Shown: piece after piece, positions 1 through 64,000 of the stretch
Layout: every line of letters starts with the position of its first letter
Position numbering within the stretch: position 1 is the stretch's first letter
NCBI RefSeq assembly: GCF_000698555.1
Contig: NZ_JFHE01000009.1
Span: 1 to 64,000, forward strand
Length of the DNA stretch: 64,000 nucleotides
Direction of reading: 5' to 3'
From: Caballeronia grimmiae
GTDB lineage: Bacteria; Pseudomonadota; Gammaproteobacteria; Burkholderiales; Burkholderiaceae
Made by a program: the position numbers and the translations under genes
The notes under the pieces: generated by a model
What the model saw: only the letters and a program-made list of their open reading frames with translations
Databases searched by the model: none
Told to the model about the DNA's origin: nothing

Positions 1-353
1 CCGAGGTGGAAGCACCAGACGCGGATTGGATTAGGAATAACGACGACCGCCAGCAGGAACAAGAGTTTGACCACTCCGAACACGTGATCAATTTTGAAAT
101 AAATGCAACCCGAATAATGGTGTTGCAGCCAGTAGGCCTCGATCACGATATGGCAGAGAACGAGCGTGAGATATTCGCGCCACTGCTCCGCCATGGCGCT
201 TACCAGGTTGCTGTAGCCAAGCGCGCCCTTGGGAGATCCGGAGACCTTGATCTCGACGATCAGCAGGGTCAACGCGCTTGCGAATACCGCGTCCCTGAAT
301 CCCTCGAAGCGGTCAAGTCCGCGCTCAGCACCATGTGTCTCCGCGTCGGTCGT
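1..353 (-). pseudogene. TMEM175-like (DUF1211) potassium channel, partial, no start codon in frame
   Basis: The minus strand reads an N-terminal TMEM175/DUF1211 sequence: RFEGFRDAVFASALTLLIVE, then a second hydrophobic stretch with WLQHHYSG, then a third membrane segment before the window edge. The FRD motif at the end of the first helix region is the family signature of these bacterial K+ channels. The coding frame is open from position 1 up to a stop at 354-356, but there is no ATG, GTG or TTG ahead of the first membrane helix. An ATG pair at 371-376 lies in another frame, so one inserted or lost base between about 340 and 370 would explain it. It is either a frameshifted gene or a sequencing error. 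The 3' end lies outside the window. Confidence 0.6.
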
Positions 354-716
354 TCACACCTATCACGTAGCATCATGTGAGTCTTTTCATGTTCAGCAAC
401 CCCGGCCAAAACCGGTCATACTAAGCCGACGACAACTCGATGCTTCCGTTGCTTCTTCCCGCGGCAGAACGTAAGGCAGATCGTCCAGCAAACTCCGTGC
501 GTGCCGTGCCGCGAGGAACGACTCCGGCGTGCGCATGCCGCGAAGACAGAGCAGCGTGCGCGGCATGATTTGGATTGCCACAGTCGACAAACGAGACACT
601 GGCGCGGAACTTGTTCTTACTGAAAGCGTGACGCGGCTAGAGCGCGCCACGCATTCGTGAAGAAACCATAAGCGAGTTTGCGTCGATATCTGAAGCGCAC
701 CAACACAGAGGCTGAC
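354..716. other. Intergenic, no confident gene
   Basis: This stretch holds short open frames on both strands, none with a ribosome binding site or a recognisable domain. A minus-strand frame through 393-575 has protein-like composition but also runs through the neighbouring gene in antisense, so I do not call it. Confidence 0.5.
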
Positions 717-1019
717 ATGGTCAAGACAGCGTTGTTCGTCCGGCTCGAAGCGAAGCCGGGTAAGGAGCAGGAAGTCGAAAGCTTCCTGATGGGCGGATTG
801 CCGCTCGTCGAGCAAGAGCCCGCGACCATCGCGTGGTTCGGCCTCAAAATCGCGCCATCGGTGTACGGCATCTTCGACGCGTTCCCTGACGACGCGGGAC
901 GCCACGCCCACCTATCGGGCAAAGTAGCTGAAGCGCTGATGGCGAGGGCCGCGGATCTTTTCGCTAAACCGCCGGAAATTATGAACATCGATGTCCTCGC
1001 GGCGAAGCTGCCAGCGTAG
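717..1019 (+). CDS. Antibiotic biosynthesis monooxygenase (ABM)-fold protein
   Basis: A 100-residue protein of the dimeric alpha/beta-barrel ABM type. It begins MVKTALFVRLEAKPGKEQEV, the usual first strand and helix of this fold, followed by a PATIAWFGLKI strand and an FDAFPDDAGRHAHL helix with the His typical of these small proteins. Homologues act as cofactor-free oxygenases or as detoxifying proteins of unknown substrate. A longer frame opens at 678, but the ATG at 717 has an AGAGG a few bases upstream and starts exactly at the family N-terminus. The gene stands alone, followed directly by a hexanucleotide repeat. Confidence 0.85.
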   Translation: MVKTALFVRLEAKPGKEQEVESFLMGGLPLVEQEPATIAWFGLKIAPSVYGIFDAFPDDAGRHAHLSGKVAEALMARAADLFAKPPEIMNIDVLAAKLPA

Positions 1020-1025
1020 CTTGGT

Positions 1026-1065
1026 CGGCTTCGGCTTCGGCTTCGGCTTCGGCTTCGGCTTCGGG
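1026..1065. repeat. Hexanucleotide tandem repeat (CGGCTT)6
   Basis: Six perfect copies of CGGCTT run from 1026 to 1061, followed by a partial copy (CGGG). The array starts seven bases after the stop codon of the ABM-fold gene. Such arrays can change length by replication slippage. It is not inside a gene I can support. Confidence 0.9.
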
Positions 1066-1163
1066 ACTAGGTGCCGTCGCAGGACTTGAACAACTTGGCC
1101 GTCGAAAAGGTCTGAAAGGCTGCACCGAAGCGACGCCGGAAAATTGCGGCGTTCCACACCTTC

Positions 1164-1381
1164 CTCAAGAGTTGCGATGGAACACTGCGGTTCACTGTGA
1201 GGCAAACCTTGCTCACCATGTCAGGGCCACACGACGTCACCAAAACAACGCACATCGCTCACATGAGACCGGGCGACCGTCGTCGATTTTCGCAATAGGC
1301 GAAGGGCCACGAGTCAGCTACGAATTGAGCGACCTTGCTCGAATTGCTGAAGAGCGCCTCGCTGCAAGCGAAGTCGGATGA
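1164..1381 (+). pseudogene. Decayed C-terminal fragment of a CheW-domain protein
   Basis: The translation resembles the last CheW domain of the intact triple-CheW gene at 4429-5886. In one frame it reads DGTLRFTVRQTLLTMSGP, against DGLTLAFAIDAVITMSGP in the intact gene. The frame then shifts by one lost base near 1257 and continues HETGRPSSIFAIGEGPRVSY, against HETGTWREILTMGEGRRASY, to a stop at 1379-1381. No upstream part of the gene is recognisable. It is a relic of a second multi-CheW gene, either an old duplication or a remnant from rearrangement. Confidence 0.7.
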
Positions 1382-1921
1382 TTCATAATGTGCCTGCGGT
1401 GCCAAACTCAACTGCTGAACGTCGCTTTCCGAGTGGTCTTTGGGCAACCTCCGCATGGCAACTGAGCGACGGACGCAAACTGACCCTGTTCGTCGTATAT
1501 CCGTCGATACCGCTATACAACGTAGTCATCGGCAAGCTTCGTTTCTCCGCCGACAGCGGCCAAGTCTCCGCGTATGTTGCACATCTCGATGCAACACCCG
1601 GCGAACACCATCACCCTCAGCAATAGAGCGGCTTTGACCAGTCCTCGACGGATCCCGGAACAAGCGGTGGTGTTTGGACGACCGTTGAATCGAACAAACG
1701 TGACGAGGGCTGCGCGTAAAAGGCACCTGTCGGCGATCGCGAATCTGCCCGGCACGTCGAACAGAGTTCCGTTTATCACGCTGGACGAGGAGACGGGCCC
1801 AATCACACCGCTGACGAGTGCGGTCGCTGATCGGATTGAGGTACCCCTGACTACGTGGACACGGATCGGTGGTGAACGACATCTCGCTGCCGTTGCGAGC
1901 CGCAAAGTGTCGGCGGCAGCT
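1382..1921. other. Intergenic, no confident gene
   Basis: Several overlapping open frames occur on both strands (for example 1378-1626 on plus and 1513-1998 on minus). None shows a domain, a ribosome binding site or convincing protein composition. It may be further decayed sequence next to the CheW relic. Confidence 0.4.
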
Positions 1922-2437
1922 CTACTGCCGTGTCGTGGAAGACAGCTCCAGCTCGACCATCCGCAGAACATCCGATGCACAGGCGGCCAAGTCTCCAAAC
2001 AGACGACGCTGCACCGGTTCCAGACGACGAGGGATGGTGTCGATCACGCACAAAGTGCCTAAACGGTGGCCACCCAGCCCTGTCAGCGCCATCCCCGCAT
2101 AAAAGCGAATCCCCGGACCGCCCGTCACGAGGGGATTGGCACGGAAGCGTTCGTCTTGCGTCGCGTCCTCCACGACAAAAATGGTTGGCTCGACCAAGGC
2201 AAAGTTGCAGAACGCCATGTCGCGCGGTGTTTCCGTAGTCGCTAGCCCATGCCTCGACTTAAACCATTGACGGTGAGTGGCGACCAAAGAAACGAGCGCG
2301 ATAGGTGCGTCGGTGAGGTAAGCCGCCAGCCGGGTGATTCGATCAAATCGGGGGTCGTCCGGCGTGTCGAGTAGTCCGCACTGCTCGACCGCACGGAGTC
2401 TGTCTTCTTCGTTGTAAAGAACTGGAAATTCGGCCAT
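1922..2437 (-). CDS. GAF domain protein
   Basis: About 171 residues forming one GAF sensor domain. It opens with NEEDRLRAVEQCGLLDTPDD, the standard lead-in for stand-alone bacterial GAF proteins. It continues through ITRLAAYLTDAPIALVSLV, QWFKSRHGL, FCNFAL, VEDATQDERF and IRFYAGMAL, ending LGTLCVIDTIPR. No output domain is attached, so it is a small-ligand sensor or partner protein. A TTG start 14 codons upstream is possible, but the ATG at 2437 fits the family start better. It is divergent from the chemoreceptor gene that begins 190 bases away. Confidence 0.85.
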   Translation of the reverse strand: MAEFPVLYNEEDRLRAVEQCGLLDTPDDPRFDRITRLAAYLTDAPIALVSLVATHRQWFKSRHGLATTETPRDMAFCNFALVEPTIFVVEDATQDERFRANPLVTGGPGIRFYAGMALTGLGGHRLGTLCVIDTIPRRLEPVQRRLFGDLAACASDVLRMVELELSSTTRQ

Positions 2438-2626
2438 TGTCGCTTTTGGGATGGGATGAGTTAGGTGCAAAGCACTCAACCAACGCTATGTCGGCAGAAC
2501 GGGCGCGATCTTCAGTTCCAGCATCAGATTTCAGCGTTCTCCGTATTCAAGTTCGAATCTTGAACGCCGTCAACCAATGCTATGGCGCTTCCGAATAAGC
2601 GGTGGCGCCTCCAGCACAGGTAGATC

Positions 2627-4429
2627 ATGGACGCAGAAACCAAAAACTTGACTAGCGCACGCAATGCAACCGTCGCGGCAGGAGCATTCCAAAGACCGTT
2701 GGAAGAGTTTCGGTCCTTGTGGGCAACGACGGAAAGGGAACGAGCAGTCGTCGAATTCTCCCCGGACGGCGTCGTCTTGCGTGCCAACGCAAATTTCCTG
2801 GCGCTCATGGGCTTCCGGGCCGATGAGGTCGTCGGTTCACATCACCGCATGTTTTGCGACGCCGCGTACGCCAACAGCGCTGGCTACCAGGACTTCTGGG
2901 TCATGCTCGGGTCCGGTCGCGAGATGAACGGCGATTTTCGACGCATCGGCAAGGCGGGTGGCAAGATCTGGATCAATGGTTCCTACACGCCTGTGATGGA
3001 CGAGAACGGCAACGTGCACAAGATCGTCAAGGTGGCGACCGACATCACGGCCGCGCGCACCGTGGCGGACGATCACGCCGGCAAGGTACGCGCCATCGAC
3101 CGTGCGCAAGCCGTGGTCGAGTTCGACCTGCGTGGACACGTTCTCGCCGCGAACGAACGATTCCTCGAACTCATGGGCTATAGCCTCGAAGAGGCGCAGG
3201 GTCAGCACCATCGGATGTTCTGCGATCCGGCCTACGTCGCGACCGATGCTTACCGTTCCTTTTGGGACAAGCTCGGACGCGGTGAGTATGACGCGGGCCA
3301 GTACAAGCGCGTGGCGAAGCATAACCGGGACGTGTGGATTCAGGCCACGTACAACCCGATCTATAGCTCGGACGGCCGCCTCATCAAGATCGTCAAGTTC
3401 GCAACGGACATCACCGAATTCAAGCGTGGTGTCGCGGAAAGCGACGGCCGACTGGCTGCAATTGATCGCGCCAATGCGGTCATTGAGTTCGATCTCGAGG
3501 GCAATGTCCTCCGGGCGAATCAGAACTTCCTCGACGCCATGGGTTATACGGTGCGCGAAATCGTCGGAAAGCACCATCGGATGTTCTGCGACCCGCAAGA
3601 CGTCGCGACCGCTGACTACCGGGATTTCTGGGCGCGGCTGAGTCGCGGTGACTACAACGCGGGCCGTTACGTGCGCGTATCGAAGCACGGCTACCGCGTG
3701 TGGCTGCAAGCGACCTACAACCCGGTGTTCGACGAGTCCGGCCGCCCGTACAAGATTGTGAAGTATGCAAGCGACATCACTGCCCAGGTGGAACGCGAGC
3801 GGCGCATGCAGGAAAATCTGATCGCAATGAGCGAGAAGATCGAGGAACTCTCGCAGTCGATCGAGGGAATTGCCCAAAACACCCGGGAGGCCACTAGCGT
3901 CGCCACCGAAACGCAGGCCGAAGCGGATACCGGCGAACGTACGCTCGCGGAGTCCATGTCGGCTATTCAAGCGATCGAGCACTCCTCGGCCGGCATCAGC
4001 GACGTGGTGAAGGTCATCAGTGACATCGCGACGCAGACGAACATGCTCGCGTTCAACGCCGCGATCGAGGCTGCCCGCGCGGGCGAGCATGGCTTGGGCT
4101 TCTCCGTGGTCGCAAGCGAGGTGCGCAAATTGGCGGAGCGATGCTCGCAGGCGACCAACGAGATCGGCCGGCTCATCGATGAATCCGTGCAACGGGTCAA
4201 GACGGGCAGCGACACGTCCCGACGCGCAGCTGACGGGTTCCACCGTATCAGAGCCGGTGTGGATCGCACGACCGAAACCATCGCCAGTATTCACCAGGTC
4301 ACTGAAAAGCAAGCAACCGCGACTCGCACTGTCTCGGACCTCCTTCGCGAACTCACGGTCGTGACAGGCGGCGAGGCAGCGACGCGATCCAGTTCCACTG
4401 TCGCGGCGCTCAACAGCCGGTCGCAATAA
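2627..4429 (+). CDS. Soluble methyl-accepting chemotaxis protein with three PAS domains
   Basis: A 600-residue receptor with no membrane segment. Three PAS domains follow one another at about residues 34-145, 156-267 and 278-389. Each carries the same HHRMFCD block and an IVK(V/F/Y)A(T/S)DIT end, so they arose by internal duplication. The signalling hairpin occupies about 400-590, with the tip sequence [20 protein letters not shown] near 470-490, where CheA and CheW dock. The family is Aer-like cytoplasmic receptors that sense redox state or a bound cofactor. The stop overlaps the start of the triple-CheW gene by one base (TAATG), so the two are translationally coupled and probably work together. 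Confidence 0.95.
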   Translation: MDAETKNLTSARNATVAAGAFQRPLEEFRSLWATTERERAVVEFSPDGVVLRANANFLALMGFRADEVVGSHHRMFCDAAYANSAGYQDFWVMLGSGREMNGDFRRIGKAGGKIWINGSYTPVMDENGNVHKIVKVATDITAARTVADDHAGKVRAIDRAQAVVEFDLRGHVLAANERFLELMGYSLEEAQGQHHRMFCDPAYVATDAYRSFWDKLGRGEYDAGQYKRVAKHNRDVWIQATYNPIYSSDGRLIKIVKFATDITEFKRGVAESDGRLAAIDRANAVIEFDLEGNVLRANQNFLDAMGYTVREIVGKHHRMFCDPQDVATADYRDFWARLSRGDYNAGRYVRVSKHGYRVWLQATYNPVFDESGRPYKIVKYASDITAQVERERRMQENLIAMSEKIEELSQSIEGIAQNTREATSVATETQAEADTGERTLAESMSAIQAIEHSSAGISDVVKVISDIATQTNMLAFNAAIEAARAGEHGLGFSVVASEVRKLAERCSQATNEIGRLIDESVQRVKTGSDTSRRAADGFHRIRAGVDRTTETIASIHQVTEKQATATRTVSDLLRELTVVTGGEAATRSSSTVAALNSRSQ

Positions 4430-5886
4430 TGGCGTCCCCCGTATCGGTCCACGGCCTCGTCCGCGTAGGCGCGACCGTATTCGCGCTGCCCGCGGATTGC
4501 ATTGTCGAAGCGGTAGACGCGCCCACGTCCTATCACAAGGTACCCACGCAGCCTTCGGCGATGCGCGGCTACTTCGTCCTGCGTGGCGACGCCATCGCGA
4601 CCCTCGACACCTTTAGCCTGCTGAATCCAAGCGAAGCAGCGAGCGCGTCCGCCAAGCATGTGATCGTGCTTCGCCACGACGACGCGCTCTTCGGCATCGA
4701 AGTCGACGCCATCGGGAATACGGAAACCGTCGACGAACGCGATGTGGTCCGGCTCGAATCGGACTTCGGGGAGGACGGCGGCTTGTTCGCTCAACTCTTT
4801 CCCATGGACGGCGGGCTTTCGCTGATCGGCATTGCCGATGTGAGCAAACTTTATGCAGCGACGCGGGGCATGGCCGCACGCGTGAGACACCGCGCGTTCA
4901 CCGCGGGACACGGCGCGTCTGGATCTGCAGGACGCGCCCGGGATGATGGCTCGGAGCAACAAGCCAGGCAGTACGCGATCGTGCGATGTGCGGAGCACAT
5001 GCTATGCGTGGACGCGCTGAGTGTGAGAACGGTCGTCCCCATGCCAGCGCTGCAACAGCCGACCCCTGGCAACTCGACGTTCCTTGGTGTCGCCCGTTGG
5101 GCAGGTGGCGACCTTGCCGTGATGGACTTTTCGGCGGTACTCGGCTTGCCCGTTTCGGAGCCGTCCGGCGGCAAGTACATGCTCGTCTTTGAGAATGGTG
5201 CGACCCTTGCCGGCTTTGCGGTCGACGAACTATCGGAACTGCTCCTCATCGGGCCCGCTGACATACGGCCTGTATCACCGGTTGCTTTTCGCCACGCGCA
5301 CCTTTTCAGCGGAGCTGTCGTGAGCGAAAAGGGACATACTGCTTTGCTCGTCGATCCTCAGGCCCTCGCGGCGACTGAAGGCCTGATCCGGCTGCCGCGC
5401 CCCGTTCTCGGACATGGTGGACCTGCGTCTAACGAGCTATCTCGAGTTGCCGCGTCGACGTCATTCATCGTGTTCTCGGCTGCCGGTCAACATCTGGCCG
5501 CTAGGACCGCCCAGGTTGCGGAAATAGTATCCAAGCCTCGTATCGAGGTTCGCGGACAGCAAGAGGAGGCCAGCCTCGGCCTTATCAATTGGCGCGATTC
5601 ATTGATTGAACTTGTGCGCATCGGCGTTATTACCGGGTCGGTTGACAGTCCCGAATGGGAGCAAGCCCTTGTAGTCAGTGTCGATGGCCTTACGCTCGCA
5701 TTCGCCATCGATGCCGTGATAACGATGTCAGGGCCGAATGAAGCGACGGAGGTATCTCGCATCGCCGATCATGAAACCGGAACGTGGCGCGAGATCCTGA
5801 CGATGGGAGAGGGGAGGCGTGCCAGCTATCGAATCGTCGACCTGTCACAGCTTGTAGTCAGCCGGTTCGAAACCATAGATAATTAA
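4429..5886 (+). CDS. Triple CheW-domain adaptor protein
   Basis: A 485-residue protein made of three CheW-like domains at about residues 8-150, 178-310 and 345-480. Each shows the CheW core pattern: domain 1 has GYFVLRGDAIATLDTFSLL, domain 2 FLGVARWAGGDLAVMDFSAV, domain 3 SLGLINWRDSLIEL. CheW domains bridge receptors to CheA, so a three-domain version can act as a scaffold linking several receptor tips or kinases. Ordinary CheW has one domain and about 160 residues. It overlaps the receptor gene by one base. A decayed copy of its third domain lies at 1164-1381. Confidence 0.85.
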   Translation: MASPVSVHGLVRVGATVFALPADCIVEAVDAPTSYHKVPTQPSAMRGYFVLRGDAIATLDTFSLLNPSEAASASAKHVIVLRHDDALFGIEVDAIGNTETVDERDVVRLESDFGEDGGLFAQLFPMDGGLSLIGIADVSKLYAATRGMAARVRHRAFTAGHGASGSAGRARDDGSEQQARQYAIVRCAEHMLCVDALSVRTVVPMPALQQPTPGNSTFLGVARWAGGDLAVMDFSAVLGLPVSEPSGGKYMLVFENGATLAGFAVDELSELLLIGPADIRPVSPVAFRHAHLFSGAVVSEKGHTALLVDPQALAATEGLIRLPRPVLGHGGPASNELSRVAASTSFIVFSAAGQHLAARTAQVAEIVSKPRIEVRGQQEEASLGLINWRDSLIELVRIGVITGSVDSPEWEQALVVSVDGLTLAFAIDAVITMSGPNEATEVSRIADHETGTWREILTMGEGRRASYRIVDLSQLVVSRFETIDN

Positions 5887-5933
5887 GCGCTAGTGCCTTG
5901 CGGCAGACATTCAAGACGGCGAAATCATCGATG

Positions 5934-5976
5934 GGCTTCGTCGCGCGATGCGGGGCCCATGCTTGTCGACGAAGCC
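5934..5976. terminator. Inverted repeat between convergent genes
   Basis: The ten-base arms GGCTTCGTCG (5934-5943) and CGACGAAGCC (5967-5976) are perfect complements with a 23-base loop. They lie between the ends of the convergent triple-CheW and Crp/Fnr genes. There is no T-run, so it may be a bidirectional or Rho-assisted stop. Confidence 0.4.
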
Positions 5977-6006
5977 TGTGAGCCGGCCGTCTGCTACATC
6001 GAGAGT

Positions 6007-6741
6007 TCATACAACCGCCGTATGCTGACCGACCTGCGGCAGAATCCGTTCGAACTCGCGCTTGACAATGCGGTAGCATTCACAGGAGTGCGCCTCTAGC
6101 GCAGCGCGGTCCAGGATTTTGACGCGGCCACGGCTCTGATGGATAAGTGCTGCGTCGCACAGCTTTCCAGCAGCCTCACTGATCGCTTCCCGACGAACGC
6201 CCAGCATGTCGGCAATATGCTGCTGCGTAAGCCGCATGGCGTCGGACCGCGTGCGGTCCGCCTGAATCAAAAGCCACCGGCACAGTTGCTGGGTTACCGA
6301 GTGATGGCGACTACACGCAGCGGTCTGGGCCACTTGTGTGAGCAGCGCCTGCATGTACAAGAGCGTGATGCGCCTCAGGATATCCGAGCGGCCAAAGTGC
6401 TTACGCAGGGCATCGGCGCTCATTCGATATGCGGAACCGGCGCTCTGAACTTGCATGCGCGCCGGGATGGTGTCGCCGCCGGTCAATACGGGCACGCCTG
6501 TCGTTCCTTCTCGACCGATTGCCGCCACCTCCGAGCAGTTGCCGTCTTCCATGGTCTGTAACAAGGTGATGACTGCGGTCGCCGGGAAGTACACATGCCG
6601 AATGCGCATGCCCGAATCGCACAGCAGTTCTCCTGCGCGCAGTTCGACCAGATCGAGATCGGAAGCGACGGTTTTCCATTCGAGAGCGGGAAGTGCGCCC
6701 AATAGATCATTCCCATGGAGGTCGGACTGAAGATTCAACAT
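6007..6741 (-). CDS. Crp/Fnr family transcriptional regulator
   Basis: A 244-residue regulator. The N-terminal cyclic-nucleotide-binding-like beta-roll covers about residues 15-130 (GELLCDSGMRIRHVYFPATA, then GREGTTGVPVLTGG). The C-terminal Crp-type helix-turn-helix is near 165-225 (RLTQQHIADMLGVRREAISE). There is no Fnr-type N-terminal cysteine cluster, so an oxygen-labile iron-sulfur sensor is unlikely. Members with this FPATAVITLL pattern are common in Burkholderiaceae and respond to stress or an unknown ligand. The gene is convergent with the chemoreceptor pair. Confidence 0.92.
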   Translation of the reverse strand: MLNLQSDLHGNDLLGALPALEWKTVASDLDLVELRAGELLCDSGMRIRHVYFPATAVITLLQTMEDGNCSEVAAIGREGTTGVPVLTGGDTIPARMQVQSAGSAYRMSADALRKHFGRSDILRRITLLYMQALLTQVAQTAACSRHHSVTQQLCRWLLIQADRTRSDAMRLTQQHIADMLGVRREAISEAAGKLCDAALIHQSRGRVKILDRAALEAHSCECYRIVKREFERILPQVGQHTAVV

Positions 6742-7180
6742 AGTGATTTCGTGAATTCATATCGCAACCACTGGGTGGCCGCGGATGCGGGGCGCGGAAA
6801 AGTGTATGTTCCGTCCCTGAATGGACCTGCGCTTGAACCAGGCTGGAAGGGACGGTCAACGGGTCAAGCGTTAGATTTTAACGTTTGCGCGTTGACTTCC
6901 GTATGACAAACTCCGATGAAATCAGCAGTAAGCCGGAAAAATGCCGCCTGCGGGGCCTGAATTTTGAATTTTGCGACGGGGGCATCATGGAAAAGAGCTC
7001 AAGCTGCAAGTGAGCGCAGCTACGGCGAGCCAGATCATCCATGCCCCGGCGGTCAGCCGACTGTCGAACGGCTCATCAAGCCAGGAACTCATCGACGTCG
7101 CGAAACGTGCCTTCCTTGATTTCAGCTTCACCCATCTCGAGAATTGCAAGAAGCGCTCGCGCCGGCGGCCGTAACACACA
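6742..7180. other. Intergenic with two tiny overlapping frames
   Basis: No confident gene. On the plus strand a 36-codon frame (ATG 6903, stop 7011-7013) is followed by a 54-codon GTG frame (7010-7174) overlapping it as GTGA. Neither has a clear ribosome binding site or a recognisable domain. I record them as possible micro-ORFs only. Confidence 0.3.
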
Positions 7181-7516
7181 TCATACGGAGAAAACCACAG
7201 CGGCCTTCTCACCCACCTGAGTGAAGCTGCGGACAAAGTGGTAAAGCTGGTCGCCGATTTGAATGCGGTTCGTCCCAGACGAGGTGAGGCTTAACATTTC
7301 GTTCGCGAGCACGGTGGAAATTGACCCGACGCGGCGCAGCTCCTCTTGTGGACCCGACGGGTCACCGAGGTAGACGGTACACACTTCAGGCGTGTGTCGC
7401 ATCATCAGCACGCTTTGGTTCGCATCAAGGGCGCGCTCTAAGCTTTCTGCGAGGGCTCGAAGGGCCTCCGGAACCTGCAGGCCGTTGTCGCCTGCCATCC
7501 GCTTGTCTCCAGCCAT
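7181..7516 (-). CDS. Conserved-looking hypothetical protein, 111 aa
   Basis: I do not recognise a family. The protein has a helical first half (PEALRALAESLERALDANQS) and a strand-rich second half ending NRIQIGDQLYHFVRSFTQVG and a hydrophobic AAVVFSV tail. No signal peptide or membrane helix is seen. The start is well supported: GAGGAGG lies seven bases before the ATG at 7516. Its length and composition suggest a small soluble protein. It stands alone, with about 700 bases of apparently non-coding DNA upstream. Confidence 0.7.
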   Translation of the reverse strand: MAGDKRMAGDNGLQVPEALRALAESLERALDANQSVLMMRHTPEVCTVYLGDPSGPQEELRRVGSISTVLANEMLSLTSSGTNRIQIGDQLYHFVRSFTQVGEKAAVVFSV

Positions 7517-8216
7517 GGTTGCCTCCTCAAAACAAGCTGTTGTTACTCGCCTGTCCTCACTCTACCAGCCGAGGAGAATCCTCGTTCGCGTCATGATCCA
7601 GCGCTGCGCGTCGGTCGACAAATCCCACTTGCCCAAAGCCACGTTGCGAGACATTCCTCTCTCAGCACGCGCGAGGTTAAGTTCTTAAGACCGTTCGACG
7701 TGCTCCTCCGCTTCGCGTGCGCAGTTGCAGCAAGCTGGACCAACTCGCGACCAGAGCAGAGTAGGTCCGCGAGTTCCGATGCTCAGACGACGTACTCGTA
7801 GCGCACAGGAGTCTTGCGCGGTCGCCCCGGCGTTGGCACTCGAGGAATGATGCGTCACCCGATTCGATTCAAGCGTGTGCGCGAGGCACTGAGACCGAGA
7901 TCGAGCATTCGTCGGGCAACTCGGTGAGGAGGTCGCCGATATTGTCGCCGAAGTTTCGAGATGAGTCGAACCTATGCCAACAATGAGCGAGGCGAACATT
8001 GAGTCGGGCTCGATCTGGGTTGTAGAGGCAATGCCCACCATTGGTGGCATCGTCGCTTCAAGCTTCCGCAGCTTGGCGAGCCGACCAAAACGGGTCGTTA
8101 GTCAGTCGCGTGGTGATTCGTGTTCTAACGGCTACGGAGCAACTGCATGCTAAGTAGTCGCCGAGCGCTACGTAGCTCGTCACGGGAAAACCATGACGAG
8201 ATTCGCTTTGACGTTC
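7517..8216. other. Intergenic, no confident gene
   Basis: Open frames on both strands here lack ribosome binding sites and known motifs (the longest is minus 7685-8050, 121 codons, rich in Ser, Thr and Cys). The right end leads into the promoter and operator region of the DeoR gene. Confidence 0.4.
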
Positions 8217-8250
8217 TTTCGGTCCGAAACTAGACTTTTTCGTGACGAAA
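8217..8250. promoter_or_regulatory. Tandem palindromic operator upstream of the DeoR gene
   Basis: Two copies of TTTCGnnnCGAAA lie on the same helix face: TTTCGGTCCGAAA at 8217-8229 and TTTCGTGACGAAA at 8238-8250. Their centres are 21 bases apart, two helical turns. The first copy plus the downstream ACTAGACTTTTT recurs before the transporter operon at 11614. This is most simply the binding site of the adjacent DeoR-family protein, implying autoregulation. That assignment is inference. Confidence 0.6.
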
Positions 8251-8271
8251 GCTCCTGCGGAAGCGGCCCGG

Positions 8272-9081
8272 ATGCTCAATCACAAAGGTTCATTGAGGCG
8301 ACGGCTACAAATCGTCGAACTCGTTCGCAAGCGGGGCGAGGTGTCGGTTGATGAACTGAGCCGAGCTTTCGATGTATCGGTTGTGACCATCCGCAGCGAC
8401 CTGAGCTACCTGGAACAGCAACGCTATCTTTTACGCTCGCTTGGCAAGGCTCGCTATTTGGCACAGGAGCCCGGAGACAACATTCTGGTGCCAACATGGG
8501 ACGCCGCCGCGCGCAAGGCATCGGAGACGGTTGTTGCTCGATTTGCAGCAGAACACGTCCGAGACAGCGAAGCGGTGATGCTAGGGGTAGGGGAGATAGT
8601 CCATAAGATGATTCCCTTCCTCACAGACCGTGCGAACCTTTCATTGCTGATTCAGGATGTTTCCGTCGCGAAGACGGTTCAGCGATTTCTGCACTGCGAG
8701 GTGCTCTTAACAGGTGGCCGACTGGAACACGGCTCTACGGCGATGACCGGACCTGACGCTGAGGCGGCGGTGGGCCGGCGCTCGATTGACCTGTGCGTGC
8801 TGGAAGCATGTGGTTTAGACCGTTATGGCAACCTTCTAACTGCTGATTCGGCTTTAGCGCGTGTGGCCCGGGCGGCGCGACGAGCGGCCAAGCGAACGAT
8901 GGTTGTTGCATTTCAGCCGGTACTCGATGGACGCAAAGGCGAAACGTTCGCGAACGCGAGCGAGATTGACACGCTCCTTATCGACGATGGTATCGACCCA
9001 CCGACGATGGAAATGGTGGAGAGAGAAGGCCTTCAACTACAGAGACGAAACACGGGAATCTTGGAGTTCAGCGTTTCTTAG
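8272..9081 (+). CDS. DeoR/GlpR family regulator of the sugar island
   Basis: About 269 residues. The N-terminal DeoR helix-turn-helix reads RRRLQIVELVRKRGEVSVDE then FDVSVVTIRSDLSYLEQQ. It is followed by the C-terminal sensor domain of the family, which resembles ribose-5-phosphate isomerase and binds a sugar phosphate (TGGRLEHGSTAMTGPDAE, SIDLCVLEACGLD). An in-frame GTG at 8242 would give ten more residues, but it lies inside the second operator palindrome, so I prefer the ATG at 8272. It heads a same-strand run with the kinase and GatZ-like genes and probably represses the island until a phosphorylated intermediate accumulates. Confidence 0.9.
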   Translation: MLNHKGSLRRRLQIVELVRKRGEVSVDELSRAFDVSVVTIRSDLSYLEQQRYLLRSLGKARYLAQEPGDNILVPTWDAAARKASETVVARFAAEHVRDSEAVMLGVGEIVHKMIPFLTDRANLSLLIQDVSVAKTVQRFLHCEVLLTGGRLEHGSTAMTGPDAEAAVGRRSIDLCVLEACGLDRYGNLLTADSALARVARAARRAAKRTMVVAFQPVLDGRKGETFANASEIDTLLIDDGIDPPTMEMVEREGLQLQRRNTGILEFSVS

Positions 9082-9229
9082 CAGTTAATTTATCGTGGCA
9101 ATTTGCCGCAGCGCATGACGTCATTCGCATCAAGTTGCGACTGCTCCGACTGTGTGTCCTGGCTCACATTCGCTACGCACAGCGGCGGGTTGACCCGTCC
9201 AGAATGGCACCTTGTATATCGTTATCCTA

Positions 9230-10228
9230 ATGAATACAGCCATGGCGAAAAATGAAGTGCAGTCGGGCGATCGTCCCGGTTCTATCCTTACCATGGGCGA
9301 GATCCTCGTTGAGATTCTCGCAACAGAAATTGGACAATCGTTTAGACGGCCAGGAACGTTGGTGGGACCGTACGCGAGCGGTGCTCCAGCAATATTCATC
9401 GACCAAGTGGCGAAAAGCGGAAGCCCTGGCGCGATTATCGGCTGCGTCGGGGATGACGATTTTGGCTATCTGAACGTCCAGCTTCTGCGTGAGGACGGAG
9501 TCGATGTCTCCGGCATATCTGTCATCAAAGGGGCTACAACTGGAAGCGCCTTCGTCACCTATCGCGAAGACGGCGATAGAGACTTCATCTACAACATTGC
9601 CAACAGCGCTTCGGGACACCTTTCTGTCAACGAGATTAGCGAGCAGCTCTTGAAGGACTGCAGTCATTTCCACGTAATGGGGTCCTCTCTCTTCTCGTTT
9701 CGCATCATTGAAGCCATGAAGCGGGTTATCGAAACCGTGAAAGCAAACGGTGGCACCGTCAGCTTCGACCCGAACATCCGCAAGGAGATGCTGCGAATTC
9801 CGGAGATGCGAGAGGCGCTCGACTTCATCCTCGACTACACCGATGTGTTTCTCCCAAGCGGTCATGAGGTGATGCTCCTTGCGAACGCTAGCTCGGAGAA
9901 GGCTGCGATTGACGAACTGCTCGGCAGGGGAGTGAGCGAAATTGTCGTCAAGCGTGGGAAAGACGGATGCAGCTACTACGACGGGACGACTGAGCGACAT
10001 ATCCGTGCGTTTTCTGTTACCGAGGTGGACCCGACGGGCGCCGGTGACTGCTTTGGCGGTACGTATATCGCATGTTGCGCGCAAGGATATTCTGTCGAGG
10101 CCGCGTTGAACTACGCATGCGCCGCTGGGGCATTGGCTGTCACTCGTCGCGGACCCATGGAGGGTACGGCAACGCTTGCGGAACTTGATGCGTTCATCCA
10201 GGAGAAGACCGGGGTGACCCATGGCTGA
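9230..10228 (+). CDS. PfkB-family carbohydrate kinase, probable ketohexose kinase
   Basis: A 332-residue ribokinase/PfkB-fold kinase that uses ATP to phosphorylate a sugar. The N-terminal region has ILTMGEILVEIL and the substrate-lid GYLNVQLLREDGVDVSGISV. The C-terminal PfkB signature DPTGAGDCFGGTY carries the catalytic Asp and the anion hole. Its stop overlaps the start of the GatZ-like gene by eight bases. With that partner and the 3-epimerase at 15439, the likely substrate is a ketohexose such as tagatose, with phosphorylation at C6. Alternative starts at 9212 (TTG) and 9242 (ATG) exist and none has a strong ribosome binding site. Confidence 0.88.
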   Translation: MNTAMAKNEVQSGDRPGSILTMGEILVEILATEIGQSFRRPGTLVGPYASGAPAIFIDQVAKSGSPGAIIGCVGDDDFGYLNVQLLREDGVDVSGISVIKGATTGSAFVTYREDGDRDFIYNIANSASGHLSVNEISEQLLKDCSHFHVMGSSLFSFRIIEAMKRVIETVKANGGTVSFDPNIRKEMLRIPEMREALDFILDYTDVFLPSGHEVMLLANASSEKAAIDELLGRGVSEIVVKRGKDGCSYYDGTTERHIRAFSVTEVDPTGAGDCFGGTYIACCAQGYSVEAALNYACAAGALAVTRRGPMEGTATLAELDAFIQEKTGVTHG

Positions 10229-11504
10229 GATCGTCACGCGATTAACGGGCGACCCGCAACTGGAGTCGCGATTGAACGGTATCTATTCCGTTTGCTCGGC
10301 TCACCCGTGGGTCGTCGAAGCGAGCATTAGGCAGGCTCTCGATGACTGCTCACCCTTGTTGGTCGAATCGACTTCGAATCAGGTCGACCAATATGGCGGC
10401 TACACCGGCATGAGGCCGGCGGATTTCGTGCGATTCGTCGGTGGAATCGCTGACAAGGTCGGATTTCCTCGTCAACGTTTGTTGCTCGGCGGGGACCATC
10501 TGGGCCCTAACGCGTGGCGGCATCTTCCGGCGGAAGAAGCCATGGCACGCGCCGATGCCCTGATTGAAGCCTATGCCGCAGCAGGGTTCAAGAAAATTCA
10601 TCTGGACACGAGCATGAGTTGCGCCGACGACCCGCCGCGTTTGGCGGACGAAGTAGTCGCTGAACGCGCGGCTCGGTTATGCGCAGTTGCAGAGTCGGCA
10701 ACTGAGCGCGCCGGACTACGCGAACGCCCTGTCTACATCGTCGGCACGGAAGTCCCGGTGCCCGGTGGCGCCTCCGAAGAACTCGTCGCGGTCGAGGTGA
10801 CACGTCCGCAAGCGGCTCTTGAGACGGTCGCCGTTCACTCTGTGGCATGGCAGAAGCGTGGGTTGGACGCGGCTTGGGAGCGTGTCGTTGGGCTCGTCGT
10901 TCAACCGGGCGTCGAGTTCGACCATACTAAGGTGATGGACTATGACTCCTCATCCGTCAGCGAGCTCTCGCGAGTCCTCAATGACTTGCCCGGTATGGTA
11001 TTCGAAGCACACTCCACGGACTATCAAAAGCCCGAGGCTCTGTCGGCCATGGTCCGCGACGGCTTCGCAATTTTGAAGGTCGGACCGGGCGCGACCTTCG
11101 CGTTGCGGGAGGCGCTTTTCGCGTTGGCAGACATCGAAGACCAACTGCTGGCACCGGATGCCCGGTCGAATATAAGGGCGGTGGTCGAGCGCGTCATGTT
11201 AGAGAAGCCCAATAACTGGGCGAAGTATTACCACGGCAGCGAACAGGAAAAGCGGCTCTTGCGGACATTCAGTTACAGCGACCGAGTTCGGTATTACTGG
11301 GCCGATGCGGAAGTCGCCGAAGCAACGAAGAAGCTGGTAGGCAACCTCGAGCGCGTCGACATACGCGAAAACCTGATTAGTCAGTACCTTCCCAATCAAT
11401 ACAGGCAGCTCAGATGCGGGTTAATCGACGACTCGCCGATGAGCCTGATATTCAGCAAAGTCAGAGAGGTCATCGGCGCCTACGCGGCTGCTTGCAGAAC
11501 GTAA
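10221..11504 (+). CDS. GatZ/KbaZ-like protein, probable tagatose-6-phosphate 4-epimerase or aldolase subunit
   Basis: A 427-residue member of the GatZ/KbaZ family. Family motifs include SPLLVESTSNQVDQYGGYTG near the N-terminus, LLLGGDHLGPNAW, KKIHLDTSMSC and YIVGTEVPVPGG, the last three around residues 90-180. In Escherichia coli, GatZ and KbaZ were described as non-catalytic partners of the class II aldolases GatY and KbaY. No GatY/KbaY-like aldolase lies in this island. GatZ-like proteins working alone have been linked to 4-epimerisation of ketohexose 6-phosphates, and that fits the adjacent kinase. The start overlaps the kinase stop by eight bases. Confidence 0.88.
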   Translation: MAEIVTRLTGDPQLESRLNGIYSVCSAHPWVVEASIRQALDDCSPLLVESTSNQVDQYGGYTGMRPADFVRFVGGIADKVGFPRQRLLLGGDHLGPNAWRHLPAEEAMARADALIEAYAAAGFKKIHLDTSMSCADDPPRLADEVVAERAARLCAVAESATERAGLRERPVYIVGTEVPVPGGASEELVAVEVTRPQAALETVAVHSVAWQKRGLDAAWERVVGLVVQPGVEFDHTKVMDYDSSSVSELSRVLNDLPGMVFEAHSTDYQKPEALSAMVRDGFAILKVGPGATFALREALFALADIEDQLLAPDARSNIRAVVERVMLEKPNNWAKYYHGSEQEKRLLRTFSYSDRVRYYWADAEVAEATKKLVGNLERVDIRENLISQYLPNQYRQLRCGLIDDSPMSLIFSKVREVIGAYAAACRT

Positions 11505-11613
11505 TTCAAGTAGGCGCACGGAACCATCGGTTTCGCGTCGTTGCTTCGGTCGTAACGGCTCTTGGTTCCGATTCAGGCGGCGAGCTTTCGAGGGAAAACC
11601 CGCTTTGTTGAGG

Positions 11614-11626
11614 TTTCGGCTCGAAA
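11614..11626. promoter_or_regulatory. Palindromic operator before the ABC transporter operon
   Basis: TTTCGGCTCGAAA matches the TTTCGnnnCGAAA consensus seen before the DeoR gene. The next 11 bases (CTAGACTTTTT) are identical in both places. A weaker half-match, TTTCGAGGGAAAA, lies at 11586-11598. It is followed 69 bases later by the permease start. It probably lets the DeoR-family protein control the transporter and epimerase genes. Confidence 0.55.
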
Positions 11627-11694
11627 CTAGACTTTTTACGGCACACGAAGCTTGCCCCACGCATGGCGAGCATAGGCCTTACTGGAGGCGGGAA

Positions 11695-12699
11695 ATGGAA
11701 AAGGTGACGTTGGCCAACGATGAGCAGCGGAAGCCTCGGAAAGGGCTCGCCACTCAAATAATGCATTCACGTGAGACCGGCATCATAGGTGCGCTGGTCA
11801 TTATGGTTGTGCTGCTATCGATTTTTGCGCCTGACTTCGCCAGTAAAGGCAATTTACTCAACGACGCGCGCAACCTCTCGTTTATTGGCATCGTCGTTCT
11901 TGGTCAAGCCGCAGTGATGATTACCGGCGGGATTGACCTCTCGGTCGGCAGCGTGTGGGGTCTTGCCGCGGTGGCGTCTGCTGCGATGATGCAAGCGGGC
12001 ATGGGTGTTGTTCCGGCGTGCGCGCTTACCCTTCTGATTTGCGCAGCCGTTGGCTTCTTCAACGGCTTCTGTGTGACAAAGTTGCGGATGCTGCCGTTTG
12101 TTCCGACGCTCGCCACGATGAGCATTGCACGTGCGCTCGCTCTGATCATCACACGCGGCAAAGCTATCGACGGCTTCAGACCTGACGGTGACCCATTCTT
12201 CCAACTCGGCGGAGGCGACTTCCTCGACTTGCCGGTTCCGTTCATTATCTTTGTTGTGCTGGCAGTCATTGCTGGAATCGTCCTCAAGAGAACGGTCTAC
12301 GGTCGCCAACTCTACGCAGTCGGTGGCAATGAACGCGCGGCAATGCTAACTGGTTTGAATGTAGACCGCCTGAAGATGAGCGTCTACATCATGTCCTCCG
12401 TGCTGGCAGGTGTCGCGGGCATCATCGAAGTGAGTTACCTGTCGTCCGCGATCTCCAATCAGGGCTTGGGCAAAGAGCTGAGTGTTATTGCAGCTGCGGT
12501 TATTGGCGGAACGGCTTTGTCTGGTGGTGAAGGAACCGTAATTGGTGTGTTCGTCGGGACTGTCATCCTCGAGGTGCTGCGCAATGGTCTCGTCTTGCTT
12601 GGAACGGACGCCTACTGGCAAGGGGTGTTCGTGGGTTCTGTCATCGTGCTTGCCGTCTTTATCGACCAACTCAGAAAAGGCGTCTGGCGACGTCGTTGA
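11695..12699 (+). CDS. Sugar ABC transporter permease (RbsC type)
   Basis: A 334-residue inner-membrane permease of the ribose/xylose class, with eight to ten hydrophobic segments. Family features include the ITGGIDLSVGSVWGLAA block after the second helix, the cytoplasmic loop YGRQLYAVGGNERAAMLTGL that contacts the ATPase, and a conserved AAVIGGTALSGGEGTVIG segment. The open frame extends further upstream, but GGAGG lies just before the ATG at 11695, which gives the normal cytoplasmic N-terminus. It is the first gene of the importer and lies directly after the operator. Confidence 0.93.
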   Translation: MEKVTLANDEQRKPRKGLATQIMHSRETGIIGALVIMVVLLSIFAPDFASKGNLLNDARNLSFIGIVVLGQAAVMITGGIDLSVGSVWGLAAVASAAMMQAGMGVVPACALTLLICAAVGFFNGFCVTKLRMLPFVPTLATMSIARALALIITRGKAIDGFRPDGDPFFQLGGGDFLDLPVPFIIFVVLAVIAGIVLKRTVYGRQLYAVGGNERAAMLTGLNVDRLKMSVYIMSSVLAGVAGIIEVSYLSSAISNQGLGKELSVIAAAVIGGTALSGGEGTVIGVFVGTVILEVLRNGLVLLGTDAYWQGVFVGSVIVLAVFIDQLRKGVWRRR

Positions 12700-12732
12700 G
12701 CGCTGTAGCCATAACAACCCTTGGAGAAGACC

Positions 12733-13680
12733 ATGACACGCACCATGATTAGTGCAGTAGCAGCCACCGTCCTGTTCGGACTCGGCATCACGCAATCGCA
12801 CGCAGCTGACAAGAAGGTTTTTGCCGTCGTGCCGAAGGCGCTCGGCGTCGCTTTCTATGCCGATGCGGAGAAAGGCTGCAAGGAGGAAGCAGCGAAGCTC
12901 GGTGCCGAGTGCCTGTTCACGGGTCCGGCGCAACTCGATGACGCTGAGCAAGGGCGAATCGTAAGGGACCTGATTACCAAGAAGGTTGCTGGCATCGCGA
13001 TTGCGCCGAACAACGCGGACTCCATCGGCAATGTCATCAGCGCGGCGGTCGCGAAGAATATCCCCGTCGTCACCTTCGACTCGGACGCGCCGAAGTCCAA
13101 GCGGGCCGCGTTTATCGGCACGAACAATGAGGCGGGCGGAGAAGCCGCCGGAGAGGCATTCGCAAAAGCGCTTCCGAAGGGGGGCACTTACGCCGTCCTG
13201 ACTGGCGGATTGTCTGCCGCAAATTTGAACGAGCGAATCAAGGGCTTCAAGTCGAAGCTTAACGGCAACTTCAAGGAAGTTTCGGGCTCGCCCTTCGCAT
13301 GCAACGACGATTCCAGCACGGCGGTGCAACTGATTCAGGACATTCTTGCAAAGAATCCGAATCTCGACGGCATCTTCTTCGTGGGCGGTTGGCCAATGTT
13401 CGCGCCTGAGGCGTACATCCGCGCGGTTAAGAACAAGGCGGCCGATATTAAGTCCGGCAAGTTCGTCGTGGTTTCGTTCGACACGTTGCCCTCACAAGTC
13501 AAACTGCTGAAGGAGGGTTATGCAACGACGCTGATTGGCCAGCGACCGCTCGCGATGGGCATCGAGTCGGTGAAACAACTAGATGAGCTTTCCAAGGGGG
13601 GCAAGATTCCGCCGCGCACTGATACCGGTGTCGACATCGTCAATTCGACCAACGTAGACAAGTTCGTCGGCGGAAAGTGA
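12733..13680 (+). CDS. Periplasmic sugar-binding protein of the ABC importer
   Basis: About 315 residues, of the periplasmic-binding-protein-like type I (ribose/galactose) fold. A signal peptide covers roughly residues 1-25, with cleavage predicted after SHA and before ADKK. The mature protein starts with KVFAVVPKALGVAFY. The hinge-region pattern IAIAPNNADSIGNVISAA and VVTFDSDAPKSKRAAFIG is typical of the family. A TTG 12 bases upstream is possible, but GGAGAAG sits in good spacing before the ATG at 12733. It delivers the imported sugar to the adjacent permease. Confidence 0.93.
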   Translation: MTRTMISAVAATVLFGLGITQSHAADKKVFAVVPKALGVAFYADAEKGCKEEAAKLGAECLFTGPAQLDDAEQGRIVRDLITKKVAGIAIAPNNADSIGNVISAAVAKNIPVVTFDSDAPKSKRAAFIGTNNEAGGEAAGEAFAKALPKGGTYAVLTGGLSAANLNERIKGFKSKLNGNFKEVSGSPFACNDDSSTAVQLIQDILAKNPNLDGIFFVGGWPMFAPEAYIRAVKNKAADIKSGKFVVVSFDTLPSQVKLLKEGYATTLIGQRPLAMGIESVKQLDELSKGGKIPPRTDTGVDIVNSTNVDKFVGGK

Positions 13681-13690
13681 TTCTTTCATC

Positions 13691-13714
13691 GGGACCGGGG
13701 CGTTCCCCGTTCCC
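13691..13714 (+). promoter_or_regulatory. Stable hairpin between binding protein and ATPase genes
   Basis: GGGACCGGGG, loop CGTT, then CCCCGTTCCC gives nine pairs in a ten-base stem. No T-run follows. Hairpins in this place usually protect the upstream message or attenuate downstream genes, so that the binding protein is made in excess. The role here is inferred. Confidence 0.55.
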
Positions 13715-13738
13715 TGATTTCCCTGCGAAGAGCGCCTT

Positions 13739-15280
13739 ATGACCGTTCTACTGAGCGTTGAGCAGATTACCAAGACCTATCCCGGTGTCAAGGCACTGCA
13801 AGAGGTCTCCTTCAGCGTAGAGGCGGGCACCGTCCATGCAATCATGGGCGAGAATGGTGCCGGCAAGTCGACTTTGATGCAGGTCATCGCCGGGGCACAC
13901 CCCGCGACCTCCGGGCGGCTCATCTTCGATGGTCAGCAAGTCGAGTTCTCTGGCACGCGCGACGCGGCCAAGAAAGGCATTTCTATCGTGTTCCAGGAGC
14001 TCATGCTAGCCCCGAACATGACCATCGCCGAGAACATATTCCTCGGCACAGAGCCACGCATGGCGCGCGTGTTAGTCGACCGCAACACGCTGTTAAGTAA
14101 GGCGACGGCAGCAATGCAGCGTCTCGGTATCTCCCTTGACCCGGATACGCGTCTCGGGGATTTGACCATCGCTCAGCAACAGCTCATCGAAATCTGCAAA
14201 GCGCTGATTCATGACCCGCGCTTGCTCATCCTGGACGAGCCGACCTCGAGTTTGTCCGAAGCCGATTCTCTGACGCTTTTTAAGGTTGTCCACGAGTTGC
14301 GAGACCGAGGCGTCACGATTCTGTATATCTCCCACCGGATGCGCGAGGTATTCGACAACTGTGACGCCGTGACGGTGTTGCGGGATGGGAAGCATGTGCG
14401 AACCGCGAAGCTTGCCGATACCTCGCCTGACGAGGTCGTCCGCCTGATGGTCGGCCGGGACCTCGCTGAGGTCAAGCGTGTCCGGCCGGAGCACTCAGGC
14501 AAGCCTATCGTGCTCTCGGTGAACGGATTAGGCGATGACCACCGTTATCGCGACGTCTCATTCTCTCTGCGCCAGGGTGAAATCGTAGGTCTCGCGGGGC
14601 TGATTGGCGCGGGTCGCTCGGAAGTAGCGATGGGGATTTTTGGGGCCCCACCCCCGAAACACGGGACGGTCTCCATTGAGGGCAAGCCGGTCAAAATTTC
14701 GAGACCTCGCGATGCAATGAAGCTTGGCATTGCACTGGCGCCAGAAGACCGCAAGGACCAAGGATTGGTCTTGGGGATGTCGGTCGGCAGCAACTTGTCC
14801 CTTGCTGCGCTCGGACTCGGGCGCCTATCGAAGGGAAGCGTCGTCCGGCCACTGCAAGAGGCCCGGATGATTGACAGCTACGTCGGACGATTCAAGATTA
14901 AAACACCGACCGTCGAACAATTGGTGAAGCTGCTAAGTGGTGGCAACCAGCAAAAGGTTGTACTTGCGAAGTGGCTGGCCTCCAAGCCACGAGTGCTCAT
15001 CGTCGATGAACCGACTCGGGGAGTCGACGTCGCGACGAAGGCGGAAATCTATGCGCTGATGCGAGAACTCGCCCATGAGGGGCTGGCGATTCTCGTGATT
15101 TCAAGCGACTTGCCCGAAATTCTGACCATCTCCGACCGCATCCTGGTCATGCGAGCCGGGAAACTGGTTGGCGAGGTGGGCTTCGACGAAGCATCGGAAG
15201 AGCGAATCATGTCTCTTGCTGCGCTTGAACACGCTGACCCCGCTCACCCCGAAGTCAAGCCGACGGGATTTGTGTCCTGA
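13739..15280 (+). CDS. Sugar ABC transporter ATP-binding protein (RbsA type)
   Basis: A 513-residue protein with two fused ATPase domains, as in RbsA and MglA. The first domain has a full Walker A (GENGAGKST, residues 37-45), the signature-region variant LTIAQQQLIEICKAL and Walker B LLILDEPTS. The second has the degenerate P-loop GLIGAGRSE that is normal for this subfamily, an LSGGNQQKVVLAKWLA signature and VLIVDEPTRGVD. It powers the importer whose permease and binding protein lie just upstream. The length is as expected. Confidence 0.95.
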   Translation: MTVLLSVEQITKTYPGVKALQEVSFSVEAGTVHAIMGENGAGKSTLMQVIAGAHPATSGRLIFDGQQVEFSGTRDAAKKGISIVFQELMLAPNMTIAENIFLGTEPRMARVLVDRNTLLSKATAAMQRLGISLDPDTRLGDLTIAQQQLIEICKALIHDPRLLILDEPTSSLSEADSLTLFKVVHELRDRGVTILYISHRMREVFDNCDAVTVLRDGKHVRTAKLADTSPDEVVRLMVGRDLAEVKRVRPEHSGKPIVLSVNGLGDDHRYRDVSFSLRQGEIVGLAGLIGAGRSEVAMGIFGAPPPKHGTVSIEGKPVKISRPRDAMKLGIALAPEDRKDQGLVLGMSVGSNLSLAALGLGRLSKGSVVRPLQEARMIDSYVGRFKIKTPTVEQLVKLLSGGNQQKVVLAKWLASKPRVLIVDEPTRGVDVATKAEIYALMRELAHEGLAILVISSDLPEILTISDRILVMRAGKLVGEVGFDEASEERIMSLAALEHADPAHPEVKPTGFVS

Positions 15281-15438
15281 GTTCGGCGAGCAAGGAAATG
15301 TGCATAGCGCGAAGAGGGAAGGTCGGCATTCGCGCGTGAGGAGAAACACTAGAAGAAAGCTATTCAGTGTACTAAGTTCAACTTGGTCTCCGCCGAGGCT
15401 TGCGTATCCATGTGATGGTCTAGGAGAGGGGTTTCACC

Positions 15439-16311
15439 GTGAACAAAGTTGGCATGTTCTACACCTACTGGTCGACTGAGTGGATGGTCGACTTTCCAGC
15501 GACTGCGAAGCGCATTGCGGGGCTCGGCTTCGACTTGATGGAAATCTCGCTCGGCGAGTTTCACAACCTTCCCGACGCGAAGAAGCGTGAGCTAAAAGCC
15601 GTGGCTGATGATTTGGGTCTCACGGTGATGTGCTGTATCGGACTGAAGTCTGAATACGACTTCGCGTCGCCGGACAAGAGCGTTCGTGATGCCGGCACGG
15701 AATATGTGAAGCGCTTGCTCGACGACTGTCACCTCCTTGGCGCGCCGGTCTTTGCTGGCCTTACGTTCTGCGCGTGGCCCCAATCTCCGCCGCTGGACAT
15801 GAGGGATAAGCGCCCTTACGTCGACCGCGCAATCGAAGGCGTCCGTCGTGTTATCAAGGTAGCTGAAGACTACGGCATTATTTATGCACTGGAAGTGGTG
15901 AACCGATTCGAGCAGTGGCTTTGCAATGACGCCAAGGAAGCGATTGCTTTTGCCGACGCGGTTGACAGTCCGGCGTGCAAGGTCCAGCTCGACACATTCC
16001 ACATGAATATCGAAGAGACTTCCTTTCGCGATGCAATCCTTGCCTGCAAGGGCAAGATGGGCCATTTCCATTTGGGCGAAGCGAACCGTCTGCCGCCGGG
16101 CGAGGGTCGCCTGCCGTGGGATGAGATATTCGGGGCGCTGAAGGAAATCGGATATGACGGCACCATCGTCATGGAACCGTTCATGCGCAAGGGCGGCTCG
16201 GTCAGCCGCGCGGTGGGCGTATGGCGGGATATGTCGAACGGTGCGACGGACGAAGAGATGGACGAGCGCGCTCGCCGCTCGCTGCAGTTTGTTCGTGACA
16301 AGCTGGCCTGA
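15439..16311 (+). CDS. D-tagatose/D-psicose 3-epimerase
   Basis: A 290-residue TIM-barrel enzyme of the ketohexose 3-epimerase family. It starts [15 protein letters not shown], close to the family N-terminus. The four metal ligands are in place as E152 (LEVVNRFE), D185 ([10 protein letters not shown]), H211 (HFHLGEANR) and E246 (VMEPF), the same numbering I recall for Pseudomonas cichorii D-tagatose 3-epimerase. These enzymes interconvert D-tagatose with D-sorbose and D-psicose with D-fructose using Mn2+. The GTG start is supported by AGGAGAGG upstream. As the last gene of the transporter operon, it would feed the imported ketose to the kinase and GatZ-like protein. Confidence 0.93.
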
Positions 16312-16888
16312 GGATGGAGTCGGGACCGTTTGTCAGGTGCGTGCATACAAGCGGCTGTTCCGCTCTCATGCAAGCGGGGCGCGACAGGCGGGGACACGAC
16401 GGGGCTTCTGTCGCTCGCCTCGTTCTTGATTGCTGCGTTCTTGCCGCTCGGGCTCACGCGGCAGTGACCAAATTGGCAAGCTATGTATCAGGCATTGAGT
16501 GATGCGGTCATCCTCGATAGGAACTGGCGACAACTTAAGCACGGCAGTCGAAGAGTGTCACGGGGAACGCGGGACGCGTTGTTAGACGCATTGCTGACGT
16601 GACCACTGCGATTTATCCGCTCTACCGCGCGGTTGCCACGCTTCGGCTCCAAGACCAACACAAATCCGGGTATGTGTCGGGACCACCCCGACACGTTGGC
16701 CGAAAAAGGAGCCCTGTCAGACATCGGCCCATCGACGTTTACGTTGATAAACAATAGGTTGTGTTTCGATGTTCGATGGCCCGACCGTTGGCACAGAACA
16801 TGACTAAAGGATACTGAGCGCGGCTTCAACCCGCTCAAACACAGTCCCGGCGCTTGGTGCCACAACTATTCTCGATGGGTGAACCGAA
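16312..16888. other. Intergenic with a perfect hairpin at 16674-16694
   Basis: No confident gene. GTGTCGGG (16674-16681), loop ACCAC, then CCCGACAC (16687-16694) form a perfect eight-base stem. No T-run follows on either strand, so it is more likely a protein-binding site or RNA structure than an intrinsic terminator. Confidence 0.5.
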
Positions 16889-17080
16889 ATGAGCACGCTG
16901 ACCATTGTTGACCTCTGCCAGAAAAACGAACTGTCGCGTACAGAGATGGCCCGCGTAGTCGGCGGGCACGACATAGAGAAGGAGAAGGCGCTCGTTGAGG
17001 CCTATCGTGTTATCGCTTCGATAAACGCTTTAGAAAATGCGCCGGACCCCGCTCCGCCTCATGTGGGCATGAAGCTCTAG
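16889..17080 (+). CDS. Small peptide with a double-glycine leader motif
   Basis: A 63-residue product of unknown function. Residues 15-26 read LSRTEMARVVGG, an exact fit to the double-glycine leader pattern L-S-x-x-E-(L/M)-x-x-(I/V)-x-G-G that is cut by C39-type peptidase/exporters in bacteriocins and other secreted peptides. The 37 residues after GG are charged and helical, lack Cys, and end in a Pro-rich tail (PDPAPPHVGMKL). No exporter or maturation enzyme is present in the window. The coding call rests on the intact frame and the motif. It could instead be a small helical regulatory protein whose VVGG is accidental. Confidence 0.55.
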   Translation: MSTLTIVDLCQKNELSRTEMARVVGGHDIEKEKALVEAYRVIASINALENAPDPAPPHVGMKL

Positions 17081-18152
17081 GCCGACCGGCAGCCGAAGCA
17101 AGTGGCAAGTATGGAGGATTCTGACCTCGGTTGAGGACTAAGAGTGCAGAATTCTCCGGTCGCTGCCGGCCGCATCACGTCGCCTTCTATGCAGCCACGC
17201 TCCCAAAACGATGGTGAAGGCTGGCAACGCTTTCAACGCATAGCACGATGGCAGTGGCCGCGTTGCCGCATGCCCTTTGGAATTAACTGCACTATGCGGC
17301 AAGCCTGTGCTCATAGTAGGCCCGGTCCCTGTCGTCGAGAAGCGCATACAGCGCGGCAAGGTTTGATGCGCCCGGATTCAGCCACGCTTCAATATTTTCG
17401 TCATTCATTGGGACGATACACCGGTCATGTCCCGCAGATTGAACAACAGGCGGCGGCTCGTCGGTTATTGCCGCGAACGACAGCAATTGATGGCGTCGTC
17501 AAGATCGGTGGTCGAGTACTGGTTGATGCTGCTTGTCGTGGCTTTACCACCAACAGTTCGTCGATCTGAGCCTGATGCCGCAAGTTGGCCTAAGGGCGTT
17601 CCGACCCCGCCGAAGCGCTCATGAATTCGCATATATAGGGCGGCGGTCGTCTATGTGAAATAGACCTGTGGCGAGGCACCTTTGACAGCCTTCAATACGT
17701 TCGGAATGCAAAACATTCCTCGCTCGCATAAGTAACAAAAAAGGCGACGCTCAACTGATCAACAGGCGCGTCGACTTTGCGCACCTCAGTTGCGTATTGC
17801 GCCATTGTGCGAGTCCATCGAAGGCGTTGCAACGCGGCGTTTCACGACCAGCGGACGTTGCGACATAAATCACTCCGCACGGTCGCCTTCGGCAGAGATC
17901 GTCGAGCGATTTCTTTCGTGCCTTCGCAGATTCTGTGGCAAGTGACCGCTTCATACGGCTCGACTTCATCCACGACGCGTTATGAAGTCGCCCAAACCCC
18001 TAGGGGATTTCCTTAAAGGATCGCCCGCATCGAGCGCGCGGCGCTTCCCTGACAGGAACTGCCCGATATCGCACCGGACGAGCCCGATATATCGTGCGTG
18101 CCTTGCCGGATGAGACCGGCTATTCAGACGAAAGAACCAACAGGTAACCATC
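17081..18152. other. Largely non-coding stretch with gene remnants
   Basis: Apart from the SRAP-like fragment at 17292-17486, nothing here is supportable as a gene. GGAATG-CAAAA-CATTCC forms a small perfect hairpin at 17703-17719, and CCCCTAGGGG at 17996-18006 is a ten-base palindrome shortly before the chemosensory operon. The last 150 bases presumably hold that operon's promoter, but I see no clear sigma-28 or sigma-54 pattern. Confidence 0.4.
17292..17486 (-). pseudogene. C-terminal fragment of an SRAP (YedK/HMCES-like) gene
   Basis: The frame reads SFAAITDEPPPVVQSAGHDR, then PMNDENIEAWLNP and a C-terminus YYEHRLAA. This is the pattern of the C-terminal half of SOS-response-associated peptidase proteins, which shield abasic sites and have an FA(I/M)-T strand followed by an H-R/D-R-M motif and an AWL segment. 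The N-terminal half with the catalytic Cys2 is absent, and a stop interrupts the frame just upstream. It is a remnant and not expected to be active. Confidence 0.5.
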
Positions 18153-20060
18153 ATGGCACTCATCAGGTCGGGCACTCAAGAAGTCAAAGAGGCTTCCTCC
18201 CATCATTCCCAGACAGTTCAACGCGAAGCAGAGCAGCAGCGCAAGAAAGCGCGCACCCTGGCCAAGCAGCAACAGGCGTCGGAACGAATCGCGGCAGCGA
18301 CCGCGCAGCTGTCGGCAGGCATTACGGAAGCGTCGTCCGCAGCGGAAGAGTTGAAGCGGGCCTCCGATCAGATCGCCAATGGCGCCGAAGAAGCAGCCGG
18401 CGCGGCGCAGCAGTCGCTGACGGCTGTGAGAGAAATGTCGGAAGCGATCACGGTGCAGCGCAACGCCAGTTCCGAAGCACAGACACGCGCCGAGGCGATG
18501 CAGGTGCTCGCCGGCAGTCTGAACAACGAAGTGACGAACATGGTGGCGAACGTAAGCGTAGCCGCCAAGCGGCAGGAAAGTTCCGTCGCGATGGTCGCCG
18601 AACTTGAAAAGCAAGCCGCGAACATTGGCGACATCGTGAAGGCCGTCGCCAGAATCGCCGACCAGACGAACCTGCTCGCGCTGAACGCCGCTATCGAGGC
18701 GGCTCGAGCGGGCAAGCACGGTAAAGGCTTCGCCGTCGTTGCCGACGAAGTCCGCACGCTTGCCGAAACTTCCGAGAAAAGTGCTCGCGAAATCCAGGAC
18801 CTGGTCGGCCGCATTCGGGAAGAAGTGCGCGTCATCTCGGACGGAATCAACGAGTCCGCAAAGACTGTTCAAGGCGAGGTCGAGAAGGGCAAGGACATCG
18901 TGACGCAACTCGATCGCATTCGTACCGATTGCAAGGACGTCGTCGATGGAGCGCGGGAAATCCTGACGGCAGCGGAACAGTCGAACCGCGCATCCGAGGC
19001 CGCGCTTCGCGGCGCTGAATCGATCGCCGCCGCCGCGGAAGAGCAGGCGTCGGCGTGCGAGGAGTCAGGCAAGACGGTGGCTGAGCAAACGCAAGCCCTC
19101 GGTCAATGTGAACAGGCTGCGCAAACGCTGAGCGATCTCGCCGACGAACTGAAGGTCAGCACCGACATCTCGAAGAGCGCGGAAGACGTCGCGTCGTCGG
19201 CAGAGGAACTGTCCTCGGCCGTGCAGGAGATCAACCGCGCCGCATCGCAGATCATGGTCGCGCTGGAGCAGATTCGCGGCGGCGCGCAGACCCAGTCGGT
19301 CGCGACACAGGAGTCCGCTGTTGCCATCGCGCAGATCGAAAGGGCCATGGAAATCGCCGACAACCGCTCGCGTATGGCGCTCGGCAAAGCCACGGCGATC
19401 AAGGAACTGACGGCGGACAACCAGCAAAACGTCGAGGGAATGGCCAAGGGCATCAGCGCATCGGTAGAGGCGACGCGTCGCAGTCTGTCGCAAGTGAAGG
19501 ACCTGGAACAGGTCAGCCGTCGCATCGACAAGATCGTCGACGCCATTACGTCCGTGTCGATCCAGACGAACATGCTTGCCGTCAACGGTTCCATCGAAGC
19601 TGCGCGCGCCGGCGAATTCGGCAAGGGTTTCGTCGTCGTGGCCACCGACATCCGCAACCTCGCCCACGATTCCGCAGAGAACGCGGAGCGAATCAAGGAC
19701 ATGGTGAAGGGCGTGCAGGACCACATCGCCATTGTCGGCCGGGACCTGGGCGAGATCGCGACGGCCGCGCTCGCTGAAGTAGATAAGACGAGGTCGATCA
19801 CGGCCAACCTCGCGACGATGGCCAACGATGTCACCGTGCTGGAGCGCGGGAGCACCGAAACGGCGGCTGCCTCCACGCAGATCGCCGCGGCGATCGTGCA
19901 GATCAAGACGGGCGTCGACCGCATCTCGGGCGCGGCGGAAGAAGCACAGCAAGCCTCTGCACAGGCAGCCGCCGCTGCGCGCCAGCAGTCGCAGGGCGCC
20001 GAAGAGCTTGCTGCCGCGATCGAAGAAATCGCGTCGCTCGCGGACGAGCTCCAGGCATAA
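18153..20060 (+). CDS. Cytoplasmic chemoreceptor with two tandem signalling tips
   Basis: A 635-residue, almost wholly helical protein with no membrane segment and no recognisable sensor domain. It contains two complete receptor signalling tips: [20 protein letters not shown] at about residues 171-190 and QTNMLAVNGSIEAARAGEFG at 471-490, exactly 300 residues apart. Normal receptors have one. The second tip differs at usually fixed positions (AVNGS for ALNAA, ATDIR for ADEVR), so it may dock a different partner or dock more weakly. The first 50 residues are a Gln/Lys-rich coiled coil. It is the first gene of the chemosensory operon, ten bases before the triple-CheW gene. Confidence 0.92.
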   Translation: MALIRSGTQEVKEASSHHSQTVQREAEQQRKKARTLAKQQQASERIAAATAQLSAGITEASSAAEELKRASDQIANGAEEAAGAAQQSLTAVREMSEAITVQRNASSEAQTRAEAMQVLAGSLNNEVTNMVANVSVAAKRQESSVAMVAELEKQAANIGDIVKAVARIADQTNLLALNAAIEAARAGKHGKGFAVVADEVRTLAETSEKSAREIQDLVGRIREEVRVISDGINESAKTVQGEVEKGKDIVTQLDRIRTDCKDVVDGAREILTAAEQSNRASEAALRGAESIAAAAEEQASACEESGKTVAEQTQALGQCEQAAQTLSDLADELKVSTDISKSAEDVASSAEELSSAVQEINRAASQIMVALEQIRGGAQTQSVATQESAVAIAQIERAMEIADNRSRMALGKATAIKELTADNQQNVEGMAKGISASVEATRRSLSQVKDLEQVSRRIDKIVDAITSVSIQTNMLAVNGSIEAARAGEFGKGFVVVATDIRNLAHDSAENAERIKDMVKGVQDHIAIVGRDLGEIATAALAEVDKTRSITANLATMANDVTVLERGSTETAAASTQIAAAIVQIKTGVDRISGAAEEAQQASAQAAAAARQQSQGAEELAAAIEEIASLADELQA

Positions 20061-20069
20061 GGCTGCGAA

Positions 20070-21620
20070 ATGGACCACTTTCATGAAGAGCGGACGGAAG
20101 CCGTGTCGACGGCGGACGTCACGCGTGAAGATCGGCAGTTCGTCACGTTCGTGATCGGCAGCGAGCACTTCGGCGTGGCGATGTCGCCGGTGCAGGAAAT
20201 TATCCGCGTGCCCGACGTGGTGCGCGTGCCGCTCGCCCCTCGCAATCTCGAAGGTCTCGCAAACTTGCGCGGACGCGTGTTGCCGATCGTCAATCTGCGA
20301 AGCGTCTTCGGCATGCAGCCGCGCGAGAACGACGATGCCACCCGCGCCGTCGTCATCAACCTCGGCACGCCGCTGGGTTTCGTTGTCGATCGCGTGGCGA
20401 GCGTCGTCAGCGTCGAAGCGACGCAGATCGAGAGCGCCGACTCCATCTCGTCGACGGTCCGCACGGACTTGCTGACGGGCGTCGTCAATCGCGGCGGCGG
20501 CGAGCCGATGATCCTCGTGCTCGACTTCGAGCGTCTGATCAGCCGCGAGTTCGCGGACGTCGAGCGCCGCCACACGGCCGCGTCGTACACCGAGCACAGC
20601 CCGGCTGCGTACAGCGACGAAGCCGAGACGGATGCAGACGAGCTGCAGATGGTGAGCTTCACGGTCGACGGGCAGGAATACGGCATCGCGATCAGCAGTG
20701 TGCAGGAAATCGTTCAGGTGCCCGAGCGCGTCACGAGCGTGCCTAACGCAAAAGCGCATGTGATCGGCGTCATGTCGCTGCGCAATCGCCTGCTGCCGCT
20801 GGTGAGCCTTCGGCGTTTGTTCTCTCTGCCCGAGCGGTCGCTGAACGACGCGCAGCGGATCGTCGTGGTGTCGACGTCGGTCGGCGACAGACAGGCTTGC
20901 GTCGGAGTCGTGATGGATGCCGTCAACGAAGTGCTGCGCGTGGCCAAGGAAAATGTCGAGCCGGTTCCGTCCGTGCTCGCTCAGGCCGGGAACATGGCGG
21001 AGATCGAGTCGATTTGTCGGCTCGACGACGGGCGCCGGATCGTATCCGTGCTGTCGCCGGAGCGGCTGTTCGACGGCGCGCGCGACGGCGCCGCGCTCGA
21101 CATTGCATTGATGGAGCAAACAGATATGGACGCAAGTGTCGCGAACACAGCCGAACTCGACGACGAAATGCAGATGGTCGTGTTTCGGCTCGCCGACGAG
21201 GAGTACGGCGTGCCGATCGAATCGGTTCAGGAGATCGTTCGCGTGCCAGGCACGCTGACCGCGGTGCCGAAGGCGCCCGCGTTCGTCGAAGGTGTCATCA
21301 ACCTGCGCGGCGCAGTGTTGCCGGTCGTTGACCAGCGCATCCGCTTCGGATTGAAGACGATCGAGAGAAACGACCGTCAGCGCATCATGGTGTTCGTCAT
21401 TGGCGGCGCTCGCACAGGCTTTATCGTCGACTCCGTCGCGGAGGTGCTCAAGGTGCCAACGCGTTACATCGAAGACTCTCCGCGTTTGTCGGATGCGCAA
21501 CGACGGCTCGTCGGACGCGTCGCGAACCTGGAGAAAACGGGCAGACTTATCCAGCTCGTCGATCCCGACCAGTTACTCGATGAGTCCGAGAGCACCATGC
21601 TCGACGCGGTGGCAGCGTAA
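20070..21620 (+). CDS. Triple CheW-domain adaptor of the chemosensory operon
   Basis: A 516-residue protein with three CheW domains at about residues 24-160, 190-325 and 360-500. Each carries the family motifs: FGVAMSPVQEIIRVPDVVRV with LANLRGRVLPIVNLR, YGIAISSVQEIVQVP with VMSLRNRLLPLVSLR, and YGVPIESVQEIVRVP with VINLRGAVLPVVDQR. These closely related repeats point to internal duplication. All three look intact, so the protein could hold several receptor tips or CheA P5 domains at once. It follows the two-tip receptor and precedes cheB, and is a natural match for that receptor's unusual valency. Confidence 0.93.
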   Translation: MDHFHEERTEAVSTADVTREDRQFVTFVIGSEHFGVAMSPVQEIIRVPDVVRVPLAPRNLEGLANLRGRVLPIVNLRSVFGMQPRENDDATRAVVINLGTPLGFVVDRVASVVSVEATQIESADSISSTVRTDLLTGVVNRGGGEPMILVLDFERLISREFADVERRHTAASYTEHSPAAYSDEAETDADELQMVSFTVDGQEYGIAISSVQEIVQVPERVTSVPNAKAHVIGVMSLRNRLLPLVSLRRLFSLPERSLNDAQRIVVVSTSVGDRQACVGVVMDAVNEVLRVAKENVEPVPSVLAQAGNMAEIESICRLDDGRRIVSVLSPERLFDGARDGAALDIALMEQTDMDASVANTAELDDEMQMVVFRLADEEYGVPIESVQEIVRVPGTLTAVPKAPAFVEGVINLRGAVLPVVDQRIRFGLKTIERNDRQRIMVFVIGGARTGFIVDSVAEVLKVPTRYIEDSPRLSDAQRRLVGRVANLEKTGRLIQLVDPDQLLDESESTMLDAVAA

Positions 21621-21632
21621 ACGGGTGGACCG

Positions 21633-22742
21633 ATGCGGGTATTAGTGGTCGACGATTCAGCCCTGATGCGCAAGCACCTTGGTTCGGTGTTGCAAGGCCA
21701 CGAGCTGGCAATGGCGAGAAACGGCCGCGAGGCGCTGGAGCTTGTCGAGACGTTCTGTCCCGACGTGATCACGCTCGATATCAACATGCCTGAGATGGAT
21801 GGGCTCACGACGTTGAGCATGATCATGATCAAGCGGCCTACACCGGTTGTGATGGTGTCGTCCCTGACGGAGCGCGGTGCGCTCGCCACGCTTGAAGCCC
21901 TCAATCTCGGCGCGGTCGACTTCGTTGCGAAGCCAGGCGGCTCGATCTCGGTCAATCTCATCAACGTGGCGGACGAGATTCGCGCGAAGGTGGAAGCGGC
22001 GGGTGCGGCGCGGCTGAGGCGGCGAGGAACCTCCGGCGTCGCGGCACGCCCGAGCGATGCCCCGGCGGCGAGCGTCCGACGCGAGCCGGCGGCCGTGCGA
22101 ACGAGTGTGTCCATCGACTTCGCGGCGCCCGGCGGGCCTTCGCTCGTCCTCGTCGGCGTGTCGACAGGCGGGCCGCGCACGCTCGAAGACGTGCTGCCGA
22201 AGCTGCCCGCTGATTTCGCAGGGGCCGTGATCGTTGCGCAACACATGCCTTCGAACTTCACCGGCCCGCTAGCCGAGCGAATGAACAAGGTCAGCGCCCT
22301 CGATGTCGCGGAGCTTCAGCGTCCGACGCCGCTGAAGCCCGGAACGGTGCTCATTGCGCGCGGCGGTGCGGATGTCGTCGTCTCGCGACGTGGCAAGGAG
22401 CTGTATGCGATTCCCTGCCCAGCGTCGGAACAGCATGCGTGGCATCCGTCGGTCGAGCGTCTCGTTCAAAGCGCGAAAGAATGCTGCAACCCGGAACAGT
22501 TGACCTGTGTGATGTTGACGGGCATGGGCAACGACGGCGCGCAGGCGATGACGGAAGTGAAAGAAGCGGGCGGCCGGACCATCGCGGAGAGCGAGTCGAC
22601 GGCTGTGGTGTTCGGGATGCCGGCAGATCTGATCAGGCGGCGTGGCGCCAGTGTCGTGCTGCCCTCCGATGAGATTGCAGACCAGCTTGTGGGCTGGGTT
22701 GGACAGGTGAAGGAAGAACAAGATGGGTTTGATAAGGCATAA
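21633..22742 (+). CDS. cheB: CheB protein-glutamate methylesterase
   Basis: A 369-residue response-regulator methylesterase that removes methyl groups from receptor glutamates. The receiver domain (1-120) has DD at 7-8, phosphorylation site D49 (TLDINMPEMDG) and K100. The C-terminal esterase has its triad at S177 (GVSTGG), H204 (QHMP) and D301 (GNDGA). Linker length and total size are normal. The 3' end overlaps the HEAT-like gene by 20 bases. With CheR downstream, it gives the operon a full adaptation pair. Confidence 0.97.
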   Translation: MRVLVVDDSALMRKHLGSVLQGHELAMARNGREALELVETFCPDVITLDINMPEMDGLTTLSMIMIKRPTPVVMVSSLTERGALATLEALNLGAVDFVAKPGGSISVNLINVADEIRAKVEAAGAARLRRRGTSGVAARPSDAPAASVRREPAAVRTSVSIDFAAPGGPSLVLVGVSTGGPRTLEDVLPKLPADFAGAVIVAQHMPSNFTGPLAERMNKVSALDVAELQRPTPLKPGTVLIARGGADVVVSRRGKELYAIPCPASEQHAWHPSVERLVQSAKECCNPEQLTCVMLTGMGNDGAQAMTEVKEAGGRTIAESESTAVVFGMPADLIRRRGASVVLPSDEIADQLVGWVGQVKEEQDGFDKA

Positions 22743-23301
22743 CCATGAGGCGCTGCACGTCTCCTCGCCGCAGCCCTGCGACGCGGTGTCCGCAGCGGGT
22801 GCACCGTCGGACGGGACGCAGCTTGCTGCGTCGCTTCTCGACGAGTGGCGTGGCGAGCAGGATGTGAACAAGTGCGAAGCGCTGATTGCAGCCATCGCGG
22901 CGTCGCAGGATGCAGCGAGGACGGACGCATTGATGCGCATCGTCGAAGAAGGCGATGCGGCCTCGCGCAACTTCGCCGTCCTGGCGTGGCAAGGCTTGCC
23001 GGCGCATGAGGTCCTGCGCGGCGCTTCGTTGCTGGAATCGGCCCATGCCGACGCACGCGTGTTGGCGCTGTCCGTGTTGCAGGCTGCGCCGGGCCGCGAC
23101 GTCGAGCCGTTGCTGATCGGACTGTTGTCCACCGAGGCGGACGCCAATGTCTGCGCGGCGGCGGTCGAGCTGGTCGCCGAATGCGGCACGCGTGCTGCGT
23201 CGCCGGCCTTGCTCGCGGCGCGCGAGCGTTTCGCCGGGAACGAGTTTGTCGCGTTTGCGATTGATCAGGCACTGCGGCAGACGGGCGCCGGTAATGAATG
23301 A
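22723..23301 (+). CDS. HEAT-repeat-like protein in the chemosensory operon
   Basis: A 192-residue alpha-helical protein without catalytic motifs. After a low-complexity N-terminus, residues from about 35 on form paired helices of HEAT/PBS-lyase type, with repeating patterns such as LAWQGLPAHEVLRGASLLES, DARVLALSVLQAAP and ANVCAAAVELVAECGTRAAS. Such repeats mediate protein binding. It overlaps cheB by 20 bases and ends at cheR, so it is probably a fixed part of this pathway, perhaps tethering CheB and CheR or the array. Function is not established from sequence. Confidence 0.8.
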   Translation: MGLIRHNHEALHVSSPQPCDAVSAAGAPSDGTQLAASLLDEWRGEQDVNKCEALIAAIAASQDAARTDALMRIVEEGDAASRNFAVLAWQGLPAHEVLRGASLLESAHADARVLALSVLQAAPGRDVEPLLIGLLSTEADANVCAAAVELVAECGTRAASPALLAARERFAGNEFVAFAIDQALRQTGAGNE

Positions 23302-23311
23302 CGGGGCTGCA

Positions 23312-24163
23312 ATGAGTACACCCACGGCAGGCGCGCATATCTCCGGCGATGACTTCCGCAAGTTTCGTGAGTTCTTCTATCGAAGGACAGGCATCTACTT
23401 CGACGACTCGAAGCGGTACTTCGTCGACAAGCGCATTACCGAACGAATGGAACTCACGGGCAGCGACTGCTTTCGCGATTACTTCATGCTTCTTCGCTAC
23501 GAAGCGGATGCGGCGGAAATGCAGGCGCTCGTGAACGTGATGACGGTGAACGAAACGTACTTCATGCGCGAGGACTACCAGTTTCGCTGCATGACGGCTT
23601 CGATGCTGCCGGAGATCGTGAAGACGAATCCGCCCGGAAGACGTCTGCGCATCTGGTCGATGCCGAGTTCGTCCGGTGAAGAGCCGTATTCGATCGCGAT
23701 CCATCTGATCGAGTCGTGGCCGGGGCTGGCAGAGCATGACGTCGAAATCGTGGCGTCGGACATCGACACGCGGATGCTGGAGCATGCACGCGCCGGCATC
23801 TATGGCCGACGCGCGGTGCAGAACCTGTCGCCCGCACTGCTCGAACGCTATTTCACACGCCTGTCGGCGGGCGAGTATCAGGTTTGCCAGTCGTTGCGAG
23901 AAAGCGTCCGCTTCACGCGCGTCAATCTGAACGATCCGCGCGATACAGCGAGCTACAAGGACTTCGACATTGTCTTTTGCCGCAACCTGCTGATCTATTT
24001 CGACGATACGTCGCGGGCGAGCGCCGCGCAGACCATATTTCGTGCGTTGAGACCGGGCGGCTTCATTTGTCTCGGGCATTCCGAGTCGATGGCGCGCATG
24101 TCGACATTATTCACGGTGCGCCGGTTCGCCGACGCAATCGTTTATCAAAGACCGTTGGTGTAG
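23312..24163 (+). CDS. cheR: CheR chemoreceptor methyltransferase
   Basis: About 283 residues. The N-terminal helical CheR domain (FRKFREFFYRRTGIYFDDSK, then YFVDKRITERM) is followed by the SAM-dependent methyltransferase domain with VMTVNETYFMRE, IWSMPSSSGEEPYSIAI, VEIVASDIDTRML and DFDIVFCRNLLIYFDD. It methylates receptor glutamates with S-adenosylmethionine. The usual GCSSGEE motif reads MPSSSGEE here. Two ATG codons are possible (23294 overlaps the previous gene, 23312 does not). GGGG upstream favours 23312. Confidence 0.95.
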   Translation: MSTPTAGAHISGDDFRKFREFFYRRTGIYFDDSKRYFVDKRITERMELTGSDCFRDYFMLLRYEADAAEMQALVNVMTVNETYFMREDYQFRCMTASMLPEIVKTNPPGRRLRIWSMPSSSGEEPYSIAIHLIESWPGLAEHDVEIVASDIDTRMLEHARAGIYGRRAVQNLSPALLERYFTRLSAGEYQVCQSLRESVRFTRVNLNDPRDTASYKDFDIVFCRNLLIYFDDTSRASAAQTIFRALRPGGFICLGHSESMARMSTLFTVRRFADAIVYQRPLV

Positions 24164-24169
24164 CCGAGC

Positions 24170-24550
24170 ATGAAGATTCTAGTTGTAGATGATTCCGCCA
24201 CCGTGCGGATGTTTTACCGGTCCGCGCTAGCAGCGTTTCCGACCGGCATCGACGAAGCGCCGGACGGCGAAAAGGCGCTCGCGATGGCGCTGACGCAGGA
24301 CTACGGGCTGTATATCGTCGATGTCAACATGTCGAACATGGATGGACTGACGTTCGTGCGTGCCTTGCGCGCGCGTCACGACGTGATGCAGTCGCCCGTC
24401 ATCATGATCAGCACTCAGTCGAGAGAGCAGGACGCGACGCTCGCCTGGCAGGCCGGCGCGAACCTATATCTGAAGAAGCCTGTAGCCAAAGAGACGTTGC
24501 AGTACTACGTGAGCGCGATGACCTCGCGCCGTGCAAAGGATGAACAGTGA
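24170..24550 (+). CDS. cheY: CheY-like single-domain response regulator (first copy)
   Basis: A 126-residue receiver domain with no output domain. The acidic pocket is at 7-8 (VVDDSA), the phosphorylated residue is D51 (YIVDVNMSNMDG), the switch residue is in MISTQS, and the lysine is K103 (KKPVAK). It starts six bases after cheR and overlaps the cheA start. It is one of two CheY-like proteins in the operon, so one may carry the output and the other act as a phosphate sink. Confidence 0.93.
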   Translation: MKILVVDDSATVRMFYRSALAAFPTGIDEAPDGEKALAMALTQDYGLYIVDVNMSNMDGLTFVRALRARHDVMQSPVIMISTQSREQDATLAWQAGANLYLKKPVAKETLQYYVSAMTSRRAKDEQ

Positions 24551-26742
24551 GCTCAGTGCTTGAACAATTTATCGCGGAGAGCCGGGAACTGATCGAAGCG
24601 GCCGGCGACCTGCTGCTCGAACTGGAGCGCAATCCAACGGACATGCAGCGCCTCGATGCGCTGTTCCGTGCCGTGCATACGATCAAGGGCAATAGCGGCC
24701 TGTTCGACCTGCCTGCATTCACACGTCTCGTGCACTCGCTCGAAGACCGCCTGGACGCTGCGCGCCAGGGTTCCGCGCTGCTTGGGCGCGAACTGATCGA
24801 CGCGAGCCTGGAAGCGTGCGATCACATGTCGCGGATGATCGACGAAGTGGAGTCGGAAGGGGATATCTCGGCGGACGCGGCCGCCCTAGCGACGGCAATG
24901 CTTACCCGTTTTCGCGACAGTGAAGCAACGAGCCAAGCAGGAGCCATCACACCCGTACCGTACGAGATCGACCGGGAAGATTCGTCCGTCGCCGATACCT
25001 GGCTTGTCACCTACCGGCCGAAAGCCGATGCGTTTTTCTGCGGCGAAGATCCTTTGTATCTCGTGCAGTCCTTGCCGGGGCTTGCACATGTCGAGATGGA
25101 ATGCGTCGGCGAAGAGGCGCTCGGCGATGAATATGACGTCTTCCGGGCAAACGCGGCTTTCAAAGCGCTATGCCACGCGCAGCGCGATGCGCTCGACGAG
25201 TGCTTCCGTTACGTGCCGGATGAAGTGGACCTGCGACGCGTTCCCAGAGTCGATCTCGATGCCGCCGAGCGGCAGCGTCTTTCGACCCTGCTGTGCAGTC
25301 AACGTGAAGCGGCGAAGTTTGCGCAGCCCGGATCGGGCGTTCCCGCGAGCGTCGCGACGGTGCTGACGAATGTCGCCGAACGTTTGCAGGTGCCGGTTCG
25401 CGGCTTTTACGCTGACCGGCCGGCGCATGTACTTCCGCTTATCGAGTTGTTGCTGCTGATCGTGGACGCAAACGGCGAACAGCAGAAACGCGCGGGCACG
25501 CCGGCGCCGTCCACGCTTGCCAGAACTCCGACCACTGACACGTCGGCGGCGCGAGCGGAGAACCGCTATCTGAAGATCGACCGCGCACGCGTGGATCGTC
25601 TGATGGAACTGATCGGCGAGATGATCGTCGCCAAGAACGGCTTGCCGTATGTGGCTCGCCGCGTGGAAGCGGGCGGCACGCCGCGCGACCTGGCGCGCGA
25701 GGTCATGCATCAATATGCGTCCGTCAGCCGGATCGCGGACGAGATGCAGGACGCCGTGATGCGCATGCGGATGATTCCATTCTCGAGCGCACTCCAACGG
25801 TTCCCACGGCTCGTGCGCGACATCGCGTTGCGGCTCGGCAAGGAGGTGGAACTCGTCATCAAGGGCGAAGAGACGGAAGCCGACAAGACGATCATCGAAG
25901 GCATCGGCGATCCGCTGCTGCACATCGTGCGCAATAGTCTCGATCACGGCTTCGAGTTGCCGCAGGAACGCGTGGACGCCGGTAAGGCTCGTCGTGGCAC
26001 GCTGACCATCGACGCGCATCAGGAAGGCGACAAGGTGGTGGTCGTCGTGACCGACGACGGCAAAGGCATCGATACGGCGCGTGTTCTCGCAAAGGCCGTC
26101 GAGAAGGGCCTGGTGAGTCCGGCAGATGCGGAGTCCATGAGCCATCGGGATGCGCTGCAGATCATCTTCCGCCCCGGGTTTTCGACGGCGGAACAGGTTT
26201 CCGACTTGTCCGGCCGCGGCGTGGGCATGGACGTCGTGATGCGCTCCATCGAACAGTTACGCGGGACCGTCGATATCGACAGTACGCCGGGCGAGGGCAC
26301 GGTCATCCGCATTGCGCTGCCGCTCAGCATCGCCGTGAGTCACGTCATGGTCACACGCTGTGCCGGCCAACTCTACGGCATACCGATGGATACGGTGGTG
26401 GAAACCGTGCGCATTGCGCAAAGCGACATTCAACGCATTCGCGAGCATCGTGCGGCCGTGCTGCGCGGGCGCATCGTGCCGCTCTTCGATCTGGCTTCGG
26501 TGCTGCAGATCGACGACCGGCCGCGAGCCGGCGCCGCAACCGAAGAGGCGGAGCTGACGGCATTGATCGTGCGGACGCGCAACGGCATCGCCGGGCTGGT
26601 GGTGGATGGTTTCGAAGGTTCGATGGACGTCATCCTCAAACCGATGGACGGCGTGCTCGCTTCGCTGCGCGGCTACGCGGGCACCGCTTTGCTCGGCAAT
26701 GGCGCCGTTCTGCTAATCATGAATCTCGAGGATCTTTTCTAA
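24547..26742 (+). CDS. cheA: CheA sensor histidine kinase
   Basis: A 731-residue kinase. The P1 Hpt domain carries H44 (RAVHTIKGNSG). A regulator-binding-like region lies near 165-235 (WLVTYRPKADAFF, GEDPLYLVQSLPGL). Next come the dimerisation helices (YLKIDRARVDRLMELIGEM), the ATPase domain with N box HIVRNSLDHGFE, G1 DDGKGID and G2 GRGVGMDVV, and the CheW-like P5 domain (LYGIPMDTVVETVRI). All catalytic boxes are intact. The GTG start overlaps the first cheY by four bases. It phosphorylates CheB and the two CheY-like proteins. Confidence 0.97.
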   Translation: MSSVLEQFIAESRELIEAAGDLLLELERNPTDMQRLDALFRAVHTIKGNSGLFDLPAFTRLVHSLEDRLDAARQGSALLGRELIDASLEACDHMSRMIDEVESEGDISADAAALATAMLTRFRDSEATSQAGAITPVPYEIDREDSSVADTWLVTYRPKADAFFCGEDPLYLVQSLPGLAHVEMECVGEEALGDEYDVFRANAAFKALCHAQRDALDECFRYVPDEVDLRRVPRVDLDAAERQRLSTLLCSQREAAKFAQPGSGVPASVATVLTNVAERLQVPVRGFYADRPAHVLPLIELLLLIVDANGEQQKRAGTPAPSTLARTPTTDTSAARAENRYLKIDRARVDRLMELIGEMIVAKNGLPYVARRVEAGGTPRDLAREVMHQYASVSRIADEMQDAVMRMRMIPFSSALQRFPRLVRDIALRLGKEVELVIKGEETEADKTIIEGIGDPLLHIVRNSLDHGFELPQERVDAGKARRGTLTIDAHQEGDKVVVVVTDDGKGIDTARVLAKAVEKGLVSPADAESMSHRDALQIIFRPGFSTAEQVSDLSGRGVGMDVVMRSIEQLRGTVDIDSTPGEGTVIRIALPLSIAVSHVMVTRCAGQLYGIPMDTVVETVRIAQSDIQRIREHRAAVLRGRIVPLFDLASVLQIDDRPRAGAATEEAELTALIVRTRNGIAGLVVDGFEGSMDVILKPMDGVLASLRGYAGTALLGNGAVLLIMNLEDLF

Positions 26743-27005
26743 TGGCGCTGATTTTTGAAGCCGACCGCGTGACGTTCGATGGCCATTGCGCGATCGACGA
26801 AGCGGAGGCGCTGCTCGCGTGGGTGCGGGATGCCGATACGCGCGGCCTGCATCCGCTGTTCGACTTGTCGAAATCCACGCATGTCCACACTGCGCTCGTG
26901 CAGCTCGTCATGCGTGCTACCGGCCGGGTATCGACTCCCGAGACGGGATTGCTATCACTTTGTCTGCGCAGCGTTCAGGCGCGCGGATCAATCGAAGGGA
27001 AATGA
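26742..27005 (+). CDS. Small STAS-like protein of the chemosensory operon
   Basis: An 87-residue protein starting at TAATG, overlapping the cheA stop by one base. The pattern FEADRVTFDGHCAIDEAEAL, then LHPLFDLSKSTHVHTALVQL matches the strand-helix layout of STAS/MlaB-like domains: an acidic strand, then a D-(L/x)-S segment where anti-sigma antagonists carry a phosphorylatable Ser. Here DLSKSTHVHTA is the candidate region. STAS proteins switch partners by binding other proteins. In this operon it could be an extra output or assembly factor. Confidence 0.7.
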   Translation: MALIFEADRVTFDGHCAIDEAEALLAWVRDADTRGLHPLFDLSKSTHVHTALVQLVMRATGRVSTPETGLLSLCLRSVQARGSIEGK

Positions 27006-27007
27006 AG

Positions 27008-27379
27008 ATGAAGAAAATACTGCTTGTCGACGATTCGGCAACGATGCTGTTGAGCTTGCGCCAGACGCTGGAAATGTCCGGCTTCAACGTCAGCACCGCG
27101 ACGGACGGCGAGAATGGTCTCTCCGTGCTCGCGGCCGGCAGCAAGCCGGATCTGATCATCACCGATATCAACATGCCGAAACTGGACGGCCTCGGCTTCA
27201 TTCAGGCCGTACGCAAGCAGCCGGCGTACCGGTTCACGCCGCTGCTCGTTCTGACTACGGAATCGCAGCAGGCGCGGCGTGACGAAGCGAAGCGGCTCGG
27301 CGCAACCGGCTGGCTCGTCAAACCCGTGGCGGCGGCGGATCTCGTGCGCGTCGTCAAACAAGTCGTTCCGGGTGCATGA
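27008..27379 (+). CDS. cheY: CheY-like response regulator (second copy)
   Basis: A 123-residue receiver domain with DD at 8-9 (LLVDDSATM), phosphorylation site D53 ([12 protein letters not shown]), switch Thr in VLTTES and K105 (WLVKPVAA). Two ATG codons, 27002 and 27008, are available. AAGGGA lies at proper spacing only for 27008. It is closer to classical CheY (TES and VKP) than the first copy, so it is the better candidate for the diffusible output. It ends one base before the last receptor-like gene. Confidence 0.93.
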
Positions 27380-27380
27380 C

Positions 27381-28445
27381 ATGTGGCTCATCGGCAATGG
27401 ACACGCCCTGCGGACCAGGGCGGCGGATTCTCTGGAGCGGCTTGCCAAAGCGCTTCGTGACGGTGCGCCGTCGTCGCTGCATCAGGAGCTCGACAGTTTC
27501 GAGAAAGTGTCGGCGATTCTTTGCGGCCAGCTCGAAACGGTCACGCGTCAGTCGGAAGATGCCGCGAATTGCATCGCTACGCGAATGAGCGAGATAACGC
27601 GGCATGCATCCAATGTCGCGACGGCCACGGAATCGTCGGCCACGCGTTCGCGCCACCTGTGCGAATCAGGGCAGGACACGTTACGGGAAAGCGACGAGTC
27701 GCTGGAGCAGCTGCTCACGATCTGCAAGGAGCGAAAGCAACAAGGCGAAGCGGACCGCGTGCGCGCGGCCACGGTCGCGACCAACGCCGGAGCACTGAGG
27801 CCGCTCGTGCAGGACATTGCCACGATCGCGCGGCAAACTAACCTCGTCGCACTCAACGCGGCGATCGAGGCGGCACGTGCGGGGAAGGTCGGCGCAGGCT
27901 TCTCGGTGGTGGCACGCGAGGTGCGACAGCTGGCGGCGCAGACCGCCGCGGTCGCCGAGACCGTAGGCGAACGAATCAACACGCTCGTCAGGACGATCGA
28001 GCGCGAACTCGTGCACGAACTGAATGCACGCGACCATGAACACGAGTGCAGGGAGCTGGACCGCGTGGCAGAGTTGCTCGGGGCATTGAAGGGACATTAC
28101 GTGATGTCGACAGCCGCGCTTGCCGAGTTGACGGAAAACGTCGAAGGGAGCTCGGGCCGCATGCGTGAGGAGATCTGCGAAACGCTGTCGGCGCTGCAGT
28201 TTCAGGACATTACCCGGCAGCGCATAGAACAGGTGACGGTCGAACTCGCGCATATGTCGCAATTTGCGCAGTCGTTGCAGAGCACGCTGCGCGGTGAGGA
28301 CGAGCAGCCGGCCGTTTCCATCGCCGAGCGTCTCCGAACGCTCGATGGGCGCTATGTCATGTCGGACCAGTTGCGCGTGCATCGCGAAGTGCTCGGCAAG
28401 CAGGAAGAGGGCGAAACGGCCGGCGCCGCTATCGAGCTCTTCTAG
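27381..28445 (+). CDS. Receptor-like protein fused to a CheZ-type phosphatase motif
   Basis: A 354-residue soluble helical protein. It has a receptor tip ([20 protein letters not shown], about residues 150-169, then [15 protein letters not shown]) but no sensor or membrane segment. In the C-terminal third, residues 273-280 read QFQDITRQ. CheZ has DFQDLTGQ, where the Asp and Gln (D143 and Q147 in E. coli) dephosphorylate CheY. D276 and Q280 match these. No separate cheZ is present in the operon. The protein may bind CheA through its tip and act on the neighbouring CheY. Phosphatase activity is inference. Confidence 0.85.
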
Positions 28446-28451
28446 GCAGCC

Positions 28452-28466
28452 GCGCGCTTCGCGCGC
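28452..28466. terminator. GC-rich hairpin between convergent operons
   Basis: GCGCGC-TTC-GCGCGC lies between the end of the chemosensory operon and the end of the NarL-type regulator gene on the other strand. The stem is strong, but no T-run follows on either strand. Confidence 0.4.
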
Positions 28467-28484
28467 CGCGGCGCCCCTTGACGG

Positions 28485-29201
28485 TCAGGCGGCGATGAGC
28501 TGGTTCTTGACCGCATACAGGGTGAGCCCGGCGACATCGCGAATGCCGAGCCGCTGCATCAGCTGCAGACGATGAGTTTCAATCGTCTTGACGCTCAGCT
28601 CCAGTGACCATGCGATCTCCTTGGTGGACTGCCCTTGCGCGATCATTGTCAGGATCTGCAATTGCCGAGGCGTCAGTTCGGCGACAGGCCGGGCGGACCG
28701 TGTTGGCACGATCGGCTCGGGCGGCCGCGGGACGAGCCGGTCCGACAAGTCGACGCTCTCGCCTTGCGCGAGCATCTGAGTAACAACCATTCCAGAGATG
28801 GCCGGACTGAGATACGACTGTCCCAGCATCACTGCGCGCAGCGCAATCTCGAGCTCGACGGCTGCTGCGTCCTTGACGAGATAACCATTGGCGCCTGCTT
28901 TGAGCGCACTCAGCACGAAGTCCGGCGTTGCGTGCATCGAAAGCACGACCTTTCTCACATCGCTTTTGCGCTCGCGCAACTGCAACAGCAGGTCCAGACC
29001 GCTTTTTCCCGGAAGCGAGATGTCGGTGACTAGCATGGCCGGCGCGTGCTCGTCGATGAGCGTCAGTGCCTCTTCGGCCGTGCCTGTTTCAGCCACCACC
29101 GCAAAGCCGTCGATTTCGTCGATGAGCGCGCGAATGCCCGCGCGAATAAGCTGATGGTCGTCGACGAGCATGACCTTCACCACAATATGCTTTTTGCTCA
29201 T
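28485..29201 (-). CDS. NarL/FixJ-type response regulator
   Basis: A 238-residue regulator. The receiver domain has VMLVDDHQLIRAGIRALI, the phosphorylated Asp in MLVTDISLPGKSG and lysine in GYLVKDAAA. A linker rich in Pro and Arg leads to the LuxR-type helix-turn-helix (LTPRQLQILTMIAQGQSTKE, then LSVKTIETHRLQLMQRLGI). It overlaps the kinase gene upstream by one base (TAATG), so the pair forms a two-component system. It is convergent with the chemosensory operon and may be independent of it. Confidence 0.95.
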   Translation of the reverse strand: MSKKHIVVKVMLVDDHQLIRAGIRALIDEIDGFAVVAETGTAEEALTLIDEHAPAMLVTDISLPGKSGLDLLLQLRERKSDVRKVVLSMHATPDFVLSALKAGANGYLVKDAAAVELEIALRAVMLGQSYLSPAISGMVVTQMLAQGESVDLSDRLVPRPPEPIVPTRSARPVAELTPRQLQILTMIAQGQSTKEIAWSLELSVKTIETHRLQLMQRLGIRDVAGLTLYAVKNQLIAA

Positions 29202-31249
29202 TACTGCATTAATGGAAAAACGGCGCTGACCTGGGTACCGGTAGATGGCTTGCTGACGATATCGAGTTCACCGCCCGCGAGCATCGCTCGTTCGCGCATT
29301 CCGGTAAGGCCTACACTGCGGGCGCTGCGCAGGGCATGCGGGTCGAAGCCTTCCCCGTCGTCCGTTATTTGCACGTGCAGGTGGCCGTCGTAACAGCGGA
29401 TCTCAACGAGCGCGGCCGTCGCGTGCGCGTGCCGCAGGATGTTCGTGATGCTCTCCTGAACGATGCGAAACGCTGCCATCTCGATACCAGGCGAAGGACG
29501 GGAGGCGAACTCGTCGGAGAGCAACGTCACGTCGGGTCCATGATCGGCGAACAACGTACTGAGTTGCCAACGAACAGCGGCGACCAGCCCCAGCTGATCG
29601 AGTTGAGGCGGGCGTAGCATGGCCGACAGATCGCGCACTTCCTTTAACGCGCGGTCCGCTATCGTGAGCAGCCTGTCGCAGCGTTCGCCGAGGTCGCCGT
29701 CGACGCGGTTGCGCAGGGACTGGCTATGAATCTTGATGGCCGTCAGCAGTTGACCTACTTCGTCGTGAAGCTCGCGCGCGAGCGCGGCCTTTTCCGTTTC
29801 CTGCACATCGATCAGCCGCTTGGACAGCGCCTTCAGGCTCGTGTTTGCGGTCTGCAGCTGTTCGCGCATGTGGACCGCATCGGTCATGTCGCGAAACACC
29901 AGTTGCTTGCGCAACCCGTCCTGGCCGCGCAGGGGAATGACGGCTGCTTCGACCTCGATCGTCGAACCATCGGCGCGTATGAGTTGTGCCGGCTCGAAGC
30001 CGGGGTCGATACTGCGGCCCGCCCTGAGCGCGGCGAATTTCATTTCGATCGACTCGCGCGCCGGCTGCGCGATATGGGCGAGCAACGGCAACGCCCGCAC
30101 ATCGCGTGCAGACTGGTAACCGAGAATCGATGTTGCATGGACATTGTTGTACTCGACGCGGTTGTCACGGCCGATCAGCACGCCGACGGGAAGCATTTCG
30201 ACGAGTCGGCGGTATTCAGCTTCCTGCTGCTGGCGAATCAATTCCGCCTCCCGGCGACGCGTGACGTTCTCGATCGTTCCGACCACCCGTTTGCGCGTGT
30301 CGTTGGGACCTGTGTAGCATCGTCCGCCCTTGACGTCCAGATGGAGCGAACGGCCGCGCTTGAGTGCGACGGTTACGCTCATGTCTATCGGCGAACCTGT
30401 CTCTTCGGAAGCTCGCACAGCCTTCTCCAACTGAATGGCCTGAAGTGGCCGCAAATAGCGATGCAGGCCGGCAAGCGGAATGCTGGGAGGCGAGTCCGTC
30501 CACGCCCTGGTCGCATTAGTCCACACAATGTCCTCACCGGCTGCGTCGAGCTCCCAGCTTATGAGGCCGGACAGACGTGTGGCTTCCGAGAGGCTCTTGC
30601 GCTGATCGTGTGCGTCGTCGATTGCCTGCCGCGCATCCGCGAGTGGCATGATTTGGGCGGCCGTCCATCCGCCCTTGCGGCAGACGAGCGCCAATGAATG
30701 TGCTTCGACAATGTCCAGACTGTCGGAAGCCGTGCAACGGTCAAGGCAATAAGTGCACAGGCACAGGATCTTTGCGTTAGCGAGACTGCTGTTCAAACTC
30801 TCTTCGTACCTTGCAAAGTCGCTCCATCTTGAACTGTCGAGCCACGCCGTGTCGCCGGTGACCCTGACGCCGTCGAAACCGCGCTGAAGGGCCGCCTTTT
30901 CGTAGTCAAGCCACTGCTGAACCACACGTGGTCCATCGAAAGCGCTATTGCCGCCATACCATTCGTGCGCTGGCCGGATGTCCAGTTGACCGGCGTCGAC
31001 CTTCTCGGCAAGCTCCGGCGCTACGTCCAGAAGTCCCCGGCGGGACGTTTCAACGGTGTTTGCGTCCGTAGTGATCCATAGGCATTGCTCGTTATTCCTA
31101 AGCCCGGCCGCGAAGTAGGGCGTCAATATGGTGAGGAGGTCGGCCGGTTTCTTGTAGAACTGGCAGAAGTGCGTTCCCCAACCGGCCGGGCCGATTGCTG
31201 GGACCCCAGTGTCGCGGGAGGCCGACGGACGGCGCGTTTCATACAACAT
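29201..31249 (-). CDS. MEDS/PAS sensor histidine kinase (HisKA_3)
   Basis: About 682 residues, soluble. The N-terminal MEDS domain (HFCQFYKKPADLLTILTPYF, then LRNNEQCLWIT) is of the DcmR type thought to bind small hydrocarbons. PAS domains follow at about 230-330 and 345-460. A HisKA_3 dimerisation domain carries the phospho-acceptor His in LARELHDEVGQLLTAIKIHS, and the HATPase domain has FRIVQESITNILRHAHA and DDGEGFD. There are no membrane helices. A GTG at 31261 would add four residues; I chose the ATG at 31249, without strong evidence either way. It is coupled to the response regulator by a one-base overlap. Confidence 0.92.
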   Translation of the reverse strand: MLYETRRPSASRDTGVPAIGPAGWGTHFCQFYKKPADLLTILTPYFAAGLRNNEQCLWITTDANTVETSRRGLLDVAPELAEKVDAGQLDIRPAHEWYGGNSAFDGPRVVQQWLDYEKAALQRGFDGVRVTGDTAWLDSSRWSDFARYEESLNSSLANAKILCLCTYCLDRCTASDSLDIVEAHSLALVCRKGGWTAAQIMPLADARQAIDDAHDQRKSLSEATRLSGLISWELDAAGEDIVWTNATRAWTDSPPSIPLAGLHRYLRPLQAIQLEKAVRASEETGSPIDMSVTVALKRGRSLHLDVKGGRCYTGPNDTRKRVVGTIENVTRRREAELIRQQQEAEYRRLVEMLPVGVLIGRDNRVEYNNVHATSILGYQSARDVRALPLLAHIAQPARESIEMKFAALRAGRSIDPGFEPAQLIRADGSTIEVEAAVIPLRGQDGLRKQLVFRDMTDAVHMREQLQTANTSLKALSKRLIDVQETEKAALARELHDEVGQLLTAIKIHSQSLRNRVDGDLGERCDRLLTIADRALKEVRDLSAMLRPPQLDQLGLVAAVRWQLSTLFADHGPDVTLLSDEFASRPSPGIEMAAFRIVQESITNILRHAHATAALVEIRCYDGHLHVQITDDGEGFDPHALRSARSVGLTGMRERAMLAGGELDIVSKPSTGTQVSAVFPLMQ

Positions 31250-32155
31250 CTGGATAAGCACGACGTGATAGGTAAAGATTGCCGCTGCGCAGTGCAGTGA
31301 TTAGTATTTTTCATACTTTAAGGGATGGGCTGTCTGGTCAAACCAGCGAAATAGAGTGAAGACCGCCCCTTTATCAAACGTTTGCTAGCGGAGATGTCGG
31401 TCGACGGGACACGCGCACACATAGTGTCGCGGTGGTGATCGGTAAATGTTGCGCATGAAGTTATACGCTTTTTCGACTTGTCGCCTATTGCCCGTTTGCC
31501 CACCAGCCTGCCGAAAGCACTGAACGGCTGCGGCGGTGCTCGCCGCGAGCGACGCAGTCGGCTGTCTCGCTTTGAACTCTGCGAGGCGCGCTGGCTGCTA
31601 CGCTCATCCGTGATAAATCGTATGGCCGGGAAAATTCGCGCATCGACATCGTGATGATCCCGGTGGTGTTCATCGCCCGCGCTCCTGAAACGCTTGGCTG
31701 GCAATGAACCAACGTCAAAAGACGACATTTCCATCTGGCGGAAACGCGACATTTGAACTTGGCCAAATGCGGGCATTTCTATCTGCCCATGACAAAGTGC
31801 ATATGTGCTAATTAACATTATGTCAATCGGAGAACGCCTCGGCGCAATTCGGTTTTGCCGGGTATGTTCCCTTGCTCACGCTGATTCACTTCCAGGTTGG
31901 CAATCAAAATTCTCAACTGTCGTTGCGACTCCTTTCAGCTTCATGCTGGAAGGTCCGGCTCGCGTAAAAAGCCCGCATGCAGCGATCCAGATTGCGTGCA
32001 CTTGCGACCCGCAGCAGCCGTTGTCTCCTCGATAGCGAAGAGCTACGGTGGTCGTTTGCAAGCCGGTGATACGATGCATCCCGACGGCCATCCGATCCTC
32101 TCGACGTACCTCCGCTTAATCCAACCCGAGGATAATCGCCGACAGCATCGAACTT
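31250..32155. other. Long intergenic stretch with a possible IS remnant
   Basis: No confident gene. The left part is the upstream region of the kinase gene. The terminal-repeat-like array at 31721-31795 is described separately. Open frames on both strands around 31318-32286 lack domains and ribosome binding sites. Confidence 0.4.
31721..31795. mobile_element. Possible IS21-family terminal repeat remnant
   Basis: Three imperfect repeats of about 24 bases follow one another, with their ATTT blocks at 31727, 31751 and 31774. Read on the minus strand they contain GTTTCCGCCAGATGGAAATG-like units. IS21-family ends carry multiple repeats of this kind, including the GGAAA(T/C)GTCG flavour. No istA or istB gene is recognisable nearby, so this would be an orphan end. 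Confidence 0.35.
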
Positions 32156-33088
32156 CTACACATCAGTGGTTCGGCCCATCGCTAGAAGACGCTCCGCCAT
32201 TCGGATATTCGCGTAGTCGACCAGTTTGCCGTCAACCTGTACCGCTCCACGCCCTTCTTTCTCCGCTTCAGTCAGCGCGGCGATGACGCGTCGAGCATTC
32301 TGCAGTTCGTCGTCGCTCGGAACAAATGCGCCATGCGTCGCATCGATCTGGCAAGGGTGAATAACCTGTTTGCCGTCATACCCGAGTGTTGCCGCCTTGA
32401 TCGCCAACGCGGAGGTCAACGCAGCGTCACGGAACGCCCCGCAAGGTCCATCGATCGCTCTAAGCCGGTGAGCCCGCGCTGCAACCAGAATGCGCATCAT
32501 CGGATACGCCCACATATCGAGCGCCGAACTTGTGCAATCCCCTTGCTGCGAGCGGGACGTCAGCTGATACGCCGGATGCGAGAGCCCGATGTCGATTCCT
32601 TTTGCCCCAATAGATGCTGAAAAGTCGCCTACGCCGAAGTGCAGCGAATCGATTAATGGCGAGTGCCCCGCAATCTGTTCACAGTTCACGAGTCCGAGAG
32701 CCGTTTCTATCATGACTTCGAGACCGACTGGCCTCGATCGATGTTGGCCGTACTTGCCAAGCATGTCGACCACGCTATCGATGTCGGCTGTCCGCTCGAC
32801 CTTCGGAACGAGAAGCGTATCGAGCCGCGGCGCGAACGTCGACAACCGTGCGATTTCCGTTTCAATCGTCCCGCAGCCGGGTACGTTGACGCGAACACTC
32901 ACCGTCTTTTTGCCCCAATCGAGCTCGTTGATCGCTTCGATGGCGCCGGTGAGAGCGGCCTCTTTCTGATCTTGCGGAACGGCATCCTCCAGATCGAGAA
33001 AGACCGCATCGGCAGCACTACGAGCAGCTGATTCGACCATGCGCCGGTGATTCGCCGGCACCGCAAGAAAGGTTCGGGTTACACGCAT
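32156..33088 (-). CDS. CitE-like HpcH/HpaI family lyase
   Basis: A 310-residue TIM-barrel enzyme of the citrate lyase beta-like group that cleaves or forms beta-hydroxyacyl-CoA such as malyl-CoA or citramalyl-CoA. The start MRVTRTFLAVPANHRRMVES and DAVFLDLEDAVPQDQKEAA are family hallmarks. The Mg2+ ligands are the Glu in EVMIETALGL and Asp in GVGDFSASIG, and the C-terminal YDGKQVIHPCQI is the usual seal of the site. It lies 33 bases after the CoA-transferase gene, so the pair probably activates an acid to its CoA ester and splits it. Confidence 0.92.
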   Translation of the reverse strand: MRVTRTFLAVPANHRRMVESAARSAADAVFLDLEDAVPQDQKEAALTGAIEAINELDWGKKTVSVRVNVPGCGTIETEIARLSTFAPRLDTLLVPKVERTADIDSVVDMLGKYGQHRSRPVGLEVMIETALGLVNCEQIAGHSPLIDSLHFGVGDFSASIGAKGIDIGLSHPAYQLTSRSQQGDCTSSALDMWAYPMMRILVAARAHRLRAIDGPCGAFRDAALTSALAIKAATLGYDGKQVIHPCQIDATHGAFVPSDDELQNARRVIAALTEAEKEGRGAVQVDGKLVDYANIRMAERLLAMGRTTDV

Positions 33089-33121
33089 GGAAAATGGATC
33101 CTGTAACGGTTCGGGGGTACA

Positions 33122-34285
33122 TCAAGCGATGCGCAGGCGGGACGGATGCAATCCCAGTTCTCCGAGAATTTCGTCGTTGTGCTCTCCCACGTCAGGTACG
33201 CTTTTCATTGCAGGCGAAATTCCGTCAACAATGATCGGGGGCAGAAATACCTCCAGCGGGCCCTTAGGGCTACCGATCGACGTCATCCGTCCACGTTCGT
33301 GCAATTGTGGATGCGCGAGGAATTCTTCGACCGTGTTCATGCGTCCATTAGCGATTGCCGCTCGCTCGAGAAGATCGCTCAGCTCGCCGCTTGTCGATTT
33401 AGCGAAGCTGTCGTTGATCAACGCCTCGAGTGCCTCCCGATTTCGCACGCGATCCGGATTCGTCGCGAAGCGCGGATCGGTTCGCACCTTCGGGTCTCGT
33501 AGCACCTTTTCGCAAAAGCTACGCCATTCCCTTTCGTTCTGAATGCCGAAGAAAATGGTCTTTCCGTCGCCCGCGGTAAAGGGACCATATGGCGCGATCG
33601 TCGCGTGGCGGGCACCTGAGCGTTGGACCGCCTTTCCGCTGTCGCGCGTGTAATACGCCGGGTAGCTCATCCATTCCGTCATGGCGTCGAACAATGAAAC
33701 TTCAAATGCAGTTCCCTTGCCTGTGCGTTCGCGGTGATAGAGCGCAAGCAGAATTCCATTCAGCGCGTACATGCCAGTCGCGATATCGACAATGGATAAA
33801 CCGCACTTCGCCTGCTCATCAGGCGTTCCATTGATCGACAAGAACCCGGTTTCGCACTGAACCAAAAGATCGTAGGCTTTCTTTTGCGCGTATGGTCCTG
33901 TCGATCCGTAACCCGAAATATCACAGGCGATGAGGCGCGGATAGCGCTCGACGAGATTCTTCGCATCGAGACCGAGCCGCTTCGCCGCGCCCGGCGCGAG
34001 ATTTTGAATAAACACGTCGGCGCGCGGCAACAACTCGTCTAGCACCTCCTGTCCGAAATCCGATTTGACGTCGAGCGCAAGGCTCTCTTTTGAACGGTTC
34101 GCCCAAACAAATTGACTCGACATACCGTGCATCGCCGTGTCGTATCCCCGAGCAAAATCTCCGTCGCCGGGTCTTTCGATCTTGATGACGCGTGCACCCC
34201 AATCAGCAAGATGTCGACTGGCGAGCGGAGCAGCGATCGCCTGCTCTAGCGATACCACGGTGATGTTTTCCAGAGGAAGTTTCAT
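33122..34285 (-). CDS. Class III CoA-transferase
   Basis: A 387-residue member of the CaiB/BaiF family, which moves CoA between acids. The N-terminus ITVVSLEQAIAAPLASRHLA and ARVIKIERPGDGDFAR binds the CoA nucleotide. The catalytic Asp is expected at D167 (CGLSIVDIATGMYAL). The longer frame begins 30 codons upstream, but the ATG at 34285 gives the standard family start. Located between a CitE-like lyase and a 2-hydroxyacid dehydrogenase, it most likely activates a hydroxy- or dicarboxylic acid. Confidence 0.93.
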   Translation of the reverse strand: MKLPLENITVVSLEQAIAAPLASRHLADWGARVIKIERPGDGDFARGYDTAMHGMSSQFVWANRSKESLALDVKSDFGQEVLDELLPRADVFIQNLAPGAAKRLGLDAKNLVERYPRLIACDISGYGSTGPYAQKKAYDLLVQCETGFLSINGTPDEQAKCGLSIVDIATGMYALNGILLALYHRERTGKGTAFEVSLFDAMTEWMSYPAYYTRDSGKAVQRSGARHATIAPYGPFTAGDGKTIFFGIQNEREWRSFCEKVLRDPKVRTDPRFATNPDRVRNREALEALINDSFAKSTSGELSDLLERAAIANGRMNTVEEFLAHPQLHERGRMTSIGSPKGPLEVFLPPIIVDGISPAMKSVPDVGEHNDEILGELGLHPSRLRIA

Positions 34286-34483
34286 TTCCGGCGTTTTCTC
34301 GAGTTGGTTGACGACGGTGTAACGGGGAGCTTGTTTGCTCGCGCCCCTCTCCTGGAAACAGTTTCCCGCAGGCAAAGCGGTATGTGAACCATCGAGTTTC
34401 GAAAGCCGCGTTCACAAAAGAAGAATTGCGTGTGCGTTGTTATCACAGTTCCGACCGGGGACCAATCCAATGCTCGCGTCGTA

Positions 34484-35431
34484 TCAGGCCACGCGGTTCG
34501 CGGTGCATTGCTCCAGAAAGCTCTCTACGTTCGCGGAAACAGCAAGTGCAAGCGCTTCGACCGTGGAAGCGCTTGCCCAGGCGACATGAGGTGTCAGTAA
34601 GAGGTTGTCAGGTCGACAAGTGACAAAACGATGCTTTTCGTGCGGTGGCTCGACCTGCAACACGTCTAGCGCCGCGCCAGCGATGACTTGACTGAGCAGT
34701 GCCGCTTCGAGCGCCCGTTCATCGACGAGCGCTCCTCGCGCGGTGTTGATGAGCACTGCGGTGCGACGCATCATCGAAAGCTCGCGTTCGCCAATCAGAC
34801 CCTGCGTGTCAGGCGACAAAGGACAGTGCAGTGAAATCACATCGCTTGTTGCAAGTACATCTTCAAATGCGGTATAGCCGGGCCGAACTTCGGTTCTGCC
34901 TTTGCGCTCGCTCTGCAGTACTCGCATACCCAGCGCGATCGCTATCCTCATGACCTCCTTGCCTATTGCGCCCGAACCGATCAGGCCGAGTGTGGCCCCA
35001 CGGACCTCGCTGATGGGCGCGCCGTGAACACAAAATACACGAGATGCAGTCCAAGCGGACGACGACGCCAATTGGCTATAAGAAAGCATTTGCCTTCGCA
35101 GCATGAAGATGCAGGCAATGACATGCTCGGCCACACTCGAAGCAGCGTAGGCCGGCACATTCGAGACCTGAACGCCGTGTTCTCGGCAATAGGCTACGTC
35201 CACACTGTCGTAGCCGCTTGCCGCAACACAGATGTACTTGAGCCGAGGAAGTTGACGCAGCGTATCCGCACGCAATGGCACCTTGTTCGTGATCGCGATA
35301 TCAGCATCGGCAAGCGCCTCGACAAGCTCATGTTCGCGGGTAGTTTCTCGCTCGGTCCAGCGGTCGGCAGCGCGGGGGCGCGGTACGCGCACGGGCAGCG
35401 TCGCGCTGTCGAGAAAGACGATATGGCTCAT
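34484..35431 (-). CDS. D-isomer-specific 2-hydroxyacid dehydrogenase
   Basis: A 315-residue NAD(P)-dependent enzyme reducing a 2-keto acid or oxidising a D-2-hydroxy acid (glycerate or hydroxypyruvate type). It shows the Rossmann motif LGLIGSGAIGKEVMRIA, the catalytic Arg in INTARGALVDERAL, Glu in LDVLQVEPPHEKH and His in LLTPHVAWAS. The start at 35431 has GGGAG upstream and overlaps the LysR stop as ATGA. A paralogue with the same opening pattern lies at 54294-55223. Confidence 0.93.
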   Translation of the reverse strand: MSHIVFLDSATLPVRVPRPRAADRWTERETTREHELVEALADADIAITNKVPLRADTLRQLPRLKYICVAASGYDSVDVAYCREHGVQVSNVPAYAASSVAEHVIACIFMLRRQMLSYSQLASSSAWTASRVFCVHGAPISEVRGATLGLIGSGAIGKEVMRIAIALGMRVLQSERKGRTEVRPGYTAFEDVLATSDVISLHCPLSPDTQGLIGERELSMMRRTAVLINTARGALVDERALEAALLSQVIAGAALDVLQVEPPHEKHRFVTCRPDNLLLTPHVAWASASTVEALALAVSANVESFLEQCTANRVA

Positions 35432-36372
35432 GTCAGTGGATATCTCCCACGTTCGTTTCTGCCTTCCGCCTCTGGCGTCGGGCCCGGATATGAACGTTGC
35501 AAATGGCGGACGAAATTTTGCGCCGAGCGCGGCAACGCGTCGAAGTCGCGATAGCCGATCAGACTTTCCAGCTTCGTCCATTCATCGGTGAAAGGGACGA
35601 CCTTGTAGCCGAAGCTCTCATCTGGCGTGCCCACGGTCACGTCCGACATGACGGCAATGCCGATCCCCGAACGCACCATGGTGCGCATCGCATCGAAGCT
35701 CGTGACCTGCAGACGGATGCGCAACTTGCGCTGAAGGTCTGCCGCGTACGACTGCATCATCCGGAAGATCAAGCTGCCCTCGTGGAAAGCGATCAGATCG
35801 TAGTCGAGCGTCTCGGCAAACGAGACCTCACTGCGCTCCGCCAGCGGGTGCTGCAAGGGCACCACGGCGACAAGGTTCGAGCGTCTGAACGGTTGCACGA
35901 CGAGCCCGGCTGTCGAAACGCCCGACCAGAAGGTACCCAGATCCGCGATGCCGTCGCGTAACGCGCGAACGATGAACGGGGTGCTCCACTCTTCCAGATG
36001 AACGTCGATCTGCGGATAGGCTTCCAGAAACGTGCGAATGACCGGACCGAGGAAACCGACGATCGCAGTGCTATTGGCGAACACGCGAACTTCGCCCTTC
36101 GAGCCGTCACCGTATTCGCTCATCTGCGCGCGCATGCGGGCCATCACCAGCATCATGTCCTTCGCGTGCGTAACGAGCTCCAGTCCAGCGGGCGTCGGCC
36201 GCACGCCCATGTTGCGGCGTTCGAGCAATTGCACGCCGAGCACGTCCTCGAGATCGCTGATCCGCTTACTGACCGCGGACGTTGCAATAAAGTGACGTTC
36301 GGCCGCTCGCGCGAGATTTCGCTCCTCGATCACCGTCAGAAATATTTTTAGCGTAACGAGGTCGATCCGCAT
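35428..36372 (-). CDS. LysR-type transcriptional regulator
   Basis: A 314-residue regulator with an N-terminal winged helix-turn-helix (LVTLKIFLTVIEERNLARAA, then ATSAVSKRISDLEDVLG) and a periplasmic-binding-like effector domain (GEVRVFANSTAIVGFLGPVI onwards). Its stop overlaps the dehydrogenase start by four bases, so it is the first gene of the run regulator, dehydrogenase, CoA-transferase, lyase. This is unlike the usual divergent LysR layout. It may control its own operon. Confidence 0.95.
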   Translation of the reverse strand: MRIDLVTLKIFLTVIEERNLARAAERHFIATSAVSKRISDLEDVLGVQLLERRNMGVRPTPAGLELVTHAKDMMLVMARMRAQMSEYGDGSKGEVRVFANSTAIVGFLGPVIRTFLEAYPQIDVHLEEWSTPFIVRALRDGIADLGTFWSGVSTAGLVVQPFRRSNLVAVVPLQHPLAERSEVSFAETLDYDLIAFHEGSLIFRMMQSYAADLQRKLRIRLQVTSFDAMRTMVRSGIGIAVMSDVTVGTPDESFGYKVVPFTDEWTKLESLIGYRDFDALPRSAQNFVRHLQRSYPGPTPEAEGRNERGRYPLT

Positions 36373-36459
36373 GCAGGGTCCTCAATGCGTCGGCGATGCG
36401 ACAATCGCGCGCGCAGCCTTGGCTTCGATGATCAAGCGCCGCGCACGCAACTGGACGCT

Positions 36460-37896
36460 CTAGCCGTGGTTAAGAGTAATTGTCTTCAGGGTGGTGAAGC
36501 TCAATAGACCCTCCATCCCCTTCTCGCGGCCATAGCCGCTTTGCTTGACGCCGCCGAATGGCAACTCGATGCCCCCGCCCGCGCCATAGCAGTTGACGAA
36601 AACCTGGCCTCCATGAAATGCGTGAGCCAGTCTCATTTGACGGCCGCCGTCACGCGTCCAGATTCCTGCGACAAGCCCGAAGGCGGTGTCGTTGGCGAGA
36701 TGAACCGCTTCGGCTTCGTCTGCAAACGGCATCGCAACCAGTACGGGCCCGAACACTTCGTCCTGGGCCAACGTATGCGTGTGCGGTACGTCGCGCAGGA
36801 GGACAGGCGGCTGAAAGTAGCCGCCTCGTGCGGCATCCGGCGCAAGTTTTCCGGTCGCGGCGAAGCGGATGTCGTCGGCCTCTGCCCTCGCAAGAAAGGT
36901 CTTTACCCGATCCAGCTGGGCCGCGTTTATCAGAGGTCCGCAGTCGTAATCCCCCTCTGCGGGGCCCGCTGTCACAGCCTCGAAGCTCTGCGCGAGTCGT
37001 TGCACAAGCTCCTCATAAAGCGACGCCTGCACCAGCAATCGGCTGCCGGCGGAACAGGTCTGGCCGCTGTTTTGCACGATCGCGTTTCGAATGACCGGCA
37101 ATGCGGCTTCGAGATCGACGTCGTCGAAGACGATCTGCGGGGATTTGCCGCCAAGTTCGAGGGTCACCGGGCAGTGATGTCGAGCCGCAGCCTGCGCGAC
37201 GGCTGTACCGGTGGCCGGCGAGCCCGTGAAGGAAATATGCGCAATGCCCGGATGTTCAGCGAGCGCGGCGCCGGCCTCCCGGCCATAACCTGTCACGATG
37301 TTCAGCACGCCCGCGGGCAAACCCGCTTCGGCTGCCAGCTCGGCCAGCTTGAGATACGAAAGGCACGCATCTTCGGCTGGCTTCACCACACATGCGTTGC
37401 CCGCCGCGAGCGAAGCGGCGACACTGCGGCCGAACATTGCCGCTGGATAGTTCCAGGGAATGATATGCCCGGTAACACCATGCGGTTCGCGGACGGCTAG
37501 CACGGTATGCCCGTGCAGGAAAGGAATGGTCTCCCCGTGCAGCTTGTCGCAGGCGCCAGCATAAAATTCCAGGTAGCGAGCGCATACGGTGATGTCAGCC
37601 GCAGCTTGCTTGAGTGGCTTGCCCGTGTCCTCCGATTCAATTCGCGTGAGCGACTCGTGATTGTCGAGGATGAGTCGACCGAGTCGCGCGAGAATGCGGC
37701 CGCGCTCGACCGGACCGGTACGCCGCCAGGTCGTATCGAACGCTTTGCGCGCTGCGCGGACTGCAGCATCGATGTCAGCCGCATTGCCCCGCGCGGTGCG
37801 AGTGAATTCAAGACCGGTGGACGGGTTGACCACCGCTATCGTCTCGCCATTCGAAGGAGCTGACCACTGATTGGCGATGAAGTGTTGGGCTGTCAC
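36460..37896 (-). CDS. NAD(P)-dependent aldehyde dehydrogenase
   Basis: A 478-residue aldehyde dehydrogenase. Key residues are the catalytic Cys281 (NSGQTCSAGSRLLV) and general base E247 (VTLELGGKSP), with the PWNYP cofactor motif near 147-151 and FTGS at 223-226. The GTG start at 37896 is two bases after the stop of the PhyH-type gene, with GGGGATC in that gene's end acting as ribosome binding site. It probably oxidises an aldehyde made by the dioxygenase or released in the same pathway. The substrate is unknown. Confidence 0.93.
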   Translation of the reverse strand: MTAQHFIANQWSAPSNGETIAVVNPSTGLEFTRTARGNAADIDAAVRAARKAFDTTWRRTGPVERGRILARLGRLILDNHESLTRIESEDTGKPLKQAAADITVCARYLEFYAGACDKLHGETIPFLHGHTVLAVREPHGVTGHIIPWNYPAAMFGRSVAASLAAGNACVVKPAEDACLSYLKLAELAAEAGLPAGVLNIVTGYGREAGAALAEHPGIAHISFTGSPATGTAVAQAAARHHCPVTLELGGKSPQIVFDDVDLEAALPVIRNAIVQNSGQTCSAGSRLLVQASLYEELVQRLAQSFEAVTAGPAEGDYDCGPLINAAQLDRVKTFLARAEADDIRFAATGKLAPDAARGGYFQPPVLLRDVPHTHTLAQDEVFGPVLVAMPFADEAEAVHLANDTAFGLVAGIWTRDGGRQMRLAHAFHGGQVFVNCYGAGGGIELPFGGVKQSGYGREKGMEGLLSFTTLKTITLNHG

Positions 37897-37898
37897 GG

Positions 37899-38744
37899 TT
37901 AGATCCCCTGTACCGATGTTTCGCGTTCTTCACGGCGTTGGCCGGCGCACAGGATGCCATCATCGCTTTCGATGGGAAGAGGTGCCCAGTTGGTAGAACG
38001 CACGAAATCGCCGCGAGGTTTCTCGACGTCATGTGGACGGTTGGCAACCCGGTTGTAAGTGATGTACGCCTGCCAACGGTTTTCCGCCGACATGTTCACG
38101 CCAGAGCCGTGAATAGTGAGGCAATGAAACAGCACCAGTGTGCCCGCTCTGCCGACGATCGGCACGGGCGCATCGGAGGTCTCCAGAATCTCCTTGATGC
38201 GTTCGCGCTGCACCGCACGTTGAGGCAGCTGGTATGCGGCCTGGCTATCGTCATAGTAGTGCTCCACGAGACCCAGTTTATGGCTGCCCGGGATCATGTA
38301 CAGCGAGCCGTGAATTTCCTGCGTGTCGCTGAGCATCACCATGGCTGTCAGCATGTCGTTCTCAGGGTAACCATCGTGTACCCAGTAGCCGAAGTCCTGA
38401 TGCCAGAGCCAGCCCGTCCCCTCGAGCGCCGACTTGGTGTTCACCTTCGTGTGAGCGATATACACCTCCTCGCTGTCGAGCGCCTGCATCACGGGGCGCA
38501 GCAAACGTGGCGTCCGCGTCAATGCCCGATACTGCGGCGAGGCCACGGGACCGTCTTCTTCGTGTACCCGAAAGATGGAGCGAATCGCGCCCGTGCGTTC
38601 GCGAAAGATCGAGTCCGCCTCAACGGTGCTCAGGCGTTCGGTGTCCCGCCTCAGCGCTTGCACTTCTTCCCTGCTGTAGCAATCAGGAATTACGATAAAT
38701 CCGTCACGGTGGTAATCCGCAATCTGTCCTTTTGTCAGTTCCAT
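37899..38744 (-). CDS. Phytanoyl-CoA dioxygenase (PhyH) family protein
   Basis: A 281-residue Fe(II)/2-oxoglutarate-dependent oxygenase. The iron ligands are H115 and D117 (WHQDFGYW) and the distal His in IHGSGVN (H212). R223 can bind 2-oxoglutarate. The HQDFGYWVHDGYPEND block recalls ectoine hydroxylase and other PhyH enzymes on small polar substrates more than true phytanoyl-CoA enzymes. AAGGAGACGAA before the ATG is a strong ribosome binding site. It is followed at once by the aldehyde dehydrogenase gene and is divergent from the MFS carrier, which probably imports its substrate. Confidence 0.92.
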   Translation of the reverse strand: MELTKGQIADYHRDGFIVIPDCYSREEVQALRRDTERLSTVEADSIFRERTGAIRSIFRVHEEDGPVASPQYRALTRTPRLLRPVMQALDSEEVYIAHTKVNTKSALEGTGWLWHQDFGYWVHDGYPENDMLTAMVMLSDTQEIHGSLYMIPGSHKLGLVEHYYDDSQAAYQLPQRAVQRERIKEILETSDAPVPIVGRAGTLVLFHCLTIHGSGVNMSAENRWQAYITYNRVANRPHDVEKPRGDFVRSTNWAPLPIESDDGILCAGQRREERETSVQGI

Positions 38745-38966
38745 TTCGTCTCCTTGTTTAACTGGACCAGCCTACGAAGCCAGTCTAAAACAGCGAACGC
38801 TCTCTCTGATTGTCCAATCGCGATGACGGCGTTGCCGAGTTGAGAATGGCCCGGTCATCTCCTGCTCTTGCATACTTGCCGTGCGCACTGGATCGGAGTT
38901 GCTTATGGCAAGTGGCGCGAACAGAAGCGTAGTGAGAGAGCCGCCAAACTTATTATGGAGCGAGAC

Positions 38967-40277
38967 ATGTCAATCAACCCTACGGCCGCCATGCCTTACG
39001 CGGAAGCACCGCTAGACGAGCGCCGCGTCTATTCAAAGGTGTCGTGGCGACTCATCCCCTTTCTGCTCATGTGCTATACGGCCGGATACCTCGATCGGGT
39101 GAACGTCGGTTTCGCAAAATTGCAAATGCTCGATCAGCTGAAGTTCAGCGAGACGGTCTACGGGCTTGGGGCGGGCATCTTCTTTATCGGCTACGTCATC
39201 TTTGAAGTCCCAAGCAACATCGCGATGCACAAGGTGGGCGCCAGGCTCTGGATTGCGCGGATCATGATCACGTGGGGGCTTATTTCGGCGGCGATGGTAT
39301 TCGTCAAAACGCCGACCGCGTTTTACGTGATGCGGTTCCTTCTAGGGGTCGCGGAAGCCGGGTTTCTGCCTGGCATCCTGCTGTATCTGACGTACTGGTA
39401 TCCGCCGTCGCGGCGTGGAAGCATCATCGCACTCTTCCTCGGAGGAATCCCGCTTGCCGGTATGCTCGGCGGTCCCCTGTCTGGCTGGATCATGCAAGCG
39501 TTTTCCAGTATGGATGGATGGTCCGGATGGCAAATGATGTTTCTGCTCGAAGCGCTTCCGTCAGTGCTGCTCGGCATCGCAGTATTTTTTATATTGGGCA
39601 ACGATGTCCGCTCCGCTAAATGGCTGACTGAATCCGAGAAGGATTTGCTCGAGGCGAATCTCCAGCTTGAAACTCCGGACGCTCAGGTACATTCGCTGCG
39701 CGGCGCTTTCACCGAACTGCGCACCTGGATCTTGTGCGTGATGTATGCCTTTATCCTGATGGGTGAGTATGGCGTTCTTTTCTGGATGCCAACCATCATC
39801 AAGGATACCGGCGTTTCCGATCCACTTCAGGTCGGCTTGCTTACGGCCATTCCCTATACCGCGACCGTCATTGCAATGTTCCTCGTCGGGCGGCACTCGG
39901 ACCGGACGCGAGAGCGCCGGTGGCATCTCGCCTTGCCCGGAGTTGTTGCCGCAGTGGGCCTTGGGCTCGCCGCGATGTACCCGCACAGCACCGTTATGGC
40001 CGTAGTCGGCTTGACGATCGGCACAATGGGCGTCCTCGCTGTCGTATCGCAGTTCTGGACCCTGCCTCCGGCTCTGCTGGGTGGCATCGCGGCCGCTGCG
40101 GGCATCGCGCTCGTCAACTCGGTCGGAAACCTTGCCGGCTTCGTCAGCCCCTACATGCTTGGGTGGATCAAGCAAAGCACCGGCACGACGAGCATCGGAC
40201 TTTACATACTCGCCGCAAGCATGCTCGTCGGAAGCCTGATGGTTTTCTGGTTTCCCTCGCGCCTGGTTAATCGTTAG
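38967..40277 (+). CDS. MFS transporter, anion:cation symporter (ACS) type
   Basis: A 436-residue carrier with 12 predicted membrane segments. The start region VYSKVSWRLIPFLLMCYTAG and YLDRVNVGFAKLQM is the ACS-family signature (phthalate, tartrate, glucarate and related organic acid carriers). The loop motif GRHSDRTRERRWH between helices 8 and 9 is also typical. GGAG at good spacing selects the ATG at 38967 over the one at 38955. It is divergent from the PhyH/aldehyde dehydrogenase pair, so co-regulation from the 220-base gap is likely. Confidence 0.94.
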   Translation: MSINPTAAMPYAEAPLDERRVYSKVSWRLIPFLLMCYTAGYLDRVNVGFAKLQMLDQLKFSETVYGLGAGIFFIGYVIFEVPSNIAMHKVGARLWIARIMITWGLISAAMVFVKTPTAFYVMRFLLGVAEAGFLPGILLYLTYWYPPSRRGSIIALFLGGIPLAGMLGGPLSGWIMQAFSSMDGWSGWQMMFLLEALPSVLLGIAVFFILGNDVRSAKWLTESEKDLLEANLQLETPDAQVHSLRGAFTELRTWILCVMYAFILMGEYGVLFWMPTIIKDTGVSDPLQVGLLTAIPYTATVIAMFLVGRHSDRTRERRWHLALPGVVAAVGLGLAAMYPHSTVMAVVGLTIGTMGVLAVVSQFWTLPPALLGGIAAAAGIALVNSVGNLAGFVSPYMLGWIKQSTGTTSIGLYILAASMLVGSLMVFWFPSRLVNR

Positions 40278-40329
40278 CACTGTCTGTTGTTGGGGCGCGT
40301 GCTCGACGGTGATGAGCCAACGGTCTTCC

Positions 40330-40359
40330 GCTCGGCACTGGAGAATTTCAGTGCCGAGC
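40330..40359. terminator. Strong hairpin between the MFS gene and etfA
   Basis: Eleven-base perfect arms GCTCGGCACTG (40330-40340) and CAGTGCCGAGC (40349-40359) with loop GAGAATTT lie between two converging genes. No T-run is present, but position and stem strength fit a bidirectional stop. Confidence 0.6.
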
Positions 40360-40435
40360 ATGAAGATAACAAACCAGCGCCAAAGCGTGGCGTCGTCGAG
40401 CAAGCTCGATCGGAGGCGATCTATCGCGACGATAC

Positions 40436-41382
40436 CTAGGCGTCGATTGCTCTGGTCAGTTCTGGCGCGACCGTAAAAAGATCACCGACGAGACCGTAGT
40501 CGGCGACACTAAAATGGGCGCTTCGGGGTCCTTGTTGATCGCGACGATCACTTTCGAGTCCTTCATGCCGGCGAGGTGCTGGATCGCACCCGAGATACCG
40601 ACGGCCACGTACAGTTGCGGCGCGACGATCTTGCCGGTTTGACCGACCTGATAGTCGTTGGGCACGAAGCCCGCGTCGACTGCGGCACGCGAGGCGCCCA
40701 TCGCGGCGTTCAGCTTGTCGGCCAACGGCTCCAGCACCTTCATATAATTCTCGCTGTTGCCCAGACCACGGCCGCCCGAGACGATGATCTTTGCCGACGT
40801 CAGTTCCGGACGGTCCAGCTTCGTCACTTCACGGCTCACGAACCGTGACGTGCCCGCATCGGGCGCTGCTTCGAGCTTCTCAACGGCTGCACTGCCGCCT
40901 TCGGCCACGACTGCATCGAAGCCGGTCGTGCGTACCGTAATGACCTTGATCGGGTCTTGAGATTGCACCGTTGCAATTGCGTTGCCCGCGTAGATCGGAC
41001 GCTCGAACGTATCGGGTGAATCGACTGCGGTGATGTCGCTGATCTGAGCGACGTCCAGCTTCGCTGCAATACGCGGCATGATGTTCTTGCCGTAGGCGGT
41101 AGCCGGAGCCAGAACGTGCGAATAGTCCTTCGCAATATTCAGCACCGTCGCTTCGATGTTTTCCGCGAGGCCCGCTTCGAGGTGCGCCGCATCGGCCAGA
41201 AATACTTTGCTGACGCCCGCGATGTTCGCTGCCGCGTCGGCTGCGGCTTGCGCGTTGTGACCCGCGACAAGCACGTGAATGTCACCGCCGACCTTCTTCG
41301 CGGCGGCAATGGTAGTCAGCGTCGCTGCCTTGATCGACGCGTTATCGTGTTCTGCTATTACCAGGCTAAGCAGATTCATCAT
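40436..41382 (-). CDS. etfA: Electron transfer flavoprotein alpha subunit, frameshifted near its 3' end
   Basis: EtfA carries FAD and passes electrons from acyl-CoA dehydrogenases to the quinone pool with EtfB. The frame reads normally to NKDPEAPI, including the FAD motif SGGRGLGN and [18 protein letters not shown]. It then continues with an aberrant tail and stops at 40456. Adding one A to the AAAA run at 40511-40514 restores the conserved end [19 protein letters not shown] and a stop at 40436-40438, giving the usual length. The change removes the last conserved strand and helix of the FAD domain. It is either a sequencing error in a homopolymer or a real recent mutation. Confidence 0.93.
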
Positions 41383-41404
41383 TTGCCCTGTCTCCGCGTT
41401 CTAC

Positions 41405-42154
41405 TTAGATTACCTTCGCTTCGGTCTTCAGCTTCTCGACCAGCGTCTTTACGTCCGGCACGGTCACGCCGGCGGAGCGCTTGGGCGGCTCGGCGACTTT
41501 CAGCGTCTTCAGACGCGGCGTGACATCGACTCCAAGGTCTTCGGGCCTGATCGTTTCCAGCGGCTTTTTCTTGGCCTTCATGATGTTCGGCAACGTCACG
41601 TAGCGCGGCTCGTTCAGGCGCAGATCCGTTGTGACCACGGCGGGAAGCGTCAGCGACAGCGTCTCGGCTCCGCCGTCCACTTCGCGCGACACGGTCGCCT
41701 TCCCGTCAGCCACCACCACCTTCGAAGCGAACGTCGCTTGCGGAAGACTAGCCAAAGCGGCGAGCATCTGCCCGGTCTGGTTCGAGTCGTCGTCGATGGC
41801 CTGCTTGCCCAGCAATATCAATGAAGGCTGTTCCTTTTCGACCAGCGCCTTGAGCAGTTTGGCAACCGCCAGAGGCTGCAGGTCTTCGGATGACTCGATC
41901 AACACCGCACGATCGGCGCCGATCGCCAACGCGGTGCGCAGCGTTTCCTGCGACTGAGTGACACCGCAAGAAACCGCCACCACCTCGCTGACCACGCCGG
42001 CTTCCTTCAGCCGCACCGCTTCCTCAACCGCGATTTCATCGAACGGATTCATCGACATCTTCACGTTCGAGATGTCGACACCCGTGCCGTCCGACTTGAC
42101 CCGGACCTTCACGTTGTAGTCGACCACTCGCTTGACCCCCACCAGCACTTTCAT
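41405..42154 (-). CDS. etfB: Electron transfer flavoprotein beta subunit
   Basis: A 249-residue EtfB with the standard start [20 protein letters not shown] and the AMP-binding region [18 protein letters not shown]-like segment ([20 protein letters not shown]). It ends with the recognition-loop region that contacts dehydrogenases ([14 protein letters not shown]). It overlaps the GMC gene as ATGA, with AAGGAGACGGT upstream. It pairs with etfA 22 bases downstream and would accept electrons from the acyl-CoA dehydrogenase of the same operon. Confidence 0.96.
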
Positions 42155-43791
42155 ACCGTCTCCTTGTCATGTGTCGAAGCTGCGCGCGCCGTGATGGGCG
42201 AACGGATCATGTCGGCTGCGCGCTCAGCCAGCATCAGCACCGTCGCATTGGTGTTGGTCGAGGTTATCGACGGCATCACCGAGCCGTCGACGATGCGCAG
42301 GCCGGTCGTTCCGCGCACCCGCAATTCAGAATCGACGACGCTCGTTTCGTCGTCTCCCATTCGGCACGTGCCAACCGCGTGATACACGGTCGAGCCATTG
42401 TCACGCACGTATTGCAATAACGCCTCGTCGGTGTCCGCGTGGCGGCCCGGTACGGTTTCGTCGACGATATAGCGCGCAATCTCGGGCTGCGCGAAGATGC
42501 GGCGGCCGATCTTGAGTCCTTCCACCATCGTCTTGCGGTCCACTTCGCTGCTGAGATATGACGGTGCGATCGTCGGCGCTGCCGTGATCTCGCTGCTGGT
42601 GATGTGCACGTGCCCACGGCTTTCGGGGCGCATCTGCCAGACGCCGCACGAGACGCCGGGCTCGGACTCCAGCACGCCGATCCGTCCCTCTACGAAGCTG
42701 CCTGGCGCGATGACGAACTGCACGTCGGGCCGGGTTGCGAGCAGTGTCTGTGCAAAGCCGCCGACGATCGCCGCGCTATAGGTGAGTACGCCGGTCCCTG
42801 ACACGACGTAGCGCATCATCTCGCGCGCGAGCGCGAGTCCGTGCGAGCGCTCGTTCGCGGTACCCGCACCCCGTACCCGATAGCCGAGCCGGGCGACATA
42901 GTGATCCTGCAAATTGTTGCCGACGCCCGGCAACGCGATGCGTGTTCGAATGCCCGCATTGTCGAGCACGTCCTTATCGCCGATGCCACTCATTTCGAGC
43001 AGCCTGGGCGTGCCGATCACGCCGGCGCTCAAAATGACTTCGCGCTTCGCACGAAACTGCATGGCAACGCCTGCGGTCGTCGTCGCATTGATGCCGCTCA
43101 CGTGCGTGCCGTTCATTTCGAGCCCGGACACCTGGACGCCGGTCACCACCGTGAGATTGAGCCGCGCCATTGCGGGCCGCAGATAACCGCGCGCTGCGCT
43201 GGAGCGGCGACGTCCGTCGCGCGTTTGCTGGTAGAACCAGATCGACGGACCGCGCGTGTCGCTGTTTGGATCATCCACGAACTCGAGACCGGCCTTTTGG
43301 GCGGCTTGCACGACCGCACCGCAAATCTCCGGCGGATTCTTCACCCGGCTGACCTGGATCGGACCATGCGTGCCGCGTTGCGGACTGTTGCCCTCGGTCC
43401 AGGTTTCGGAGCGGCGGTAGAACGGCAGACAGTTGCCGAAGTTCCAGCCCTTGGCGCCCGACTGCTCCCAGCTATCGATATCCTCCGCAAACGGGCGGAC
43501 ATAAAGCAGGCCGTTGATCGCGCTGGACCCGCCGAGTCCGCGTCCGCGCGGAAACAGGATTCCACGCCCGCTGGTCTCGGCGTCGGCCCGTGTGCGATAG
43601 CGCCATGTCACGGTTGGATGATCGAGCAATCGTACGAAGCCGGCCGGTACATGAATGAACGGGTGACGATCGCGCTCGCCGGCTTCGACAAGAATCACTT
43701 TGACGTTCGGATCTTCGCTCAGGCGGTTTGCGAGCACGCAACCCGCGGTCCCCGCGCCGACGATCACATAATCCGCTGTGTACGATTTCAT
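42151..43791 (-). CDS. GMC family FAD-dependent oxidoreductase
   Basis: A 546-residue alcohol or choline-dehydrogenase-like flavoenzyme. It has the FAD dinucleotide motif [20 protein letters not shown], the GMC signature 1 region [20 protein letters not shown], signature 2 near [16 protein letters not shown], and the C-terminal active-site region [13 protein letters not shown] with its catalytic His. It overlaps the CoA-transferase gene by four bases. In this operon it would oxidise a primary alcohol intermediate to an aldehyde. The substrate is not evident. Confidence 0.94.
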
Positions 43792-45011
43792 GACTTCGCT
43801 CCGGCAACGGCCGGTTCCCGACCTTCGAGTGTTGCGATCTCCTCGTCCGCGAAACCGAACTCGGCAAGTACTTCAGCCGTGTGTTGTCCGAGCGTAGGCG
43901 GCGCACGGCGGTAAGCTACCGGGCTGCCGTGAAAATTCACCGGACTCGCGATGTTCGTTACCCTGCCCGCAAGCGGATGTTCGATCTCGACAACCGCGTG
44001 GTTATGCGCGATTTGCGGGTCCGCCGTCAACGCGGTGTGATAGTCCTGCACGATCGCGCATGGCACGTCCGCGGCACTCAGATGCGCCACCCAGTATTCG
44101 GCGGTATGCAGCAGAAACTCGTGTTCGAGGATCGCGTCGAGCGCATGCCGGTTCGCAGTCCGCGCGGTGTTGCCGACAAAGCGTTTATCACTCAGCAAGT
44201 CTTCGCGGTCCAACGCCCGGCAAAGGTTCTGCCAGAATTTTTCGGTGAAGCAGGCCGCGAAGAAATAGCGGCCGTCGGAGCCCTGATAGTTGCGATACGG
44301 CACCATCGTTGGATGGCCGCTGCCGAGGCGCTCCGGCGCTTTGCCGCTTCTTAGCGTCTCGCCGTCGCGCGGGATGGTGCTGAAAAGCGCAGCCGACAGC
44401 AACGACGTATCGATGCGCTGACCTTCGCCGTGCCGTTCGCGATGCAACAACGCCGCCGAAATCCCGAACGCGAGCAGCGCAGCCGCGCCGAAGTCCGGCA
44501 ACGGCGCGCCGAGCCGAACCGGATTGCCGCCGGCTTCGCCCGTCATGTCCATGAGACCCGCCACGGCCTGCACGATCGGATCGTTCGCGGGCCATGCGGC
44601 GTAAGGACCGCTTTGTCCGAATGCCGACACGCTTGCATAGACGATCATCGGATTGCGCGCTTTCACGTCCTCGTAGCCGATGCCGAGCCGATCCACCGTG
44701 CCCGGCCGGAAGTTTTCGACGACGACATCCGCCTGCTCCGCCATGCGCAGGAATGCATCGCGTCCTTTCGGCGACTTCAGGTCGAGGCGAATGCTGCGCT
44801 TGTTACGGTTCTGCGACAGGAACTGGACGCTCTCCCCTTCGACGAATTGGTTGCCGAGATTGCGCGAGAGGTCACCGGCCTTCGGCTCCTCGACCTTGAT
44901 CACGTCCGCGCCGAGGTCGGCAAGCAGCACCGTACCAACCGGACCCGCGGTCATGACGGTCAGATCCAGAATGCGATAGCCCGACAACGGGCCGACTGGC
45001 TTCTTATCCAT
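43788..45011 (-). CDS. Class III CoA-transferase (second copy)
   Basis: A 407-residue CaiB/BaiF protein. The CoA-binding N-terminus reads YRILDLTVMTAGPVGTVLLA and ADVIKVEEPKAGDLSR. The catalytic Asp is probably D173 (GAPLPDFGAAALLAFG). The frame opens 30 codons earlier, but the ATG at 45011 matches the family start and overlaps the flavoprotein gene by only eight bases. It should load CoA onto the pathway acid before the acyl-CoA dehydrogenase acts. Confidence 0.93.
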   Translation of the reverse strand: MDKKPVGPLSGYRILDLTVMTAGPVGTVLLADLGADVIKVEEPKAGDLSRNLGNQFVEGESVQFLSQNRNKRSIRLDLKSPKGRDAFLRMAEQADVVVENFRPGTVDRLGIGYEDVKARNPMIVYASVSAFGQSGPYAAWPANDPIVQAVAGLMDMTGEAGGNPVRLGAPLPDFGAAALLAFGISAALLHRERHGEGQRIDTSLLSAALFSTIPRDGETLRSGKAPERLGSGHPTMVPYRNYQGSDGRYFFAACFTEKFWQNLCRALDREDLLSDKRFVGNTARTANRHALDAILEHEFLLHTAEYWVAHLSAADVPCAIVQDYHTALTADPQIAHNHAVVEIEHPLAGRVTNIASPVNFHGSPVAYRRAPPTLGQHTAEVLAEFGFADEEIATLEGREPAVAGAKS

Positions 45012-46782
45012 GATTTGCCGCCTGCGAATGCGATGCGTCCGTGACTTCCGCACCGGGGTAATCGAGCACGTCGAAGGCGAGACGGAACGGGTCGGCCTCA
45101 CCGCGCGTGATGGTCAATGCGTGACTGAAATGCGCGTCGTCGCGCTCGGGGCAGTCGGTGCGATAGTGGCTGCTGCGCGATTCGCGCCGCTCGATACACG
45201 CCTGCACGATGACGTCGGCAGTCGTCGCCATGTTGTCGATCGTCAACGCGTCGATAACCTGCGACGGCGTGGCCCCGCCCCCTGCCGCGAACTCCGCGCG
45301 CGCCTCGCGAGCGGCGGCCAACGCGATGTTCAGGCCGCTTTCCGTCTTCTCGACGAGGCAATGCGTCTGCATCGCTGCACGCAGATCGGAGGCGATACGT
45401 TGAGCGTCGAACCACGTATTCGGTTTGAGCGCCGTTTCTAGGCGCCCAGCAAGCGGCGCCCCATCGGACGTGCCCGGCGCCGCGCTGCCGCGTGCGAATG
45501 CGGCCGCACCCACTCCCGCGCGATGGCCGAAAACCTGACCTTCCGCAAGCGAGTTGCCGCCCGGACGATCCGGACCGCGCACGCCGCCCGCGAGTTCGCC
45601 GATCACGAAGAGCCCCTCGATGGTCGACATCGCGTCGGTGCTGGTCATCCGGACACCGCCATTCAGGCATTGAAAAGCAATCCCGACCTCGAGCAGATCA
45701 CGCTTCGGATCGAGTCCCTTGGCGCGCATCCAGCGCAGGGTGTTCGGAATGGTGGCGGCCAACCGTTCCTCGGCGATGTCGGCGAAAGAGAAGTGCACCG
45801 CACCGCGTTCCGTTCCTCTGCCCTGCGCGATTTCCGTTGCGATCGCGATATCGATGTAGCGCGACTCGTTCGAGATCGTGAACGGGAACACTTTCTCGTC
45901 CATCGCAGCCTCGGGCGTCACGCCCGCCGGCAGATAGTCCGGGAGGAATTCGTGACCGTCGCGGTTGAGCATCTTCGGATGCAGGATGAAACACGACTTG
46001 CTGAAAAGTTGCACGTAAGGGTGCACCATCGCCGGCCCGAACTGGTGGAACTCCATGTTCACGAGTTCCGCGCCGTGGCGGAAGCAGATCGCCTGGCCGT
46101 CACCGGTCATCTCCGCTGTCGACACCTGCTGCGAAAACAGGCCGTGCGCGCCGCCCGTGCCAAGCACGACGGCCCTCGCCGAGACCACCAGTAGCCGCCG
46201 CGATTCGAGGTCCATCGCAACCACGCCGCTGACGCGCCCCGTCGAATCGCGCAGGAGGTCGATCAGCGCCGCCGGCTGACGGATGTCGACACCGAGCTTT
46301 CTGGCCTCGTCCGCGAGCGCGCTCACGAAGGCCTTGCCGGTTTTGCCCTTCACGCCGAGCGCGCGCGCATAGCTGCCGAAGTCGCTGCGGATGAGCTTGT
46401 AGCCGTCGTCGACGCGGTCGAACGGCACGCCGAGCTCGATCAGGTCAGCGATGCGCTTCGGTGCGTCCTCCGCCAGAACGCGCACCAGGTCGCGGTCGAT
46501 GAAGCCGCCTGCGGGACGCATCGTGTCTTCGTAATGCACGGTTGCGCTATCGTCACGACTGCCGTAGCCGGATGCCCCCATGCTCATGATTTCGCTGGCG
46601 CCGTGCACCGTGCTGCCACCCTGACCGACCGGCGCCTTGGCCAACATGAGAACCGTCGCACCCGCCTGTGCCGCGGACACGGCAGCACGCGACGCCGCGC
46701 CGCCACCGCCGACCACCACCACGTCGGCTTGCGCGTGGTCGACGCCAAAGCCGAATTTCTCCAACGTCCGAACTGCCGTCAC
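45004..46782 (-). CDS. Fumarate reductase/succinate dehydrogenase-like flavoprotein
   Basis: A 592-residue FAD_binding_2 protein. Motifs are ADVVVVGGGGAASRAAVSAA (FAD), STVHGASEIMSMG, the active-site region PYVQLFSKSCF, and a fumarate-reductase-type C-terminus with RRESRSSHYRTDCPERDD. The architecture resembles SdhA, FrdA and AprA flavoproteins. The usual iron-sulfur partner is not in the operon, so it may use another electron acceptor or an acyl-substrate variant reaction. It lies 12 bases after the acyl-CoA dehydrogenase gene. Confidence 0.9.
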   Translation of the reverse strand: MTAVRTLEKFGFGVDHAQADVVVVGGGGAASRAAVSAAQAGATVLMLAKAPVGQGGSTVHGASEIMSMGASGYGSRDDSATVHYEDTMRPAGGFIDRDLVRVLAEDAPKRIADLIELGVPFDRVDDGYKLIRSDFGSYARALGVKGKTGKAFVSALADEARKLGVDIRQPAALIDLLRDSTGRVSGVVAMDLESRRLLVVSARAVVLGTGGAHGLFSQQVSTAEMTGDGQAICFRHGAELVNMEFHQFGPAMVHPYVQLFSKSCFILHPKMLNRDGHEFLPDYLPAGVTPEAAMDEKVFPFTISNESRYIDIAIATEIAQGRGTERGAVHFSFADIAEERLAATIPNTLRWMRAKGLDPKRDLLEVGIAFQCLNGGVRMTSTDAMSTIEGLFVIGELAGGVRGPDRPGGNSLAEGQVFGHRAGVGAAAFARGSAAPGTSDGAPLAGRLETALKPNTWFDAQRIASDLRAAMQTHCLVEKTESGLNIALAAAREARAEFAAGGGATPSQVIDALTIDNMATTADVIVQACIERRESRSSHYRTDCPERDDAHFSHALTITRGEADPFRLAFDVLDYPGAEVTDASHSQAANHG

Positions 46783-46794
46783 GTCTGTCTCCGC

Positions 46795-47976
46795 TTACGA
46801 TTTGAGCGCGCGTGCCACGATGTTGCGCTGAATTTGATTGGTGCCACCGAAGATCTGGAACATCTTGGCTTCGCGGTAATGACGCTGCATCGCGTACTCG
46901 GCCGAGTAGCCGTTCGCGCCCATGATCTGGATGCCGTCGGTCGCGACCTGCACGTAGGCGTCCGAAGCGAAGTACTTCGCCTGCGACGACTCCACGTCGC
47001 AGCTTTCGCCTTCGTCGAGCAGTTTCGCCGCCCGAAACGCCATCAGCCGGGCGGCGTCCACGCGTGTCTGCATATCGGCGAGCAGATGCGACACGGCCTG
47101 GAAATCGATGATCGACTGCCCGAACTGTTTGCGGTCGTTCGCATACCAGCGCGCAAGATCGATCGCCGCCTGCGCGCCGCCCACACACATCGCCGACAAC
47201 GCGATGCGCTCCTTCGACAGCACCGTGGTGAGCTTCTTCCAACCCACGTGCAGGCCGCCCACGACCATGTCTTGCGGGACACGCACTCCGTCGTACACCA
47301 CTTCGCAGGTCCGGATAGCGTGGCCGCCGAGCAGGTCGATCGGATTGATGGTCAAACCTCTGGATTCCTTCGGTACGAGAAAGAGGCTGATCCCGTCGTG
47401 CTTCTTCGCTTCCGGGTTGGTGCGCACCGCGGTCAGGATGTAGTCGGCCTGCAGCGCGCCGGAAATCCACATCTTCGTGCCGTCGAGAATGAAGTCGTTT
47501 CCGTCCGCCACGCCGCGCGTCGTCAGCGAGGCGGCATCCGAACCGGAGCCGTTTTCGCTCAATGCAAAGGCAAGAAAGGCACGCCCTTCGGCCAGCTTCG
47601 GCAACACCAGGGCCTTGATGTCGTCCGTAGCGAAGCGCGACAGCGCGCCGCCCACCATGTTCACGTTGGCATTCCAGAAGCGCGCGAGCGCAATGGTGTG
47701 ATACGCGACAATTTCCAGATAAGCGGCCATGTCGAGATAGCCACCAATTCCGCCGTATGCTTCGGGCAGCGTGATGCCAAACCAGCCCTGTTCGGCGGCC
47801 ACCTTCACGAGTTCCTCTGGGAAGCGCTTTTCTTCGTCGCACTGGCGCACGTATTCCGGCGATGCATGGCGCGTCAGCACGCGATTCACCGAATCTCGAA
47901 ACTCGAATTGATCGGCATTCAGATAGGGTTTCAGGTCGCGCCGGTTGACCAGATTGCTTGCGTATTCGGGATTCAC
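46795..47976 (-). CDS. Acyl-CoA dehydrogenase
   Basis: About 393 residues with the three family domains: N-terminal helical (QFEFRDSVNRVLTRHASPEY), middle beta (FALSENGSGSDAASLTTRGV) and C-terminal helical (FGQSIIDFQAVSHLLADMQT). The FAD and active-site end reads MFQIFGGTNQIQRNIVAR. Enzymes of the MCAD type have Glu in YEGT here. This one has FGGT, so its base must lie elsewhere, as in isovaleryl-CoA dehydrogenase. The frame runs further upstream, but AAGGAGGAGAC just before the GTG at 47976 fixes the start. It should pass electrons to EtfAB of the same operon. Confidence 0.93.
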   Translation of the reverse strand: MNPEYASNLVNRRDLKPYLNADQFEFRDSVNRVLTRHASPEYVRQCDEEKRFPEELVKVAAEQGWFGITLPEAYGGIGGYLDMAAYLEIVAYHTIALARFWNANVNMVGGALSRFATDDIKALVLPKLAEGRAFLAFALSENGSGSDAASLTTRGVADGNDFILDGTKMWISGALQADYILTAVRTNPEAKKHDGISLFLVPKESRGLTINPIDLLGGHAIRTCEVVYDGVRVPQDMVVGGLHVGWKKLTTVLSKERIALSAMCVGGAQAAIDLARWYANDRKQFGQSIIDFQAVSHLLADMQTRVDAARLMAFRAAKLLDEGESCDVESSQAKYFASDAYVQVATDGIQIMGANGYSAEYAMQRHYREAKMFQIFGGTNQIQRNIVARALKS

Positions 47977-47996
47977 GATGTCTCCTCCTTGACCGG

Positions 47997-48833
47997 TCAG
48001 GATGCCTTGCGTTGCGCCATCTCTTGTTCCGCTTCGCCGAGCGGAATTGCGCGTAGCATCTGCGAACGCGACTTCGCCCCCGTCATCAGGAACGCGAGGT
48101 CCGAGCCGCTGAGAATGAAACGCGCGCCTTTCTGCACGTACGCCGTCATCAGTGCCTCGTCGTACACGCCGCCCACGCCCGGCACCTTGCCGTGCCGGTG
48201 ACATGCGGCGCAGACGGCGTCGATGGCGGCCGCCACACGCACATGGCCGAGTTGCCCGGTGATACCGAGATCCGCCGCAAGATCGGTCGCGCCCACGAGC
48301 AGCACGTCAATGCCGGGCACGGCGGCGATCGCTTCGACGTTCTCGAGCCCTTCGCGGGTTTCGATCATCGCCACGACGAGCACCTCTTCGTTGATCGCGC
48401 GGACCACATCGGCGATCGGCAGAGCCTGAAAGCCGACCTGCGGCAACATGCCCGGGATCGACCGTCCGCCGGCAGGCGGGAAGCGGCACATGGCGGCGAT
48501 TTGCGCGGCCTGTCCGGCCGTACTCACGTGCGGCACCACGATGCCCATCGCGCCGGTATCGAGCAGTCGCGTGGCGTGGAACGGCTCGTGTCCCGGCACG
48601 CGGATGATCGGCGTCACACCGCCCACCAGAGCGGCGGCGCAAATCTGCGCGGCGGTGTCGATGTCCATCGAATTGTGTTCCATATCGATGAACAGCCAGT
48701 CGAAGCCCGCCGTCTGCGCAATCTGCGCGATGTCGACGGTGCGGGCCTGACGCAGCCCCATGCCGAGTGCCAGTTCACCCGCTGCCAGTTGCGCTTTCGC
48801 GTGATTCTTGATGCTTCGCATGATCGGTTCCAT
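47997..48833 (-). CDS. HpcH/HpaI aldolase
   Basis: A 278-residue class II aldolase of the 4-hydroxy-2-oxoheptanedioate aldolase type, which splits hydroxy-keto acids to pyruvate and an aldehyde. It shows DWLFIDMEHNSMDI, GAMGIVVPHVSTAGQA, the metal Glu in VVAMIETREGLENV and Asp in VGATDLAADLG. The stop of the upstream dehydrogenase and this ATG abut with no spacing. In the classical pathway the products are pyruvate and succinic semialdehyde, which would suit the neighbouring semialdehyde dehydrogenase. Confidence 0.93.
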   Translation of the reverse strand: MEPIMRSIKNHAKAQLAAGELALGMGLRQARTVDIAQIAQTAGFDWLFIDMEHNSMDIDTAAQICAAALVGGVTPIIRVPGHEPFHATRLLDTGAMGIVVPHVSTAGQAAQIAAMCRFPPAGGRSIPGMLPQVGFQALPIADVVRAINEEVLVVAMIETREGLENVEAIAAVPGIDVLLVGATDLAADLGITGQLGHVRVAAAIDAVCAACHRHGKVPGVGGVYDEALMTAYVQKGARFILSGSDLAFLMTGAKSRSQMLRAIPLGEAEQEMAQRKAS

Positions 48834-50315
48834 TCAGGCGGTGGCGTCGAGCGGCTCGTCGTTCGCCAGTTCGAGGTTGATGAATTTGGTGTCCATGTAG
48901 TCGCGGATCGCGTTCGGTCCGCCTTCGCGTCCGAACCCGCTGTCCTTGCTGCCGCCGAATGGCGTCTCCGCCGTCGACGCCACGAACGTGTTGACGCCGA
49001 CCACGCCAGCCTGCAGACGCTCGGTGGTTTCCAGCGTGTTGCGCATCGAGCGCGTGAAGACATACGCCGCGAGCGCGAACGGCAGCCGGTTCGCCTCCGT
49101 GATGACTTCGTCCATCGTCGTGAACGGGGTGAGCGTGCCGACCGGGCCGAACGGTTCGTCGTTCATCAGGCCGATGTGCGAAGCCGGATTGGCGACGAGC
49201 GTCGGTTCATAGAACCAGCCGCGACCGGATTGCGCGGGGCGCCGGCCACCGCACAGCACGCTGGCGCCTTCACTGACGGCTTCATCGACGAGACGTTCGA
49301 TCGCGTCGCGGCGCTTCGACGTGGTCAGCGGACCGAGATCGGTGTTCTGCTCCAACGGATCGCCGACGCGAAGCGCTGTGGAGCGCTCGACCAGCGCTTT
49401 CACGGTCTTGTCGAAGATCGATTCATGAATGTAGAAACGTGTGGGCGATGCACAAACCTGGCCCGCATTGCGGAACTTGCCAAGCGAGGCGAGATGCGCA
49501 AAAGCGCCGATGTCAGCGTCGCGATGCACGATCACGGGCGCATGGCCGCCGAGTTCCATCGTGACCTTCTTGAGGGTCTTCGCGGACATTTCGACGATCT
49601 GCCGGCCGATCGGCACCGAGCCCGTGAAGCTGATCTTTGCCACGCGCGGGTCGGCCATGATCGTCGGCGTAATCGTGTCGGCTTTGCCGATCACCAGATT
49701 GACCGCGCCTTCGGGGAAACCGGCATCGACGAAACAGCGCACCAGCGCCATCGTCGCGCCGGCTGCTTCGTTCGATGGACGGATCACGATCGCGTTGCCC
49801 GCGGCCAGCGCCGGGCCCATCTTGCGGGCCAGGAGTAGCAGCGGGAAATTCCACGGCGTAAAGGCGGCGACCACCCCGAGCGGCTCGTAATGCACCAGAT
49901 ACCGCCCGCCCTTGACGCGACTTTCGTAAGACATGCCGAACACGCGGCGCGCTTCATCGGCGAACCAGTCGATCGACTCGGCGGACGCATTCGCTTCTCC
50001 GCTGGCCTGTGCGATCGGCTTGCCTGTTTCCAGCGCCACGATTCGCGCGAGCTGCGGCGCGCGTTCGCGGATGAGCGTCGCAGCCCGGCGCAGCAGCGCT
50101 GAGCGCTCCCAAGGCGTGAGCTTGCGCATGGCAGCTGCGGCCTCGGTCGCGGCGTCGACGGCCTCGGTGACCTGCGCGTGGCTGGCCAGCGGCATGTAGC
50201 CCAGCCGCTCTTCCGTCGCCGGATTGATCGAAAGCTGGCCGTCGTCAGCCGTCGCGGCTTGCCATCGGCCTCCGAGCAGTAAGCCGTGCTCGCGGTAATG
50301 CGCTTCCAGTTCCAT
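48834..50315 (-). CDS. NAD(P)-dependent succinate-semialdehyde dehydrogenase-like enzyme
   Basis: A 493-residue aldehyde dehydrogenase close to the GabD group. Catalytic C288 lies in NAGQVCASPTRFYI and base E254 in VTMELGGHAP. PWNFP at 154-158 and FTGS at 230-233 bind the cofactor. AGGAGGAGACAG before the ATG at 50315 is a strong ribosome binding site, and the family N-terminus begins there. It is the first gene of the eight-gene operon. It probably oxidises the aldehyde released by the adjacent HpcH/HpaI aldolase. Confidence 0.93.
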   Translation of the reverse strand: MELEAHYREHGLLLGGRWQAATADDGQLSINPATEERLGYMPLASHAQVTEAVDAATEAAAAMRKLTPWERSALLRRAATLIRERAPQLARIVALETGKPIAQASGEANASAESIDWFADEARRVFGMSYESRVKGGRYLVHYEPLGVVAAFTPWNFPLLLLARKMGPALAAGNAIVIRPSNEAAGATMALVRCFVDAGFPEGAVNLVIGKADTITPTIMADPRVAKISFTGSVPIGRQIVEMSAKTLKKVTMELGGHAPVIVHRDADIGAFAHLASLGKFRNAGQVCASPTRFYIHESIFDKTVKALVERSTALRVGDPLEQNTDLGPLTTSKRRDAIERLVDEAVSEGASVLCGGRRPAQSGRGWFYEPTLVANPASHIGLMNDEPFGPVGTLTPFTTMDEVITEANRLPFALAAYVFTRSMRNTLETTERLQAGVVGVNTFVASTAETPFGGSKDSGFGREGGPNAIRDYMDTKFINLELANDEPLDATA

Positions 50316-50398
50316 CTGTCTCCTCCTGATAGATATCGCCGATGTTCGCGATGTGTAGGTGCTTTCCCGGGGCGTCCGGTGCATGCACTCTTTTTCTT

Positions 50399-50427
50399 AT
50401 AACAACACCTTGACATTGAAGTGTCAA
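50399..50427. promoter_or_regulatory. Promoter with overlapping inverted repeat between divergent operons
   Basis: A perfect inverted repeat, TTGACA-TTGAAG-TGTCAA, lies at 50410-50427. On the minus strand TTGACA (50427-50422) followed after 17 bases by TGTTAT (50404-50399) is a good sigma-70 promoter for the catabolic operon. On the plus strand the same arm could serve the TRAP operon, with a poorer -10. The repeat is a natural operator for the GntR regulator encoded at 53565. That link is inference. Confidence 0.55.
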
Positions 50428-50556
50428 CACTTTTAGAGTCTGTGTTAGCAAAACGAGTGCTGCAGTGCGCACTTTACCTAGCCGAGGACCGAAAAAAACG
50501 GCACGGGCGCCGCCGAATGCGCCATCCGGCATCTTCCTTTTATGGAGCGAGACGAA

Positions 50557-51582
50557 ATGACTGTGTTTTCCCGTCGCAACTTTCTTCAAACACTCGGAGC
50601 CGCCACGGTGGCGGCGGGCACCGGCGCCTTGCCGTCGCTCGCCCGGGCGCAGACAGCGCAGTTCAAGCTCAAGTACGCGAACAACCTTGCGCTGTCCCAT
50701 CCGCTCAACGTCCGCGCGAAAGAAGCCGCGGACGCCATCAAGAAGGAAACCGGCGGCCGTGTCGAATTGCAGATTTTCCCGAACGGTCAGATGGGCACGG
50801 ATACCGACATGCTGTCGCAGGTTCGATCGGGCGCCATCGACTTCCTGACGCAAGGTGGCGTCGTGCTGTCGACGCTCGTACCGGTCTCGGCGATCAACGG
50901 CATCGGCTTCGCGTTCAAGGATTACAACCAGGTATGGGCGGCAATGGACGGCGAGCTGGGGAGCCACATCCGCAAGGCGGTCTCGAAAGTCGGGCTCGTC
51001 GCGATGGAAAAACCGTGGGACAACGGCTTTCGGCACCTCACGAGCTCGGTCAAGCCAGTGCAAAGCCCGGCCGACCTCAAGGGCCTGAAGATCCGCGTGC
51101 CGGTCAGCCCTCTCTGGACCTCGATGTTCAAGGCGTTCGACGCCTCGCCCACCAGCATCAATTTCAGCGAGGCGTATTCGGCGCTGCAAACCAAGGTCGT
51201 CGATGCGGAAGAGAACCCTCTCGCGCTGATCGAAACCGGACGCTTTTATGAAGTCCAGAAGTACTGCTCGCTGACCGGCCATATCTGGGACGGCTTCTGG
51301 TTTCTCGGCAACGCCCGGTCCTGGGACAAGCTGCCGCCGGATTTGCAGACGATCGTCGCGAAACACCTGAATGCGGCCGCGGTGGCTGAACGCGCGGACG
51401 TCGCCGCACTGAGCACGTCGTTGATCGACAAGTTGCAATCACACGGCATGGCGTTCAACAAGCCCGATATCCAGCCGTTCCGCGCCTCGCTCCAGAAAGC
51501 CGGCTTTTACGATCAGTGGCGCAGGAAATACGGCGATGAAGCCTGGGCGTTGCTCGAAAAGTACACGCAGAAGTTCGCATGA
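50557..51582 (+). CDS. TRAP transporter substrate-binding protein (DctP)
   Basis: A 341-residue periplasmic binding protein. The N-terminus carries a twin-arginine signal (SRRNFLQTLGAATVAAGTGA) with cleavage near ARAQ. The mature domain has LSHPLNVRAKEAADAIKKET, ELQIFPNGQMGTDTDM, LKGLKIRVPVSPLW with the substrate-binding Arg, and FSEAYSALQTKVVDAEENPL. TRAP systems import organic acids using a sodium or proton gradient. GGAGCGAGAC before the ATG at 50557 selects the start. It is divergent from the acid-catabolic operon. Confidence 0.95.
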   Translation: MTVFSRRNFLQTLGAATVAAGTGALPSLARAQTAQFKLKYANNLALSHPLNVRAKEAADAIKKETGGRVELQIFPNGQMGTDTDMLSQVRSGAIDFLTQGGVVLSTLVPVSAINGIGFAFKDYNQVWAAMDGELGSHIRKAVSKVGLVAMEKPWDNGFRHLTSSVKPVQSPADLKGLKIRVPVSPLWTSMFKAFDASPTSINFSEAYSALQTKVVDAEENPLALIETGRFYEVQKYCSLTGHIWDGFWFLGNARSWDKLPPDLQTIVAKHLNAAAVAERADVAALSTSLIDKLQSHGMAFNKPDIQPFRASLQKAGFYDQWRRKYGDEAWALLEKYTQKFA

Positions 51583-51617
51583 GCGCGGACCATCGAAGAG
51601 TTTCCGGAGAGCAAGTC

Positions 51618-53531
51618 ATGACTTCCCGAGTTCATTCCGAGCAGGTGTTCGCCCACGACATCGGCACGCCGAAAGACCGACATGCGACATCGAAGGTCGT
51701 GCGCGTGGGCAGCGCACTCGAAACGGCCATCAAGTGGATCACCGAAGTGCCCGCCGCGTTGCTGCTGGTGGCCGAGGTCGTGCTCTTGCTCACCAACGTG
51801 ACCTGCCGCTACGTGCTGCAGGACCCGTTGGTATGGGGCGACGAACTCGCGTCGATCCTGTTCATCTGGCTGTCGATGCTCGGCGCGGTGGTGGCGTTGC
51901 GGCGCGGCGAACATATGCGCCTGACGATGTTCGTCGCCAGAATGTCGCCGCAAAGCCGCGCGTTCGCGGAAACGCTCGGGAATTTCATCGTGATGACGTT
52001 CGTACTGCTGCTGGTACGGCCGGCAACCGAGTGGGCGATGGACGAGTGGGTCATCAGTACGCCGGCGCTGGATCTGCCGAACACCGTTTCCGCGGCCGCG
52101 ATTCCCGTGGCGGCCGGGCTGATGCTCGTGCTCTCCATTACCCGGTTGCTCGAACGCTCGTCGTTGCGCGATTGCGTGAAGGCGGTCGCGCTGGTGGGCG
52201 CAGTCGCTGTTGCGCTCTACGTTGCACGGCAAGCGCTCGCGCCAATGACCGCAGTCAGCCTGATTCTTTTCTTTGCCGTCGGCGTGATTACGATCATCTC
52301 TCTCGGCGTGCCCATCATGGTCGCGTTTGGCGTGTGCACGTTTGCTTATCTGGCGACTGTCACCGGCGCGCCGTTGTCGATTGTCGTGAGCACCATGAAT
52401 CAGGGGATGTCCAGCCTGATCCTGCTCGCCGTCCCCCTCTTCATCCTGCTCGGTGCGCTGGTGGAAGCGATGGGGCTCGCCGCAGCGATGATCCGCTTCC
52501 TCGCCTCGCTGATCGGGCATAAGCGCGGCGGCCTCGCCTACGTGCTGATCGGCGCCATGTACCTCGTGTCCGGTATCTCCGGGTCGAAGGTAGCGGATAT
52601 GGCCGCCCTTGCGCCGGGCCTGTTCCCGGAAATGAAAAAGCGCGGCGCGAATGAAGGCGACCTCGTCGCCATGCTCAGTTCCTCGGCGGCCATGTCGGAA
52701 ACCATTCCGCCCAGTCTCGTACTGATCACGATTGGATCGGTTACCGGCGTTTCGATTGCGGCCCTGTTCACAGGCGGCTTCATGCCGGCCGTTGTCGGCG
52801 CGGTAGCGCTGGCGGCAGTCGTCTGGTTCAAAAGCCGCGGGGAAATCCTGCAAGGCGTGCAAAGGGCCTCCCGCGCCGAGATCGGCCGCGCGTTTCTGGT
52901 CTCGCTACCTGCGCTCGCGCTGCCCTTCGTCATCCGGGCCGCGGTGGTCGAAGGGATCGCGACCGCCACGGAAGTGGCGACGATCGGTGTCGCTTACACC
53001 TGCGCGGCGGGCTTGTTACTGTACCGCCGCTTCGACTGGAGCCGGCTCTATCCTATTCTGGTGGAGTCGGCCTCGCTGTCCGGCGCGATACTGATTATCA
53101 TCGGTTGCGCAACGGCGATGGGATGGGCGCTCACGCAGTCAGGCTTCTCCGCGCAACTCGCCAGCCTGATGATGGCAGCGCCCGGGGGCTCGCTCGGCTT
53201 TCTGGCGATCTCGGCCATTACGTTCGTGATACTCGGTAGCTTCCTGGAAGGCATTCCGGCGATCGTACTGTTCGGTCCGCTGCTGTTCCCGATCGCGCGT
53301 GCGATGGGTATCTCCGACGTGCACTATGCAATGGTCGTGGTATTCGCGATGGGACTGGGCCTGTTCGCGCCACCGCTTGGCCTCGGCTTCTATGCGGCGT
53401 GCGCAGTGAGCAAGGTCGATCCGTCAACCGCGATGCGCCGCGTCTGGCCTTATTTGGGGGCCTTGGCGGTGGCCCTGGTCGTGATCGTGCTGGTACCGTG
53501 GGTATCGACAGGTTTTCTGCAAGCAAAATAA
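51618..53531 (+). CDS. Fused TRAP transporter permease (DctQM)
   Basis: About 637 residues combining both TRAP membrane subunits. Residues to about 175 form the small DctQ part with four helices (LLLTNVTCRYVLQDPLVWGD, then LRRGEHMRLTMFV). The rest is the large DctM part with 12 or more helices (ITIISLGVPIMVAFGVCTFA, SKVADMAALAPGLFPEMKKR, SSSAAMSETIPPSLVLI). Fused QM proteins are common in TRAP systems. An ATG at 51579 overlaps the DctP stop, but GGAGAGC gives the ATG at 51618 better spacing. Confidence 0.94.
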   Translation: MTSRVHSEQVFAHDIGTPKDRHATSKVVRVGSALETAIKWITEVPAALLLVAEVVLLLTNVTCRYVLQDPLVWGDELASILFIWLSMLGAVVALRRGEHMRLTMFVARMSPQSRAFAETLGNFIVMTFVLLLVRPATEWAMDEWVISTPALDLPNTVSAAAIPVAAGLMLVLSITRLLERSSLRDCVKAVALVGAVAVALYVARQALAPMTAVSLILFFAVGVITIISLGVPIMVAFGVCTFAYLATVTGAPLSIVVSTMNQGMSSLILLAVPLFILLGALVEAMGLAAAMIRFLASLIGHKRGGLAYVLIGAMYLVSGISGSKVADMAALAPGLFPEMKKRGANEGDLVAMLSSSAAMSETIPPSLVLITIGSVTGVSIAALFTGGFMPAVVGAVALAAVVWFKSRGEILQGVQRASRAEIGRAFLVSLPALALPFVIRAAVVEGIATATEVATIGVAYTCAAGLLLYRRFDWSRLYPILVESASLSGAILIIIGCATAMGWALTQSGFSAQLASLMMAAPGGSLGFLAISAITFVILGSFLEGIPAIVLFGPLLFPIARAMGISDVHYAMVVVFAMGLGLFAPPLGLGFYAACAVSKVDPSTAMRRVWPYLGALAVALVVIVLVPWVSTGFLQAK

Positions 53532-53564
53532 AAGGTATTGAATGGCACAGAAAGGGCAACCGAC

Positions 53565-54275
53565 ATGAAAAACGCGTTTGACAATGAAGGGAACGGCAAG
53601 GTGAACGCGCGCGCGCCTGAAGTAATCGCGTCAAAGCTCGACGACATTCGCGAACAGGTGCGCAACATGATTCAGCGGGGGGACTTGCGCCCCGGTGAAC
53701 GTGTGAATGAGCAAGCGCTCGCAAACCAGATCGGCGTGGGCCGCAATTCGGCGCGCGAGGCCCTGCGCTCGCTCGAACAGGCGGGACTCGTGCGAATCGT
53801 CCCGAATCGGGGCGCCGAAGTTCGGCGGCTGTCGCTCGAAGAGGCAATGGATCTCTATGAGATTCGAGCGGGGCTCGCGCGCACGGCAGGACGTCTCGCC
53901 GCGCTGCGTCTGACCACCGACGAGGAGCACTTGCTGAGCCTTCTCATGGATCAGATGGATTCCGCCGTTGCCGAGCGCAGCAGCCATCTGTATCAAACCC
54001 TGAACACCGAGTTTCATCGTCAATTGATGGCCGCGACCAAGAATCCGCGGCTGATTACGATCAACCAGGCCGTCGAAGACGAACTGACGCTTTACATCCA
54101 CAAGGGCGTGTATTCATTCGCGCAAATGCAGCGTTCCTCGAAAGAACACCGCGAGCTTTTCGAAGCGCTGCGTGCCGGTCAAGCCGACGCAGCTGCACAG
54201 GCTTTCGAGAATCATGTGCAAACGGGCAAGAAGCGCATGCTCGACACCGTGTCCACCAGCCCGTCCGAACGTTAA
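53565..54275 (+). CDS. GntR family regulator (FCD/FadR type)
   Basis: A 236-residue regulator. The winged helix-turn-helix is at about 20-85 (LDDIREQVRNMIQRGDLRPG, ALANQIGVGRNSAREALRSL, GLVRIVPNRGAEVRRLS). The C-terminal FCD ligand domain starts near EEAMDLYEIRAGLART and includes LNTEFHRQLMAATKNPRL with its metal-binding residues. It lies between the TRAP permease and a hydroxyacid dehydrogenase on one strand, so it is likely the repressor of this operon and of the divergent one through the repeat at 50410. Confidence 0.94.
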   Translation: MKNAFDNEGNGKVNARAPEVIASKLDDIREQVRNMIQRGDLRPGERVNEQALANQIGVGRNSAREALRSLEQAGLVRIVPNRGAEVRRLSLEEAMDLYEIRAGLARTAGRLAALRLTTDEEHLLSLLMDQMDSAVAERSSHLYQTLNTEFHRQLMAATKNPRLITINQAVEDELTLYIHKGVYSFAQMQRSSKEHRELFEALRAGQADAAAQAFENHVQTGKKRMLDTVSTSPSER

Positions 54276-54293
54276 TGAGCTTGGAGCAGCTTT

Positions 54294-55223
54294 TTGAAAA
54301 CCATCGTGTTCGTGGACCGTGCGACGCTGTCCGCTGATCTGCCCAATTTTCCCTTTCCACATCGCTGGGTCGAGTATCCGTCCACCACGCGGGAGCAGGT
54401 GGTAGCGCGCTGCCGTGACGCGCAGATCATCGTGACCAACAAGGTGCCGCTGACGGGCGACGTGCTCGCGCAGTTGCCGCAACTGGAACTGATCGGCGTG
54501 CCGGCCGCGGGCGTGAATCATCTGGATCTGGAAACATGCCGCCAACGTGGCATCGAAGTGGTCGCGTGTCCGGGATATTCGACGATCTCCGTGCCGGAGC
54601 ACGCGTTCTCACTGATGCTCGCGCTGCGCCGCAACCTGGTTCCTTACTGGCGCGATGTCTATGATGGGCGCTGGAGCGAGTCACCCACTTTCTACGCTGA
54701 ACTGCACCCGATCGAGGATTTGCATGGTTCGACGCTGGGCATCGTCGGCGCCGGTCACGGTGGAAAACGGCTGGCCGAATTGGCCGGCGCGTTCGGCATG
54801 CGTGTGCTCTTCGCCGAGCGAAGGCATGCCAGGGTGGTGCGCGAGGGCTATGCCGCGTTCGACGCGGTGCTGCGCGAAGCGGATGTCATCAGCCTGCATT
54901 GCCCGCTCACCGATGAAACGCGGCATCTGTTCGGTCTCGCCGAATTCGAACAAATGAAGCGCAGCGCGTCGCTCGTGAACGCCGCACGCGGCGGCATCGT
55001 CGACGAGGGAGCGCTGATCGAGGCGCTCGATCGCAAGCTGATCGCGAATGCCGCGCTGGACGTCCTCGAGCAGGAACCGCCAGCGATCGATCATCCGCTG
55101 TTGACCCGCGCGCGCACGGATCTGATCGTGACTCCACATGTCGCATGGCGGACTCCGGTGGCGATGCAGCGGCTAGTTACACAGCTCGCGCAAGGCATCG
55201 AACAGCATTACGCGCGTCGCTGA
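54294..55223 (+). CDS. D-isomer-specific 2-hydroxyacid dehydrogenase (second copy)
   Basis: A 309-residue NAD(P)-dependent enzyme. It shows the Rossmann motif LGIVGAGHGGKRLAELAG, the Arg in NAARGGIVDEGALIEAL, Glu in LDVLEQEPPAIDH and His in IVTPHVAWRTP. The cofactor motif reads GAGHGG where GxGxxG is usual and is still functional-looking. The start is TTG with GGAG nine bases upstream. It resembles the copy at 34484-35431 in its opening (IVFVDRATL versus IVFLDSATL), so the two catabolic blocks share an ancestry or a chemistry. Confidence 0.93.
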   Translation: MKTIVFVDRATLSADLPNFPFPHRWVEYPSTTREQVVARCRDAQIIVTNKVPLTGDVLAQLPQLELIGVPAAGVNHLDLETCRQRGIEVVACPGYSTISVPEHAFSLMLALRRNLVPYWRDVYDGRWSESPTFYAELHPIEDLHGSTLGIVGAGHGGKRLAELAGAFGMRVLFAERRHARVVREGYAAFDAVLREADVISLHCPLTDETRHLFGLAEFEQMKRSASLVNAARGGIVDEGALIEALDRKLIANAALDVLEQEPPAIDHPLLTRARTDLIVTPHVAWRTPVAMQRLVTQLAQGIEQHYARR

Positions 55224-56064
55224 GAGCGAATTCGACGAGGTGCCGCTACGCGCCGTCGCGGCTGAAAGGCCGAGAGGATCATTGCAACTTGCAACTGGCG
55301 CGGGAGCCGGCGATGAGCCTCTTCGGACTTGAGCTTTGCAATTCATTTCGAACCGGTCGAGGTTTTGGAAGCGGTTGCGCGTAGGTCGGATGGTCCAAGT
55401 CGACCAGTATTTTCTTATTCGTCGCGTTCATTCGACTGCGGAGGAGGTGCTTCCTCTCTGTACGACGTTCAACATCATCAACGACCTTGTGCCGGAATCC
55501 GCGAGGACGCGCCGCGGGCTCTCGCGCAGCCCACTGTCGAACGCGATTGTTCTACGCTGGCGTCCCCCTGCCGCTGTTCGGCAGGCAGTCATTGGCGACG
55601 CGGCGCATTTGAATGTCGGCTTCCGCGAACTGCGAATGAGTCTTCGCGACCCGAAGCGGTCACTGGCGCTAAGCAGTAGCGGACGTTCCAATGTAACTAT
55701 CGAATCCCGACGACTCGGCACTGGCCTCGTGCAGTGCGGGTTCCTTCGTGCAGCCCCCCGGAAGTTTCAGACCGCGTACGACTAGTCACTCGTGAGTTTC
55801 GGTCACCAAGTAAAAGTGGTGACCGTAGGATCGCGTAGAGAACTCTGCACTTTCATGTCCTTGTTTCTACAGTCGACCAAGAGGTCTGTCCGTTCCGACA
55901 TAGACGACCGTCGGGTACAACGGTCGTTGGCGGCGCCCAACGCCCCTCGTCAACAGCCACTCGCAAGGTACAACGGCATAGGCCACAGTGACGGGTCAAC
56001 GCGATAAAGCAAGCTTCGTTTAACCAGGGCAACTGCGTAGTGCGGGTGTTCAGGCAACTCGTCT
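55224..56064. other. Non-coding stretch containing a dispersed repeat
   Basis: No confident gene. Open frames at 55336-55785 and neighbours lack domains. The segment includes a 49-base element repeated at the right edge of the window. Confidence 0.45.
55588..55636. repeat. Dispersed repeat, copy 1
   Basis: Forty-one of 49 bases match 63952-64000. Shared blocks include TTGGCGACGCGGCGCA and the end CGAAC(T)..CGAA. The surrounding phrases (AAGCGGTCACT, AGCGGACGTTCC at about 55650-55690) look like other dispersed non-coding elements of Burkholderia-type genomes, which I recall only in general terms. Confidence 0.6.
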
Positions 56065-57597
56065 TCAGGAAGGCTTCTCCACGCTTTCCACTGCCTTTTG
56101 GCGCGCCGCCTGGGCGTCGACGATCAGCTTGTACGCCACGTAGTACTTGAAAATGTTACGCACATAGGTCGTCGTTTCGATTCCGATTTTCTCCGCTACG
56201 ACAATCTCGACATTGTTGAACCACTTGTCTGGATCAAGGCCTCGCGCTGCGGCAATCTTGCGCATCTTCGCGATATTGTCCGGACCTGCGTTGTAGGCCG
56301 CAAATGCGAAGAGCGATCGGTCGCTTGCGTTGAATCGGGCGTCGGAGAAGTACTTGGTCATGAGCGTGTCCAGGTACTTGGCGCCTGCATGAACATTGGA
56401 CTCGGCCACGGAAATACTGCCCACGTCCATCGCCTTACCTGTGGCTGGCATCAGCTGCATGAGGCCGATCGCCCCGACGTGGCTGCGTGCCGACTGGTTG
56501 AGTTGCGACTCCTGAAAACCCTGCGCGGCAAGCATAAGCGAATCGAAGCCGTACTGCGTACCATATTTCTGGAAGAGCGCAAGCGTCTCATTGAAGCGCT
56601 TCTGTTCTGCATCGCCGCCATTGTTGCGGATTTGCTTGATCCTCTTCATGTATTGCGCGAGAAGGTATTCAGCCACGCCCTGCTTCTTCACATAGTTCTG
56701 ATAGAAGTCGTTAAGGGCAGCCTGCAATTGTGGGCTGTTCTTGCGTATCGCCCAGCCTGTATAGCCCTCGCCGCTCACCGCCAGGTCGTCACGCACCTTC
56801 AGGCGTGGCAGCACCTGTGCCCAGAGACGCGCCTTCCAGTCGTCCACGATGATGATGCTCAGCAGGCCCGCGTTGACCATCTCCATTGCATCTTCGTCTT
56901 CCAGCGCGTCGGGCAACAGCGTGATGTTCACTGGCGGCTTGCCGCTCTTGCGAAAACGCTCATTCAGTGCGCTCACGCTCTCGTAATAGCTCGACGATTT
57001 CCGCACATGAACTTGCTTTCCCGAGAGGTCATCGAGTGTCGAGAGCGAGGGCGACTTTGGCCCGGTGACGATCAGCTCACGCACGGGCTTGCGATCGCGC
57101 GGCGCGATAAAGTCAACGATCTGGAGCCGCTCTTCCGTCGCAGTCAGATTGCCCGCGGAGATGTCGCCGCCCCCGGCGACGAGGCCCGTCTGCAGCTTGT
57201 CACGTGTAGTGGGGATCAGGAAGACGGTGAGCGGCCGCTTGTCCAACTGGGCCGCGTACTTTTTGTTGACATAGCGTTCGAAGGCGCGCGCCAGGTCGGC
57301 CGAAATCCCGCGTTCGCGGCCCTTGTCGACGAAATAGAGCGTGCGGCTGTACGGAACAAGAAACCGGATTACGTGACGGCTGAGCATTGCGTCGAAGTCG
57401 CCGGTCCACGGCTTGTTCGCAAGGCTCAGTTTACGGACGCCCGAAGCCGGGACAGGTGGGGCCTTCGCAGGCACGGTGGCGGCGGGCGCGGACGCGGCAA
57501 CGGCCGTTACCGGCTGCGCGGCGTGCGCGCTAACAGGCTGCGCCCAGATGCACAGGGCAAGCGCCCAACCGATCATAACGCGGACTGACACGTTCAC
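56065..57597 (-). CDS. mltF: MltF-like membrane-bound or periplasmic lytic transglycosylase
   Basis: About 510 residues. An N-terminal signal sequence (VMIGWALALCIWAQPVSAHA) is followed by an Ala/Pro-rich linker. Next comes a solute-binding-type domain (bacterial SBP family 3) at about 90-330 and a C-terminal SLT lytic transglycosylase domain with catalytic Glu in QESQLNQSARSHVGAIGLMQ and MPATG. This two-domain layout is that of MltF, which cleaves peptidoglycan to anhydromuropeptides. GGGAGG six bases before the GTG at 57597 sets the start; the frame itself opens further upstream. It stands alone. Confidence 0.92.
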   Translation of the reverse strand: MNVSVRVMIGWALALCIWAQPVSAHAAQPVTAVAASAPAATVPAKAPPVPASGVRKLSLANKPWTGDFDAMLSRHVIRFLVPYSRTLYFVDKGRERGISADLARAFERYVNKKYAAQLDKRPLTVFLIPTTRDKLQTGLVAGGGDISAGNLTATEERLQIVDFIAPRDRKPVRELIVTGPKSPSLSTLDDLSGKQVHVRKSSSYYESVSALNERFRKSGKPPVNITLLPDALEDEDAMEMVNAGLLSIIIVDDWKARLWAQVLPRLKVRDDLAVSGEGYTGWAIRKNSPQLQAALNDFYQNYVKKQGVAEYLLAQYMKRIKQIRNNGGDAEQKRFNETLALFQKYGTQYGFDSLMLAAQGFQESQLNQSARSHVGAIGLMQLMPATGKAMDVGSISVAESNVHAGAKYLDTLMTKYFSDARFNASDRSLFAFAAYNAGPDNIAKMRKIAAARGLDPDKWFNNVEIVVAEKIGIETTTYVRNIFKYYVAYKLIVDAQAARQKAVESVEKPS

Positions 57598-58362
57598 GAT
57601 GAGCCTCCCGCGACAACAGTACAACGAGACGATGACCTGCGAAGCGATCGTCCGCATAGCACAACTGCGCGTGACGACTTTGGAGCGGCTCGCCTTCTCA
57701 GAAGCATCCGTTCCCAACCGCGGCGAGTTCGGTAGCGGACAACATCTGTGTCAATGAAGCTGCGGCAATCTGCGGTACGTTTGCTCCACCGATGATGCTC
57801 CGAAGGCAGCATACATGCAATTAGGGCGAGATGATCCGGCGTACACAGTCGGTCCCTGACGAGGCGGAAAGAGACGTTTCAACAATCCCCAGAAAACCTG
57901 ACTCATCCGAACTGCCCCGTACCGCATGATTGGCCCGATAGAGCGGAACAACAGTCGCCTGAGTGGCCAAGAGCTTCGTTGCCTTCAAATGTCGCTTGTT
58001 GGCCGATTGCCGAAGATCGACTTGGGAGGGTCGAGCACGTCGCGCGCGCCCTCTGGAGCTGCTATACCCGACCCGTTTCTGCCGGTCGAGCCCGGTGCGC
58101 TTTGATAGGCCGGTATTAGCGCGGTGCAGCCATTCCTGGAGGTTTTCGCGCTTGTTTAAGGATGGTGGGCCACCCTGGACGTACGGAGCCACACCCACAA
58201 CTGCGTTGGCGTATCGGAATTTTTTCTAGTACTGACCAAATTATGATCAGTCCCGTTTCATTCCGGTTATGCCAACAGCCAGCGCGTCACGCGGCTAGAA
58301 CTACCTGGCTGCGACGATGATCGAGAGCCATCCAGTCTGGCCGCGCACCCGGACGTTGACCG
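57598..58362. other. Intergenic, no confident gene
   Basis: A minus-strand frame at 57821-58198 (125 codons) has no recognisable domain, and its plus-strand shadow is no better. ACTGA and TCAGT arms around 58231-58251 form a short AT-rich inverted repeat. Nothing else is supportable. Confidence 0.4.
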
Positions 58363-59379
58363 CTATCGCGGTGTCGGCGCGTCGTGACGGATCAAGTGAC
58401 GTCGTTTCAGCTCGGCCCAGAATTCCCCGGGTATCTCAGTACGGAAGGTCCGCATGTTGTCTTCGAGTTGTGCGACCGCACGCACCCCCGGGATGCTGGT
58501 CGGGATTGCAGGATGGCCAAGGACGAATTGCAGTGCAGCGGCCTTGAGCGGCACCGAGAAATCCCGGCATACCTGCTCCATCTCGCGTACGCGCTCAAGA
58601 ATGGCTTCGGGCGCGGGCGCGTAGTTGTATTTGGCGCCCGGTACCGCGCCCGTGGCGAGAATGCCGCTATTGAAGCCGCCACCGAGAACAACCGACACCT
58701 GTCTTGCCTCACACAGCGGCAGAAAACCGTCCAGCGCGTCCTGTTCAAGCAGTGTGTATCGGCCAGCCAGCAGCAGGCAGTCGAAATCCTGCCGGCGGAT
58801 CGCTTCGTGAGCGACCTGCCACTCGTTGACGCCCAGCCCGACCGCTTTCACGACGCCTTCGTCGCGAAGCTTCAGTAATGCTTTCGATGCGCCCGCCATC
58901 GCCGCTTCGAACATCTCCGGCTGGCGCTCTCCGTGCGTGAACACATCGATGTCGTGGATCAACGCAATATCGATGTGCTCCAGCGCCAGACGTTGCAGAC
59001 TGTCCTCGATCGAACGCATCGTTCCGTCGTAGCTGTAGTCGAAAACGACCTCAAATGGCAGCCCGTCAACCCACGGTTCGAATGCGATGTCGGCGCGCTT
59101 GCCCGGCTTGAGCAGGCGCCCGACCTTGGTCGACAGCACGAACTGATCACGCGGATACCAGCGCAGCCCCTGCCCGCAGCGCGCTTCGCTCAAGCCATGA
59201 CCGTACATCGGCGCTGTGTCGAAGTAACGTACGCCCGCGTCCCATGCCGCCTTGATCAAGGCCGCCGAATGCTCCTCGCTGATCGGCTTGAAAATGTTGC
59301 CAATCGGTGCGGCGCCGAAGCCCATCACCGTCGTTTCGAGGCCTGAACGCGGCCATTTTCGCTTTGCTACCGGATCCAT
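58363..59379 (-). CDS. Aldo/keto reductase, D-threo-aldose dehydrogenase-like
   Basis: A 338-residue TIM-barrel oxidoreductase. The catalytic tetrad is in view: Asp and Tyr in YFDTAPMYGHGLSE, Lys in FVLSTKVGRLLKPG and His in IALIHDIDVF. The open C-terminal side and the IPGVRAVAQLEDNMRTF motif are typical of L-fucose/D-threo-aldose 1-dehydrogenases, which oxidise a sugar with NAD(P)+. A run of AAAAAGGGGGGAAG precedes the ATG at 59379. It follows the sugar-binding protein gene on the same strand, so a sugar substrate is plausible. Confidence 0.9.
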   Translation of the reverse strand: MDPVAKRKWPRSGLETTVMGFGAAPIGNIFKPISEEHSAALIKAAWDAGVRYFDTAPMYGHGLSEARCGQGLRWYPRDQFVLSTKVGRLLKPGKRADIAFEPWVDGLPFEVVFDYSYDGTMRSIEDSLQRLALEHIDIALIHDIDVFTHGERQPEMFEAAMAGASKALLKLRDEGVVKAVGLGVNEWQVAHEAIRRQDFDCLLLAGRYTLLEQDALDGFLPLCEARQVSVVLGGGFNSGILATGAVPGAKYNYAPAPEAILERVREMEQVCRDFSVPLKAAALQFVLGHPAIPTSIPGVRAVAQLEDNMRTFRTEIPGEFWAELKRRHLIRHDAPTPR

Positions 59380-59435
59380 CTTCCCCCCTTTTTGTGAGTG
59401 AAGTTGCGCGTAGCCAGATCGGCTGGCATGCGCCG

Positions 59436-60683
59436 TCACCTGACCTTCGCAGCAGCCGCAAGCTTGCGCACGCCCTCTTTCGCATCCTCTTTGGAGTTCA
59501 TGAAGTTCGTCACCACATCGGTGATTGCGCCAGCCGTGACCGGCGACTGAAGTTCACCGAACGCGAGCGACGGTAGGAACCCGCCCGTCCTGATCGTCGC
59601 CTGCTCGTCTGCGCGCGACTTCTTGGCGCAACTGTCGAACTTGTCCATCGGCACATCCAGCCTGACAGGAATGGAGCCTTTGTAGAGACTGAACTGCTGC
59701 TGGAAATCGACGGACATGATCGTTTTTGCCAGCGCGATCTGTCCGGGTGTCGCATCCTTTTTGCCGTTTTGCTGGAAGAACACGAAGGCATCCGCCGTGT
59801 ACGTGTAGGCATTCGACGTCCCAGGGGCGGCCGCGCAGATATAGTCGACGTCCGCCTTCTTGTTCGCGTTGGCGAATTCGCCCTTCGCCCAGTCGCCCAT
59901 GAACTGCATGCCGCCCGAGCCGGAAATCACCATCGCGGTGGCGAGATTCCAGTCGCGGCCCTGGTAGCCCTTGCCGAAATAGGAGCGGATCTTCTGGACG
60001 GTCTCGAACACCTGAATCATCTCCGGCGACGTCAGCGTCTTCTGGTCGAGATCGACAAGGGCTTTCCGGTAGAAGTCCGCGCCCTGTGACAGCACGACCG
60101 TCTCCCAGATCGTCATGTCTTGCCACGGCTGGCCGCCATGTGCGACAGGCGTGATACCCGCGGCGCGAAACTTGTCGGCGAGCGCAAAGAACTCGGGCCA
60201 TGTGGTCGGCGGTGTGCCGCCGACCTTCTCAAGCTCCGCCTTGTTGATCCATAGCCAGTTGATCCTGTGGACAGAGAAAGGCGCGGCCACGTAGTGACCG
60301 CCCGCCTTCACACCACTGTCGATTTGCGCCGGCGTGTGCGCTTTCCAGTCCGCCGCAGGCGCATCGACCGTGGCCAGCACCCCCTGCTCGGCCCAGTCCT
60401 GAATCAGCGGCCCTTTGATCTGCGCGGCCGACGGTGCATTACCTGAGATCACCTGCGTCTTTAGAGCCGTCATGGCCGCCGCGCCGGCCCCTCCTGCAAT
60501 CGCGAAGTCTTTCCACTCGTAGCCCTGTTTGTTCATGTCCTCCTTGAGCACTCGAATGGCTTTCGATTCGCCGCCGGAGGTCCACCAGTGAAGTACCGAA
60601 ATCTGTTCTGCAGCGAGAACAGCATGAGTACCCGAGACAAGCAGCGCGACAGCCGTCGCAACCCGCGTCAGTGTTTGTTTCAT
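59436..60683 (-). CDS. Sugar ABC transporter substrate-binding protein, apparently orphan
   Basis: A 415-residue family 1 extracellular binding protein of the glucose/mannose (GtsA-like) group. The signal peptide covers about 1-24 (LLVSGTHAVLAAEQ). The mature start ISVLHWWTSGGESKAIRVLK, GGHYVAAPFSVHRINWLWIN and GMQFMGDWAKGEF are hallmarks. Permease and ATPase genes normally follow such a gene; here none is nearby. It lies between a DUF1479 gene and an aldo/keto reductase, so it must use another system's membrane proteins or serve as a sensor. GGAGA precedes the ATG at 60683. Confidence 0.92.
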   Translation of the reverse strand: MKQTLTRVATAVALLVSGTHAVLAAEQISVLHWWTSGGESKAIRVLKEDMNKQGYEWKDFAIAGGAGAAAMTALKTQVISGNAPSAAQIKGPLIQDWAEQGVLATVDAPAADWKAHTPAQIDSGVKAGGHYVAAPFSVHRINWLWINKAELEKVGGTPPTTWPEFFALADKFRAAGITPVAHGGQPWQDMTIWETVVLSQGADFYRKALVDLDQKTLTSPEMIQVFETVQKIRSYFGKGYQGRDWNLATAMVISGSGGMQFMGDWAKGEFANANKKADVDYICAAAPGTSNAYTYTADAFVFFQQNGKKDATPGQIALAKTIMSVDFQQQFSLYKGSIPVRLDVPMDKFDSCAKKSRADEQATIRTGGFLPSLAFGELQSPVTAGAITDVVTNFMNSKEDAKEGVRKLAAAAKVR

Positions 60684-60762
60684 TGCAGTCTCCGAATTTA
60701 TCGTTATGGATGGAGCGACGCGTGCGCGATCAGCGCGACGCGCATGCGTGCCCGTTTTCAAG

Positions 60763-62007
60763 CTACAGATCAAAACCGAGTTGAGCCTTGCCAAGCGGCG
60801 TCAGGTCGTCAGCGGTTGCGCGGCCGGTGAAATCAACTTCGAAGTGGTCGGTCGGGAAGTCAGGCGGGCTTTCGCCTTTCAGGAAGCTCGGCAGCTGACG
60901 CTTCAGATACGCGTCGTTCTTGGCGCACGCCGGCGCCGAGGCGATATACATCACATTGCTGTAGCCCGCGCCCTTATGCTCGTCTTCGACGGCATGAATG
61001 ACGTCGCTGTGCCAGAACACAGTGTCGCCCGCTGCCATTTTCGGAATCGACGACAACGCCTCGAACAGCGGCGCATGAAACTCCGGCTTGATCGAGAGCG
61101 CGCGACCGGGCATCGCGCCGCACAGGTCATCATCGGCGACATCGTCCTGAAGCGCGCGCAACAGGATGTACACCATCGAGTTGGCGATGGGCACGAGTTG
61201 CAGCGTTCCGTCGCCAGGGCCTTGCGGCGTCAAAGCGGTCCAGCCCTGGAAGGTGCGGAACATCGAGCAGACGGCGGGCGAAGCGATCTCATCCACGTCC
61301 GTGCGGAAAGCCGCGTCAAAGGCATCGTATTCGCGCCAGTTGCCGGAGAACACATGGCGATATACCTTGCGAAAATTGCTTTCGATCCAGCGTTCGACCG
61401 AGCCGCCGTCGCAATGCGCCGACAACCCGAGCGACGCAGAACCGGGTGGCCGCCGGCGCAGACGGTCGGCATAGACGGGCACATGTTCGGGGTCGAAGTG
61501 AATTCGCCCTTCGCTCTCGTTGCGCCAGAGTTTGTTGAGGAAGACTCGCGCCGTCGTCAGCGATTCCGACTGGCGCGCCAACACCTGAGGCTTCGACCAA
61601 TAGACGCCATAGATCTGCGGCTTGCTCGACGCCAACTGGCCGAAGTACTTGTCCTCGGCGCGGTTCTCGAGGCGCTTGTCGAGATGATTCCGTTCGACGT
61701 AATGCGCGATGTCGTCGTCCCACTGCCGCACCTGCTCGCGCGGAAAGACGTTGCGAATAACGCACGCGCCCCGCGCTTTAAGGAGCGCGATCTGTTCGGC
61801 CGTCACGCGCTGTTCGGTGATGTCGGAGAACTGAATCTCCGGGATGACGTTTTCTCCGCGATCGCGCTGCGCTGCGATTTGGTTTGCCGCTCCGCCGATC
61901 GCTTTTTCGACTTCGGCGAAGACCTCCCGGTAGTTCGGCAACGCCGCGCGCAGCTCCTTTTTTGCCTGCCGGATGGCCCCCGGCAAGTCGTCGATTTTCA
62001 GCGCCAT
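60763..62007 (-). CDS. DUF1479 (YbiU-like) protein, oxygenase-like fold
   Basis: A 414-residue DUF1479 protein. Family blocks include [79 protein letters not shown] and [16 protein letters not shown]. The HCDGG and the [10 protein letters not shown] His resemble the H-x-D...H iron site of 2-oxoglutarate-dependent oxygenases, so an oxygenase role is likely, but no substrate is known to me. GGAGAC before the ATG at 62007 sets the start. It is divergent from the AraC gene and precedes the sugar-binding protein. Confidence 0.9.
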
Positions 62008-62100
62008 GATTGTCTCCATGCAGATTATCGTGGCGCTAGCATATGACTTGTACACGGCATTGCGTGATACGATCCAGTCAATTTATTTGTAGTTTCGGCC

Positions 62101-63072
62101 ATGAAACCTGCGTACGAGCATGTGAAGTTCGGCGAGGACTGTTCGGTCCGGGTTTACCATCGTCGGCTTCCGCGTATTCCGTTCGAATGGCATCACCACC
62201 CCGAGTACGAGTTGACGCTGACCATGAACAGTCATGGCAAGCGCTACATCGGCGACTCGGTCAAGGACTACGAAGCGGAAGATCTCGTCCTTGTGCCGCC
62301 CGATTTGCCGCATACGTGGGCGTCCAACCGCTCTATCGAGCCGTCTTCGCCGCAGGTGGCCATCGTGATTTGGTTCGACGGCGACTGGGCACGTCGCATG
62401 GCTGATTGCTGCCGCGAATATGAACCGCTGCGCAGGCTCTTGCGCAGAGCGGCGTGCGGGCTGGCGTTCGAGGCGCCCGCCGGTGAATGGATGCGCGGCC
62501 GTCTAGACCAGTTGCTTTCGAACGCGGCGCGCGAACGGTTGAGTGCGACACTCGATATTCTGTGCGCTCTCGCCGACGCGCCCGGCCAGCCGCTCGCTTC
62601 ACCGAGCGCCTTCCATCAGGCGACGACGGGCCCGTCCGGTCATGAGCCCGAGCGGATCAACCGTGTGCTTTCGATGATCGATGCGCGCTTTGCCGAACCG
62701 CTGCGGCTGTCAGAACTGTGCGCGGCGGCCAGCCTGTCGGAGCGCACGCTCACGCGATATTTCGTCCAGCATATCGGCGAGAGCGTCGGACGGTATATCG
62801 CCCGAGTTCGTATCGGGCACGCGTGCCGGATGCTAGCCGACACCTCGTTGCCCGTTGCCGTCATCGCTGCCCGATCGGGTTTCGCGAACGTCGCCAATTT
62901 CAATCGGCAATTCAAGGCCGCCAGGCAAACGACACCGGCCGAATATCGGCGGCAGTTCGCGACGGCGGCGCCTACTGGTCACGACGACGCGGCTCCCCTG
63001 ACCGAGCGATCGCCTTCGCTGGAACGTGAGCGGAAATCATCAGGAGAAAAGAAACGGCGAAGCGGGCGCTGA
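62101..63072 (+). CDS. AraC family transcriptional regulator
   Basis: A 323-residue regulator. An N-terminal cupin sensing domain (PFEWHHHPEYELTLTMNSHG, then DLVLVPPDLPHTW) is followed by two helix-turn-helix motifs at about 180-280 (LRLSELCAAASLSERTLTRY, LPVAVIAARSGFANVANFNR) ending QTTPAEYRRQF. A charged tail of about 35 residues follows. It is divergent from the DUF1479, binding-protein and reductase run and probably activates it in response to a sugar. Confidence 0.95.
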   Translation: MKPAYEHVKFGEDCSVRVYHRRLPRIPFEWHHHPEYELTLTMNSHGKRYIGDSVKDYEAEDLVLVPPDLPHTWASNRSIEPSSPQVAIVIWFDGDWARRMADCCREYEPLRRLLRRAACGLAFEAPAGEWMRGRLDQLLSNAARERLSATLDILCALADAPGQPLASPSAFHQATTGPSGHEPERINRVLSMIDARFAEPLRLSELCAAASLSERTLTRYFVQHIGESVGRYIARVRIGHACRMLADTSLPVAVIAARSGFANVANFNRQFKAARQTTPAEYRRQFATAAPTGHDDAAPLTERSPSLERERKSSGEKKRRSGR

Positions 63073-63248
63073 TCCGGGTGCTGCAATCCAGCAGACCACC
63101 GAGGGAAGGTATCGGAATGCAGCATCGTGTGCACTGCTCCGATCACCCTGCGGAAAGCAGCATACCGGTCGCCCGCCATACTTGGCTGGGCTCGACCCCA
63201 CTCTCAAACACGCCCATCATCTCTCGCAGCAGCGTATTCAGCGAATTA

Positions 63249-63614
63249 CTACTTGCTGCGAGCGGGCGGAGGCGCTCCGGGGATCGCGTTAACGCGCGCT
63301 GCATTCGCCGCGTTCGCCGCATTTGCCGCGTTGATGGCGTTCCAGTTGTAGGTCGGAGCAGCGTTGTGGTTTGGACTGACGCTCGGGGCAGGCGTAGTGG
63401 CGTTTGACGTAGCAACATTGTTGTTGTTTGCGGGCGCCGCGGAATTCTGCTTCAGCGGTTTCGGCTGAAGCATCTGATTGATGACGGTGATCTGCCCAAG
63501 CTTCTTCGCCGCCTGACTCTCTGCGATAGCAGCCTTGGCGAAGCACAGGACGGTAACGCCAGTCAACGCAATTAGCGTGGCGCGAAGCTGCGCGCAGTCA
63601 CAGATCTTCTTCAT
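63249..63614 (-). CDS. Small secreted Asn/Ala-rich protein
   Basis: A 121-residue product with a signal peptide (LRATLIALTGVTVLCFAKAA, cleavage near AIA before ESQAAKK). The mature part has a short helix (KKLGQITVINQMLQPKPLKQ), then a low-complexity Asn/Thr/Pro stretch, then a tandem Asn-Ala-Ala repeat (NAANAANAANAA) encoded by four nine-base repeats near 63300-63336, and a C-terminal PGAPPPARSK. I do not recognise a family. GGAGG precedes the ATG at 63614. It may be a surface or matrix-associated protein. Confidence 0.65.
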   Translation of the reverse strand: MKKICDCAQLRATLIALTGVTVLCFAKAAIAESQAAKKLGQITVINQMLQPKPLKQNSAAPANNNNVATSNATTPAPSVSPNHNAAPTYNWNAINAANAANAANAARVNAIPGAPPPARSK

Positions 63615-64000
63615 GACGGCCTCCATTTGATGGCGCCCAGAAGGCGACGCGGCTCTTACTCGCCGGCCTGTTCATCATAGGCGCGTTCGCAAGAAAGGCG
63701 AAGCCTACAGGCGCGTTGACCGGGACCAATGCGGCGGCCCATTGACCGGCACCGCGCCCCGGCGATGTCTCGAAGCCTCGCGCGCAAGCCGCCACGCCTG
63801 GCTGTGCAGCAGCCGCGATGCCAGTCTGCCGAGGATCACGCCAGAACTGAAGCTAGCCTATCGGCAGGCTGCGAGGCCAATGCATCCGGACCGGGCGACA
63901 GCTGAAAGTTCGGCGTCCGGCTGCCGTCGGGGCGGTTCGTATCGCTTTGCCGTCGTTGGCGACGCGGCGCAGTTGGATGTTGGCTTTTTCGAACTTCGAA
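63615..64000. other. Window edge, non-coding
   Basis: No gene is supported. The last 49 bases are the second copy of the dispersed repeat; the element may continue beyond the window. Confidence 0.4.
63952..64000. repeat. Dispersed repeat, copy 2 (cut by window edge)
   Basis: Matches 55588-55636 at 41 of 49 positions in the same orientation. The element is truncated by the window end, so its true length is unknown. Confidence 0.6.

Follow-up and report, generated by a model that had tools for sequence, protein, structure and literature searches.

DosM is the name, reportedly introduced in a paper of 2016, of a chemoreceptor that combines two signalling domains in one chain. The pair dosM and cheW3 is the signature of chemotaxis class F9, represented in Vibrio cholerae by DosM (VC1403), CheW3 (VC1402) and the kinase CheA (VC1397), and the V. 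cholerae F9 proteins are described as building cytoplasmic arrays that are flat and have two baseplates (PMC7534058 and PMC9321776, available text). These cytoplasmic baseplates lie 35 nm apart according to the accessible parts of PMC3964821 and PMC7184735. The census in the available part of PMC9321776 puts the number of F9 clusters at 64 full and 8 partial among 2781 species, with a sporadic distribution consistent with horizontal transfer, and reports that 98% of DosM proteins have no domains besides the two for signalling. Little is understood of F9 arrays, and the accessible sections of the reviews call their function unknown.

Gene organization of the cluster

The window, a stretch of 64,000 nucleotides from Caballeronia grimmiae, encodes a receptor with the traits of F9: tandem MCP signalling domains with no sensor or membrane domain found, an adjacent triple CheW, and a cluster of CheA, CheB, CheR and CheY genes in the order seen in Vibrio (L123-L125). 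Because of this signature pair and the Vibrio-matching gene order, the protein is filed here as a new DosM of class F9. The features of the locus are collected in Table 1.

Table 1. Features of the DosM locus and of the candidate input receptor in the window
Feature	Coordinates	Strand	Basis
Soluble receptor with three PAS domains and one tip (PAS3), candidate sensory partner	2627..4429	+	Pfam, tip comparison
CheW3b, second, divergent triple CheW	4429..5886	+	CheW domain matches
DosM-like receptor, 635 aa, two MCP signalling hairpins	18153..20060	+	ORF, Pfam, 20 homologues
Tip 1, 20 residues (letters not shown), residues 171-190	18663..18722	+	Sequence; MCPsignal E 1e-34
Predicted inter-hairpin loop (1/2), residues 334-338	19152..19166	+	AlphaFold2, alignment; STD or Gly-rich in many homologues
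Tip 2, QTNMLAVNGSIEAARAGEFG, residues 471-490, with M474, V477 and G479; D499 and I500 just beyond	19563..19622	+	Sequence; MCPsignal E 1.5e-27
CheW3, three CheW domains (20136-20549, 20646-21074, 21171-21587)	20070..21620	+	Pfam
CheB methylesterase with receiver	21633..22742	+	Pfam
HEAT-repeat-like protein, 192 aa	22723..23301	+	HEAT_2 23.8 bits, under 27.7 cut-off
CheR methyltransferase, approximate start	23297..24163	+	Pfam
Single-domain response regulator	24170..24550	+	Pfam
CheA kinase, 731 aa (Hpt, dimerisation, ATPase, CheW-like)	24547..26742	+	Pfam
CheY-like response regulator	27002..27379	+	Pfam
MCPz, 354 aa, one MCP tip; QFQDITRQ 28197-28220; C-terminal ELF 28434-28442	27381..28445	+	Pfam, motif, profile comparison

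The nine genes between 18153 and 28445 lie on the same strand and overlap or are separated by a few bases, save for about 260 bases ahead of cheY, and they therefore probably form one operon. The same order of nine genes is found in all three Vibrio-genus stretches (L123-L125, from the genus of V. anguillarum). CheW3 adjoins DosM in 19 of the 20 homologous stretches, the contig of L025 ending at this point, and in L034 it is split into two frames. The HEAT-like gene between cheB and cheR has a similar counterpart in 12 of the 16 other F9 stretches extending as far as cheR, and is absent at the threshold used from L020, L029, L032 and L034. Directly beyond the che operon, on the minus strand, are a MEDS-PAS histidine kinase and a NarL-type regulator (28485-31261). 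The roughly 1.8 kb on the 5' side of DosM (16312-18152) have no gene assigned and no Rfam match, and Rfam at gathering scores gave no match anywhere in the window.

Domain architecture of the DosM-like receptor

The sole Pfam family found in the 635-residue frame at E <= 0.01 is MCPsignal, which matches in two stretches (206 bits, E 4e-61); no sensor or further Pfam domain accompanies it. Scored singly in the genome, the two stretches reach E 1e-34 (tip 1) and 1.5e-27 (tip 2), so neither tip is due to chance. No membrane-like segment is present, the highest Kyte-Doolittle mean over 19 residues being 1.16. The original prediction had described a chain with signalling tips at residues 171 and 471, exactly 300 apart, with neither sensor nor membrane domain and with a triple CheW encoded next to it, and each of these points was recovered, both tips standing in one open frame and the neighbouring gene encoding three CheW stretches. 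Its premise that one receptor chain normally has one tip is generally right, but two-tip receptors are already a published class. An assembly error merging two receptor genes, for which nothing was found to speak, can for practical purposes be dismissed, as 20 further genomes each yielded a homologue built in the same way, with two tips.

When the chain is compared with itself, offset 300 stands out with 90 identities in 306 positions, the runner-up by score being offset 293 with 58 in 313. Because of this self-similarity, the chain is interpreted as a tandem duplication of one hairpin. Glu/Gln pairs are present in both hairpins, which fits control by CheR and CheB.

Tip spacing and the signature of the second tip

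The distance between the glutamates of the two tips is 300 residues in 19 of the 20 mapped homologues, which share 36-64% identity and include near-duplicates; the three Vibrio-genus copies (L123-L125) are among those with this spacing. The exception is L034, at 8896-11130 of a Denitrovibrio MAG stretch, in which 402 residues separate the tips and a CZB (chemoreceptor zinc-binding) domain is inserted between them (E 4e-14).

Conservation at the tips was read from alignment A2, which comprises 19 rows including the window copy and excludes L115, which has an inserted domain, and L121, whose identity to L120 is 95%. At tip 2, M474, V477, G479, D499 and I500 are invariant in 19 of 19 rows, and L115 and L121, outside the alignment, also retain the five residues. 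The equivalent residues of tip 1 are L (17/19), L (19/19), A (19/19), E (13/19) and V (19/19). For comparison, the other receptor tips of the genome were selected by HMM: 31 MCP (PF00015) matches were obtained, 27 of them outside the window, and all 27 were read, giving 26 tips and one contig-end fragment. In all 26 readable tips F precedes QTN, which we take to be the tip type of enteric membrane receptors, and none of the 26 resembles tip 2. An alternative control of 81 distinct tips from at least 594 stretches, mostly from single-tip receptors, is biased, having been seeded on canonical tip peptides, and the comparison is therefore based on the tips selected by HMM.

As the signature of tip 2 is invariant in the homologues and absent from the 26 other tips of the genome, tip 2 is a conserved special tip. 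That it is instead a decayed, non-functional repeat, leaving DosM an ordinary receptor with one working tip, is very improbable: it does depart from the canonical tip at sites where the 26 other tips of the genome are fixed or nearly so, but these departures are invariant in 19/19 rows, are kept in L115 and L121, and go together with a fixed spacing. With five residues of its own in every row, tip 2 looks specialised, as had been predicted, rather than decayed, and specialisation for a partner is a reasonable interpretation. The two tips would then not be interchangeable, the conservation being what is observed and the difference in role what we infer from it.

Distribution and phylogeny

Searches for DosM gave matches in 2 of 58 genomes from the same genus as the window (E <= 1e-60) and in 9 of 398 from its phylum (E <= 1e-70), the genome of the window being counted in both. 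In the genus of V. anguillarum it was found in 3 of 227 genomes among the best five candidates scored in each, and a search of 196 genomes, again confined to the best five or six candidates per genome, gave the same three.

In the tree of 19 DosM proteins, which has three long branches in other parts, the window copy groups with a copy from an Acidobacteriaceae MAG (support 95/98, 64% identity). L010, from the same genus as the window, and L016, from the same family, cluster with Bradyrhizobium (100/99). A single bacterial family thus holds two distant lineages of DosM, the kin being acidobacterial in the one case and Bradyrhizobium in the other. This pattern fits separate horizontal acquisitions of DosM, such as the available text of PMC9321776 infers for the class.

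Predicted fold and topology

The AlphaFold2 model of the monomer, built on 19 rows, has a pLDDT of 90.2 and a pTM of 0.65, with helices at 18-185, 187-333 and 339-634 and a loop at 334-338, where the homologues are STD-like or rich in glycine. The arms on either side of the loop are similar in length (182-333 and 339-482). The Thermotoga receptor 2ch7 can be superposed on residues 334-635, with 302 residues matched at 3.1 A and 24% identity. Matches to four-helix bundles span both tips, talin R4 aligning with 138 of its 138 residues over model positions 145..521 and 3dby with 126 residues over 157..517, and the alignment of a one-hairpin Tsr chain (8c5v_I) extends across 43..613, although helical bundles yield many middling structural matches. 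Long Foldseek matches to integrative receptor models, at rmsd values of 48 to 124 A, carry little information. Since the four-helix-bundle matches require helices from both hairpins to lie next to each other, the chain appears folded back in the model, and the ranges of these matches suggest a single four-helix bundle that has the two tips together at one end.

An alpha-helix rises 0.15 nm per residue. A straight helical rod of 300 residues would be about 45 nm long, as against the published 35 nm between baseplates. The rod of double length predicted from the sequence is accordingly not supported as the necessary form of this chain, given both the folded-back monomer and a length exceeding the gap. 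There are three ways to account for this: a shorter distance between the tips in V. cholerae DosM, a tilt of the rods, or a chain that does something other than simply bridge the two layers.

The last of these possibilities can be put as a single-chain pseudo-dimer, in which DosM folds back at 334-338 into an obligate heterotypic unit with both tips at one end. The unlike tips would share the work, one perhaps being the inner, trimer-forming tip and the other the outer tip binding CheA and CheW, and the array would be a sandwich since opposing receptors overlap mid-way, with no chain spanning it. The folded-back model with its talin R4 and 3dby matches, the near-equal arms, the invariant differences between the tips and the mismatch of 45 and 35 nm all speak for such an arrangement, and receptors are reported to form sandwiches in other cases, with spacings of 31 nm for E. 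coli Tar fragments and 27-30 nm for R. sphaeroides receptors in the accessible parts of the sources. Against it, the available text of the review PMC7534058 presents V. cholerae DosM as an extended rod with a tip at each end, seen by cryo-tomography, with a homology model fitted into the sub-tomogram average, and a prediction made for one chain is blind to its partner and may pack exposed faces of the helices against each other. Since the prediction lacks that partner chain, the fold-back leaves the published rod standing, and we regard the pseudo-dimer as unlikely. If true, it would explain why the tip signature is invariant, why the arms are equal and why the sandwich measures 35 nm, and the model of the F9 array would need revision. 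The model suggests in any case that the folding of DosM is less settled than the literature implies. The mismatch between a helical length of about 45 nm and the reported 35 nm makes the question of baseplate spanning testable, and the conserved spacing and asymmetric conserved tips offer simple handles on whether DosM spans two baseplates.

A receptor with a CheZ-like motif at the end of the cluster

MCPz, the last product of the operon, has one tip followed by QFQDITRQ and a C-terminal ELF, and in all seven MCPz copies read beside an F9 cheY the motif FQD[IV].RQ and ELF are kept. It is found in 7 of 21 stretches (window included), some of the others ending too early, and is absent from L020, L024, L026, L027, L029, L031, L032 and L034, which pass cheA or cover the cluster. 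As only 7 of the 21 stretches carry it, F9 clusters are not all alike, and MCPz often accompanies F9 without defining it.

The motif recalls that of CheZ: [FY][QH]D[LI][TS]GQ was present in all 19 CheZ frames read, in 14 of them as FQD...Q and in five as YQD or FHD, these frames having been picked by a profile that was itself built from motif-picked rows. We take the DxxxQ motif to be of the CheZ catalytic type. Profile comparison of MCPz with CheZ gave a probability of 66 (E 5.5e-5), against 0.9 (E 0.06) for the DosM control. The NCBIfam CheZ model matched MCPz at E 5.7e-5, far under the cut-off of the model, and the Pfam CheZ score of 13.8 bits is under the curated 30.7.

A search with MCPz found matches in 75 of 398 genomes at E <= 1e-30, and the best 30 loci were read, yielding 24 distinct receptor frames. 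Among these, 17 carry QF[QE]DxxxQ at 119-121 residues past the tip. All 17 end in [FL]F, as against none of the seven frames without the motif and none of the controls (0/81 and 0/8), and in 12 of the 17 the short flanks include a CheY-like gene (>= 90 bits). The combination of QF[QE]DxxxQ and the [FL]F end is common to the F9 MCPz and to McpA-like receptors; besides the window, it occurs at L019, L022, L023, L123-L125, L132, L134-L136, L138, L139, L141, L143, L146, L148, L149, L151 and L156. In several motif-bearing receptors the last residues are ITFF or VTFF, and by tail and neighbours these resemble F7 McpA. Six such loci were taken with wider flanks: five lie inside che clusters and L227 lies outside, and the CheZ of the window genome found no match in any of the six stretches. 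The available text of PMC7184735 describes the conserved C-terminus of McpA as important yet of unclear role, places cheZ only in F6 systems at stages 1-2 of F7, and states that at stage 3 mcpA is lost and an F6 cheY/cheZ pair is thought to have been recruited.

The MCPz of the window has no membrane-like segments, and the four homologues checked have them. Its AlphaFold2 model (seven rows) is weak, with a pLDDT of 72 and a pTM of 0.43, and places the CheZ-like motif inside a helix at 31-303, the last 17 residues being unstructured. From motif, tail and profile similarity, we lean slightly towards MCPz and the McpA-like proteins being candidate receptor-borne CheY phosphatases. No description of a receptor-borne CheY phosphatase of this type was found in the literature searched, in which few subscription journals were covered. 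If true, such an activity would explain the conserved tail of McpA and how signals are ended in clusters without a CheZ of their own.

Candidate receptors for signal input

Since no sensor was found in DosM, signals must enter through other receptors. The 31 PF00015 matches in the genome are made up of the 26 F-type tips and the contig-end fragment outside the window, the two DosM tips, MCPz and the PAS3 receptor; as the remaining matches are F-type, fragmentary or already part of the cluster, the PAS3 receptor is probably the first candidate for input. Its tip is unlike the 26 tips read outside the window, and the receptor is soluble. The PAS3 gene and that of CheW3b meet end to start (2627-5886). 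A PAS receptor paired with a triple CheW was matched in 3 of 398 genomes, including that of the window, and such a pair is present at L202 and L203, in genomes G410 and G412, which gave no DosM match in the search of the phylum. Input to the DosM array would probably come from the PAS3 receptor and MCPz, and PAS-PAS receptors of V. cholerae have been proposed for the same role.

Comparison with known systems

Our preferred interpretation, to which we assign a probability of roughly two in three, is that the window protein is the DosM of a complete F9 cluster, a tandem hairpin fusion belonging to an array in which one tip is placed in each baseplate. DosM would have arisen by tandem fusion of two soluble receptor hairpins of about 300 residues. 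By analogy with the work on V. cholerae, its dimers would assemble with CheW3 and CheA into a cytoplasmic array that has two CheA/CheW baseplates, every chain giving one tip to each plate and thereby tying the layers together, and CheR and CheB would presumably act on the Glu/Gln pairs of both hairpins. The proposal that a tandem receptor with a triple CheW cross-links two baseplates agrees with what the available review text reports for V. cholerae DosM/CheW3 (PMC7534058) and may hold here by the same analogy. The idea is not new, because the architecture is the published DosM/CheW3 signature of F9; what is added here is the fixed spacing of 300, the invariant residues of tip 2 and the acidobacterial grouping of the window copy.

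With cluster I/F9 of V. cholerae, as described in the available part of PMC7534058, the locus shares the tandem MCP signalling domains, the lack of a sensor and the adjoining triple CheW. It differs in its host and in the PAS3 receptor and second CheW3 12 kb upstream, the likeness to VC1403 being drawn from the published description. With F9 clusters at large (PMC9321776, accessible text) it shares the dosM and cheW3 signature, its class being taken here from that signature and gene order, not from CheA phylogeny. The soluble receptors of Thermotoga maritima (2ch7, 3g67) have one hairpin, and the second half of DosM matches a whole one. Engineered single-chain Tsr (PMC4692393, in which natural cases are also mentioned) likewise carries two receptor units per chain, but its basic constructs repeat one receptor, whereas the two tips of DosM differ in conserved ways.
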